A DNA stretch of 64,000 bases from Cymodocea nodosa (taxonomy: Eukaryota; Streptophyta; Magnoliopsida; Alismatales; Cymodoceaceae): the NCBI GenBank assembly GCA_036874045.1, contig CM072341.1:8878501-8942500 (forward strand). Reading direction: 5' to 3'. The position numbers and the translations under genes are program-made. The notes under the pieces are model-generated. The model was not told where the DNA came from. It was given only the letters and a program-made list of their open reading frames with translations, and ran no database searches. Below, one piece after another: positions 1 to 64,000 of this stretch; positions within the stretch are counted from its first letter, which is position 1, and every line of letters starts with the position of its first letter.

Positions 1-1089
1 ACAATATCTTTTCAGCTCAATTCCCTTCTTGATGGCTTTGATACAGTAATGTTCGATATACAATTCAAATAGGAAAACAAAGCTCTTATTCAAAACTAAT
101 TTTGAATTATATAAAACCTGATCTTTATGTACACAGCTTCTTTCTTTCTCTTTGCTCAGCTTCTGTATCTCTTCTTCTCCAGTTGTCAAATTTCCAGACT
201 TCTTACGTTTGCAGCTCCTTTTCTGAAATTGCTTGGAATTTCAAACTTCTTCTGATGTTGGAGAATTTTTTCAGAATATGAATAATCAAACTTAACTTTT
301 CAGTTAAGGATCCAGATTGAATATTCAGACTTGGTTTTTGAGATTGGGATCCTTTGTTGTAATGTAGTTTGTACTCTCTATTTGTAGTCGAACTCTGTTG
401 TCTTTCACGTTCAGTATGTTCATCCACTTAATCCACAATCCATAATCCACGTACTAATTTTTTCTTTAATCCAAATTACTATCTTTTTGAGTTTCCACTT
501 TCTCCATAATCATTTTGAATTTCCATGATCTCCACTCGTAGATATATCGAGTCTTTTATCTTCCTGGAGTCTTGTAGAATATCTTTTAAGTCTTCGATTT
601 AGTCGAACACTTATCATTTAAGTCCTGTAAAAACTCGAACACTTATCTATAACTCTTCAAGTTTTTGCACTTGCAAAACACGTGACTAAACAAGGAAACT
701 TATCTACTCGTTAGTCCTTTTATAAAACTTGAATAGTTATCTATCCATGCGTATAAAAACTCAAACAGTTATCTAACTATTTGATTTTTCATTACCGAAC
801 GCACATGGAAAACACGTGACAACTTAAAACATTAAAAGCACACGTGCAGATAACTTAACTATATGAGTTTTTAACATAAAGTATTCGACAAAAATGAAAC
901 ATTAACTATCCGAAAGTTTAACTATTGCAAATCTAACTCTTCGGAAATCTTTAATTTATCCGACATAAAAATGAAACTTTCCGATAATCTGTTAACTAGT
1001 ATACTTAGATAAATATACTTAGAGAATATTATGTAGACTTATTTAAAAATGTTAATAAAGCATATATCATCAAAATTAAATTCCTATCA
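1..1089. repeat. Unresolved LTR-like AT-rich insert in SIRE-0
   Basis: No convincing gene. The stretch breaks the homology between the envelope-like ORF of SIRE-0 (from about 1090) and its upstream part, so it is probably the right-hand end of another insert whose left end is outside the window. From about 600 to 1000 it carries repeated short motifs (TATCCGA, CACGTG) also found in the LTRs at 21650-21900, 26170-26410 and 36861-38488. No terminus or target duplication could be fixed. Confidence 0.4.
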
Positions 1090-1670
1090 GTGTTATTGTT
1101 ACTAACAGATTTGACATTGTTAGACAGCTGGAATGGGACATTCAATCTTTATCAAAGATTCCAGATGTACATTCAGAAATGAGATTAATGGAAAATCTGA
1201 ATGTAGAGACAAGGTTTATTGCAAATATTTTGCCTACCAATTTATTTCAAAAAGTCAGACATAATCTGGAAGTCAGTAGAAGTTGTTTATATGCAACTTA
1301 TGGCCTCCTAAGCAGAATTCAAATCAATTGGTTTGATGTTTTCATTTCTCAACTACAGCATATGAGTTCAAAGTTATTTTTTGGTGATGTTGTATGTCGA
1401 ATTCTTGCAAACCAATTTACTTTATCTAACTAGCCCTCTAAAACTAAAGGCATGAGAGCTTTCAGTATCAAAGATTTGCAAAAATACTAGTCAATGCAAC
1501 CACAGCAACAACAACAACAACAATATGACCTTACAAAACACTAACCATAATAGCAAAACTTTTCAGAACAAGTACAACAGCAACCTGAGCTACCTCCTGA
1601 CTTAGATGTTGTGCTGAGTGACATCAGAAATGATTTTAGGCATCTAGGGGATAAAATCTGTAATACTATT
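1090..1670 (+). pseudogene. SIRE-0 envelope-like ORF, 3' fragment
   Basis: Clearly homologous to the envelope-like ORF of SIRE-A at about 31220-31850. Both read MRLMEN(L/M)NVE, then RSxLYATYGLL, then RIQINWFDVF, and both end in a glutamine-rich stretch followed by DIRND(F/I)RHLGDKICN. Several in-frame stops are present, including one after the LS(N/D) motif that is shared by both copies. SIRE-A inserted at 1670, leaving CTATT at 1666-1670 and again at 34051-34055, so the rest of this ORF continues at 34056. The function of this class of extra ORF in SIRE elements is not established. It is the older host copy of the nest. Confidence 0.75.
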
Positions 1671-2099
1671 TGTTGAGTATTTTGTTTTGATGATGTGTGC
1701 TAAATGAAAATAATCATATTTGCTCAATTACTATTGCTTGTGAAAAGAAATTAAAATCATCAATTAATACAGAAAATGTTTACTGATATAAATACTTGTC
1801 TGTATTGGATCTAAAATTATACTAAGTTAATAACTAGTTATTTCATTGCATTAATTTCTCATTTAACTAAACGTTAAGTTAACGTATGTTTTTATTGAAA
1901 AGCATGATATATTTTAAAGTTATATTTTCTGTATCATGTACAGTGCACGTTTAGACAACTCGTTAAGTTAGAGTGTTACTTGTATAGAGGTCATGTGAGA
2001 ACTCGTTAAGTTAAAGGCTTAAAGGATAAAATAGGTCACGTGAGAACTCGTTAAGTTAGTGAGTAAAAGAAGAGACGAACTCGTTAAGTTAGTGTTATA

Positions 2100-3699
2100 T
2101 GTTGAGCTATATTTTTAGCTCAAGCTTTACTGCAAGTGCATAGTTCTTTTGGTGTACATGGCAAATACAGGTCATTCTTCCACAAGGATTGTGTTTATGA
2201 CTTAATCAACTATTACTCAACTTGTTCTTCAAGCTCTTAGGTATACTTCAATAAATTAATGACATGTGAATGTAGAATAATCAAAGTTAACACAAGCTCA
2301 CAAATCATGCAATTTCAAGGCAATGTGTAATGGAAAATGGTGATGTGAATCAATTTCTTTACTTGTAAATCTATCAACTCATTCAATTATAACATGCACA
2401 AAAGTTCCACGTGATTTCAGAAGTGATATCCATGCATCAATATTAAGGAAAGAAAAAATAAAACAAGAAGGTTCAATAGACTATACTACTCTATTCTAAT
2501 TTATACTAAATGCATGCAACTATGCTATTTGCTATTCTAGCTAAACTATACTATACTACTTGCATTAGAAATTCTTTTTGGAGATTGATTTGGACAAAAT
2601 GTGATCAATATAAGGTATAACAAATTCAGCTAACTACTGAAATTAAAATTAACAACTAAGGTAAATGAGAGGTTCTTCATTAAGAAGAAATTCAACACAA
2701 TATACTTCCAAATTCTTATACTCCTCTTCTTCTCCTTGAATCAACACTTCACATTCATATGTGCCAAGTATACCATACATAGGTGTCGACCACTCTTGTG
2801 AAAGCCCTATGTATGGTCCCAACAAATCAAATGAATGTAAACTGAAATTAAGAGAACAATGCAGTAATTAAACTTGAACACACATTTAATCCTACTAAGA
2901 CATCATAAACAAGAAGTGTATCTCTACCAAACTCCTCTAGCTTTCCTCTACTACCAGAAAACAAACTTTCCAAGGGCTGTCACTACCTTGGTGAGCTTTG
3001 AAAATCTGTAGTAGAGGAACTTGCACAATGGAGCTTTATTAGAGAGCTTGGGAAGAGCTTTCACTCCCACAAGGATGCTCGGATGCTCAGCCGCGTCTCC
3101 ACCTCTTGCACGCGTTGTCTCCTAGACGCAGAACTCTCGGTCGCGGGACTCTCGGTCGTGGATATTTCTTCTGGCTTTAAATAATTCTCTCCACCGGGCG
3201 AATGAATTCTCGCGTGCATTGTCTCCCGGACGCACGTCTTCCGCGCGTACGTCTTCTGTGCATGCTTTTCTCGCCCAATTCCACCTCTTCCAACATCGAG
3301 TGTATCACCCTCCAATGAGAATCCATAGATCTAAGGGAGCCAATGAGGTGTTAGCATGTCCACTTCTTTTAAAATTTAGTCCACCAACTTTGATTATTTA
3401 CATCTTCTTTTTGTCTTTTGCAATAAGCTCCTTCCACATGTGTGTTACCTATAATTAATGGAAATTGAACTCCAAGAGATGTTAGCCAACATAGGATAGG
3501 ACATTTAAAATAAAATCAATGAGTTATATGTAAAATTATATCTAATGGGGATGCACTTGTTAATTAAATTTCTATATTGCACTATATTTCAAGACTTATA
3601 TTACCCATAATTAATATCATTTATCCATCATAGATAGATAATATCATGCAAAATTACTTATAAAATTCATTAAAAATGGGCAAAATTAAAGCTTGAACA
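2100..3699 (-). repeat. Solo Athila-type LTR inside the SIRE-A 5' LTR
   Basis: On the minus strand it runs from TGTTCAAGC to GCTCAACA, the same termini as the Athila LTRs at 12400-13938 and 28346-29885, and the terminal few hundred bases match well. It is flanked by TTATA at 2095-2099 and 3700-3704. The uninterrupted target can be read in the SIRE-A 3' LTR (GTGTTATACACATGG, about 32787-32801). No internal Athila sequence remains, so this is a solo LTR left by LTR-LTR recombination. The middle (about 2990-3440) diverges more from the other two LTRs and holds a GC-richer stretch at 3060-3260. Confidence 0.9.
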
Positions 3700-4306
3700 T
3701 TATACACGTGGTGAAATTATAAGTTACGAATGTTATATTGTATCACGTGAGGTGCACATGTTTAACTCATTAAGTTAACATAACTAAACGCGTTGAGTTG
3801 CTATATTGAACACTAAGGCAATGCGTTAGGTTAGCGTTATAAACTCAAGTTGTTATTTTTGCACGTGGTAAAATTCTTATTATAAAAACATTTGTTTATC
3901 ACTGGTTCATTGAGTTATCGTAATACAACGAAGATGGTTCGTTGAGTTAGCATAACACCATAGACTTAATTTGTTGAGTTAACTATAGTACTAGTCACGT
4001 GAATTGGCACATGAGGAACTCGTTAAGTTAGAAACATTAAGTTATATATATACTTGTGTTACTCATTTAGCTAACATTAAAGTAACAACTTCTTATTACA
4101 TTCATGAAAAAAAAAAAAAAATTTAGACGAGAAAGTTTATTTTTCAAGAAATTTTTCAGAGATTCAAGGCTGATGATTAAAGAAAATTCAAAATGTAAAC
4201 GTGGGTCAGAACATGTGTATTTCGATGAAGGAAAAAGAAAAGACGTGAAGAAGTGGAAAACTAGTAGTGATTAAACGTGGAGGATATGCATGAAATGAAG
4301 ATACAA

Positions 4307-4315
4307 TATAAAAGG
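4307..4315 (+). promoter_or_regulatory. Putative TATA box of the SIRE-A LTR
   Basis: TATAAAAGG in the downstream third of the LTR. The same box sits at the same place in the 3' LTR (33398), in SIRE-B (60959, TATAAAAGT) and, with one extra A, in SIRE-0. Conservation across four LTRs supports it as the start of the U3/R boundary region. No transcription data. Confidence 0.55.
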
Positions 4316-4941
4316 CATAGAATTCTCATTGATCAAATTATCCTTGCACATAAAACGAAAAATCTTTTCAAGGATCAAATTATCCCTACACATCAAACGA
4401 AAAATCTTTTCAGGGATCAAAAACACCTCTTCGGAGAAAATCTCTCAAGTGGAAGAAAATTCAGTGAAGCATAAAAAGGTAAGATATATGTTACTAAATA
4501 TTTGAAGTATTAGGTGGAAGCAAATTCAGTGAAGCAGAAAAGGTAAAATTTACGTCACTGAAGATTTAAAGTATTAGAAGAAAGCAAATTCGGTGAAGCA
4601 TAAAAAGACAAGATATTCGTCACTAAAGAATTGCTGAAGAAGAAAGAGAAGAAGAAGAAGAAGAAAGATCTCAAACAGGGAGAAATGTTTTAAATTCTGC
4701 AAATTAGTTTTCTCTATTTGTAGTTATGAAATTGTTTAGATGATACATGGTATCGAGATAAAATTATATCTACAATTTCTAAGGAGAATTGAATTGTATA
4801 TTGTAATTGAAACCCTGAATAAAAATGATTTTATGAAAACAATGTCTCGACTTGTTTTTGGGTTTTAAAGTTTCAATTATATTCGAAAATATTGAAATAC
4901 ATAATTCACCCCCCTCTTGTGTAGCCATACGATCCTACAAG

Positions 4942-4953
4942 TGATATCAGAGC
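4942..4953 (+). other. SIRE-A primer binding site (initiator tRNA-Met), mutated
   Basis: Two bases after the LTR end is TGATATCAGAGC. The copia consensus complementary to initiator tRNA-Met is TGGTATCAGAGC, which SIRE-B keeps at 61474-61485. The third base here is a G-to-A change. Confidence 0.85.
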
Positions 4954-5139
4954 TTGGTTAATAATCTTTGATATAAAATCGATACCAACTTATTTAATAT
5001 CATTGCTTATTCTACCTTTCTTGTTTTTTAAACAGACATTAATATCTAAGCATACGTTTAACTTTCTTGATTTAAGGCTCAAGTTGTTTTAAAGTTTTAG
5101 ACTATTTAAAATCAAATAGGTTGAAAAATCCAAGGTAAG

Positions 5140-7218
5140 ATGGCTATTGGAAATGGTAATTTTTCTTTATATGAATGTCAAAATCTTAATCGTCCTCCTT
5201 TATTTGATGGAATACATTTTGAATATTGGAAATATAGGATGACTATTTTTCTTCAAAGTATAGATCATAAGTTGTGGGTCATGATTTCTAAACCATATAC
5301 TCTGTTATCTACCCCTTATAATTCTTGGACAATTACTGAAAAAGAAAATGAAACTCTAAATGCTAAGGGCTTAAATATTTTATTTTGTGCATTGAGTTAT
5401 GAATAGTTTAGTAAAGTGTTGGCATATAAATTTGCTTATGAGGTGTGGCATGCATTAGAAGTTTCACATGAAGGTACTTCTCAAGTTAAAGAGACTAAAA
5501 TAAACATGTTGATTCATAAGTATAAACTCTTTAAGATGCATGAAGACGAAAGTATTTCTAAGATGTTTTCCAAATTTCATGATATCATAAACTCTTTAAA
5601 ATGCTTAGGAAACAATTTTGAACAGAAGGATTTGATGAGGAAAATTCTCAGATCCCAAAGTTCTAAATGGTCTCAGAAAATAACATCAATTGAGGAATCA
5701 CGAGATTTAAATGTTTATACCATGAATGAACTTATAGAAAACTTAACAGCTTATGAAGTTCAATTAAATGAATCATTAAGTCACAACAAACCAAAAATGA
5801 AGAAAGAAATAGCCTTCGAAATTAATTCAGATTCTGATATATCTACTGATTCTAATGAGGATTTGATTTTGTTGACTAGGAAATTCAAGAAAGCATGGAA
5901 AGCTAGGAAACAGCAAAGGAATAAGAATGATAAACCCTCAACGTCAAAATCACTGAATGACAAGAATTCTTCATCTAGAAAGTATGTATGTTACAACTAT
6001 AAGAAACATGGACATCTTTCTCTAGATTGTCCTATAAGGAAAAATGAAAAGCAAAGTAGGACAAATCAGAAGAAGACGGCTTAAAAAACTTAGAAAAAGT
6101 TTTACAAGAAAAAGGCTTTGAAGGTCACTTGGGATGACACGACTGAAGAGTCTGAATCTGAGAAATCATCATCAAAATCTTCACATTCAGAAGGAGAACA
6201 AGAGTTAGAAGACGTTGCTCATGTATACTTCATGGCAGATGAGTCTGAGGTAATATCTGATCTTGAAAGTCATTCAGATTTTAACTTTGATGAATTATTT
6301 TGTGCTTATCATGCATTATTACAAAAACTTAAAGTTTATAAACTGGAAAATAAGAATATTAGAAACTCTTTATCCATTATGGAAGAAGAAAATTGTTTCC
6401 TGTCTACTACTTTAGAAAAGTTTAAATGTGATAATGAAAATCATGCTAGAGATTTGCATAAATTTAGATTTAATGAATGTGTCTTGCATGAACAAATACA
6501 GAATACAAATGCTGAAAAATTAAAGATAGAATCTGAAAATGAAATCTTGAGAAAAAATATAAATGAACTTGAATTAGAGATAGATAAATTAAAACTAAAA
6601 GAGCTAGATTTAAATTCTACCAGTGAGAAATGGAATTTAAGTCAAACTAAATTAGACAAACTAACTAGTACCCTTGCGGTGTCATATAAATTTGGCCTAG
6701 GATTTGATTATCTTGAATCTCAAGCCAATAAAGGATTTATTAGTTGTAGTTCAAGTAAATCTAAGACTAAAATTCCTTTTATCATGAAACAAGGTAATAA
6801 ATATGTAGATGAATCATGTAGTAATAATATAAATCAATGTGATTTGTCAAATTGTACTTCATACATGACTATTAATGTTTCTAAAAATCTTGTTTCTTGT
6901 TCTGGAAATTTAGTTTCTAATGTCCTTAAAATTTCAAACAATTGTAGTAAACTGAAAATACAGAAACCCGAGCATGTAATTCAAAACACTGGTGTTAAAC
7001 CAATTACACATTCTGCATGTGATAAATCTGAAAATTCTTGTGAAGAAAAAGATTTTGTATGTACAGAAAATGTTAATACTAGTACAAAATCTTGGTATGA
7101 ACTTACTGAAATGTATGAGCATGACCAAAATAAATTAACATCTAATAAAAATCGATTCGGTCTTGGTTATACTACATCTGAAAAAAAAAGAATGATTATA
7201 AGAGTAATAATGCTATAA
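5140..7218 (+). pseudogene. SIRE-A gag (broken)
   Basis: Capsid-type polyprotein of the SIRE lineage. ATG at 5140 opens a frame with a UBN2-like gag core (PPLFDGxxFEYWKYRM, then EVWHALEVSHEGTSQVKETK), an acidic linker, a CCHC zinc knuckle at about 5989-6030, and a long coiled-coil region (6290-6650). In the knuckle the second Cys is Tyr (CYNYKKHGH), whereas SIRE-B keeps Cys. In-frame stops: TAG 5404-5406 (also present in SIRE-B), TAA 6082-6084, TAG 6091-6093. A one-base deletion in the A run near 7185-7192 shifts the frame, giving the stop at 7216-7218, so gag and pol are no longer in one frame. The true reading continued toward the HWVPRK motif at about 7344 and then the protease. Confidence 0.88.
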
Positions 7219-7406
7219 GTAAATATGATGTTAAAAATAAGTCTATAGTACTTAAAACTAATAATAATGTAAATGATAATGTTAAACTATTTTTAAACAA
7301 AAAGAAGAAATATGCGTTTAATGAACTTGGTCCTCAACAACATTGGGTACCAAGAAAAAGTTTTTCTTAATTTGTTTAGCAAGAGGAAACAACATCAAAA
7401 TGGATC

Positions 7407-10400
7407 TTGGATAGTGGAGCATCAAGTCAGATGACCAGACAGAAAAGTCTGCTACAAAATTTTACAGATACCATGAAAGGAAGTGTAACATTTGGAAACA
7501 AAAGCAAAGATAAAATCATAGGTATGGGTAATGTTCAAATAACTCCAACTTGTGTTATTTCGAATGTACTATATGTAGAAAACCTAGGATTTAATTTGCT
7601 AAGTGTTATAAAACTAACTGAAAATGGATATTATGTAGTGTTTGAAGATAATGTATGCAAAATTATTGATAAAAATACAGATGAAATTAAGTTCATTGCT
7701 AAAAGAAAAGGTTCTATATGTATTTTATCTTTACCTTCTGGTGTAGTTGATTTAAATTCATGTTTGTTAGCTGAAACTAGTGAAGCATATCTGTGGCATA
7801 GAAGGATTGGGCATATAAATATGAAGCTGTTACATAAACTATCTAGAAAACATTTAGTGAGAGATTTACTAAAGATTAAATACTCAAAGGACTTTATGTG
7901 TGATGCATGTGAGTTAGGTAAACTTCACAAAAACTCTTTTAAATCCAAAACTGATATTTCAAGCAAGAAAGTCTTAGAACTTATACATATGGATTTATTT
8001 GGACCAACAAGAATCATGAGTCTTAGTGGTAAACGGTATGTATTTGTTTTAGTAGATGACTTCTCTTGATACACTTGGGTATATAATCTAACATCTAAGA
8101 CAGAAGTTTTTCAAAAGTTTAAAATGTTTTGCAATCTTGTTCAAAATGAACAAAGTGTCTCTATTCAAAAACTTAGGAGTGATCATGGTACTAAATTTGA
8201 TAATGATCAAATGGATAATTATTGTTATAAGCCTAGCATTGATCATAGATTTTCTTTTCCAAGAGCACCGTGTCAAAATAGTGTTGTTGAGAGAAAGAAT
8301 AGATCACTTCAAGAGATGGCCAGAACTATGTTGAATAAACATAAGTTACCTCAAAATCTTTAGGCTGAAGCAATGAATACAGCTTGTTATGTTATTAACA
8401 GAAGTCATTTAAGACCTCGTGTTAATAAAACTCCTTTTGAAATTAGGTTTAACAGGGTTCCAAAAATTTTCTATATGAAACCATTTGGCTACAAGTGTTT
8501 TATTCTTAATACTAAGGATAAAAGGGATAAATTTCAAGCCAAAGCGGATGAAGGAATTTTTGTAGGTTACTCTACTAGAAGTAAAGCCTATAGAGTATAT
8601 AACAAGACTTCTAGAACTATTGAAGAAACCCTCCATGTAAGCTTCAATGAAAATTCTTTTAAAGAATCTCAATCTAAAGCTGATAATGATGATATGATCA
8701 ATCTCCCAAAAGAGTTAGAGATCAATAGAGAGATTGAAGATTTATTTGAGAAAATCAAAAATATGAACTTAAATGATCAAACTAATGATGAAAGTGATGG
8801 ACCTTCAGATGTTGATGAAAATATTGAGGAAAATCAGAGAAATTGGCATTATTCCTCATCACATCCCATTACTCAAGTCATTAGTAATATTAATGAGGGA
8901 ATTAAAACTAGAGCTTCAGTAAATTTAAATAGTATGTGTATGTTTGTTTCTATGGTGGAACCAAGGAATATACAAGAAGCATTATCTGATGAAAATTGGA
9001 TAGTGGCAATGCAAGAACTAAATCAATTCATTAGAAATGACGTTTAGGAATTAGTCTCTCCACTAGAAAATCAGTCCATAATAGGTACAAAGTAGATCTT
9101 TAGAAACAAAACTAATGAAACTGGTCAAGTTATAATGAACAAAGCTAGATTAGTTGCACAAGGGTATACACAGGAAGGACTAGATTATGATGAAACATTT
9201 GCTCCTATGGCTAGGTTAGAAAGTATTAGAATATTATTAGCCTATGCTTGTTATATGGATTTTAAATTATTTCAAATGGATGTAAAGAGTGCATTTCTAA
9301 ATGGTTTAATTAATGAAGAAGTCTATGTAAAACAACCACTTGGATTTGAAGATATTAAAAACCCTGACTTTGTGTATAAATTGAAGAAAGCCTTATATGG
9401 TTTGAAGCAAGCACCTAGATCATGGTATGAAAGATTATCTACTTTTTTAATAGAAAAAGGCTATATCATGAGAAAAGTGGATCATACTCTATTTATCAAG
9501 AGAGACGGTAAAGATCAAATTATTGTTCAAATATACGTGGATGATATAATCTTTGGAGCAACCTCTGATAAGCTGATAAAAATATTCTCTGAAGAGATAA
9601 CTAATCAGTTTGAAATGAGTATGATAGGAGAACTTTCATATTTTCTAGGACTTCAAATTAAGCAAATGAATAAAGGTATATTTTTAAATTAGGAAAAATA
9701 TGTAGATAAAATGCTTAAGAAATTTAATTTTAATGATATAAGGATTCGAGGAACTCCTATGAGTACTTCATTAAAGTTAGATATTGATAACATAGGAAAA
9801 TCAATAGATCAAAAAAAATACAGAAGTATGATTGGTTCTTTACTTTATTTGACTGCTAGTACACCTGATATTTTGTTTGTTGTGTGTGTTTGTGCTAGAT
9901 TTCAATCTAATCCTAAAGAATCACACTCAATTGCAGTTAAAAGAATATTTAGATATATACAAGGAACTAAAAATTTTGGACTGTATTATTCTAAAGATAG
10001 TTCAATAAGTCTTATAGGATATACTGATGCTGATTATGTAGGATCTAAATCTGATAGAAAAAGTACTAGTGGCACATGTCAACTATTGGGAAACAATTTG
10101 GTGTCATACTTTAGTAAAAAGCAAAACTATGTAGCACTTTCTACTACGGAAGCTGAATATGTTGCTGCTGTACTGTGTTGCACTCAAATTCTGTGGATAA
10201 GGCAAACCTTAGAAGATTTTAGATTATCTTATGATACAACTGAGATTTATTGTGACAATAATTCTACAATAAATCTTTCCAAAAATCCTATATTACATTC
10301 TAGAGCAAAGCATATAGAGGTTAGACATCATTTTCTAAGAGATAACGTAATTAAAGGAAAAATTAAATTAGAATTTATGTCTAGTAAAAATCAATTAGCT

Positions 10401-10484
10401 GATATATTTACAAAACCTCTAGACGAAAATACATTCTGCAACATTAGATTAAATTTGGGTATTTGTAGGCTATGTGATGTGTAA
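7407..10484 (+). pseudogene. SIRE-A pol: protease-integrase-RT-RNase H (five stops)
   Basis: One continuous frame interrupted by five stops. Protease: WxLDSGASSQMT near 7401. GAG-pre-integrase zinc binding: HRRIGH...CDACELGK (7797-7920). Integrase core: first D in HMDLFGP (7990), second D in RSDHGTKF (8185), E in VVERKN (8285). RT: LVAQGYTQEGLDYDETFAPMA at 9152, YVDD in IYVDDIIFGAT (9531). RNase H: GYTDADYVG at 10018, ALSTTEAEY, then KHIEVRHHFLRD and the LADIFTKPL end. Stops: TGA 8067-8069, TAG 8361-8363, TAG 9045-9047, TAG 9093-9095, TAG 9690-9692. Each sits where relatives have Arg, Trp or Gln, so each is explained by one C-to-T or G-to-A transition. Catalytic residues seem kept, so function was lost by stops rather than active-site change. 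Confidence 0.93.
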
Positions 10485-12071
10485 AATCCTTAAACTCCAC
10501 ATAAAAAGATAAATAATATTAATGATGTTGTTCACCTCATAGATATTATATACTTATCATAAATATTTAAGTAATATCTAAACTGCTGCTTAAGATACTA
10601 TGTATTTATTGTAAAATCATAGTAGTATCTTATTGATTTTAAGTAGTTTATCAATTTTAATGGTTTTTACGATTTTAAGTGGAAGTGTAAATGAAAAACA
10701 TTAAATACTTCTGACATTCTGAATTTTTGATTAAGTGTTTTCTTTGAATCAAGGAAAGTGCATATGATCATGCATGAATTTGACTTAATTGATTAAACTT
10801 GTAGAATAAGTTATATGTAACTCATCTTAAACTATTAATCAAAAGTATAAGCTTATTTAAACTTATTCATATTTTCAGTAAAATCATAGAAGTAAAAATT
10901 GTATGAGATTTGTGTTTTAATGCATTTGTATTAATGGAATACATATATATTGTGCTTAAAATGAAAAGTGCTTACAAAGTGAAAATCTTTGAGAGTTTAT
11001 TGATCAATTTGATCACGAGCCTTTTGTACTTAAGTAGATAGGTATGTAAGGATTGTTGTCTTGAAAAAGGATTCTTTAAATCTGGCAACCTAAGGTCCTG
11101 ATCAGATCTGGGATTGTTGACTGAAAGCTTATTACACGGGTACATTAGAAAGCTCTTATATGATTCAAGCTTTTCAAACTAACTTTTAAAGAAAATTATC
11201 AATAATTACTATTTTGAAAAGAAAAAGTTGTTTCATTAACTACAGATATCTTTGAATCAAATATAGTTTCTACCAATATGGCTACTGATTTATTGAATCA
11301 ACATTAGTACTTTTGAAAACGTTTATTTGAAATACATTCTTTTATTCTCCTTGAATTAATTATATTGAGTTCAAAGTTGTGTTTTGATTCATATACAGTA
11401 GGAATTGATTCTGGAAATCATTTTTGATGAATTCAGAATAACGTAAGTTTCTAAAAAGAAAATTTAAAAGTCTAGTTATACTTAACATCTATTGTTATAG
11501 AAGTATATTTTCTATGTTATTGAATATATAAGAAGTATATTTGTCGGGGGAGGATTAACAATGTCCAAAACAGATTAATATAATTCAGAATACAAATCTT
11601 GGTTAATCTGACTTAATGTCCTCTTAAAATCTTGATGAAATAATTTAAAAAGACAAACAAACTATTTTAGATTCAAAGGACAGGAATGTTAGAATAGTTT
11701 ACAATGTTCTCAAGAAAATGTTAAGGTATAGCTATTGTGGTGTGTTCGGAACGTTTCAGTTGGAAACATCCGAGAATTGTTTTAAGTGTACTAACTGAAC
11801 GTTATATTAGATAAGGTAACATGTAAAATTGCCTCTAGACAGCGTTTTACTCGTTAGGTTAGTTAACTCAACGAGTTATACTTGAATATTTCGGGTACCT
11901 TGATTGAATAAACTTTATTAAATATTCATTTAATATCTAAACCCGACTTCTCTTCACGTTGAGTTACTCACCTAAAAACCCTATTTAAACACTTATTACA
12001 TGGGCACTTAGGTTATTCGTAAACTTTGTCAAGAAAATCTTTCCCACTTGTTGCTGTTACAACCTGCGACG
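10485..12071 (+). other. Spacer between pol and envelope-like ORF of SIRE-A
   Basis: About 1.6 kb of AT-rich DNA without a supported gene. A block at about 10985-11205 (TGATCACGAGCCTTTTGTAC and following) reappears inverted at 22370-22560 in the insert inside the Athila element. The last part (11740-11960) carries the CGTTAGGTTAG / AACTCAACGAG motif also found in the LTRs. It probably holds the leader or splice signals for the downstream ORF, but no splice site can be assigned. Confidence 0.6.
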
Positions 12072-12399
12072 ATGGTCTCCAAGTTCTACAAAGGTCATGG
12101 CAGAGGAAAAGGCAAAAGTAGAGGAGATGCAAAAGGAAAAGAAATAGAGAATGATGAAGTTCCACACACTTGGTTCAAGAAAATATTTCAAATGGACAAA
12201 AGGTTAGCAGAAATTTATAGTGATTACTTCTTTCCTCAAGGTATACTAGATGAAGTTAGACAAGAGCTTCAAAATACTAATGAAAATATTACATACATGG
12301 GTATTTGTAGTAAATTTGATAGAGAATACAGAATGAAATGTGTTGAGATTGCATTTCTCGAGTAGTATGCAAAATATTTGGAAAAAGGTGTAGGTACAT
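12072..12399 (+). pseudogene. SIRE-A envelope-like ORF, 5' part (split by Athila)
   Basis: ATG at 12072 starts a basic N-terminus (MVSKFYKGHGRGKGKSRG) followed by VPHTWFKKIFQMDKRLAEIY. TAG at 12363-12365 replaces a probable Gln. The frame then continues to 12399, where the Athila element enters inside a threonine codon. The frame resumes at 29891 without a shift once one TACAT copy is discounted. No signal peptide or membrane segment is evident in this half, so 'envelope-like' is a positional label only. The open frame extends 5' to 12048 without another ATG. Confidence 0.8.
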
Positions 12400-13938
12400 T
12401 GTTCAAGCTTTAATTTTGCCCAATTTTAATGAATTTTATAAGTAATTTTGCATGATATTATCTATCTATGGTGGATAAATGATATTAATTATGGGTAATA
12501 TAAGTCTTAAAATATAGTGCAATATAGAAATTTAATTAACAAGTGCATCCCCCATTGGATATAATTTTACATGGAACACATTGATTTATTTTGAATGTCC
12601 TATGTTAGCTAATGTCTCTTGGAGTTCAACTTCCATTAATTGTAGGTAACATACATATGAGAGGAGCTTAATGCAAAATAGCAAAGAAGATGTAAAGAAT
12701 CAAAAGTTGGTGGACTAAACTTTAAAGAAGAGGACATGCCAACACCCTATTGGCCCTCCTATATCTATGGCATCTTATTGGCTTGGTGATAAAACCAAGG
12801 TGCCACATCAAAGAGAGAGAAGACACAACAACATAAATACAAGGGGAGAGGAATTTCGGCCAACAACTTGGGGTGCTTCCAATGAGAGAATACCAAAGGA
12901 GAAGAAGCTTGTAGGTGAGGCTTGTGCTTCCAACGAGAGACCATCCATTAATGTTATTCACCATTCCAAGGGCTAAAGAGAAGACGTCCAAGCTTGGAGG
13001 TGAGGTTGCTGCCAAGTTCCATTGAATTCAAAGCTCTAGAGAAGAAGAGAAGAAGCTCCTAAGGTAGTGACAGCCCTTAGAGTTTATTATTTTCTTGTAT
13101 AGAAGGAAGAATTGATAAGAAATGGTGGTGAACATCTCAATTATATGTCTTCTTAGCTAGATAGAGTTCCAATGAATGTATATGAATGTTTAATTCTTCT
13201 TTTCAACTTCTAATTTGCATCCTCTATTCACATGTATTGTTGAGGCTGTTGGTGGGGCTTTCACATGAGTGAATGACACTCATCAATGGTGGCTTGGTGC
13301 ATTTGAGTAGAAGGTGTGAATTGAAAGAAGAAGAAAATAAGTGTTGATGTTCATTTGAATGAAGAACCTATCATTTATCTCTAGTTGTTAATTTTAATTT
13401 CAGTAGTTAATTGAGTTTGTTATATCTTATATTGATCACATTTTATCCAAATCAATCTCCAAAAAGAATTTCTAATGCAAGTAGTATATTATAGTTTAGC
13501 TAGATTAGCAAATAGCATAGTTGCATGCATTTAGTATAAATTAGAATAGAGTAGCATAGTCTATTGAACCTTCTTATTTTATTTTTTTTCCTCAATTTTT
13601 ATGCATTGATATCACTTCTGAAATCACATGGAATTTGTGTGGATTTTATACTTGAATGGCTTGATAGATTTACAAGTAAAGAAATTGATTCACATCACCA
13701 TTTTCCATTACACATTGCCTTGAAACTGCATGATTTGTGAGCTTGTGTTAATTTTGATTATTCTACATTCACATGTCATTAATTTACTGAAGTATACCTA
13801 AGAGCTTGAAGAACAAGTTGAGTAATAATTGATTAAATCATAAACACAATCCTTGTGGAAGAATGACCTGTATTTGCCATGTACACCAAAAGAACTGTGC
13901 ACTTGTAGTAAAGCTTGAGCTAAAAATATAGCTCAACA
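12400..13938 (+). repeat. Athila 5' LTR
   Basis: TGTTCAAGC to GCTCAACA, near-identical to 28346-29885 and homologous, inverted, to the solo LTR at 2100-3699. A weak TATA-like ATAAATAC lies at 12833. Open frames near 12722-13015 recur in the 3' LTR only because the LTR is duplicated. Confidence 0.93.
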
Positions 13939-13944
13939 AGTTTT

Positions 13945-13962
13945 TGGCGCCGTTGCCGGGGA
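13945..13962 (+). other. Athila primer binding site, tRNA-Asp
   Basis: TGGCGCCGTTGCCGGGGA begins six bases after the LTR. It is complementary to the 3' end of plant tRNA-Asp(GUC) with its CCA tail (CCCCGGCAACGGCGCCA), the usual Athila primer. All 18 positions pair. Confidence 0.9.
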
Positions 13963-14087
13963 TTGGCAATTTGGCTTAGTTTATTTTTACCATATTTGAA
14001 GTTCTTAGTTGGTTGTTTGACAAATTTTCATAAACATATCTTTCTTGTGCTTAGTTGTGAATTTTATTACTTAAATTTCTTGCAAGT

Positions 14088-17000
14088 ATGTCAAATTTTC
14101 ATCATGATGATCCTTTTAAGTTTATAAATGATTTTTTATCTGAAAGTGCTTATTCTTATTGCCATGTAAAAGGTCATGATGAAAGCATATGTACCAGCAA
14201 GTTATTTAATATAAAAATTCAACCAGTAGAAGAAACAACTCATGTTAGTGATGAATATGATGTCTTTCATGATGCTAGTGAATTTTCTTACGATTTTGAT
14301 ATGCATAAATCTCATATTCATGATGGAAATGATGTTCATGATTGCTCTCATATTAGTAGTAGTTCTATAGAAGAGTCCATGAGGAATATAGAGAGAATCA
14401 TAGAGTTAGGAGATAGTTATTATGTCACCACTAAGCTCCTACAACAAAAAGAAGATGTAATTGTCATAGATGATGAAGAAGACTCTAATGTAGATGAAAA
14501 TGTGAATTTAATCTTAAGATCTGGAAAAACCATAGAAAGAGACATATTAGAACATGAAAGTGAAGAAAACGTAGATGAAAAGGAAGAAAATATTTTGACA
14601 AGTGATGAACATAAAGATGTAGAACTAGAACATGAAGGAGTTGAACTTGAAAAATGTTCAATAGATGAAACTAATGAAGAATTAATTGAAGAAAACCCTG
14701 TTATAGACTTAGAAATGGATAAAAAGAAAGAAGAAACATCTGAAAATATGAACAACAAACCACCATTTCCTAGTCGACTTGACAACAACAAAGAAAATGA
14801 AGCTATAAGAACCATATTTGAGAAAATCAATGTTAATATACCTATGTTAGAATTAATTAGAAAAATTCCAGCATATGGGAGGGTGCTTAAAAACCTTTGT
14901 ACCAAGCATAGGAAGCCAAGAAAAAAATTAAGCAAGCAAGTTTATTTAACCAAGTTAAGTAGTTCAATGTTGCTTGATAGTTTAGCTAAAAAATTCATTG
15001 ATCCTAGTGTTCCTCTAATAACTTGCTTAATAGGGAATGTTTTAATTGAAAAAGCATTATTAGATCTTGGTGCAGGAGTTAACGTGATGCCAAAACACTT
15101 ATATGAACAATTGGGAATCACAGGAATTAAGAAAACAAGAACACTAATTAAACTAGCTGATAGATCATATAGGAGTCCCATGGGTATTGTAGAAGATGTC
15201 TTAATTCAAATTGAAGATTTTATATACCCAACCGACTTTATCATTTTAGAAACCAATGCACCAACTTGTGAACCAAATGAATCTACATTGATCCTAGGGA
15301 GACCATTCTTAGCAACTATTAATGCCCACATTAATTACAGAAATGGTAAAATGTCAATCTCCTTTAACAATAAGGTGATATCATTGAACATTTTTAAAAG
15401 AGATAGGACTATAAACCATCAAGTAGATGACAACATTAGTGTAAACATTTTTAAATTATTTGAAGAAGTCGAAAATAGTAGTAATGAGGAAGAACTTAGT
15501 GCTGAAATTTGCTTTCTAGACATTGAAGACAATCTAGAACATAAGGCATGTTTACAAGAGAATAGTGGTGAGCATGAAATGAATAATGACTTGATTTTAG
15601 AAGTTAAGGAAAGGACTAAATTAAAAGCACTTCCACAAAATTTGAAATATGCATTTATAGATAAGAAAAATGAATATCCTGTCATAATTGGAGAAAACTT
15701 AACCCCAAACCAAGAAGAAAAATTAATGAAGATATTAAGTAAAAACAAAGGAGCTCTTGGTTGGCAATTGAGTGATATTGTAGGAGTTAGTCCCACTATA
15801 GTTCAACATAGAATTATCCTAGAAGATGAGAACTATGCCTTTAGAGAACCTCAATGTAGATTAAATCCCCAAATGAGTGAGGTGGTAAAGAAGGAGATAG
15901 TTAAATGGCTTGACAATGGCATTATATACCCTATTAGTGATAGTAGGTTGGTAAGCCCTGTGCATGTAGTACCTAAGAAATCAGGCTTTACAGTAGTTGA
16001 AAATCAAGATCATGAGTTAGTGTCTACTAGAATAAAAACTAGTTGGAGGGTATGTATTGATTATCGTAAATTGAATTCAGCAACTCGTAAAGATCATTTC
16101 CCATTACCATTTTTTGATCAGATGCTAGAAAGGTTAGCTAGACATGAATTTTATTGTTTTTTTGATGGATACTCTAGGTACAACCAAATACCCATAATCT
16201 CTAAGGATCAAGAAAAGACTACTTTTACTTGTCCAAGCGAAACATATGCTTTTAGGCGTATGCCTTTCAGTTTATGTAATGCACCTGCAACATTTCAAAG
16301 ATGCATAGCAGGAATTTTTTATGATATGAATGAAAAAATTTTAGAAATTTTCATGGATGACTTTTCTGTTTTTGGCAAAATATTTGATATTTGTTTACAT
16401 CATTTAGATATGGGTTTGCAAAGATGTGTTGAAAAGAACTTTATTTTAAATTGGGAAAAGTGCCATTTCATGGTAAATGAAGGCATAGTTCTTGGGCATG
16501 TAATATCTAATAGAGGGATTGAGGTGGATAAGGCAAAAATTGACGTTATATCTCATTTGCAGCCACCTAAATCTGTTAAGGAGGTTAGAAGCTTTCTAGG
16601 GCATGCTGGTTTTTATCGTAGATTTATTCATGATTTTAGCAAGATAGCAAGACCTATAACTAATTTACTTGCAAAAGATTCTAAGTTTGTTTTTGATGAA
16701 CATTGTCTTGCTACCTTTAATCAACTTAAGCATGCATTAATATCTCCTCCTATAATCCATGCCCCAATATGGGATTATCCTTTTGAAATTATGTGTGATG
16801 CCTCCAATTATGCAGTAGGTGCAATCCTTGGGCAAATAATTGATAAGAAACATCATGTCATATGCTATGCTAGTAAAACTTTGAATAAAGCTCAAGTAAA
16901 TTATACTATCACAGAAAAAGAATTTCTTGCTGTTGTTTTTGCTCTAGATAAATTTAGACTATATTTAGTTTGCAATCAAGTTATTGTGCATATTGATCAT

Positions 17001-18512
17001 GCAGCCATTAAACATTTGATGAGTAAAAAAGATGCAAAACCAAGATTAATTCGTTGGGTTTTATTGTTGCAAGAATTCAACATAGAAATTAAAGATAAGG
17101 TTGGAAAAGAAAACTTAGTTGCTGATCACCTCTCTAGATTTGAAAATATTCTAGCATGCAATAATGTGATTAATGAAAAGTTTCCTGATGAGAGTTTATT
17201 TCTAGTTGGTAAGTTACCTTGGTTTGCAGACATTGCTAACTATCTTGCTACAAGGTTAATACCAACTGATTTATTTAAACCAGAAAGGAAAAGATTGAGG
17301 TACATGGCTAAACATTATGTTTGGATAGAACCTTATTTGTATAGAATGGGTTCTGATCAAATTTTAAGAAGATGTCTTCCTGAAGATGAAATTGCTAATG
17401 TCTTAAATTTTTGTCATAATCATGCTTATGGAGGTCATTTTAGCCATAAAAAAACTTCTTTGAAAATTCTTGAATGTGGATTTTATTGGCCTTCTCTAAT
17501 TAAAGACTCTAAAGATCATTGTAGACATTGTGATAGATGCCAAAGAATGGGAAAAATTTCCAAACAAAATATGATGCCTTTGAATCCTATCATTGAAGTT
17601 GAAATTTTTGATGTTTAGGGCATTGATTTCATGGGACCATTTCCCACTTCTTTTGGTTATTCTTATATTTTGTTGGCTGTTGATTATGTTTCTAAATGGA
17701 TTGAAGCTAACCCAACTAAGAGAAATGATGCTAAAGTTGTTGTTGATTTTCTTAGATCTAACATTTTTGCTAGATTTGGTATTCCAAGAGCTATAATTAG
17801 TGCTAATGGACCTCACTTTTGTAACCGAGCATTTCAAATGGCCTTGAGGAAGTATGGGGTTACTCACAAGTTAGCAACACCATATCATCCTCAAACAAGT
17901 GGGCAAGTTGAGGTATCCAATAGACAAATCAAGCACATGCTTGAAAAAGTAATCAAACCAAGTAAGAAGGATTGGGCAGAAAAGCTTAATGATGCACTTT
18001 GGGGTTATAGGACTACCCATAAAACTATATTGGGAATGTCACCATTTAGAGTAGTTTATGGGAAAGCATGCCATTTACCTATAGAAATAGAACATAAAGC
18101 AGAATGGGCTATTAGAACATTTAACATGTGCGTTGATGATGTAGAAAAAGTAAGAAAATATCAACTCAATGAGCTGGAAGAAATAAGAAGAGAGGCTTAT
18201 GAAAATGCAAAGATTGCAAAAGAACGAGCAAAAGCATTCCATGATAAGAAAATTTTGAGAAAGGACTTTCATGAGGGATAAGAAGTTTTATTATATAACC
18301 CTAGATTACATTTGTTCCCTGGAAAATTTAAGACTAAATGGACAGGACCATTCATCATTAAACATATATATAATCATGGAGCTATAGCTATAGAAAATTG
18401 TAAGACAGGATTTAAAACTGTAGTGAATGGTCAAAGACTTAAAGAATATTATCCTGGAAAAACCTACAATCATGGAGAGAGTGCTTTGTTGTTGGAACCC
18501 AATTATAATTAG
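14088..18512 (+). pseudogene. Athila pol: protease-RT-RNase H-integrase (two stops)
   Basis: One frame of 1475 codons with two internal stops. Residues 1-250 are acidic and low-complexity and contain a LILRSGKT motif that in relatives marks the gag/protease linker. Protease: ALLDLGAGVNVMP (about 325-337). RT: WRVCIDYRKLN (about 655) and FMDD in EIFMDDFSVFG (about 760). RNase H: EIMCDASNYAVGAILG (about 900). Integrase zinc finger H-H-C-C at about 1105-1150 (HNHAYGGHF...CRHCDRC). Integrase core: the first D (GIDFMGP) lies just after TAG 17616-17618, which replaces the Trp of WGIDFMGP. The second catalytic Asp is Ala (ISANGPHF, 17799-17822). Glu is kept (SGQVEVSNRQ). TAA 18279-18281 replaces a probable Gln before VLLYNPRLHLFPGK. 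The ORF starts about 125 bp after the primer site, leaving no room for gag upstream. Confidence 0.93.
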
Positions 18513-18821
18513 TTTTTATATGTATTTAGTTGTAGATGTAGTTTTTCTTTTCTTAATTCTTATTAATTTTTCATTCGATGTATTAGTGTGTTAGTAGTTA
18601 ACAATAAAATTGATTATTGCAAGTTCACGTCAAAATTTTATATGCTTATTATCATGCATCTATCCATGTTGTTTCATGTCATCTTGAGTTTATATGGTGA
18701 ACCATTCATGCTGAAATTTTATGATATATGATGGTACTTGTATACTTTGATGATATTTCACCATGTAAATAACTCTTGCATATACTCTTGAATTACATAA
18801 CTGATGTGAATGTCTTAGTGC
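18513..18821 (+). other. Noncoding spacer between pol and gag of the Athila element
   Basis: About 309 bp of AT-rich DNA with no ORF in the relevant frame. If gag at 18822 was ever expressed from the full-length RNA it would need a spliced message, internal initiation or an internal promoter. I see no recognisable signal. Confidence 0.6.
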
Positions 18822-20183
18822 ATGAAAAGTTGGGAGAGAGGCGCAGATAACAGGTTGATACGCATCAAGAATCAAAAAGAAACACACATTGCAGCAAACA
18901 ACAATGAGAGGAGGGTGGTGCTCAAAGACATGTTCTATCCTACACAGAGAAGTAGGATCACTTGCATTCAACTACGAGATGAGAATGGAGCACATTTTGA
19001 GTTGAAATCCCACTACATCAGCCAATTACCTAAGTTCATGGGACACGATGATGAGGATGCTTATGGCTTCCTTGAAGAATTTGAAGATGTATGCAATTTA
19101 ATGAAGATACAAAATCTGATAGATGATTCCATCCTATTGAGATTTGTTCCCTTCACCTTGAGAGATGGAGGAAGAAGGTGGCTTCAAAGTTTACCCCCCA
19201 ACTCTATTACTTCATGGAAACAATTTAGTGCCATCTTCTTGAAAAGATTCTATCCAATTGCCAAAACAAATGAGATGAGAAAGGTTATTAATTCTTGCTA
19301 TCAAATGCGAGAAGAATCATTTGCTAATTTCTTTAGCAGGTTCAATGAATTACTTGTGAGGTGTCCACATCATGGGATACCCTTGTGGAGACAATGCCAA
19401 ATCATGTATGATGGAATCCCTACATTAGTAAAGGGTTTGCTGGAATCCATGGTGCAAGGAGACTTTGCAGATCTTGAAAACACAATGGCATAGAACTTCT
19501 TGGGAGAGTTAGTGGCAAAGACATTAAGTTGGGAAAAATCCTCTCCAAGATCTGAAACAAGGCAAGAGAAGGGCATTCATTCCATAAATGCAACCACGGC
19601 CCTTGAAATGAAATATGGAAGCCTATTGAAAAGGGTTGAAGCAATAGAAGGAAAAGGAAAAGAACCACTCAAGTGCTTAGGATGTAATATGGTAGGCCAT
19701 ATTGTGAATGAATGTACTATGTTGGCTAACCCTTCTGTTGATGTTTAGGAAATATACACAAGGAACAATCAAAGGAAAGAAGTTTATGGCAACACCTACA
19801 ACCCATCTTGGAGGAACCACCCAAACTTTTCATGGAGAAACTCACATTTTCAAGATAATCAACATGGTGAATCCTCAAATTTTCAAGGCAATCAACCTAC
19901 ACAAAATACTATGGAATTGGCTAAGAAAAATGATCATTCAGTAGCAATAGAAGACATGGGAAAGAAGATAGACAGCTTGATAAAAGGCATGGAAGCATTT
20001 GCCATGAACAATGCTAAGTATCAGTTAATTGTGCATGCTAATGCACAATCAATCAACAAGATAGAGGCACAACTATCCCAAATATCAGCAAGACTTTGCG
20101 AGAGGGAGAAAGGAACCATTCCAAGCCAAGCTATAACAAATCCACGTGTCAACCAAGTGGAGACAACTTTAGGAGAAGAGTAA
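18822..20183 (+). pseudogene. Athila gag, located downstream of integrase (two stops)
   Basis: ATG at 18822 opens 454 codons in one frame with TAG at 19491-19493 (Trp in relatives) and TAG at 19746-19748 (probable Gln). The retrotransposon gag (capsid) domain is clear: VLKDMFYPTQRSRI, HYISQLPKFMGHDDEDAYGF, LEEFEDVC, LRFVPFTLRDGGRRWL, FLKRFYP, FNELLVRCPHHGIPLWRQ, then ETMA-type and LSWEKS motifs. A CX2CX4HX4C zinc knuckle (CLGCNMVGHIVNEC) follows at about 19675-19716. The tail has NTYNPSWRNHPNFSW and ends at NPRVNQVETT, the point where relatives run on to ITLRSGK and protease. That continuation is instead found at the start of pol, 4.7 kb upstream. The domain is complete, so this is displaced rather than truncated. 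Confidence 0.9.
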
Positions 20184-20574
20184 AGAGAAGCATCACTTGC
20201 AACCAAGAAGATAGCTAGAGTTAACCTTTTATCTCCACGACTTAGGCTTGGCTTATTTGATGAGAGACTTATTTTATTTCATGCTTGAGATGCTTAATTT
20301 TAAAGAACAGAATTTGATGATATATTTGAAAGTAGTTAGATGCATGATTTTCAAATACTTGAAGGGTGTAGAATGGGTTGAAAGACTTTATCATGATATC
20401 ATGTGTTTGTTTGACAAATTGATGTTCAACCATGTTTGGGTCTTACCAGCACTACACTAGAAAAACTTGGATTTATTACTTCTGTTTTTACTTAGTTAAT
20501 TTATCTTTATGCCTATTCTTTCTTTTAGAAGTAAACAAACAACCTTTAATATAATTTAGATATTAATTCCAATT
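20184..20574 (+). other. Athila internal noncoding sequence before the insert
   Basis: Unremarkable AT-rich sequence after the gag stop, up to the probable insertion point of the reverse element. CAATT at 20570-20574 is the candidate left target duplication. No gene supported. Confidence 0.5.
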
Positions 20575-20720
20575 TGTTCTTTAACTGCAAGTGCACAATG
20601 TCTATTGTATCAGTGTGCAAGTACAGGTCGATCCCACAGGGAATTGCTGACGAACTTGAGAACTATTCGTTTGTTAAAAATCAAATTTATATATTCAATA
20701 AGCTCTCCGTTGAATTACAG

Positions 20721-20819
20721 CTAACTCAACGGACTAAGTTCGTTGAGTTATGGATAACTCAACGGACTAAGTTCGTTGAGTTATGGATAACTCAACGGAC
20801 TAACCTCGTGAACTTAAGT
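20721..20819. repeat. 33-bp tandem repeat of hairpin-forming units
   Basis: Three units, two almost perfect. Each contains TAACTCAACG, a 9-base GACTAAGTT loop, and CGTTGAGTTA, so every unit is an inverted repeat with a 10-bp stem. The third unit decays. Similar half-sites lie at 21590-21630 and 22585-22750. Confidence 0.8.
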
Positions 20820-21145
20820 TAACTCCACGAGCCTGCCTATTCTTTTTAATACTGCTATTTACAAAGGAATTCGGCCAACCATTGGGCGATTCCACAGATT
20901 GTAAATAACATCAATTAAGCTCTTTAATGTTAGTTAACATTGGATTTATCATTGAGCAATACTAACATTCAGATAATTCAAATAGTAACCATTAAAATCT
21001 TTAAGTCTTTTGAACGAACCAATTTCAGTAAACTGTAAAACTAAAACAAACATAAAACAATCACAACACTAATAAAGATAACATTAATCACGATACAACA
21101 CAAACAATACAACACTCAAATACAACATACAAACATAGATAAATT

Positions 21146-21985
21146 ATTTTTGGTATTTTTGTTTTAATATGAACATGGAAATGGGCGAAAGGTGAAATGT
21201 AAAGTAATCTCACTTGACAGTAAATACTTCCGACACTACTTGCAACGCAATTACACCATTGAAAATTAAACCACTTACAATCCTGTCTCCTCTCCCTATA
21301 GAATCGTGAGTCCAGAATTGCAAGATGATCTCCTCTTCAGCATACAGGCATCAATCCTATCTCCATCGATCACACCCTTCTTCTTTTTTTCTTCTTTTCT
21401 TTTATATTTCTTAAGTAGTAATTACTTCTACTTGAATGATCGATTGGATTTCCTTCATTCATATCAACGGTGATGATTTTTTTTCCCTATGCAATTGAAT
21501 TCCTGCGTGATACGTGCAAATGTGGTTTTTCCTTCCAACTGTCCTGTTTCTGCAACTGCTACAGTGGCATATTAGAAAATATATAGTCCGTGGAGTTACA
21601 GATAACTCAACGGACTTTCTTCGTTGATTTAACTATAAAACACGTGCATAAATTTAACTATCCGATGCTCAGGTGCATTTCGGATACTTATAAACTTAAC
21701 TATCAGATGCTCAGATGCATTTCGGATACTTACAAATAACTCACTGATATATAACTTAAGTAAATCTACTAGATCTCAACATGTGTCAACAGTAGTTTAA
21801 TCATAAAATAACATTTCAGAGAGTTACAGGTCTAACTACCCGATGTTAAGATGCATTTCGGATAGTTACAGCTAACTCATCGATTCAGTAATAAACAAAT
21901 GTTTTTATAATAAGAATTTTACCACGTGCAAAAATAACAACTAAAGTTTATAACGCTAACCTAACGCGTTGCCTTAGTAATCAAC
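21146..21985 (-). repeat. Direct repeat, copy 1 (LTR-like, of the reverse insert)
   Basis: Nearly the same sequence as 25406-26503, from TTATTTTTGGTATTTTTG to the CTAACCTAACG(C/T)GTTGCC motif. Copy 1 lacks about 270 bp present in copy 2 (about 25617-25889). Contains CACGTG boxes and TTCGGATA motifs. Could be the remains of an LTR pair, but the flanks do not give a clean LTR boundary. Confidence 0.7.
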
Positions 21986-22369
21986 CTACAAATATACTTA
22001 GAATATATGTAAATTACATACAAAGTATATCATCATCATATAGGTGTTAATTATATTATCGTTTGTTCTTCTTTTCATCATCTGTCATCATGAATTTTCC
22101 AAAAAGATTTCTAAAAGAAATTTCAACAACATACGAATCAAAATACAATCTAATTCAATATGATTAAGACAAGTAGAATAAAGAATTGTATCTCCATTAA
22201 ACAACTTCAGAAGTTAATTACAGATTCATATTTCAGCAATTCTAGATAACAGAAAATATACTCGATTCATAAGATATCTGTATTTCACAAAACACTTATA
22301 TCTTTTCAGAACAATATATGTATTTTTTCTTTTTTCTTTTTTTTTTCTTTTTTTTTTCGTACTTTAAAA

Positions 22370-22560
22370 GTTAATTTGACAAGCTTGAATCATACAAGAG
22401 CTTTCTAATGTACCCATGTAATGAGCTTTCAGTCAACAATCCCAGATCTGATCAGGATCTTAGGTTGTCAGATTTTAAGAGTCCTTTTTCAGGTCAACAA
22501 TCCTTACATACCTATCTGCTCAAGTATAAAAGGCTCGTGATCAAACAAGTCAATAAACTC
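22370..22560 (-). repeat. Inverted copy of the SIRE pol-env spacer block
   Basis: Reverse complement of SIRE-A about 10985-11205: AGATCTGATCAGGATCTTAG, TCAACAATCCTTACATACC and CTCGTGATCAA all match. In SIRE-A this block precedes the envelope-like ORF. Here, read on the minus strand, it follows it. This indicates rearrangement. Confidence 0.75.
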
Positions 22561-23189
22561 TCAATTTTTTTTTTTTTTCAATCAACCTCGTTGAGTTACA
22601 GATTACTCAACGGAACACAGTCGATTACTGTTGCTAACTCCACGGACTAACTTCGTTGAGTTATAGATAACTCAACAGAGTGACCTTATATTATATTACT
22701 GACCTCGTGGAGTTACGGTTAACTCAACGAACTTACTTCGTTGACTTAACACTTAGCAACAACTAAGTTTTACTCTCGTAAGTGTTTCTATTCTGTTTTT
22801 TTATTATTTGCTCTGTCATTCTACTAACTGTAATAAAGTTAAATCTATCATTAATGCCTCATTTTGATTAAAATACATTTAAATCTAAACATTATATAAA
22901 TATTTAACTTGCAGGTCATTTTATGTTATGTAGAATTTATATTTTACCTTACAACATGCAGAAATTTTTAAGTAGTTATCCTGTCATTCAGCAAATTGTA
23001 AATCTGTTACATATTCATTCATAAAGTTCCACAAATTACTTAATTTTCAATAAATTCCATTCATTCTCACATCCAACACACGTATGAAAATTGCATCTGA
23101 AAAATTATCTTCAATAATATGAATCAATTACAATAAAAGTACATCATACAATTTCATACAATTTTACATAAGTAGACGAACAATACAAT

Positions 23190-25320
23190 TTAATCTCTAT
23201 GCCTAAGTTCATCTACTTCCTTCTGGAGTTTTTCTAATTGAAGTTCTAATTGATTAATCCTCTCTACAGCTCCTGTAATTTCTCCAAAAGGTACTGCTAG
23301 TTCTGTAGCTACAAAATTTCTGTATTCTTTCACTGAAATGGTTCTTGATCTGATCCTTTTTGATGTCCATTTAGTGAAATCAATACAGTCCACCATCAGT
23401 AGTGGAATCAAATCTCCATAAAATTATTTCTTCTTCACTATTTTCAGCTTGGAGATAAAAACTGTAGACCAATTTATTTGGATCTTATTTACAACTGCAT
23501 ACGTGGCCCATTTGACAAATTGACTTAATTCTATGTCATGGCCCTATAGTTGATAGACATTCTTAATTAGAATGTTAGCTACCATGTGTGTTTTACCATT
23601 TAAATGCTTCAATCTATTTAATAATGGCACACCAGGATTGATAGCTAAACAATCCTTAATTTGCTGCTCAGTCCATTTAACTGCAGTTGTATCTTCCAAA
23701 ATTTTTATTCCTTCATTCTTTAAACCAAATATGTTGTGGAGAAGCTCTGGTGTTATCTGTACATCAGCTTCCTCCACGTTTGAAATTAATCCTCCTTCTC
23801 TTTCTCTCAAATTTGCATAGAAACAGGGCACTAAATTTTCATATACTGCATGCCCTCTTTCTTGAGATAAAAATTGCAGTAGACCTTGAAATTCAAATAG
23901 ATCTTTGATTTCTTGCATTCCATCCCAATTTACTAGTCTACTATAAATAATATCGTAACCCCTTATTTCTTGGTATTTGGTATAAGCTTCCTAACTACAA
24001 AAATGTACTTCATTCAAAATTATTGTTTCAGTCGGGTCAGGAAGGTGACTTTGTTGCTCCTAAAGGGTTTGTACTTGTTCTTCCTCTAGCATAGGCTGCA
24101 TTTGGACATTCTCTTCAGATTCCTGAATTTTTGCTTTTGCTTCTGTCTGTGGTGGTGAGTCGGTAGAACTCTCAACTCTATCTTGAATTCTTTCCATAAT
24201 TTGCTAAAGAGTTTCTTGCTCTTTAGTGGAATCTGTGAAATTATTTTTGTCCAAATGGCTTCTTTCAGCCTCTTCATTTTCTGCTCTTTCTTCTTCCTCC
24301 TAACTACCAATCTGTTTTGTTACTGTACTTTCTGATTCTATAACAGATTGGGATGGAGTCACGAGCAATTCAGTTTCTGCCCTAATTTCTGTTTCTTCTT
24401 GTACAGGCTGCAAACTAATTTCAGCCTGATTTTTTTCTTTTCTTTGTTCCTCCTACTCCTCCTCAGATTCGGATAGCAGGTTAATAAAAATATGCTCCAC
24501 AGGCCCTGTAAAAATTGGTACTTCAAATTTAATTTCTTCATATTCAAGCACTTTTTCTTTTCCTTTCTTTTTTTCTGATTAGTTGTGCCTGTTCTTCCTC
24601 TTCATCTTCTGAAATTAAATCTACAAAAATAGGCTCTATAGGCCTTCGAGCCATAGGTATTGGCTCTTCCTGTTTAATTCTTCCAATAATTGCTGGTCTC
24701 GAAGGACCAGCTTCAGCTTCTTTTGCAACATATCTAACAGCAGTTCTGGCAGTAGCTTCTTAATGTTGTTCCACTTTAATTTTATATTGGGCTTTCAACT
24801 TTTCTACAACCCTCTTTTTGTATAGTGCATCAAACACTAGGTGTGCTTTAGCCACTACCAAATCTTCTGATTCTCCTTGGTTTTTTCCAACTTGAACCAG
24901 TTCTGCAAATTCTCTTATTTCTTCTTTAGTTGAAGGCCCCATCATTTTTGCTCATGCCAATGGCTTAAATGGTGGAACTGAAGGTCCAAACTATTGCTCC
25001 TCAGGAACAGGTCTTTCAGCAGTTGGTTCCTCCCGTTCTTCAGTTGCCTCTTCATTTTCTTTCCTTTCTTGCTCCTAGATCGCCCATTTAGCTCGTCTAC
25101 AGATTCGTCTTTTGAACCTGAGCTGGGACTTACGCTGGATTAATTCTAGGGCAACTTCATTACTTGGCCTTACTTGTCTTTCCTTGCTTACAACTACTTT
25201 TGTTGCTATTCTGATTCATGTTTCCATTATTTGAGGTATTTGTGTACTCATATCTACTAAATCTCTTCTAAACTTGAAAAGTTCTGATTCTACTGTTCTA
25301 GATTCTAAATGATTTACCGG
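23190..25320 (-). pseudogene. Envelope-like ORF of the reverse insert (decayed)
   Basis: Read on the minus strand, an acidic Glu/Lys-rich first half (24945 down to about 24060, many stops) is followed by a domain at about 23990-23544 containing YTKYQEIRGYDIIYSRLVNW, MQEIKDLFEFQGLLQFL, CFYANLREREGG and IFGLKNEGIKI. The SIRE-A ORF has the same pattern (MEIRDLFEYQGLIQFL, VFYSNLVKNE, VLGLKNEG). The domain resembles the 'putative plant transposon protein' family found beside plant retroelements. A short coiled coil (INQLELQLEKLQKEVDELRHRD) ends the ORF at 23190, where SIRE-A has a Gln-rich tail. Stops and frame changes throughout. Function unknown. Confidence 0.65.
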
Positions 25321-25405
25321 ATAATACCCTTAAAACCCTAAGTTTTAGTTTAAATAAGCCCTAAGTTTAGGCGGGTAATCGGGTCATTTCCTGAACCAAC
25401 TATTA

Positions 25406-26503
25406 TTTTTGGTATTTTTGTTTTAATATGAATATGGAAATGGGCGATAGGTGAAATGTAAAGTAATCTCACTTGACAGTAAATACTTCTGACACTACTT
25501 GCAACGCGATTACACCACTAAAAATTAAACCACTTACAATCCTGTCTCCTCTCCCTATAGAATCGTGAGTCTAGAATTGCAAGATGATCTCCTCTTCAAC
25601 ATACAGGCATCAACCCGAACCCAAGGCTAAAAGCTTTACGATCTCCTGAAATATGAGTCGGCACTTGGTGAAAATGGCTTCCCTTCCCGCGACATGATCA
25701 CTCCTCACAGTGGTTGTCAAGCACTGTGTTTGGCTCGGAATCGACCCGACATCAGGCAAGTATCTTCACAGACCTCTGATGGTTGGTGATTATGGTGGTG
25801 GTAATGATGGTTGGTGTGATACTTCGGAGAATCGCCGATACTGTCTGCAGAAAGCTCGGTGCTCCTCCTCTGTATACACTGGTCGTCCATCAATCACACC
25901 CTTCTTCTTTTTTTCTTCTTTTCTTTTATATTTCTTCAGTAGTAACTGCTTCTACTTGAATGATCAGTAGGATTTCCTTTATTCATATTAACGGCGATGA
26001 TTTCTTTTCCCTACGCGATTGAATTCCTGCGTGATACGTGCAAACGTGGTTTTTCCTTCCAACTGTTCTGTTTCTGCAACCGCTATAGTGGCATATTAGA
26101 AAATATATAGTCCGTGGAGTTACAGATAACTCAACGGACTTTCTTCGTTGATTTAACTATAAAACACGTGCATAATTTTAACTATCCGATGCTTAGGTGC
26201 ATTTCGAATACTTATAAACTTAACTATCAGATGCTCAGATGCATTTCGGATACTTACAAATAATTCACTAATATATAACTTAAGTAAATCTACCAGATCT
26301 CAACACATGTCAGCAGCAGTTTAATCATAAAATAACATTTCGGAGAGTTACAAGTCTAACTACCCGATGCTTAGATGCATTTCGGATAGTTACAACTAAC
26401 TCACCGATTCAGTAATAAACAAATGTTTTTATAATAAGAATTTTACCATGTGCAAAAATAACAACTTAAGTTTATAGTGCTAACCTAACGTGTTGCCTTA
26501 GTG
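25406..26503 (-). repeat. Direct repeat, copy 2 (longer)
   Basis: Second copy of the 21146-21985 repeat, with an extra block at about 25617-25889 that copy 1 lacks. Beyond 26503, inverted SIRE LTR sequence continues to about 26720 (ACACATTAACTTAATGTTTA), which copy 1 does not have. Confidence 0.7.
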
Positions 26504-27063
26504 TTCAATATAGCAACTCAATGCGTTTAGTTATGTTAACTTAACGAGTTCGTCTCTTCTTTTACTCACTAACTTAACGAGTTATCAAAACATGCACTGT
26601 TCATGATACAGAAGATATAACTTTAAAACATATCATGCTTTTCAATAAAAACACACATTAACTTAATGTTTAGCTAAATGAGAAATTAATGCAACGAAAC
26701 GACTAGTTGTTAACTTTAGGAAACTTTCAAAACATAACTGCTCGACAATTTAAACATAACTATCTGATACATATTCGGTCTGTTAAACATAATTGTCTAA
26801 ATTTGTTCGGTATGTTAAACATAAATGTCCGAAATATCAAAAAATTCGGATACTTAAGAATTTCACAGCCTACAACTTACCGATAGTTCATAAATGTACT
26901 AAATTAACATTAATTCCCCCAAATTAAGCAGATTCTTCAATTAAAGCATATAATAGTGCAATTATAACATAATAGCTTAATTCATATATGATAAGCTAAA
27001 TATTGTGCAATTAACCATCATTTAACCGTTAATAATATGCACTTTTTCATTCTAAACAAACCA

Positions 27064-28332
27064 CAATTAGAGTTAAATACATTTTATCTACACCACTTGA
27101 AGAGCAGTGCACAACAGGTATGCGCTAACATTTTTTTACTTATTCTTATTGTTGAAACAATCCTTTCTACATTAAGGACAATGCAGGAACTAAGTGCGGG
27201 GGGAGGAGAAAGTAAAAAAATGTTTTTAGGGTGCATACTACATCAATGAAATTGAAAATTTTCCAAATGTAAGTTTCTTTCACAAGCATGTTGGTGGTAA
27301 GTTTGAAAATCTGTTCTATATGTTGCATGCCACCATGTTTTATATGTATCCATGGTAAGAACTTGCATGTCAATTTTTTTTTTTTGGAAATAGCTTTGTT
27401 AGTTTAATTTTGATTTTGAATTATTGCATCTTAGCCTTACCAGCATGCTACTCAATCTCCATTGTATGCTCTTAAGGTTAAGATCATTAATTCTTTATTA
27501 GTTTTAGCTTTGTTTTTATTTGAACTTAATTTCTTTTTGTGGCATGTTGAATTTTCCTTAGTAATGTTCTTTCCTTATGATGTCTTACACTTAGAGCTGA
27601 GCTTATCTTTAAGGTGAGGATAGGAATATGCATTTGAGATGCCAACCATAGTTTCTTACTTATAACATATACACATTCTTGCACTAGACTCTTAATCATG
27701 TGGTATCTAGAGGACTCTTCTTATGACATGAATCTTGAGGAGTGGCTTAAGACATCTTTCCAATAAGTTGTCCCATGAGAAGGGTAGATATATGAATTTG
27801 GGAATAAGGTTTGATACCCGTTCTCATAAGGTTGCTGGGGACGAAGGCTAAGTAACCTCTTAGTCTTCATGTGTAAACCCTTTATGGAAAAAAAAAAAAA
27901 AAGAGAAAGAAAGAAAAAAAGAAGAAGAAGTTGTTCTATAGAATGAATAAAGAAAATACTTTTATAGAATCAAAAAGAAGAAAAACTCAATTGAAAATAA
28001 AGGGGCAATGTACTAGAGGATAGAAGCCTAAAGAAACCTTCATGTATTCTTGGATTAAGTGAGATGAACCTAGGTGCTATTGATTATGGGTCTAAGCACT
28101 TTGCACTTAATAGTATCTTAAAAACTTATTTTCCTTAGGTTGGCATTAGATGTCTATTCTAAATTCCTCACCATTACAGGAACTCAGCTTGTGAGTGGAG
28201 ATTATCTATAAGTATTGTTGCATTACTTGGCGAGAATTTGATTTGCCTTAATTTTCTTTATTGTGTTTGTTTGTTTCAAGGGGTTCCTTAATCTTTTCTT
28301 CTTTAAATTTTGCTAGAGGACTAGCAAAGTCT
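27064..28332 (+). other. Athila 3' noncoding region
   Basis: About 1.3 kb without a supported gene, continuing the Athila element after the insert. Holds an internal polypurine-like GTGCGGGGGGAGGAG at about 27196, an A/AG-rich tract at about 27887-27930, and a region of plain AT-rich sequence. Long noncoding 3' regions are usual in Athila. No envelope-like ORF is visible. Confidence 0.6.
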
Positions 28333-28345
28333 AAGTGTGGGGGGG
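28333..28345 (+). other. Athila polypurine tract
   Basis: AAGTGTGGGGGGG directly precedes the TGTTCAAG start of the 3' LTR, the expected place for plus-strand priming. Confidence 0.85.
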
Positions 28346-29885
28346 TGTTCAAGCTTTAATTTTGCCCAATTTTAATGAATTTTATAAGTAATTTTGCATG
28401 ATATTATCTATCTATGGTGGATAAATGATATTAATTATGGGTAATATAAGTTTTGAAATATAGTGCAATATAGAAATTTAATTAACAAGTGCATCCCCCA
28501 TTAGATATAATTTTACATGGAACACATTGATTTATTTTGAATGTCCTATGTTGGCTAACGTCTCTTGGAGTTCAACTTCCATTAATTGTAGGTAACATAC
28601 ATATGGGAGGAGCTTAATGTAAAAGACCAAAGAAGATGTAAAGAATCAAAAGTTGGTGGACTAAACTTTAAAGAAGAGGGCATGCCAACACCTTATTGGC
28701 CCTCCTAGATCTATGGCATCTTATTGGCTTGGTGATAAAACCAAGGTGCCACATCAAAGAGAGAGAAGACACAACAACATAAATACAAGGGGAGAGGAAT
28801 TTCAGCCAACAACTTGGGGTGCTTCCAACGAGAGAATACCAGAGGAGAAGAAGCTTGGAGGTGAGGCTTGTGCTTCCAACGAGAGACCATCCATTAATGC
28901 TATTCACCATTCCAAGGGCTAAGGAGAAGACATCCAAGCTTGGAGGTGAGGTTGCTGCCAAGTTCCATTGAATTCAAAGCTCTAGAGAAGAAGAGAAGAA
29001 GCTCCTAAGGTAGTGACAGCCCTTAGAGTTTATTATTTTCTTGTATAGAAGGAAGAATTGATGAGAAATGGTGGTGAACATCTCAATTATATGTCTTCTT
29101 AGCTAGATAGAGTTCCAATGAATGTATATGAATGTTTAGTTCTTCTTTTCAACTTCTAATTTGCATCCTCTATTCACGTGTATTGTTGGGGCTATTGGTG
29201 GGGCTTTCACATGAGTGAATGACACTCAACAATGGTGGCTTGGCGCATTTGAGTAGAAGGTGTGAATTGAAAGAAGAAGAAAATAAGTGTTGATGTTCAT
29301 ATGAATGAAGAACCTATCATTTATCTCTAGTTGTTAATTTTAATTTCAATAGTTAATTGAGTTTGTTATATCTTATATTGATCACATTTTATCCAAATCA
29401 ATCTCCAAAAAGAATTTCTAATGCAAGTAGTATAGTATAGTTTAGCTAGATTAGCAAATAGCATAGTTGCATGCATTTAGTATAAATTAGAATAGAGTAG
29501 CATAGTCTATTGAACTTTCTTATTTTATTTTTCTTTCCTTAATTTTTATGCATTGATATCACTTCTAAAATCACGTGGAATTTGTGTGGATTTTATACTT
29601 GAATGGCTTGATAGATTTACAAGTAAAGAAATTGATTCACATCACCATTTTTCACTACACATTGCCTTGAAACTGCATGATTTGTGAGCTTGTGTTAATT
29701 TTGATTATTCTACATTCACATGTCATTAATTTACTGAAGTATACCTAAGAGCTTGAAGAACAAGTTGAGTAATAATTGATTAAGTCATAAACACAATCCT
29801 TGTGGAAGAATGACCTGTATTTGCCATGTACACTAAAAGAACTATGCACTTGCAGTAAAGCTTGAGCTAAAAATATAGCTCAACA
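28346..29885 (+). repeat. Athila 3' LTR
   Basis: Matches 12400-13938 end to end. It is followed at once by TACAT (29886-29890), the second copy of the target duplication, and then by the resumed SIRE-A envelope-like frame. Confidence 0.93.
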
Positions 29886-29890
29886 TACAT

Positions 29891-31875
29891 CAACTAGAAT
29901 TCCTCAAATACCAATAAATGGTACAAGACTACATGCATTTAAGGAAGAACATGAATCAGCTATCCCTACCCCTTTATATTCAAAACAAGTAGAATCAAAT
30001 ATTGTTGTAGATAAAAGAAAAGTTGATAGTCTTCGAAAGGCTATAGCAATAGAAAGTGCCTTTGAAGAATTAAAGCAGAAAAATTTTATGGAGCAATTTG
30101 AAAAGAAAACAGCAATACTTGAAGAGGAGAAACAAAAATGTTATAGAAGAAGAAAAGTCAGAAAAATTATGTCTACAGAGATAAAGTCTATTGGACAAGG
30201 ACAATCAGATGAAAATTTATTTCCAAAGGACAATGTATGTCTAGACATTGTACCTTATTGTGCATCTGATAAACCCATCAGTTCTGAGCATACTGAAACT
30301 GATGATGATAATGAGACTTTATTTTCTCTTACTAGAAAGCTTGAGAAGAAATACAAGTTAAATATGAGCTCAAGTTTTTCTATTAGTACAAGTCCTGATG
30401 ATGCAGAAATTGAAACATTAGAGCATCAAGCAACTCACATTGAACAAGTTATTGTAGATATAATTGACAATGTTGAGGCAGTAACTAGTTTACAAGCTAA
30501 ATTATTTAGAGTAGTAGATATTGACAATGTTAAGACTCTAGAAGAGCTAAACGTTAACCAGCCTTCTTCAGAATCTATAGAACCAAAGTTTGAGAATTCA
30601 CAACATGTATTAATGGAAATATTTGTTGAACAAAATGAACAATTACAGACAGATACATCGGTTGTAGAATTTATGGAAACATTGAACTCTGATCATTCTA
30701 TAGAGACTGAACTAATTAATGTAGAGCATATTGAAAATATTCCTAACATTGTTGAAGCTGAAGAATCAAGCTTACCTGAGCAGCTTCAAGATAATATTTT
30801 GATAGAGAAACAAAATGACATTCATTTTGAAGAAGAGGTTCCTAAAGATGAAATAAATTCAGAATCACGGTTTTAGGTACCACCTTCTTTATGTACAGTA
30901 TTACAAATTCAAGGTAATTCAATTCAATTCATTTTAGATCTGAAGAAGCATTGCAAAAATATAATAATCTGATTACATGTCAGATTCTACATGCTCGACC
31001 AATAAAATTCAGAAATTTGATGGAAATAAGAGATCTATTTGAGTATCAAGGACTCATTCAATTCTTGCCAGTTGGAATGAAATGGAAGCAATACACAGAG
31101 CTTATTGTAGTTTTTTATAGCAATCTGGTCAAGAATGAAAATTTTTTGAAAACTGAAATAAATCAACAGGAGTTTATATTGTCTCTTGAGTTAATTTTTG
31201 AAGTTTTGGGATTAAAGAATGAAGGTGTTGTTTTTACAAACAAATTTGACATGATTAGACAATTGGAATGGGACATTTAATCTTTATCAAAAATTCCAGA
31301 TGTATATTCTGAAATGAGATTAATGGAAAATATGAATGTAGAGCCAAAGTTCATTGCAAATATATTGCATGCAAATTTATTTCAGAGAGTTGGACACAAT
31401 ATGGAAGTAAGCAGAAGCTATTTATATGCAACTTATGGTCTGCTAAATAGAATTCAAATCAATTGGTTTGATGTTTTTACTTCTCAACTACAGCATGAGT
31501 TCAAAGTTATTTTATGGTGATGCTGTATGTAGAATCCTTGCAAGCCAATTGAATTTATCCGACTAGCCCTTTGAAACTAAAGGCATGAGAGCATTTAGTA
31601 TAAAAGGTTTGCAAAAATACCAAGCCATGCATAACACTCAACTACAACAACAACAACCTGACTGTATAGAACATATACAACCACAACAACAACAACAACC
31701 TAACTGTACAGAACATATACAACCACAACAACAAAGCTATTCAGTTCAAGCAGAATAGCAAACCCAGCTACCTCCTAACTTAGATGCAATGCTTAACGAC
31801 ATCAGAAATGATATTAGGCATCTAGGAGATAAAATTTGTAATGCTATAAGTGATATACTTAGGAGGGGTCGGTAA
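29891..31875 (+). pseudogene. SIRE-A envelope-like ORF, 3' part
   Basis: Continues the frame from 12399. A long acidic, Glu-rich region (30088-30876, coiled-coil-like) ends at TAG 30874-30876. After a frameshift in about 30877-30940 the domain EEALQKYNNLI...MEIRDLFEYQGLIQFL...VFYSNLV...VLGLKNEG follows (30940-31280), then MRLMENMNVE, RIQINWFDVF, a second frameshift near 31500, a stop shared with the SIRE-0 copy, a Gln-rich tract (31640-31760), and the end DIRHLGDKICNAISDILRRGR with TAA 31873-31875. Same domain as in 23544-23990 on the minus strand. No clear membrane segment or signal peptide, so a viral-type envelope function is not supported by sequence. Confidence 0.8.
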
Positions 31876-32350
31876 CTGTTTTTGTTTGTATCTGGATACA
31901 AAATGTAATATTTGTATTCCTTGTTTGATTCATTGAATAATACATTTTTCTGTAAATGTATTCAATTCTTATTCTTGTTTATAGAAATCGTTGCTGTAAA
32001 TATATCTCTTACTATATATATTCTCTATAATTATCTTTTTGATTAATGACAAAAAGGGGGAGAAAGGTTATAAAAAGATGATTATGATTTTAATTGCATA
32101 TAGTATAAAGGGAGATGATATTTATGGTTATTGTAATCTGACAAATGATAATTAGAAAACTAATACTTATATAATTATTAACATCTGAAAATTTTAATTC
32201 TGAGAGGTGAAATTTACACAAACAATAGAAATAAGCTTAAGTGAACTTAAGTTAACAAACTTGTTTGTTGAATTAAAAGTTAACCCAACGAAGGTGTTTT
32301 GTTGAGTTAAATATATTTCATAATTGATTTAATATGATTTTGTCATCATC
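31876..32350 (+). other. SIRE-A 3' noncoding region
   Basis: About 475 bp of AT-rich sequence between the extra ORF and the polypurine tract. Contains an earlier polypurine-like AAAAAGGGGGAGAAAGG at about 32051. No gene. Confidence 0.65.
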
Positions 32351-32364
32351 AAAAAGGGGGAGAT
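32351..32364 (+). other. SIRE-A polypurine tract
   Basis: AAAAAGGGGGAGAT immediately before the TGTTGAG of the 3' LTR. The same tract precedes the SIRE-0 3' LTR at 34557-34570. Confidence 0.88.
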
Positions 32365-34050
32365 TGTTGAGTATTTTGTTTTGATGATGTGTGCTAAATG
32401 AAAATAATCATATTTGCTCAATTACTATTGCTTGTGAAAAGAAATTAAAATCATCAATTAATACAGAAAAAGTTTACTGATATAAATAATTGTTTGTATT
32501 GGATCTGAAATTATACTAAGTTAATAACTAGTCATTTCGTTGCATTAATTTCTTATTTAACTAAATGTTAAGTTAACGTGTGTTTTTATTGAAAAACATG
32601 ATATATTTTAAAGTTATATTTTTTGTATCATGTACAGTGCACGTTTAGACAACTCGTTAAGTTAGAGTGTTACTTGTATAGAGGTCACGTGAGAACTCGT
32701 TAAGTTAGAGGCTTAAAGGTTAAAATAGGTCACGTGAGAACTCGTTAAGTTAATGAGTAAAAGAAGAGACGAACTTGTTAAGTTAGTGTTATACACATGG
32801 TGAAATTATAAGTTACGAATGTTATATTGTATCACGTGAGGTGCACATGTTTAACTCGTTAAGTTAACATAACTAAACACGTTGAGTTGCTATATTGAAT
32901 ACTAAGGCAATGCGTTAGGTTAGCGTTATAAACTTAAGTTGTTATTTTTGCACGTGGAAAAATTCTTATTATAAAAACATTTGTTTATCACTGGTTCATT
33001 GAGTTATCATAACACAACGGAGATGGTTCGTTGAGTTAGCATAACACCACAGACTTAGTTCGTTGAGTTAACTATAGTACTAGTCATGTGAATTGGCACA
33101 TGAGGAACTCGTTAAGTTAGAAATGTTAAGTTATATATATACTTGTGTTACTCATTTAGTTAACATTAAAGTAACGATTTCTTATTACACTAATGAAAAA
33201 AAAAAAAAAAAATTTGGACGAGAAAGTTTATTTTGCAGGAAATTTTTCAAAGATCCAAGATTAATGATTAAAGAAAATTCGAAATGTAAACGTAGATTAG
33301 AATATGTGTATTTCGATGAAGGAAAAAGAAAAGACGTGAAGAAGTGGAAAACTAGTAGTGATTAAATGTGGAGGATATGCATGAAATGAATATACAGTAT
33401 AAAAGGCATAGAATTCTCATTGATCAAATTATCCTTGCACACAAAACTAAAAATCTTTTCAAGGATCAAACTATCCCTACACATCAAACGAAAAATCTTT
33501 TCAAGGATCAAAAACACCTCTTCGGAGAAAATCTCTTAAGTAGAAGAAAATTCAGTGAAGCATAAAAAGGTAAGATATATGTCACTAAAGATTTGAAGTA
33601 TCAGGTGGAAGCAAATTCAGTGAAGCAGAAAAGGTAAGATTTACGTCATTAAAGATTTAAAGTATCAAAAGAAAGTAAATTCGGTGAAGCATAAAAAGAC
33701 AAGATATTCGTCACTGAAGAATTGCTGAAGAAGAAAGAGAAGAAGAAGAAGAAGAAAGAGAAGAAGAAGAAGAAAGAGAAGAAGAAGAAGAAGAAATGTT
33801 TTAAATTCCGCAAATTAGTTTTCTCTGTTTGTAGTTATGAAATTGTTTAGAAGATACATGGTATCGAGATAAAATTGTATCTACATTTTCTGAGGAGAAT
33901 TGAATTGTATATTGTAATTGAAACCTTAAATAAAAATGATTTTATGAAAACAATGTCTCGACTTGTTTTTGAGTTTTAAAGTTTTAATTATATTCAAAAA
34001 TATTGAAATACATAATTCACCCCCCTCTTGTGTAGCCATACGATCCTACA
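32365..34050 (+). repeat. SIRE-A 3' LTR
   Basis: Uninterrupted 1686-bp LTR, TGTTGAG to CCTACA. Shows the empty target (about 32787-32801) of the solo LTR at 2100-3699. TATA box at 33398. The GAA-rich microsatellite at about 33719-33796 is longer than in the 5' LTR. Followed by the CTATT duplication. Confidence 0.93.
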
Positions 34051-34055
34051 CTATT

Positions 34056-34570
34056 AGTGATATCATTAGGAGAAATAGATAAATGTATTGTCATTTGTCT
34101 GTTTACTTGTTTTTGAATACAAAATGTAATGCTTGTATTTATTGTTTGATTATTTGAACAATACATTTTTCTGTAAATGATTTAATTCTTATTAATGTTT
34201 ATAGAAAATTTAATTGTAAATGTGTCTCTCGGATTTTTATATTATGTAATCATCTTTTTGATTAATGATAAAAAGGAGGAGATGATTATGAGTTTAAATA
34301 CATATATATATTAAAAAGTGAGATGATTATGAGTTTAAATACATATATATATTAAAAAGGGGAGATGATTATGTAATTGTTGAAATTTTTCTGGAAGTTT
34401 TACTTTTGAGAGGTAAATTTTACACAAATAACAGAAATAAGCTTAAGTGAACTTAAGTCAACAAAATTGTTTATTGAATTAAAACTTAACCCAATGGAGG
34501 TGCTTTGTTGAGTTAAACATATTTCATAATTGATTTAATATAGTTTTGTCATCATCAAAAAGGGGGAGAT
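34056..34570 (+). other. SIRE-0 3' noncoding region
   Basis: Resumes SIRE-0 after the SIRE-A insertion (AGTGATATCATTAGGAG follows ACTATT as in SIRE-A 31848). It holds a 41-bp tandem duplication at 34279-34360 (GAGATGATTATGAG units) and ends in the polypurine tract at 34557-34570. Confidence 0.75.
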
Positions 34571-36131
34571 TGTTGAGTATTTTGTTTTGATGATGTTTGC
34601 TAAACAAATATAATCATATTTACTCAATTACTATTGTTTGTGAAAGTAATTTAAGAACATCAATTAATACAGAAAAAAAATTACTGATATAAATACTTGT
34701 CTATAATAGATCCAAGATGATATCAAGTTAAATAACTAGTCGTTATGTTATACTAACTTTTCATTTAACTGAACGTTAAGTTAACGTGTCTTTGTATTGT
34801 AAAGCATGATATGTTTTAAAGTTATATTTTCTGTATCATATATAGTGCACGTTAAAGACAACTCGTTAAGTTAGTGTGTTATTTGTAAAAATGTTACGTG
34901 AGAACTCGTTAAGTTATAGGCTTAAAGGTTAAAATAGGTCACGTGAGAACTCGTTAAGTTAGTGAACAAAAGGAAGAGACGAACTTGTTAAGTTAGTATT
35001 GTACACATGGTGAAATTAAAGTTTACGAATGTTATATTGTATCACGTGAGTTGCACATGTTTAACTCGTTAAGTTAACATAACTAAACGCGTTGAGTTGC
35101 TATATTGAGCACTAAGGCAATGCACTAAGTTAGCGTTATAAACTTAAAGTTATTATTTTTGCAAGTGGTAAATATTTTATTGTAAAAGCATTTGTTTATT
35201 ACTGGTTCGTTGAGTTATCAATAACACAACGGAGTTAGTTCGTTGAGTTAGCATAACACCACCACAAAGTTAGTTCATTGAGTTATCTATAATACCAAAG
35301 ACTTAATTCGTTGAGTTAGCTACAGTACTTGTCACATGATTTGACACATGATGAACTCATTGAGTTAGATACGTTAAGTTATAAATCTACTTGTTTTACT
35401 CATTTAGTTAACATTAACACAATGACTTGTTATTACACTTGATGAAAAATTTTGGACGAGAAAGTTTATTTTGCAGGAAATTTTTCAAAGATCTAAGATT
35501 GATGATTAAAGAAAATTTAAAAGGAAAACGTGTGTATTTCGATGGAGGAAAAAGAGAAGACATGAAGAGTAGAAAATTAATAGTGATTAAATGTGGAGGA
35601 TATGCATGAAGTGAATATACAATATAAAAAGCATAGAATTCTCATTGATCAATTATCCTTGCACACCAAATGAAAAATATTTTTAAGGATCAAAAACACC
35701 TCTCTAGGGAAAAGCTCTTAGATAGAAGAAAATTCAGTGAAGCAAAGAAAGTTAGATTTATGTCACTAAAGATTTGAAGAATCAGAAGAAAGCAAATTCG
35801 GTGAAGTAGAGAAAGTTAGATATTTGTCACTAAAGAATTGCAGAAGAAGAAAAAAAAAAAAAATCTCAAATAGGAAAAAATATTTTAAATTTCACAAATT
35901 AGTTTTCTCTATTTGTAGTTATGAAATTGATTAGATGAAAGATGGTATCATTATATAATTGCATCTATAATTTCTTAGGAGAATTGAATTGTATATTGTA
36001 ATTGAAACCTTGAATAAAATGATTTGATTAAAACAATGTCTTGACTTTTTTTTGTTTTTAAAGTTTTAATTATAATCAAATATGTTGAAAAACATAATTC
36101 ACCCCCTCTTGTGTAGTCATTCGATCCTACA
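34571..36131 (+). repeat. SIRE-0 3' LTR
   Basis: TGTTGAG to CCTACA, 1561 bp, homologous to the SIRE-A and SIRE-B LTRs but more diverged from SIRE-A than SIRE-A's two LTRs are from each other. It carries the same AACTCGTTAAGTTA-type modules and CACGTG boxes. Confidence 0.9.
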
Positions 36132-36860
36132 TGATGTTACTATCTTAACTATCTGAAAAGAAAAAAAAAACCACTTAAGTATCTCTTGAGTCTTTTCAAA
36201 AGGTTCTAGCTCTAACCTTCTAAAAAGTCATGACTTTCAAATAGTTGTGCTCCTAACTATTCGAAGATTCACTTAAGTTCCTAACTTTTAGATACTTAGC
36301 TTCTTAACTATCTGAAGATTCATTTAAGTCTCTAACTTTCAGATACTTAGCTTCTTAACTATTAGAAAATCCACTTAAATGTCCTTTATGTCATTTCGAA
36401 AGGTTCTACCTGTAACATTCTGAAATCTCCTAACTTTTAGATAGCTAGTTCAAAGCCTTTCGATTGTTTTATTATTTTCGGATACTTCAAACTGATAACC
36501 TTCCAAAAATATTAATCTGCCAAAGACTTATAGTTGACAAGCTTCTAACTGAACTTGGACATCTTATGGCATACTCCACACCTGAATTACTTATCCTATC
36601 ATTTTATACTTGGGAAAGTTTTTTTAACTTTTCCAAGATTCTAGGTCTGTAGGTATAAAATTTTCTTTAGATTCAAGGAAGCTTTTGGTCCAACTGAAGG
36701 TTTAAAAAGAAGATAAAAAAATATAAAAAACAAATAAAAACTTCGATAGGATCGAAGTTGTGCTTTAGCTTGACCAAAACCTAAACAATTAACAAAATAT
36801 AAAATTTTCGGTCAAATTGAAAGCTTCAATCCAATTGAAGGTTTAAAAAGAAGTTGAAAA
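36132..36860. other. AT-rich flank with short degenerate repeats
   Basis: No gene supported. 36190-36480 repeats a CTAACTTTCAGATACTTAG-like phrase several times. 36690-36860 repeats TTCGATxxGATCGAAG-like palindromes spaced by A/T-rich linkers, also seen at 38490-38830 and, inverted, at 51040-51560. Confidence 0.5.
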
Positions 36861-38488
36861 TGTTAGGAACGGTTTCACTAGAGGGGGGGTGAATGGAGAA
36901 TAGTGTGAATTTAAGCCTATTTTTCACTTTACTAACTAATTTGATTAATCAATTTGCACAAATAATAATCAGATAAAAATATCATGTACAACGGAAATAA
37001 AGGTAAGAAACACAAGAGAATTTTAGGTGGTTCACTAACTCGGCTAGTCCACCCCCAAGGGTCACTTGGGCTTCACTAAGTGTCTCAACACTTACACACT
37101 TGCTTTCAGGTCGAAGCAAGAACCAACCACACAGAAGTTTTCAGGTATAAACTCTAGAAAACCAACACTCAGAAGTTTTCAAGTATAAACTCTAGAAAAC
37201 CAACACCTAGAAGTTTTCAGGTATAAACTCTAGAAAACCAACCTCTTGAGTTTTCAAGTCGAAACTCAAACCAACAACTGAATGAAGCTTTAAGGTTGAA
37301 GCCATGAACTAAATGATCCTTCTTGGATCAGACTTTCAGCACATGGAGAGCTTTAAGAATCTTCTTATAAATCCAGCTTTCAATCAATTCTTTGTTGAAC
37401 TGAATTTGAGCTTTCTTCTATATCAGTAATTGATCTGCAATGTATACTATATATCTGTATGTAATTGTATCTATAATCTCACTTGTAAGCTCTGCTAAAT
37501 ATTGAAAGATCTGTCTGTATTTATGCTTGAATATCCAACGATCATAATTTCTCCTCAACGGATGTATTCTGCTGTACTTGGTAAATAATCAGACCTAAAT
37601 ATGGTAAGTTACCGTTCTGTCTGATGTTCAGTAAGTAACCTTCCGAAAATCTCAGACTTTCGGATGGTTATAAAAATAACTTATCGAAAAGCATCCATAA
37701 CTTACTGATTCATCACTCAAATTCTGTTATCTAAATCACGTGAGGATTTTAAGTTGCTCATGTGTAATGTCAGGTGTTCGGAGTCTTGTATTCAACTTAC
37801 TAAAAAGAGCTCCTGACTTTCGGATAGTTAACTACTGTAACTCTCTAAACTTTCTTTTAAGTCTTCGACAACTATCTCTTCAATTATGCACGTGCATAAA
37901 AGAATAACTTAAGTTTCGGATAGTTAAGAATGTAACTCACCGAAACTTCCCATTTTTCGGATAGTTATCTTTCTAACTCTCTGAAAACCCATTTGAGCAT
38001 CTGTCTGGAATTCTGCACGTGGGAAATTTAATGACTTAAGTTTCAAATAGTTAAACTGTAACTCACCGAAACTCTCTTGAAATTTCAGATAGTTATCTTT
38101 CTAACTATTCGAAAACTTAAATGATCTTTTTTCTAGAATTCTGCACGTGACAATTTCAATAACTTAAGTTTCAGATAGTTAAACTATAACTTACCGAAAC
38201 TCTCTTTGAAAGTTCGGATAGTTATCTAACTCTCCGAAGACTTTGTAAAATTGGATAGTTATCCTTCTAATTGTCTGATGGACTTGCTGCTGTTTTACTC
38301 TTTGAACCTGTAATTGTCTGATTTTCCTGTAACTTTAAGGCATTATCATCTGAAACCTTCTCTATTTGTTTGTCTGCATGAAATTTGTTCTATCTGCCTT
38401 CTGATCTAATGTTGCACTGACTTAATTGTGAAATATAATATGTTTCCTCACCTAGGTTTTACATTATTAAAATACTAAGGTCCTAACA
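36861..38488 (+). repeat. Solo LTR of a third retrotransposon family
   Basis: Begins TGTTAGGAACGG and ends GGTCCTAACA, with GAAAA on both sides (36856-36860 and 38489-38493). The flanks join into a continuous repeat when it is removed. Near its start is the ACTAGAGGGGGGGTGAATGG phrase common at plant LTR starts. The second half (37600-38260) has about nine TTCGGATAGTTA-type motifs and several CACGTG boxes. Family unassigned. Confidence 0.85.
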
Positions 38489-39299
38489 GAAAAAAATATA
38501 AAAAACAAATAAAAAACAAGAAACTTCAATTAAATCAAAGTTGTGCTCTAATTTGACTAAAGATTTTATATTTTGTTAATTGTTTAAGTTTTAGTTAAAT
38601 TAAAGTTTTAAAAAAAATTAAAAAACTTTGAATAGATTGAAGTTGTACTTCCATCCAACTAAAACTTAAAGAATATTAACAAAATAAAAATCTTCGATAG
38701 GACCTTGCTTTCAATTTGATGGAAGGTTTATAAAGAAGTTGAAAAATAAATAAAAAACTTTGATTTAAAGTCTATTCTTTTCATTAAGCTTCAATTTGAT
38801 TAAAGTTTAAAACAATACCAAAAAAAATTATAATAATTAAAAAATTAGGAAAAATTTAAAAATAAAAAGAATGGGTAACTTTTCTTAAAATATAAGTATT
38901 ATAAAGTTAAAAATTTGAGTAAATAAAAAATAATTATTAAATTATTTTGATTAAAAAAAATATTTTAATTTTAAATATTCTTTTTAATATAAATCTTTTA
39001 AAATAATCTTGATTTTCTAAGTCATGCATATATATTCTAGATTTTCTTAAAAATTTAAACCTTTCGAAAATTCAATTTCAAAACTTTTGCACAAACATGA
39101 ATGTCTTGACAAAAATTGTACTTTTGACAATGACTTTTACCATGATAGGTATTCATATTTTATTATTTATTATACATGCATTAATAACTTTATCACATAC
39201 ATTCATATTATTCAATACATTATTTTTTTCAAATGTTAATAATTCTCCTATAAATCAATCTTATGTTTAAGTTAAGTCGTGTGATTAACATACAGATTT
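38489..39299. other. AT-rich intergenic DNA
   Basis: Very AT-rich with homopolymer runs and further TTCGAT/GAAG palindromic repeat units up to about 38830. Nothing recognisable as a gene. Confidence 0.5.
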
Positions 39300-40255
39300 A
39301 TGTTATTTGCAAAAAAAAAAAAAAAAACGTTGGGATTCTTGCTGGTGGATATAAATTCGAGAAAAAGATTGGTGGGGAAATGTGACGGTAGTTCGAAAGG
39401 GGAAAGTGTGGAGAGAAGAGGCGAGTATCGGACTGCAGTGTCACTGCTACACAGCAGCAATGGCGTCCGTTTCGAGATTGTCAACAGCAGAAGCGGTGGC
39501 AGACAGTGTTGCTTCGTGGGAACCCTCCTCCGCTTGTTGTGTGTCAATGCGCCTTGCTCCATTCCGTTAATTTGCCACCTCCTTTTGCACCGTTTTGGGT
39601 GGCATTGCCCTCTGTCTCGTCAGGTGGACTGCTCGTCGCGTTTCCAGAAAAGGGAGGGGGTTTATCGGGGTCGGTACGTGTTGGAAGCGTGTTATTTTCT
39701 TTTGTTGCGGAAGCGTAACTAGTGATCATCTTTTGTTCCTGGTGATCTAGGGTGGGGTTGGAAAAGGTCCCGTCTTTCCTAGGTTTGTGTAATCCTCCTC
39801 TTCTTTCCGGTTTTTTTGGCATTTTCTTTGTAGGAAAAACTTTGCTTCATCTTCTTCCCTAGGCTGGCATTTTCTTTTCTCCTCTCCGTTGCCTTCTTGT
39901 TGTATTTGTGGGGCTTCTTACTCTCTAATGTCGTTTCCTTGCAGTTATCTTTGTGACATGAAGAAAGCTATACAGTGTTCAATTTTTTAAATACCCCACA
40001 GTTTCCTTGCTCCCACAAGCAATAACTGGCTTTTGTATTCTTTTTGCTATTGATTACATTCTCTGTTGTGTTTCATAATATTTGGTTACATTTGTTAAAA
40101 AACAGACTTTCTGTTCCATTTGGTGCAGTACTTACATTTTCATCCACTTCTTGCTGACCTCGCTTTTTCCTGAAGCTTTGGTCCTTTTCTGCTGTGGCCC
40201 ACGCTTTATATTTTCCACTTGTTTGATGATATAGTGGAACCTTCTTGATCTACCA
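39300..40255 (+). promoter_or_regulatory. Probable promoter and 5' leader of the AHL gene
   Basis: The sequence becomes markedly GC-richer at about 39340-39720, just upstream of the AHL start. A TATAAAT lies at 39350-39356. A short upstream ORF (39460-39570, MASVSRLSTAEAVADS start, 36 codons) and other small ORFs precede the AHL ATG, so the leader may contain uORFs and possibly a leader intron. I see no protein family in these ORFs. Promoter position is inferred. Confidence 0.4.
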
Positions 40256-43200
40256 ATGGAGAGGATTGACGACATGGACAAGGATACTCGCTATCCCTCT
40301 TATTATATGTTTCAGCCTGGGTATGATCCTGGACCACAAGTGCAAACACAATCCCGATCTACTACCCTGTTTGGACAGTCTGGCATCTTTCCATCATCTG
40401 GCCCCAATTTGAATGCAACATTGCCACCCCCTGATGCATGTAGGGGGAACTTCCCATCGACATTGCAGAGTGAATCGCCATCATTTCAATGGCATCTTCA
40501 TGGTCAGGGTAGTAGATCACATGGGGGACCAGTGAAGAAGAGAGGAAGGCCTCGAAAGTATGGGGCTAATGAAATGACGGCACTTGGTTTTTCCCCTGGA
40601 TCATCTGTTCCCATTTTAGGCTCTGGTGGAGGTTCAGAATCACTGTCCCAACACGAATTTTCCATTTCAATGCCAAAAAGAGGTAGAGGACGGCCCCGAG
40701 GGAGTGGGAGCTGGCAGAAATTGGCTTCCATTGGTAATATTTTGCTTTACACGATACAGTGTTCGTGAGCATAATCAATAATCAATAATATTTTTGTTAA
40801 CCAGAAGTTTATGAATGCATAGTTTGGTCATGAGATAGCTCCAGAGTGGAAGGGATGAAATCCTCTGTTATTGTTATGAAAGGTGATCAAAGCAATTTAC
40901 CTTTTAAGAAGCAATTGAATATATGCTTAATACATGGAAGAAAATGATAAACCTTATTAGGACAGGAAGCAGTAAGACAGGTAATTGGTCCAACAAGGAG
41001 GGATTGTGGCCTTTTAATTATTCTTGTCTGTTATTTTCCATATCATGAAATTCATGCAAAAATCTCAACCTTTGCCAGCCTTAGGAGTTGATAGCGCACA
41101 CTGCAATTTAGTTTGAGTGTGGTAATGAATGTACCAAGACATGTTTGAGTCTTCAATATGCTAGTGTTTTTTGGCACATTAGAGATTGAATTTCCTAATA
41201 TCATATTCCTTCCTGTTATTTCTTACAGCATGCTTCCAATACAAAACCAGTTATGTTTCTATCATTCTTCATGCTTTTATTTTTCTGTCATTTTTATTGT
41301 ACTAAATGCATATAAATCCTTAATGGATCATACAAGTGGTTTCAGATTAGTCTTTTCAGCAATTCAGATTATATACGATTGGTTCTCCACATAATTGATA
41401 AAATTTAGATATTGACATGCCACTAATTTCTGGTAATCTACAATTTAATTTAATTTTAACACATATATCCCTACATATTGTAGGTGGTTTGATGTTCTCC
41501 TCGGCAGTGTCAGGCTTTAAACCTCATGTACTAAAAGTTTCCACTGGAGAGGTATACTGTTTTTTAAATATTATTTTCTTACACTTAATAAGTTAGCATT
41601 GCTCTTCTATCCAATATCTCAAACAAATTATACAAGCCATCAAATGATTTTTGTGGCTTACTCACATGATGGTTTATGACAGGATGGTGATTGTATCTAT
41701 GACTTGTTAGGAACTTGTTCTGTGCTTGGAAATTATAGACGTGCTGTTTGAAGGCCTTTATAATATAGTTGTAGGACAATTCTTTTCTTGACTTGAAACA
41801 ACTTGAAAATCCCTATGGACTAGAAAAATGCATACAAATAGAATTAGTCATAGTACATTTCTCATTAAATCTTTTTTAACTTGAAAAGAATCTCCTACTT
41901 CATGGATGTTTTGTTCTTCATAAGAATCACATGTTTTTTCATCAAATATCCATCTTTTTCCTTGAAGGCAAAGTTTCAAATAAACTTGTGCCTATGTTGC
42001 TTGCTTGCTCAACTCACATAGCTAAGAAAATGCTAGTTTTCTTGGATCTTCTTTCTTGCATCTTTTCTTAACGAATATTTTATTATCATATTTCTTTAGT
42101 ACTTCTTTTTGTGAACTAGAGGAGCATTTAAAATATACTCTCTACATATGTTTTGTGATGTTCAAATATCATTGATGATACCTCGTATTTGCAACTCCAC
42201 ATTGCCAAATTCATGATAAATGCATGTTGGAAAGTGGAATATGATAAGAGTGAGCTTAATTGTAAGTGGTGGAAAGAACTGCTATTGGGAGAAGTGACAA
42301 CATTTAAAGGAAACTCATGCTAGCCAAAGTTATGGTATTTAGCATCAACAATCTTACAATCATTTATATATATTTACTAATATAAATGTTAAAATATTAT
42401 CTTATAAAAATTAACATCAATGTCAGAAAGCCAAATTTCTACTAAATATTTTTTGGAAAAATACAAATAAATTAATAATATAAGAAAGTTTGTACAACTC
42501 AAGTATAATAGCAATAAACATTTTAACATGCCAATTGTCTAATAAGTTGACATTTTTAATATCTTATGGTAACATGAGAGGTGAGGACTTGAAGTCCACT
42601 GATTTTGCAAGGGGAAATCAAGAAGTGGACTTTTGTATTTTTATGAATTCATGAAAGTAAGTTCATTTGCTGCTCACAAAGCCTGGTTCCCATTGCCAGC
42701 CCTATTTCTTTGTAGCTGACTCTTTCCTAAACCAGGATGCAATATGAGTGTGATCATCTATGAAGAAACATTCAGATGTCCTTTCTGTTAGCATCTTTTG
42801 TTTGTTTAATATAACTGTATGAGATATCAGGATTTACTTCTACAAGGAGTTCACATTTGTCCGTGAAATAGCAATTGCATGCTATACTAATGCATCATTA
42901 ACTAACCCTTAGCTTGGACTGGTATTAGTGGTATAACTATCTGAATGAGATAGAGTTGTTGATATACCTTGTTATGGCACTATGCAATATATATTTATCC
43001 TAAGTTATGCTTCTACGATCTTTCTTCCTATACTTTTTTTGAAATGCTGTTTGTTTCATTTCAGGATATTGCTGCTAAGTTAATGGCCTTTTCCCGGAAG
43101 GGATCAAGGACTGTATGCATCCTATCTGCAAGTGGTGTTGTATCCATGGTGTCTATCAATCTATCTCCTGCCAAATGTGTGACATATCAGGTTCTGATTC

Positions 43201-46200
43201 TATATGCTTTTCATAAAATTTCAGAATAATTGCTATTAAGTAGCCTGTGTTGTAGCTTAAAGGCATAGCACTTTTTTGTCAATAGTTTTTACAGGTGTTT
43301 ATGCTATTAATGTGTAGAAGAGTCCAAAATTCCATTTACTAATTATTCTTACTTTTCTGATAGAAATCTTTGCATGTTACACACACACACAAAACATTTA
43401 GACTTTGAAACTGAATCACTAAAAATCAGTTTGGTTTTGTTTGGTTTATGGTTACAATTTATAAATTATATATGAGATGAATTGTTATATTAAATATAAT
43501 TAATAAATTATAAATTATGTCTCTTAATATTTATCATAAAATATTAAAAACTATATTTGTCCATGGCACAATCCATTACATAGTTCACAAGATTGCAAAA
43601 AATAATATCCATAACGACATTATAGTCTATAAGTTGGTATGTGCAATAGTTCTATGGTAAAAATTACTTTTCATGCTCACAAATATTGGAGTGAGAAACA
43701 TGCTTTGTACAAGGTGCACCACAAGCCACTATTTGTGACATTTGATCAACCTTTATATGATGCATGAAATGTCCAAAATACTTTGTAATCATGTGCCATT
43801 GTGAACTTGTGAAATAACAAAAGTAGCGGTAAAGCATGAAAACATTCCCACCAAATTGATGTAAATCAGTGTGAGGTGCGTAAAGAAAACAAGAATTGCA
43901 TGAGAAAGAAGTTATTACCATTCGAGTGAATTTTTAAGTTCGAAGAATTTATGGACTCTCGTCTTCACCCAACTTATTGATTATGTACAAATAATTTATT
44001 TGTAAATATTAATTATTTTTAAAGACATAAATAAATATAAGAAATCTAATAGAAATTCCATTATTAATTTTTTCAATTTCTTTGAGTTCTTCAACTTCTT
44101 CCTGAACATCCAACTTTGAAGGACCACAAATCTAATCTTTGGTGTATATCAAGCATTCCACAAATATAGGAGTTAAAGAACTCCTAAATTGATGGAGGAC
44201 ATAAACACCCAAGCTAAAAGCCAATTCAAAAGACATAATAGTGTTAGAGTAGGAGTGCATATAATTGATTTTGATGATGGATAACTGATTAAAGAGGGAA
44301 GACTCATGTGCAATAGAATCAAGAGAACTCAAGAAGACTAAGGATCTATTTGTGTATGATGGAAAGTCTATAAAGGTGGAAAATAGAAAGTCTAAAATGG
44401 TCAAAAATGAAAAGTTAGAAAAAAAGAAGGTATTTATGCACATAGCAAAAGGTTAAGAAAGTGAGAGTTGGGAAGAGGAATTTGTGCTAGACAAAATATG
44501 CATAAAAGGAATTCTAATACTAATAAAGTATTAATATTTTAATATTTTTAAAATAAAGTATTAATATTAATTCTAATGAAATATTAATAAAGTGCATAAA
44601 TTAAATATAAGTAAATAAACTATTAATATTAAATTTCAGTTTTATTTATTAAAAATCATAAATATTAATATCTATTTACTTAAATATTGATTTTTTTATT
44701 ATTGAAGATTGGAGTTCTAAGAAGAAGGTGGAGTGGCAATAATTGTTGTATGTTAGTCCATATGAAGTGTTTGATAGTGGTGACATTAAGTGGATGAGGG
44801 TGGGGATGATGGGGTTGGAAAAGAGGGTAGTGGGGATATTGCATGATTGAAGTGGACTAGTTATTTCAATAAGTGGTTTAGGGTCAATTTGAATGTGAGG
44901 GACTGATTTGTTTCTTGGCCACCTAAGTATCTTTTACTTAGGGCCTATTAGTGTACATCGGAAAGTTCAAACAGAAAGGAAATAGAAAGTTTAGAAGGAA
45001 AGGAAATGTAATGTCTAGAATGTCAGAATTCTCGTAGGGGTTTAGTTTAGTGCACCTATCGAAAAGTTCAGAAAGTTAGAATTTTCATGGGAGTTTAGTA
45101 CACGCTAGAATGTTCAGAAATTAAAAAAGCAATGAAATAAATTGTAAACATTGCCTAAAATTGTGTAATTGATACATTAATCTAAAATTTCAGTTAAACA
45201 AATATTATTATTATTATATTGTAAGTATTTAATTAAATGAAATTACTTAATTAATTTTTTAGTCTAAAGGTACAAAAGTATTACAACATGAATGTAAAGA
45301 TCAGTCCAAAGTTACAAAGCATTCTACTTATTACAACATCAATATAATAAATAATTCAAAGGTATAATATAAAGACTTAAGTAGTCATTCCATCTCACAT
45401 TGCCATCATCATATCTTTATGCATCTTATCAACTACTTTTTGTTCTTGACTCGTTTTAACCTATGAATGTCCATCCATATGTACCTCTCCACTTGGTTGC
45501 ATATCATTAGTAATATTTAATTTTTCTAACTCATCTTGTAAATCTTTAAGTAAATCTTCTTTATCAATCATTCAAATGAAATTGTGAAGTAAAAAACATG
45601 CGATTACAATCTTCACTTGTGTTTCATATGGATATGGTATCTGACCTTGTAAGATTGAAAAATGATGTTTCACAACTTTAAATGTACGCTCAATGACTGT
45701 TCTTAATTGTGAATACCTGTAGTTAAAATTTTTTATAGCATTACTAGAAAGTTTGTCATTAACATAATCAGATAAGTGATAGCGTACACCTCAAAATGGG
45801 CAAATATACTTTGATCGATTAGGATATCCAACATTTACCAAAGAAAACTTACTTATATAAGAATAGAAATTAGTATGATAATGTACTTATTACTTGAAAA
45901 TATACTAATTACATTTACCTAGAGGAACTCGAAAATCATTAGGTCTAGTAATTGCATCTTAAAGGATATGAGCATCAGCTGCTGATCCTTTCCAACCAAC
46001 TAAAATATATGTAAATCTCATATCAAAATTACATGTTGCCATCACATTTTTAGACAATTTACCTTTCTTATTTCTAAATCTAGCTGTTTCTTGTTCAAAG
46101 ATAGTTGCTTTGATATGAGTATCATCAATAGCTTCAATGTAATCTGTACACATTAAACATCATTTAATCTTATTTTAAATAATGTAAAAAAGGAAGGACA

Positions 46201-49200
46201 TTACAAAAATGGATACATACCTTAAAATAAGGATAAACATTTACATTATCTGTAATTCGACTTGGTGTTGAAGATGGTCTTGCTATAAGCATATGATGTA
46301 GACATATTATAGCATTTAATACTACATTAAAGTATTTGCTAACACTCCAACTTGAACGACTAAATTGCTCAAGTGTTATTCTATACTTTTGATTTTGCCC
46401 TATTGTGATAAGGAACATGGTAAATTTCTCTTCTACACTAATATTATTGGTATTAACAATAACTCCTTCATTTCTTTTTAAATTACAAAAACTTTAAACA
46501 CACTTTGACTTATTCTATTAATTTTACAACAATTGTAAGCTTAATGAAGTTGAGAAGGATCTGATAATCTCTTGATGTAATCTGCACATTTTTTACTATA
46601 TATACGACTTGTGTTATTGTATAGTAATGGTGATGTACTTGTTATTTTTGCTAAAATTGTCTATGACATAAATAGATGTAGTCACCTTCTATCTACTTCT
46701 TCATCTAGTAGGAATGAAATTACATTATCAACTGTAGTAGTAAACATGTCACTATGATTCATCCTCATCTACAAGATAATAAGAATATTACGAATTTATC
46801 ATTTCACATTTCAATATATAAGACATTTCACATTTCTAAGAAAATAAAAGACATTCGATGTTTCAAAATTTAAGAAGCATTTTACATTTCATAACAATAA
46901 GTCATTTTACATTTCAATATATAATATCCATTTTACATTTCATCCATATATGACATTCTATAAAAAGATTTCATTCATAAAAGATTACATTCATGAAAAC
47001 ACTTCATAAACGTAAGAAGTTCAAGATTGGAAAGAAAGTGAATTCATGCACAAAACAAACATTTCATCCATTGTAACTACATGTTCACTTCCTAAACTTC
47101 AACAATTCATAACGCATTTTTGCTGGTAAACTTAAGAACATTTTATAGAATTTTGGCTTTTGGAATAACTCCATAGCTTCATATTGTTCATCTGTAGAAA
47201 GACCTTCAGTCTGAAGTAATGCTGCAACAACATGATCTAAATAGTTTTCAGTCTTTTCTTTAATATCAACCAACCTGCTTTGTACTTCAACCAACCTTTC
47301 CTATACTTCAACTAATTTTTTTTGTGCATCAACCAACTCTTTAAATTGTTCGTTCCATGTAGCTTGACTTTGTTGATCTGTTTTACATATATGTATAATG
47401 ACTTTTGATGTATCTTTAAACAAATCTACTATGATTTGATGGGATATTGCATGAGGTCTTGCTCATCTCTTCCTCTTCTCAATTGCCACCTTTGATCTTC
47501 CTCCTGATGAAGGAGGTAAATTAGAATCAATGTCCATTGTTTCCTGAATGGTATTTAAAGTGTTCAATTCCACATCCTGTGTGTTTGGTACAACCTCTAC
47601 TTCATCACCTTGTTTAGCCATATTCCTAGTGGCCATACTACCTTCAAATATTTGTTGCAATTGCTCCAATATCAAGCATAGTTTGTCTTTGTAGCTTTCA
47701 CACTTTGGATGTGCCTATAAAAAGAAAATTGTAGTCAAAATGAAAAAAGATAAAGATTATAATATTTTATAAGTCATAAGTGATTGAAAAACTAACCTTA
47801 ACGAACTCCTTCTAAATCTCATCATCAATGTCAATGTAGCCTTAGATGAAATTCTAACCTCATCCACTCTAGTTGGCAATTTTAGAGTAATTCCGATACA
47901 TTTGTTAAGTTTTTAAGTAACTTTTTACATTCTTCCTTGTGATACTTGTGTTTCTTCTAGTATTGTATTTTTCAATTACTTCATCTCAAGTGTTACCTTT
48001 GATTTTTCCATCATGAGTTTTCTTATTTTCTTCGTTTAATACTTTTGTTAAAATATCTAAGAATTATGCATTTACTTCAACGTTCCAACTAATGTAACTT
48101 CTACCTTCATCTGTCATTCTCTTATTAGGAGTACTCATTTTATACACATGCATGATTTTAACAACTAGAATAAAACATATGGAATAACAACACAATAATA
48201 AAAATATTCATATGTATTTGCAAAAACCATTATATTCACATTTTTGTCAAAATCATATAAAAGAATTGTAAAAGTAAAAACAAAGTAAAACCATTAATCG
48301 TTGGTCATGCTACACAAGTCATGTAAAATGAAATTTGTGAAAATTTTACAAAAAGTATTGGTCAAATCTTCTATGTGATGTTTGACAAAGGTTTAATTGA
48401 TTCTTATAACTAATGTACATCAACAAAGTGACATTTCAAACCCATAACATTTCACATTATATAAAGATTTTTTTTTATTATTCTTTTAATTAACCAAGAT
48501 TATACTTTTTATTTTCTTATTTATTTATCTATAGATTTACCAGTTGAGCTATTAAGTAATATCTATCATTTTGTTGACTTGTTAGGATAAAATAGGTAAG
48601 ATTAGGTTAAAAAAGAACAAAAAAGTTAAAAAAGGGATCAGTTGAACTTCATTCATGGTAGAAAAATAAAGGTAAATTTAAATAAGTTTTCATGGAACAC
48701 AAACAATAAAAGAAACAAATGTCAAATGTGTTCAAAAATAAAATTATATGTCATTCTTCATGGAACAATAAATATACATTAATTTGAATAAATTTTCATG
48801 CAATAATAGATTAAAAAAATGAACAATTTCATTGACCATGTCCATAAAATCAAATAACAAAATCTATTACCTCTCCATAAAGTTTGGGGGAAGTGAAAAA
48901 GACCAAATTTACTACATAATTGGGGAATTTGGGTTTATAATAGTATTTAGCTTTGGAAATCTCATTTGGAAATCATCTTCTTATAAATCATTATAACAAA
49001 ATCTAGTATCTCTCCATATTTTTCAAAATGCTTCATAAATGTAGCTATATCCAGCAAGAAGAGATGAAAATTAATGAGTAAGAAGAATAACTTACACAAT
49101 AACTAGAGACATAAAGAAGTGACAGATCAAAAATATAATGGCATAATCAGTAATGAGTATTGTCAATATAAATACATGTTTCACAAAAGCATTGATGTGG

Positions 49201-52200
49201 CATAAAAACCCAAGAAATGAAAATTGAACACAAAAAAGACATTGAAATAGCATGCATTGCATCTAATGTAGTGTTCCATTTCAACCAAATTAACATTGAG
49301 AAGTGTTATAGTGCATATATGTTGAATGCAAACTGTCTAGTTTCAGTTATATGGTGCTTTAAGAAGTATTGATACAATCAAAAATTTAGTTGCAATATGA
49401 TTTGGATTTAAGGATTCAATAATCTTCTAAAAGTTAGGATACAACTTGGCTTAGACACAAAGTGATATTCTCATACCATATATTATACAACCAATAGACG
49501 AATTTAAAGATGGAATTTGGAAATCTCATTTGGAAATCATCTTTAAAAATGGGTTTATATGGTTGACATGCACTTTTAACAAACAATGATAACCTTTAAT
49601 CATTAAATATATTGCAAGAAATAGAAGCTAATAGATAATAGCATGTTTACAAGTAGACAATGATGAATGAACGAATCAGAGTGTATGAAATAGAAGTTAA
49701 TAGATAATAGCATAGAACAAGTATACAGTGGTGAATGAATGAATCAAAGTAAAAATGCTAAGTACAAAGATTATTGTCGGACAAATAATGAGGACAAAGA
49801 TTTGTATGACAAATAATAGCATGCTTAGTAAAAAGATTATTGTCGGAGGAAGACTTACACAATGAAAAAGATTTTATATGATCTAGGGCAAGTGTAAAAA
49901 TGTAAAAGGGGATGAATGACTTACAGGAACTTATATGATTGGGGAAATCGTGGAAAACCTAGTGACAAAAGGAAGAAACACCCGAAAGGATGTTCGGGAG
50001 AATGGTGATGGAAGATACGCACAAACGAATGCTCCTAGGAATGCACACAGAAGGAAGCAATGCCCGAGCAGATGCTCAAGAGAATGATAATAGAAGATGC
50101 GCATAGACAGAAGCTCTTAGGAATGTGCACGGAAGGAAGCAACGCCTAAATGGATGCTCAGGAGAATGGCGATGGAAGATGTTCATGAACGAAAGTTCCC
50201 ACGAATGCACATAGAAGGAAGCAACACCTGAATGGATGCTTAGGAGAATGGCGACGGAAGATGCGCACAGATGGAAGCTGGTTGGAATGTGCACGGACGA
50301 TCACTTGCTATTGGTCGCAAGAAGAAATTAGGGATTTCAGAATGGTGGATGACGGAAATGCCTTGGCGGTAAGGGAAAATTTTCCCTTTTATACTTGGGA
50401 ATGTTGAGACATTCCTTTCCTTCATAAATACATCACACTAACACCTACCTGATGGAATTCAATGATTTTCCTTTTTATTGGTTAAATTTCGTCAAGCACT
50501 AATCCCTCCTATCGACAAAGGGGAAGAGGCATACAATATTCTTATAGGAGGCATATGATTGGGGATAGCTCATTGAGTCAAATCTAGTGTACAATGCAAG
50601 GTGGAAGCTTCAAATCAGGAATTTAGAGTTGCAACAAAAGTGGTTATTAGAGATCACCATTTGTAGCGAGGGATGTATGGAAGGTGGGGAATGGAGTTGG
50701 AGGTGAGGGACATCGAAGGTGGAGAAGAGGCAACTCAAGAGGGATTGCAGATGATACATGATGGATTTTACAGATGAGGCATGCGATGATGTGTGATGTT
50801 GGACAAGAGGTAATAGATTCTTTTTAACATGAGGGTAGATGTGTCAATGGGTCAGGTCGAGCGGGTTGGCCCAAAAAGTATCAGCCCATTTGGGCTATAG
50901 GTCAGGTTGGGTCAAAATTTTTTTGGGACAGCTTGGCCCGACCTGAAATTTTTTCAAGGCAGCTTGAGCTAGTCTGAAATTTTTTCAGGACAACCCAGCC
51001 TGACTCGTAGCTCGACTTGCTTTTATAACTTTTTATTTTTTTCTTTGATTTAATTGAAAGTCAACTTTGGTTTGATTGAATTTTTTTTAGTTTTTTATTT
51101 TTTTAATGGTATGATCGTATCTTTAATTCGATCTAACCAAAATTTTTATTTTTTTATTTTCTTTCTTAGTCTGATTGAAGCTCAACTTCGATTCGATCGA
51201 AGTTTTTGATTTTTTTAAATGTTTATTATTATTATTTTTCTTTGGTCTAATCGATCGAAGCTTTTTATTTTTTCCTTCGGTTTGATTGACATTTTAATTT
51301 TTCTCTTTAGTCAGACCAAAGATAAACTTTGGTTGACTGAAGTTTTTTAAATTTATTATTTTTTCTTTCGATTTGACTGAAGATAAGCTTCAGTTCAATC
51401 AAAGCTTTTTAAATTTATTATTATTATTTTTAGTTTGACCGAAGATAAGCTTCGGTCCGACTAAAGTTTTTTATTTTCTTTATTTTTTCCTTTAGTTTGA
51501 TCGAATCTTAACTTCGGTCTAATTGAAGTTTTTGATTTTTTATATTTATTTTTTTGATTTTAAATTAAAAAAAAAAATACAACATTTTCGATAATCAATT
51601 CATCATTCAAACACATTATTTTATTTATAAATACATGAACATCAAACATAAGTCATCATTTATAAATCATTATTTATCACATTAACATCAATATCAAGAC
51701 ACCATCAACAGATCATTCATAATTCATCATTCCTCAACACATTCAAACACAAGTCATAAAGTTAAAATAATTATTTTATTTCTAAGTTTAAATTAAAATT
51801 ACATTATTTTTGTAATTACATCAAATATTTTAATGTACATAATTATATTTAAACTTTTAAATTTGCAAATTCATTGATGAAGTCATCTTTTTGTTGCTCT
51901 CGACGAATACAAATAAACTCCTAATCTTTAACACATTAATGTTTCTAAAATATCATCTTTTAATCTTACTCTTCTATCATTTAATATATTACCATTAATA
52001 CTAAGGTGGGGTTTGTGCACTTAGAATCTGATGGATTTGAAAATTTTTTCCGTCAGATTTTGAGTGATGAGGTGTTTGTGTATTTTGGAATTCAAATTCT
52101 TTGAGAAATTGAATTTCAATCAAGTGTAAAGGTTGGGAAAATAAATTCCCAACTTAAAAGGTTGGAATGCAATTTCCTGAACATTTTATTTATTTATTTT

Positions 52201-55200
52201 AAGGATTCAATTGAATCGAGTGAAAGAGACTTTTTTATTTTAATTTCGATCGAAGAAATATTTCGGTTCGCCCATAACACCTCCTCTCTCTATATATTTT
52301 AATATTATTATTATATATTTTTTAGCCTATTTTTTTCTTTTTAGCTTCATTTGTAAGTTTCACCTAATTTTAATTAAATACGAAGTTAAATATGCATATC
52401 TAGTTTTAACAAATGATATATACAAATCAAATTTAATATATTGTTTTAAACACTTATTATAAAATTATTATGATTATCTACAAAGAAAATAGATTTTCCT
52501 AAAACCAAAAGTAACGACATAAGATGTAACATTATGATTCATTAAAGGGTAAGACAACATTTTGAAAATAAATTTGATAGGTTATTTTTAATTAAGTACT
52601 CATCAAAATATGTGAATATCTACATTGACATTTTTTTTCCAATTATAAAAATACTTAAATTCATCTTTTCATAGACATTCATGGTATTTTTATTATGAAT
52701 GCTCAAAATAACATATCAAATTTAATTTTGATATATCAATTAACAAGATTAAGTATATGATTCATAAAGAAAATAATGCCAAAATCAAAAGTAAAAAAAA
52801 AAATAATGTGGGCAAAATGTTATACAAACTCGGTATGCCATTTTCAAATATAGGAAAAATTATTATAAGTACTAAAATTAACATTTTCTAAAAATACTTT
52901 TAGATTCTTCAAAATATCTTAAATATAATAGTTATTTTTTGAGTTCAACATGTCATTGTTGTAGTCCTATTTATAAGATTTCTCTAAGTAACCATTTAAT
53001 TGAGATGTATTTCAACTTAGATATTCTTAAATTTTTTTATCTAAGTTGTAACTTCATTCAAAAACTTTTCTTTTAACTTTAATATTCCTATATATAAAAG
53101 TTACAATTCGATTTAATTTTTTCTTTTAACTTAGATATTTTTATGTTTTATCTAAGTTATAATTTCATTTAATTAACTTAATCTTGTCCTTTTAACTCAT
53201 TCTTTGGTTAATTACATTTTCACTAATTACTTTAATTCGTTACTTCATTAAAAATCAATTCTGTTTAATTCTGTTATGTGCACAAACACTTAAATTTTAA
53301 TTTTCATTAAATTCCAAAATGTGCACAAATACTTGGATTTTAAATTATTTCCGTCAAATTCTGTTAGAATTCAAATTCTGTTAGAATTCAAATTCTACGG
53401 AATTCAAATTTTGAGTGCACAAACAGTCTCTAAATGTTTTTTTACATGTTATAGAAGAAGTTGAAATTGTTAGTAAATTTCTTACCATTAATGATAAAAT
53501 AAGAAATATGCATTTTTTGTGTTTTTCTTCAATTTATTACATCAAAATCTAGAAAATAAGAGAGGTATCATATTCCAATTTTTATTTTTTATTTTCTATT
53601 GATTTAAACATTCATTTTTTACGAATGTTGAAAAATGAATGTTATTTAATATTTGTTTAACATACATGGACTTACCGATTTACAAGGCCTAACCTAAATT
53701 GGCCTGCGGGCCAACTTGGGTTCGACCTGAATTAGCCTATAGGTTAGTCTGGCTCGACTCGAATTGACTTGCAGGCCAGCTTGACTCATAGGCCAATTTT
53801 CTAATACATTGTAGCCTAGCTTGGCTTGATTTTTTAAATTAGGCCAAGTTAGGTCAGCCCATTACAAGTTGGGCTGGGCTAGCCCGCAATGGCTTGACCT
53901 AATTGACACCTCATGATGACGGTTTTTAGACAAGGTGAAAGGATCAAACAACTTTCATAAGAGAGGAGGGCGGAAATGAGGGAATGTTTAACCTTTTATA
54001 TGAGGGGAAGTTTAACTTCCTTTCCCAATATTTTGGTATGCACAAATGGTCTAATTTTTGAGAATTCCATTTTGAACTTTCCTTTCTTGACTTTCCATTA
54101 GGGATAAGCCTCCCCTAAAGAAGAATCATGAATGAAACAAGATCAAGAATATTTTACATGAATATTTGAAGGTTGCAAAACTTGTTAGGTGCTTAATGTA
54201 AATTTATTCTTGCACCTTCAGTCAAAACATCCTACTCCACTCCATTTGACCCATTTAGACTACCGATTCTTTATTAGATATTCATTTTTGTTCTATCTTT
54301 ATAGAGTATTAGCTAGTTGGATATCATTTGAACTTGTCAAAACTTCTCTTTTTATTCTCTATTAGAGTATTAGCTAGTTCAGATATTCACCTCCTTATTG
54401 GATGATCAATTCTATTGTTATCATTTGAAGTCACCTAAATTGGATCATAGAAAGCCATTTTGTTAGTCTATTTAGTATACTCTTGTAAGCTAGAACTTTT
54501 TGAACTTTGAACTTAGGTCATCTCACTTAGTTTATTTTGACATCAGATCTAGTCATTACCTATTTCAGATTAACGATGACCATTTCATTAGTTCATTTCT
54601 CCGTAAGTCTGAGGCATTTCTAGGTAACTAGGTGTTATTTAATTTTTCTTAGACTTCTTATTTTTTTGAAGTTTTTTTGTAGATTCTCCGTATTTATATT
54701 CAGTTCTACTCATGTTTGTAAACTTTTTATGAGATCTAATCTATATTTTCACTAGATTTAGCTTGAAAACATGTATTTCTCTGTTTCATATAAAGATTGG
54801 ATTTTAATTTTTTTTGCATTTTCAAAAGAAATTTTTTATAATGTTTAAAAATTAAATTTAATTATTTTTGTATTGTTAATTAGCTTGTCCTAACATTTTA
54901 TATCAAAAATCATAGTTTAAGCCCTTTTTATGGACTTTTATGATTTATCCAAACTTCCATTAACATTTCTACCCAAGTCTGACATATCTCATTTTTTGTC
55001 AGAAAAGGTTGTATTTTATCTGATTCTTTTATTCTGAGCAGATTTCATAGAAATCTATCATGTGGAGATTTTGATCACTCAAAATAAAACCAACATACAC
55101 GCATAACTACCTTTTATCTAGCTTCTTTTTCATTTGTTCCTGCTAAGCAACAAACATCACAGAAATCTATCTTGCAGCGATTTGATCTCAACACAACCAT

Positions 55201-56492
55201 TTTTATGTATTTTCCTTTTCATTCTTTTATTTTGGGAGTATTTGTGGTACAACAAAATTTTTGGGATGCCAAAGAGCTTCAAATATTGAGCGTCTATTCA
55301 AGCATATTACATATTGATGGCATGACAGGATTTGAAGTAAGAATCACATACCTGTAATTACAAAATAGTAGATACTTTTCTTTGAGACAATGGGCATCAC
55401 AGAGTTTGCCTTCACATAATTCATTTTGAATCTCAAAATAACATCAAATTATACGTTAAAGTGTTGTCAACACTAACGGATGATACGTGACACTTTTAAT
55501 GATGATAAGTTTTGGTATCTGTCTAGATAGTAGGACGTAATGAAGATGAAACTTTACAATCAATTGTTTTAATTTGTTGTGGAAATTTGTACTGAAAAAT
55601 GCCCATGTCATAATATTTTAATTATTCTTCTAATAGTGGGTTCTAACAGTACAAAAGTTCTATTAGTTTTGATTATGGACTCAGGAAATCCAACTTTTAG
55701 TTTGACATATAGATGGGGGGATACTGAAATTTTTGTCACTTGCAGGGACATTTTGAAATATTAAGCTTGAGTGGCACATATGTTTCCGGTCATGATGTGC
55801 ATGCAGAAGGTCTCGGTAGTCTCAGCATATGTCTGTCTGATTCCGAGTGCCAAGTGTTTGGTGGACCAATTTTTGGGCGACTCCTTGCAGCTAGCCCTGT
55901 GCAGGTAACTTTCAGAATACGTTGTAATTTCTATGTGCACAGGGCAAGGAGCTCTTGCTATCATTCTCTAAAAGACATCATGGAACACTCATTTCCTTGG
56001 CATACGTACAGTAATTACCAAAGTTGTGACTTACACTCTAAACTGATGTTTTTTTTTAAGCCGATGCCTTCTTTCTTTTTATCTAACAGCAATAAATGAA
56101 ACAATTGTGTAGTAATTGCAATAATTTATTTCACTACCATGGTCAGTTTGTTTTACTCCCCTATTGTTTTACTCCCCTATTGTTTTGAACTGAATCAGCT
56201 AGTTAGAACTTGGAAGATTTTATTTTGCCTGATTTGTAGGGGTCTCTTTTTCTAGTTAATGGTGGCCAGTTTCAGTCGCAATGACGGAAAAGCTGCGAGG
56301 AAGCCTGGGATCGGGATTCAACTTGATGGTGGAACTGTACCTGCAGATGATGGTGAAGGTGATCAACGGATGGTTTGTTCTAGTCCAACGCATGTTCAAG
56401 AAACGGCTCTAACGACGACCGCACAACTTAGGCCGGGGCAGGTGGCGAGAAGAAGTAACCCTAGAGACATTGACTTGACTCTGAGTAGCTAA
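40256..56492 (+). CDS. AHL protein (AT-hook, PPC/DUF296), five coding exons
   Basis: Exons 40256-40733, 41484-41551, 43065-43190, 55746-55904, 56256-56492 (all GT-AG) give 355 residues. AHL proteins are plant nuclear proteins that bind the minor groove of AT-rich DNA and act as chromatin-linked regulators of growth. Two AT-hooks: KKRGRPRKYG (94-103) and KRGRGRPRGSG (141-151). The PPC domain spans about 160-283: GFKPHVLKVSTGEDIAAKLM, AVCIL-type TVCILSASG, VTYQ, then GHFEILSLSG (225-234), and ends SPVQLMVASF. Two AT-hooks plus introns place it in the intron-containing, type II AHL group. Odd points: the usually conserved GRFEIL is GHFEIL here; intron 3 is 12.5 kb and full of transposon remnants; exon 5 has a second possible acceptor at 56239 leading to an early stop. 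The start is the first ATG of the frame, followed by a Ser/Pro-rich N-terminus. The specific AHL number cannot be assigned. Confidence 0.93.
43191..44341 (+). other. AHL intron 3, unique 5' part
   Basis: Intronic, AT-rich. A short CA repeat lies near 43380. No gene supported on either strand. Confidence 0.6.
45382..46768 (-). pseudogene. PIF/Harbinger DDE transposase (decayed)
   Basis: Read on the minus strand from ATG 46768. Upstream helix region: FLITIGQNQKYRITLEQFSRSxW and VLNAIICLHHMLI (46415-46280). DDE domain: YIEAIDDTHIKATI holds the first Asp; NVMATCNFDMRFTYILVGWKGSAADAHIL follows (46140-45960). The second motif, normally VDxGYPN, reads VNVGYPN (about 45828), so the second catalytic Asp is Asn. 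The third motif keeps Glu in VIERTFKVVKHHF (about 45690). LLHNFI then marks the C-terminal end, about 45580. Several in-frame stops. Cut-and-paste transposase family, no longer functional. An ancestral intron is possible because frames switch at about 46160. Confidence 0.85.
47085..48138 (-). pseudogene. Myb/SANT-like ORF of the Harbinger element (decayed)
   Basis: Minus-strand ATG at 48138, MSTPNKRMTDEGRSYISWN, then a Myb/SANT-like helix pattern ending DDEI(stop)KEFVKAHPKCESYKDKLC (about 47720). This is the pattern of plant L10-interacting MYB-domain-like proteins and of Harbinger ORF1. A polar linker follows (47675-47463), then a C-terminal helical domain AMELFQKPKFYKMFLSLP (to 47085). About six stops interrupt the first third. 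In PIF/Harbinger elements this protein helps import the transposase and bind element ends. Placed upstream of the transposase on the same strand, as expected. Confidence 0.72.
48139..49970. other. Noncoding part of the Harbinger remnant / AHL intron 3
   Basis: About 1.8 kb of AT-rich intronic DNA. A phrase near 49619-49700 (AGAAATAGAAGCTAATAGATAATAGCAT) is repeated with changes at about 49688-49720. No gene supported. Confidence 0.5.
49971..50298. repeat. 82-bp tandem repeat, four copies
   Basis: Units start with GGAAG(A/C)AA at 49971, 50053, 50135 and 50217, an 82-bp period. Each has a GGATGCT(C/T)AGGAGAATGG-like core and ends AATG(T/C)(G/A)CACxxAAG. The unit is GC-richer than its surroundings. 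82 is not a multiple of three, so it is not a protein repeat. The small minus-strand ORFs over it are by-products. Confidence 0.85.
51040..51570. repeat. Degenerate palindromic short repeats (TTCGGTxxGAxxGAAG type)
   Basis: About ten imperfect units of roughly 45-60 bp. Each pairs a GAAG...CTTCG(G/A)T-like palindrome (AAGATAAGCTTCGGTC, GAAGCTCAACTTCGATT) with a TTTTTTATTTTTT spacer. The inverse of the same motif occurs at 36690-36860 and 38490-38830. Confidence 0.6.
52005..53430. mobile_element. Non-autonomous Harbinger-type TIR element (1.4 kb)
   Basis: Begins GGTGGGGTTTGTGCAC and ends GTGCACAAACAGTCTC. The ten bases GTTTGTGCAC are a perfect inverted match, with weaker pairing outside. TAA flanks both sides (52002-52004 and 53431-53433). 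Subterminal regions are also inverted-like (TTGAATTCAAATTC phrases). Interior is AT-rich with no ORF. Nested in the hAT-like element. Confidence 0.65.
54055..55745 (+). other. AHL intron 3, 3' part
   Basis: AT-rich intron with a pyrimidine-rich stretch and GTCACTTGCAG acceptor at 55735-55745. No separate gene supported. Confidence 0.6.
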
Positions 56493-57341
56493 CAATAGAC
56501 TGTGAGTTTGCCTAAAGCTTACGTGGCTGTATGACATACTGCAGAAGTGTTGGTTAAATTAGCTGTTAATGCATTCTTGACCAATGTGCATATGTGACAT
56601 GTTAGATCTTGCATGGCATTAACAATTTAGTTTAAATCGGACAAGACTAATACATGCCAGCAACCGATCATACGACACACAGGCAACATCAGGTGGATGG
56701 GAGATAGCGCGTCCACAGAAGGAAGAGAAAATAATGTAGGCGTCGTCGATAACGACTTTAAAATTCGAAAATTCTGTGTAAGTGGATAAGGTAGGTGGGC
56801 CAGGTTCTGGATAAGGAATATTTCTATTGTAAATTTTTAAAACTACGGTGTCGGTGTAAAAAATTTAAAAACTTACAAGGCAAAGATTTTTCAAAAATAA
56901 ATTAAAATCAAACACAGTGATCTAATCCTGTTTAATCTGAACGATCAATTGCATCAATCAATCACGATAATTTGTTCAAGTTAAATATGATTAAAGTGGT
57001 CATCATTCCTTTCTACCGTCGTAACCTTGCCTAAAGAAGACAACCATCTTTTCTCGCATCTCTCCTACAATAAGAGCCCAAACATAAGAAATTAACTTCA
57101 CCTCTACAGCGTTCACGCTTCAGGTTCCTTTATTTTGTTTACAAATAGTATCAACAGAAGATGTTTCCAGCATCACGCCCATAAAACGGGTGTAGTATAC
57201 CACGACATACAGTGCGTACTCGAGCACAAACTAGGTACTGTTTGATGCTTCAAGCAAAACAGATTCAATTTTACCTCTTCAGAGTATAGATAACCCCTCG
57301 ATCGATCGAAGCATCGGTTTCAACTCCAACGTCCTAAGCAT
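56493..57341. other. Intergenic region between convergent AHL and GPX genes
   Basis: About 850 bp that must hold both 3' UTRs and polyadenylation signals. No ORF of note and no repeat recognised. Confidence 0.6.
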
Positions 57342-58950
57342 TTAAGACAGACCCAGCAGTTTCTTTATGTCTTTCTGCAATGAAACAAGACAACAATCGA
57401 GAGAATGCATTAGGATCAAAACATGGAGAAAAATAGGCCATTCAGTAAATGATGAGCATATAATTGGGTGCGTGTTACCTCCATTTTCAAAGGGGAGGTG
57501 GTTGGAGCATAACGATCCACTACACGTCCCTCCTTGTCAACCAAGAACTTTCCAAAGTTCCACTTTATGCCATCTCCAAAGATGCCACCCTTGCTAGATT
57601 TTAGGAATTGATACAAGGGGGCAGTGTTCTTTCCATTCACGTCAACCTAACACAGGATATAACATGTGGATAATTCAAGCTACAAATGCCTCACATGAAG
57701 TACGCTTTTCCCTATGAAATTGACCCACGCTATGTAAATAACAATATAGAATAGTGACAGCCTACAAGAAAGGATTTGCAGGCAATGTAAAGTATTGAAC
57801 CCAACAACAGGCTTCATGTAGAACAATTTCCTTGCTTACCATTGTCTATTATTAGCTGAAAGAGAAATCATCAGCTACAGTCACATAAATATAGCATGTA
57901 CATGATCTTTGTCTCTATTTATCTAGCTATCTAGCTTTCTAAATCTATAGAATATACACTACATTATAGTTCACCATAAATAATAGCTTTATAAAGTCAT
58001 GGATCAAATAATGGACTGATGGACAGTGTTCACGGATACGTGACATATGTCATCAGACGCTACCGCAAAAGAGGATTCACGTAATTAAAAGTAAGGTCGA
58101 TTAAAGCTACCTTATCGAAGATGGGATACTCAGCCTTGAAACGGGTGCAAGCAAACTCTAATATCTGCTCATTGGTCCCAGGTTCTTCCCCTCCAAATTG
58201 ATTGCATGGAAAAGCCAAAATTTCAAAATCTACATGATTTGAAAGAATCCAATCATCAATGAGTGACAAAGAACATTGAGCTAACATCACAAATCATGAA
58301 TACAATAAAATGCTGCCTAAAAATAAGGACAATAAAAATAACATCGCATTTCATCCAGAAAAAGGGAAACACACGGCAACATTTTTACGAAATTTGCACC
58401 AGCCAGGAAGCAAGCTGAACCAAAATAAGAATGTATATCCAAGGAAGAAAATAACGAAATTCACTGAAAAAAGAAAAAATTTGCACCTTTATCCTTATAA
58501 TTCTCATACAGCTGACTGAGCTCTGTGTAGTTGGAATTAGTCAGGCCACTGAAACAGAATCACATCAGTAAGGATACAATCACGAACAAAAATAAGACTG
58601 GCAACATACAGAAACAATGCCCAAAAGATATAATAACTTCTGAGCTCCAGCGCAAGGAGAAAAGAACAAATTCCACGTTCAATCTAACTAGATACCACTG
58701 AGATGCAACATTGACGATCAGAAGAACCTTTCCCTTGTATACACTGAGATCAACATCATTACCCCTAGCATCCTGCAGAAGACCCGACACGATGAATTTT
58801 ACTTGAGGCATCAAAATAAACCCTAAATTGAAACATCGAAAGGAACCAGACGGCAAATCAACGAAAAAAAAAAAGGGATTGGGATGTGACGCTAACCTTG
58901 ACTATGAAGTCATGGACGGACTGGCTGGTATTGGAAGAGTTCCCCGCCAT
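57342..58950 (-). CDS. Glutathione peroxidase, plant Cys-type (GPX), six exons
   Basis: Minus-strand exons 58950-58897, 58772-58696, 58548-58487 (lower edge +/-1), 58229-58111, 57646-57479, 57374-57342, all GT-AG, 170 residues, the usual length for a plant cytosolic GPX. These enzymes reduce hydrogen peroxide and lipid hydroperoxides, in plants mainly with thioredoxin. Motifs: [20 protein letters not shown], then [20 protein letters not shown] with peroxidatic Cys44 (codon split by intron 2), [20 protein letters not shown] with Gln75 and Cys73, [14 protein letters not shown] with resolving Cys92, and [15 protein letters not shown] with Trp133 and Asn134. Cys replaces selenocysteine, as in all plant GPX. 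Odd: residue 65, at an exon join, is Asp where Gly is common. No clear N-terminal targeting signal from ATG 58950, but the frame stays open upstream through a Leu/Arg-rich stretch with no in-frame ATG before the (TA)n tract. No premature stops, so probably functional. Confidence 0.95.
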
Positions 58951-59088
58951 TTTTCGGAGACAAATCTGGACTGGCCGGCCAGGGCGCTCGCAGAATGGAA
59001 GCCTCGAGACGCGCAGAGGCTTCTGAGTGAGCAGGAACTTGAGGAGGCGAGCAGTGGAGGTGAACGGCTCCGGTTGCGGTTGGTAGGC

Positions 59089-59090
<2 letters not shown>
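58951..59090 (-). promoter_or_regulatory. GPX 5' leader
   Basis: A GC-rich 140-bp stretch between the GPX ATG and the (TA)n tract, in contrast to AT-rich DNA beyond. Probably 5' UTR and core promoter. In the GPX frame it is open and reads ARLLKFLLTQKPLRVSRLPF-like, Leu/Arg-rich, before the ATG, which could be chance or a former targeting sequence. Confidence 0.4.

Positions 59091-59137
<47 letters not shown>
59091..59137. repeat. (TA)n microsatellite upstream of GPX
   Basis: 47 bases of uninterrupted TA, about 140 bp upstream of the GPX start codon. Likely length-variable. It may overlap the core promoter or leader. Confidence 0.95.
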
Positions 59138-59139
<2 letters not shown>

Positions 59140-59896
59140 TTTTTATGATTAATAAGTTTTAAATTTTAATAAAAGTGACGAATATTTTTATTCGATTAAT
59201 TCTCTGACGGCTGTCGTCCATTACATTTCCCGTGGACGAGGCTGGACACGCCGGCGTCTGCACCCGTGAAATGAACCGGTTTCGAAGATCTTTGGTCAAA
59301 TCAATTTTTTTATTTTATATAAAAAATATAAAAGTCTTTGATATATTTATTTAAATTTTCAACTTTTTAAAGTAAAATTTAAAGACAACATAGATATTTA
59401 ATAAATGATTATGCTCAGGACATTAGTCTAACAATAAATAACATGTTAAAGAAGTTTTTAGATATATATATATTTTAAGTATCTAAAATATTTTAATTCT
59501 TCATTTTGACTTTTGATAATATATATATTATATAATTTATATATAACAATAATAAGTTAAAAATAATTTATAAATAAAAATAAAAATTTCACATTTCTAT
59601 GAGTATAATTGTATAAATAAAAATATAAATAATTATAAAGAAAAAACTTTTAATTTTTTTAAGTTGCTTGTATTAATACATATAAAACCACTATAAAAAT
59701 TTCTCATATTCTTTTTACATTGTTGCTTTTGTAGTAAACTTTTATTATTGTGTTGATTGTAATTTAATTAAGATAAAATTGGAAACCTTTGATATATATA
59801 ATTCTTAGGGTGAAATAAAAATCAATAATAATTTTAGAAGACTCACTATTCACTCTCCTTTAGTAAGTAATCAATCCATAACAGTATATAGGCATT
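59138..59896. other. AT-rich region between GPX and SIRE-B
   Basis: Upstream sequence of GPX followed by very AT-rich DNA. No gene or repeat boundary recognised. GCATT at 59892-59896 would be the left target duplication of SIRE-B, but its partner is outside the window. Confidence 0.5.
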
Positions 59897-61471
59897 TGTT
59901 GAGTATTTTGTTTTGATGATATGTGATAAACGGATATAATCATATTTACTCAATTGTTTGTGAACGTAAATTAAGAACATCAATGAATACATAAAAAGTT
60001 TATTGATATAAATACTTGTTTATAATGGATATGAAATTATGCTAAGTTAAATAACTAGTCGTTACGTTATACTAACTTTTCATTTAATTAAACGTTAAGT
60101 TAACGTGTGTTTTTTATCGCAAAGCATGATATGTTTTAAAGTTATATTTTCTATATCATGAATAATGCACGTTTAGACAACTCGTTGAGTTATTGCGTTT
60201 TTTGTATAAATGTCACGTGAGAACTCGTTGAGTTATAGGCTTAAAGGTTAAAATAGGTCACGTGAGAACTCGTTAAGTTAGTGAGTAAAAGAGCAAAATG
60301 AAGAGATGAACTCGTTACGTTAATATTGTACATGTAGTGAAATTAAAGTTTACAAATGTTATATTGTATCACGTGAGTTGCACATATTTAACTCATTAAG
60401 TTAACATAACTGCATGCGTTGAGTTGCTATATTGAACACTAAGGTAATGTGTTAAGTTAGCGTTATAAACTTAAAGTTATTTTATTGCACATGGTATATA
60501 CTTCATTATAAAAACATTTGTTTATTACTAGTTTGTTAAGTTATTAGTAACACAATGAAGTTGGTTCGTTGAGTTAACTATAACACCACGAAGCTGGTTC
60601 GTTGAGTTATCTGTAACACCACAGACTTAGTTCGTTGAGTTAACTACAATTATTGTCATGTGATTTGGCACATGATGAATTCGTTGAGTTAGATATGCTA
60701 AGTTGTAAAAATACTTGTTTTACTCATTTAGTTAATATTAACACAACGACTTCTTATTACATTTGATGAAAAATTTTGGACGAGAAAGTTTATTTTGCAA
60801 GAAATTTTTTAGAGATCCAAGATTGATGATTAAAGAAAATTCAAAAAGAAAACGTAGGTCAAAACGTGTGTATTTCGATGAAGGAAAAAGAGAAGACGTA
60901 AAGAGTGGAAAACTGATAGTGATTAAACGTGGAGGATATGTATGAAGTGAATATACAATATAAAAGTCATAGAATTCTCGTTGATCAATTATCCCTGTAC
61001 ACCAAACGAAATATCTTTTCAGGGATCAAAAACACCTCTTTGGGGAAAAGCTCTCAGATGGAAGAAACTTCGGTGAATTAGTAAAAGTCAGATTTATGTC
61101 ACTGAAGATCTGAAGTATCAGAAGAAAGCAAATTTGGTGAAGTAGAGAAAGTCAGATATTTGTCATTAAAAAATTGTAGAAGAAGAAGAAGAAAAAAAAA
61201 AATCTCGAATAGGGAGAAATGTTTTAAATTCCGCAAATTAGTTTTCTCTATTTGTAGTTATGAAATTGATTAGATGAAACATGGTATCGTTATATAATTG
61301 TATCTACAATTTCAGAGGAGAATTGAATTGTATAGTGTAATTGAAACCTTGAATAAAATGATTTGATTAAAATAGTGTCTTGACTTGTTTTTATTTTTGA
61401 AGTTTCAATTATAATCTAAAATATTGAAAAACACAATTCACCCCCCTCTTGTGTAGCCATTCGATCCTACA
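59897..61471 (+). repeat. SIRE-B 5' LTR
   Basis: TGTTGAG to CCTACA, 1575 bp, closest in layout to the SIRE-0 LTR. Both have the GTTAGATA(C/T)G and CACAACGA(A/C)GTTGGTT-type variants and a short GAA tract. TATA box TATAAAAGT at 60959-60967. Confidence 0.92.
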
Positions 61472-61473
61472 AG

Positions 61474-61485
61474 TGGTATCAGAGC
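61474..61485 (+). other. SIRE-B primer binding site (initiator tRNA-Met)
   Basis: TGGTATCAGAGC, two bases after the LTR, the unaltered copia tRNA-Met site. Confidence 0.9.
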
Positions 61486-61669
61486 TAGTTAATAATCTTT
61501 GATATAAAATCGATACCAACTTAATTAATATCAAAGCTTATTCTGCCTTCTTTGTTTTTAAACAGAAATTAATATCTGAGCATACGTTTAACTTTCTTGA
61601 CTTTAGACTCAAGTTGTTTTAAAATTTTAAACTGTTTAAAATCAAATAGGTTGAAAAATCTAAGGTAAG

Positions 61670-63955
61670 ATGGCTACTAGAAATGGTAATTTTTCTTTGT
61701 ATGAAGGCCAAAATCTTAACTATCCTCCTTTATTTGATGGAATACATTTTGAATATTGGAAATATAGGATGTCAATCTTTCTTCAAAGTATAGATCACAA
61801 GTTGTGGTTCATGATCTCTAAATCATATACTCCGTTAACTACTCATAATACTTGGACAATTACTGAAAAAGAAAATGAAACTTTGAATGCTAAGGGCTTA
61901 AATATCTTATTTTGTGCATTGAGTTATGAATAGTTCAGTACAGTGTCGGCATATAAATCTACTTATGAGGTGTGACATGCATTAGAAGTTTCATACGAAG
62001 GTACTTCTCAAGTTAAAGAGACTAAGATTAACATGTTAATTCATAAGTATGAACTCTTTAAGATGCATGAAGATGAAAGTATTTCTGAAATGTTTTCCAG
62101 ATTCCTAGATATAATAAACTCTTTAAAATGCTTAGGAAAGAATTTTGAATAGAAGGATTTGGTGAGAAAAATTCTCAAATCCCTAAGTTCTAAATTGTAT
62201 TAGAAAGTTACATCAATTGAGGAATCACGAGATTTAAATGTTTATACTATAAATGAACTTATAGGAAATTTAACTACTTATGAAGTTCAATTAAATGATT
62301 CACTAAGTCACAACAAACTAAAAATGAAGAAAGAAATAGCCTTTGAAATTAATTCAGATTCTGAAATATCTACTGATTTTGATGAGGATTTGATTTTGCT
62401 GACTAGGAAATTCAAGAAAGCATGGAAAGCTAGAAAACAGCAAAGGAATAGAAATAACAAACTCTCAACATCAAAGTCACTAAATGAAAAAAATTCTTCA
62501 TCCAGAAAGTATGTATGTTACAACTGCAAGAAACCTGGACATCTTTCTCTAGATTGTCCTATAAGGAAAAATGAAAAGCAAAGTAGGACAAATCTAAAGA
62601 AGTTGGCTTAGAAAACTTAGAAAAAGTTTTACAAGAAAAAGACTTTGAAGGTCACTTAGGATGATACGTTAGAAGAGTCTGAATTTAAGGAATTATCATT
62701 AAAATCTTTACATTTAGAAGAAGAACAAGAGTTAGAAGTCGTTGCTCATGTGTGCTTCATGGCAGATGAATCTGAGGTAATATCTGATCTTGAAAGTCAT
62801 TCAAATTTTAACTTTGATGAATTATTATGTGCTTATCATGCATTATTACAAAAACTTAAAGTTTGTAAACTAGAAAATAAGGATATTAGAAACTCTTTGT
62901 CCATTTTGGAAGAAGAAAATTATTTCCTGTCTACTACTTTAGAGAAGTTTAAATGTGATAATGAAAATCATGCTAGAGATTTGCATAAATTTAGATTTAA
63001 TGAATGTATCTTGCATGAACAAATATAGAATATAAATGCTAAAAAATTAAAAATAGAATCTGAAAATGAAAAATTGAGAAACAATATAAATGATCTTGAG
63101 TTAAAGATTGATAGATTAAAATTGAGAGAGCTAGATTTAAATTCCACTATTAAGAAATGGAATTTAAGTCAAACTAAGTTAGATAAACTAACTAGTACCC
63201 CTGTGGTGTCATATAAATTTGGCTTAGGATTTGATTATCCTGAATATCCTGAATCTCAAGCCAACAAAGGATTTATTAGTTGCAGTTCAAGTAAATCTAA
63301 GACTAAAATTCCTTTTATCATGAAACAAAGTAATAAATATGTAGAAGTAGGTACTTTAAGAGATGAATCATGCAGTAATAATATAAAACAATGTGATTTA
63401 TCTAAATGTACTTCTAACATGACTATCAATGTTTCTAAAAATCTTATTTATTGTTCTGGAAATTCAGTTACTAATGTTTCTAAAATTTCAGACAATCGTA
63501 GTAAATTGAAAATTTAGAAACCAGAGCATGAAATTCAAAACACTAGTATTAGACCAATTACTTGTTCTACATGTTCTTTATTTGAAAATTCATGTGCAGA
63601 AAAAGATATTGTATGTATTGAAAATTTAAATACGAGTACAAAATCTTAGTATGAACTTGCTGAAATGTATGAGCATGACTAAAATAAATTAACATCTGAT
63701 AAAAATAGGTTTGGTCTTGGTTATACTACATCTGAACATAAATAGAATGTTTATAAGAGCAATAATTCTATAAGTAAGTATGAAGCTAATGATGAATCAA
63801 TAGTACTTACAACTAATAAGAATGTAAATGATAATGTTAAGCTATTTTTAAATAAAAAGAGGAAATATGCTTTTAATGAACTTGGTCCTTAAAGACATTG
63901 GGTACCAAGAAATAGTTCTTCGTAATTTGTTTTGTAGGAGGAAACAACATTAAAA
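61670..63955 (+). pseudogene. SIRE-B gag (many stops)
   Basis: ATG at 61670 (MATRNGNFSLYEGQNL), collinear with SIRE-A gag. It shares the TAG after ALSYE (61931-61933) and the stops around the KK(L/T)A motif (62609-62611 and next), and adds others, for example TGA replacing Trp in EVWHALE (about 61974). The CCHC knuckle is intact here (CYNCKKPGHLSLDC, about 62518-62559). The coiled-coil region follows at 62800-63150. Shared stops point to a common defective source copy or to repeated deamination at the same codons. Confidence 0.87.
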
Positions 63956-64000
63956 TGGATTTTAGATAGTGGAGCATCAAGTCACATGACCGGACAGAAA
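63956..64000 (+). pseudogene. SIRE-B protease, first 15 codons
   Basis: WILDSGASSHMTGQK, the aspartic protease active-site motif with D-S-G, ends at the window edge. Frame and state of the rest unknown. Confidence 0.8.

Follow-up and report, generated by a model that had tools for sequence, protein, structure and literature searches.

Athila-like LTR retrotransposons with gag behind integrase in Cymodocea nodosa

The order gag before pol is generally held to keep Gag in excess. Plant LTR retrotransposons are described with gag first in PMC7264820, PMC6317226 and PMC2533021. The closest described elements are Athila, Calypso and Diaspora, which share a tRNA-Asp primer-binding site (PBS), long LTRs and the domain series protease-RT-RNase H-integrase with the family reported here, named F1 (PMC1142308, PMC2533021). 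They differ from F1 in placing gag before protease, Diaspora as a single 1892-codon gag-pol ORF and Medicago Mtr60 as GAG-RT-IN, whereas gag of F1 is a separate ORF behind integrase. The Athila ORF-1 (PF03078) is reported for 16% of Athila elements (PMC6317226).

The window analyzed here is a 64,000-nucleotide stretch of contig CM072341.1 from the Cymodocea nodosa genome. A first-pass annotation of its letters proposed an Athila element at 13939-20183 with the order LTR, PBS, pol, 309-bp spacer and gag, and suggested that the internal region had been cut at the gag/protease junction and rejoined end to end. The genome was searched for the same arrangement, and the results identify F1 as a young family in which the window element is a decayed copy.

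Results

The window element

The element has the structure of an LTR retrotransposon, with two LTRs ending in TG...CA, a PBS, a polypurine tract and TACAT on each outer side (Table 1). Self-comparison of the window defined the LTR pair as direct repeats. Both LTRs and the perfect 5-bp target site duplication (TSD) had been annotated and were seen. The annotated coordinates cover the internal coding part; the whole element spans 12400-29885 and includes a nested insertion of ~6.6 kb. An LTR divergence of 2.6% and the rate of 1.3e-8 substitutions per site and year used in PMC2533021 date the insertion to roughly one million years ago.

Table 1. Coordinates of features in the window element
Feature	Position	Strand	Remarks
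TSD TACAT, 5' side	12395..12399	.	
5' LTR	12400..13938	+	97.4% identity to 28346-29885; TG...CA
PBS TGGCGCCGTTGCCGGGGA, tRNA-Asp type, 18 bases	13945..13962	+	
pol ORF	14088..17618	+	N-terminal module, LRSGK, protease, RT, RNase H, integrase zinc finger; closes at in-frame stop in window copy
Zinc-knuckle site, Pol N-terminus	14151..14192	+	YSYCHVKGHDESIC in window copy
LRSGK motif in pol ORF	14514..14528	+	
Integrase remainder (rve)	17619..18512	+	pol end 18512; stop 18279-18281 in window copy
309-bp spacer between pol and gag	18513..18821	+	six in-frame stops beyond pol stop; same spacer in 20/20 copies
Stretch absent from gag-minus derivative	18646..20343	+	present in window copy; ATGC at both ends
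gag	18822..20183	+	Retrotrans_gag domain; end NPRVNQVETT
CCHC knuckle of gag	19674..19715	+	
Nested insertion, ~6.6 kb	20434..27064 (approximate ends)	.	later, in 3' UTR; outside F1 family
Polypurine tract	28334..28345	+	read directly
3' LTR	28346..29885	+	pairs with 5' LTR
TSD TACAT, 3' side	29886..29890	.	matches 5' side

By Pfam matches, the ORF at 14088-17618 encodes RT, RNase H and an integrase zinc finger, the integrase core (rve) falls within 17631-18281, and 18822-19493 holds Retrotrans_gag (E = 6.9e-18). The Ty3/gypsy series protease-RT-RNase H-integrase is thus present within pol, with protease below the curated Pfam cut-off, but gag, which precedes protease in that type, lies behind integrase here and in 20/20 further F1 copies. 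The annotated order from LTR to gag is borne out by the repeats, the Pfam domains and the spacer. The gag domain had been called complete, and it, the zinc knuckle and the C-terminal NPRVNQVETT are all present, but two stops (19491-19493 and 19746-19748) prevent gag from being one open frame in this copy. Two others interrupt integrase (17616-17618 and 18279-18281). The LRSGK motif, said to open the pol ORF, does lie in it but follows ~140 residues that include a knuckle site.

The window element has a tRNA-Asp-type PBS and LRSGK ahead of protease, which we take to be a mark of the Athila lineage; with the domains, these features suggest that it is Athila-like. The tRNA-Asp assignment for this lineage comes from the literature (PMC1142308, PMC2533021). 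The PBS has 298 exact places in the genome, and its reversed control has 0.

The nested insertion is flanked by ACCAT/ACCAC and contains direct repeats at 21143-21984 and 25402-26508. On its minus strand, an ORF at 23547-23990 matches Transposase_32 below threshold. Elsewhere in the window, F1-LTR-like fragments lie in inverse orientation at 2098-2698 and 3303-3705, and Ty1/copia-type pieces (Retrotran_gag_2, Pol_BBD, GAG-pre-integrase and SH3_retrovirus) at 5407-9044. DNA related to parts of the latter region recurs at 31225-36131 and 59894-64000.

Recurrence and transposition of F1

The 374.6-Mb genome was searched with 401 bp of DNA comprising the integrase end, the spacer and the gag start. 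There were 135 candidate places, and all 40 that were scored, window included, have 97-100% identity across 399 bases or more, a recurrence that rules out a chance junction. The sole match of this genome to a poplar plastocyanin has 71% identity, which marks a plant, apparently one other than poplar. In a protein search with gag, which scored the best 150 of 5684 candidates, F1 accounts for at least 71 rows at 70 places with 79-100% identity, after which identity drops to 48% and below.

The 20 F1 copies ranked next after the window by gag score were fetched. All read LTR-leader-pol-spacer-gag-3' UTR, and none has gag between LTR and pol. Two (L016 and L029) have internal pol deletions, and 8 have no more than a partial or variant 5' LTR. 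The pol frame is open for 1480-1482 codons in 7/20 copies and the gag frame for 453 codons in 7/20, with both open in one. A full 5' LTR and a read 3' end were available for 10 copies, of which 7 have perfect, mutually different 5-bp TSDs; the other three comprise a 4/5 match, a member of a tandem array and a copy without an assigned TSD. Over LTR tails of 321-419 bases, 6 of the 8 copies measured have 98.4-100% identity; the other two, at 94.7 and 95.6%, differ mostly by gaps. The uniform order, separate TSDs and near-identical LTR tails indicate that F1 transposed, and did so recently, in the pol-gag order, as the first-pass annotation had thought possible for the window element.

Four copies (L012, L015, L024 and L029) share an LTR in which the middle (~393-941 of the window LTR) is unmatched. 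They form a subfamily by LTR but keep the internal order. In L011, the family's own 3' UTR and polypurine tract precede the 5' LTR, forming a tandem array with a shared LTR.

Gag and RT loci on the same strand were also paired by coordinates if no more than 12 kb apart. This comparison drew on 109 of the 150 gag rows and on the 107 F1 RT loci found among the best 150 of 6772 candidates. A same-strand gag was paired with 45/107 RT loci; it is downstream in 45 (43 at 2874-2931 bp) and upstream in 0. With 92 of the 298 PBS places used, an exact PBS lies within 8 kb upstream of 14/36 F1 RT loci (five contigs), always at 1964-1988 bp.

The stops and the nested insertion in the window copy are what might be seen if this locus were a local rearrangement, a misassembly or a decayed nest formed by chance. 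Against such a single-locus event stand the recurring junction, the 45:0 pairing, the 20/20 copies in the same order and the 7 different perfect TSDs, which refute it and leave it a negligible probability. The first-pass annotation had named a junction confined to this locus, or a normal gag upstream of pol in other copies, as outcomes against its reading; the genome search instead returned many insertions with their own TSDs, and no upstream gag in any copy whose start was read.

A gag-minus derivative

No gag match was found at 62/107 F1 RT loci. Two of these gagless loci were fetched. Both have 1490-codon open frames at RT, and both lack the same stretch, which starts in the spacer, reaches into the 3' UTR and is bounded by ATGC on either side (Table 1). 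The deletion junction has 50 exact places in the genome (reversed control, 0). It lies within 6 kb downstream of 43/62 gagless RT loci and not of the other 19, and 7 junctions have no RT locus among the matches listed. The ATGC at both ends, with no GT...AG, does not support the deletion being a reverse-transcribed splicing product. The gag-minus form is a propagated derivative with one identical microhomology junction, and it presumably must obtain Gag from elsewhere.

Divergent relatives

Three loci reached through gags ~39-48% identical to F1 (L030, L031 and L032) also read RT-RNase H-integrase and then gag. Protease was seen in L030 and L031; the L032 sequence begins inside pol. In the type represented by L031 (F3), gag is downstream in 8/8 RT-gag pairs, obtained by comparing 52 gag rows with 43 RT loci more distant from F1. 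These and the following counts describe top-scoring samples rather than a census. Five of these 43 RT loci are followed by a gag at 6.0-6.9 kb; one of the 5, with its gag at 6.9 kb, also has a same-strand gag 5.1 kb upstream, and this upstream gag may be a neighbor's.

Eight primer sites were sampled outside F1. Six belong to another type, F2, and lead into protease without gag; of the other two, L046 is an F2 element with an internal deletion and L053 matched no pol or gag piece. An exact PBS lies within 8 kb upstream of 7/42 F2 protease loci, all at 1244-1359 bp, and of 2/10 more distant RT loci, at 2143 and 2192 bp. These distances, like those in F1, are too short to accommodate gag between PBS and pol. 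Gag follows F2 protease at 6.2-7.9 kb in 7 loci and at 12.0 kb in an eighth, and no same-strand gag was found within 15 kb upstream of F2 protease among the matches listed. In four further pairs, the two partners are on opposite strands.

The integrase end of L033 matches F2 at 80% over 703 bp, and an ORF lying between its integrase and gag matches Transposase_32 below threshold (E = 0.0026). From this match and the intervening ORF, F2 appears to read pol, an extra ORF (~3 kb between) and gag. L054 falls into a nested insertion and is silent on the F2 3' region. The longest open frame among the best 150 Retrotrans_gag matches is 677 aa; one L031-type gag among the 96 rows listed lies in a 1219-aa open frame.

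The pol-gag order therefore extends beyond F1 to several families of one genome. No gag-first relative or donor was found among the matches listed in this genome, and no relatives elsewhere were confirmed in collections of viral contigs and genome contigs.

Zinc knuckles, constraint and origin

The ~140 residues of F1 Pol ahead of LRSGK contain a CX2CX4HX4C knuckle that is in frame in 19/20 copies. Its first residue is Tyr in the window copy and Cys in 19/20 other copies, the 20th being frameshifted. A knuckle ahead of protease is also present in L030, L031 and F2 (5/6 F2 starts, not L049; also L046), and separate Gag knuckles are present in the window, L030, L031 and L032. Only 11-21 residues separate Met from the knuckle in the three Pol starts read, so no capsid domain is hidden upstream. 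Gag was correctly placed 3' of pol by the first-pass annotation, but simple end-to-end rejoining is unsupported because, in each of the four types with an observed pol start, the N-terminal part of Pol has a knuckle of its own. The possibility that this part is a copy of the gag C-terminus was rejected, as the F1 Pol N-terminus has no significant similarity to gag (best E 0.19).

Another origin would be capture: the 3' gag would be a second, complete gag that an ancestor took up where env would lie, with another Athila element as donor, and then spread, and the Pol knuckle would be what remains of a decayed 5' gag, so that the present order arose by capture and loss rather than permutation. 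This proposal concerns origin and leaves present function aside. The presence of a knuckle in Pol is compatible with it, as are the frequent recombination and the gag-only and gag-env forms described for Athila families in PMC2410132. The lack of similarity between F1 Pol N-terminus and gag argues against it, as does the failure to find a gag-first donor among the matches listed, and we regard capture as rather unlikely. The pol-gag order probably arose once, in the ancestor of F1 and its relatives.

Between types, gag pN is 0.22-0.46 and pS is 0.75-0.84, near saturation. That pN is well under the nearly saturated pS indicates that the Gag protein has long been kept. Within F1 (18-21 sequences each), the capsid part of gag has a pN/pS of 0.27 and the remainder of gag 0.53, and pieces of pol range over 0.40-0.80; the copies were picked by gag score, which favors a low gag value. 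The gag capsid part had no match below E 0.27 among solved structures.

Expression of Gag

Although gag is in the frame of pol, six further in-frame stops separate them in the spacer, and a Pol-gag fusion made by read-through is rejected on this ground. Gag must initiate separately. The first-pass annotation had called for a message of its own or internal initiation; the stops bear out the separate start, and a message of its own is suggested by candidate splice sites, scored against general splice-site frequencies. A donor-like CAA/GTATGT lies over the F1 pol start codon and ranks at the 97.5th percentile of the coding sites in the window, although LTR sites score higher. In L031 and L032, acceptor-like sites precede the start of gag by 74 and ~84 nt, at the 99.3 and 99.8 percentiles. 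The acceptor-like site next to gag is weak in F1, where 1731 of 2000 shuffles reach it, and ordinary in L030 (942 of 2000 shuffles). In the integrase-gag gap of L031 (4740-5010) and L032 (2850-3110), acceptor-like ATGCAG/G is followed 20-24 nt on by donor-like GTAAGT or GTGAGT, as if the pair bounded a tiny exon.

With the donor-like site over the pol start and the strong acceptor-like sites in two relatives, a separate Gag message made by splicing is the reading we favor, with modest confidence. Gag could instead depend on a separate promoter, located in the spacer or close to it, or on internal initiation on the long RNA. The six stops fit this route too, since they exclude a fusion, and it gains from the weak acceptor-like site of F1 and from a search of the genome that found no spliced leader-gag copy for donor CTTGCAA and gag starts within 30 nt. 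The donor-like site in F1 and the acceptor-like sites of L031 and L032 weigh against it, and we consider it a less probable, tentative alternative.

In the proposed scheme, the full-length RNA would serve as genome and Pol message, and Gag would be translated from a separate, shorter RNA, most likely one from which pol has been spliced. Gag could then outnumber Pol. Pol, not being part of a Gag-Pol fusion, would reach particles partly through its own knuckle on genomic RNA, and gag-minus copies would borrow Gag in trans.

Discussion

As a whole, the data are best explained by a decayed F1 copy within a multi-family, Athila-like Ty3/gypsy group that probably has a single origin and reads LTR-PBS-pol-(spacer or extra ORF)-gag-LTR, with Gag presumably on its own message and supplied in trans to gag-minus copies. 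We hold this reading with considerable confidence. It is also likely, if less firmly so, that these families form a clade with a lasting gag/pol reversal, a Pol knuckle, Gag last on its own message and a separable gag-minus form, and that this is the first retroelement lineage described with these traits, overlooked because surveys discard unexpected domain orders. PMC6317226, a reference survey of plant elements, states that elements with an unexpected domain order were always taken out as probable prediction errors, so other groups of this kind may have gone unseen. No earlier description of gag behind pol was found in the open-access literature searched. Families have spread in the opposite order, so the gag-first arrangement is not required. 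This opens the question of how the Gag:Pol ratio is set and how Pol is packaged without a Gag-Pol fusion.

Known systems share single traits with F1. The gene order of foamy viruses (Spumaretrovirinae) is gag first. Their Pol, like that of F1, is not a Gag-Pol fusion (PMC7828637), but it is made from a spliced message, whereas in F1 the full RNA would yield Pol and a shorter one Gag. Elements described in PMC7264820 also have a sense ORF behind pol; there this ORF is additional to gag-pol, whereas in F1 no gag was found other than the ORF that follows pol. In BARE1 a spliced RNA codes for Gag alone, and its particles are used by BARE2, which cannot make Gag (PMC3735527); F1 likewise has an abundant gag-minus derivative beside the complete form. 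Unlike F1, BARE is of the Ty1/copia type and has one ORF. Expression of F1 would thus combine a BARE-like spliced Gag-only message with a separate Pol like that of foamy viruses.
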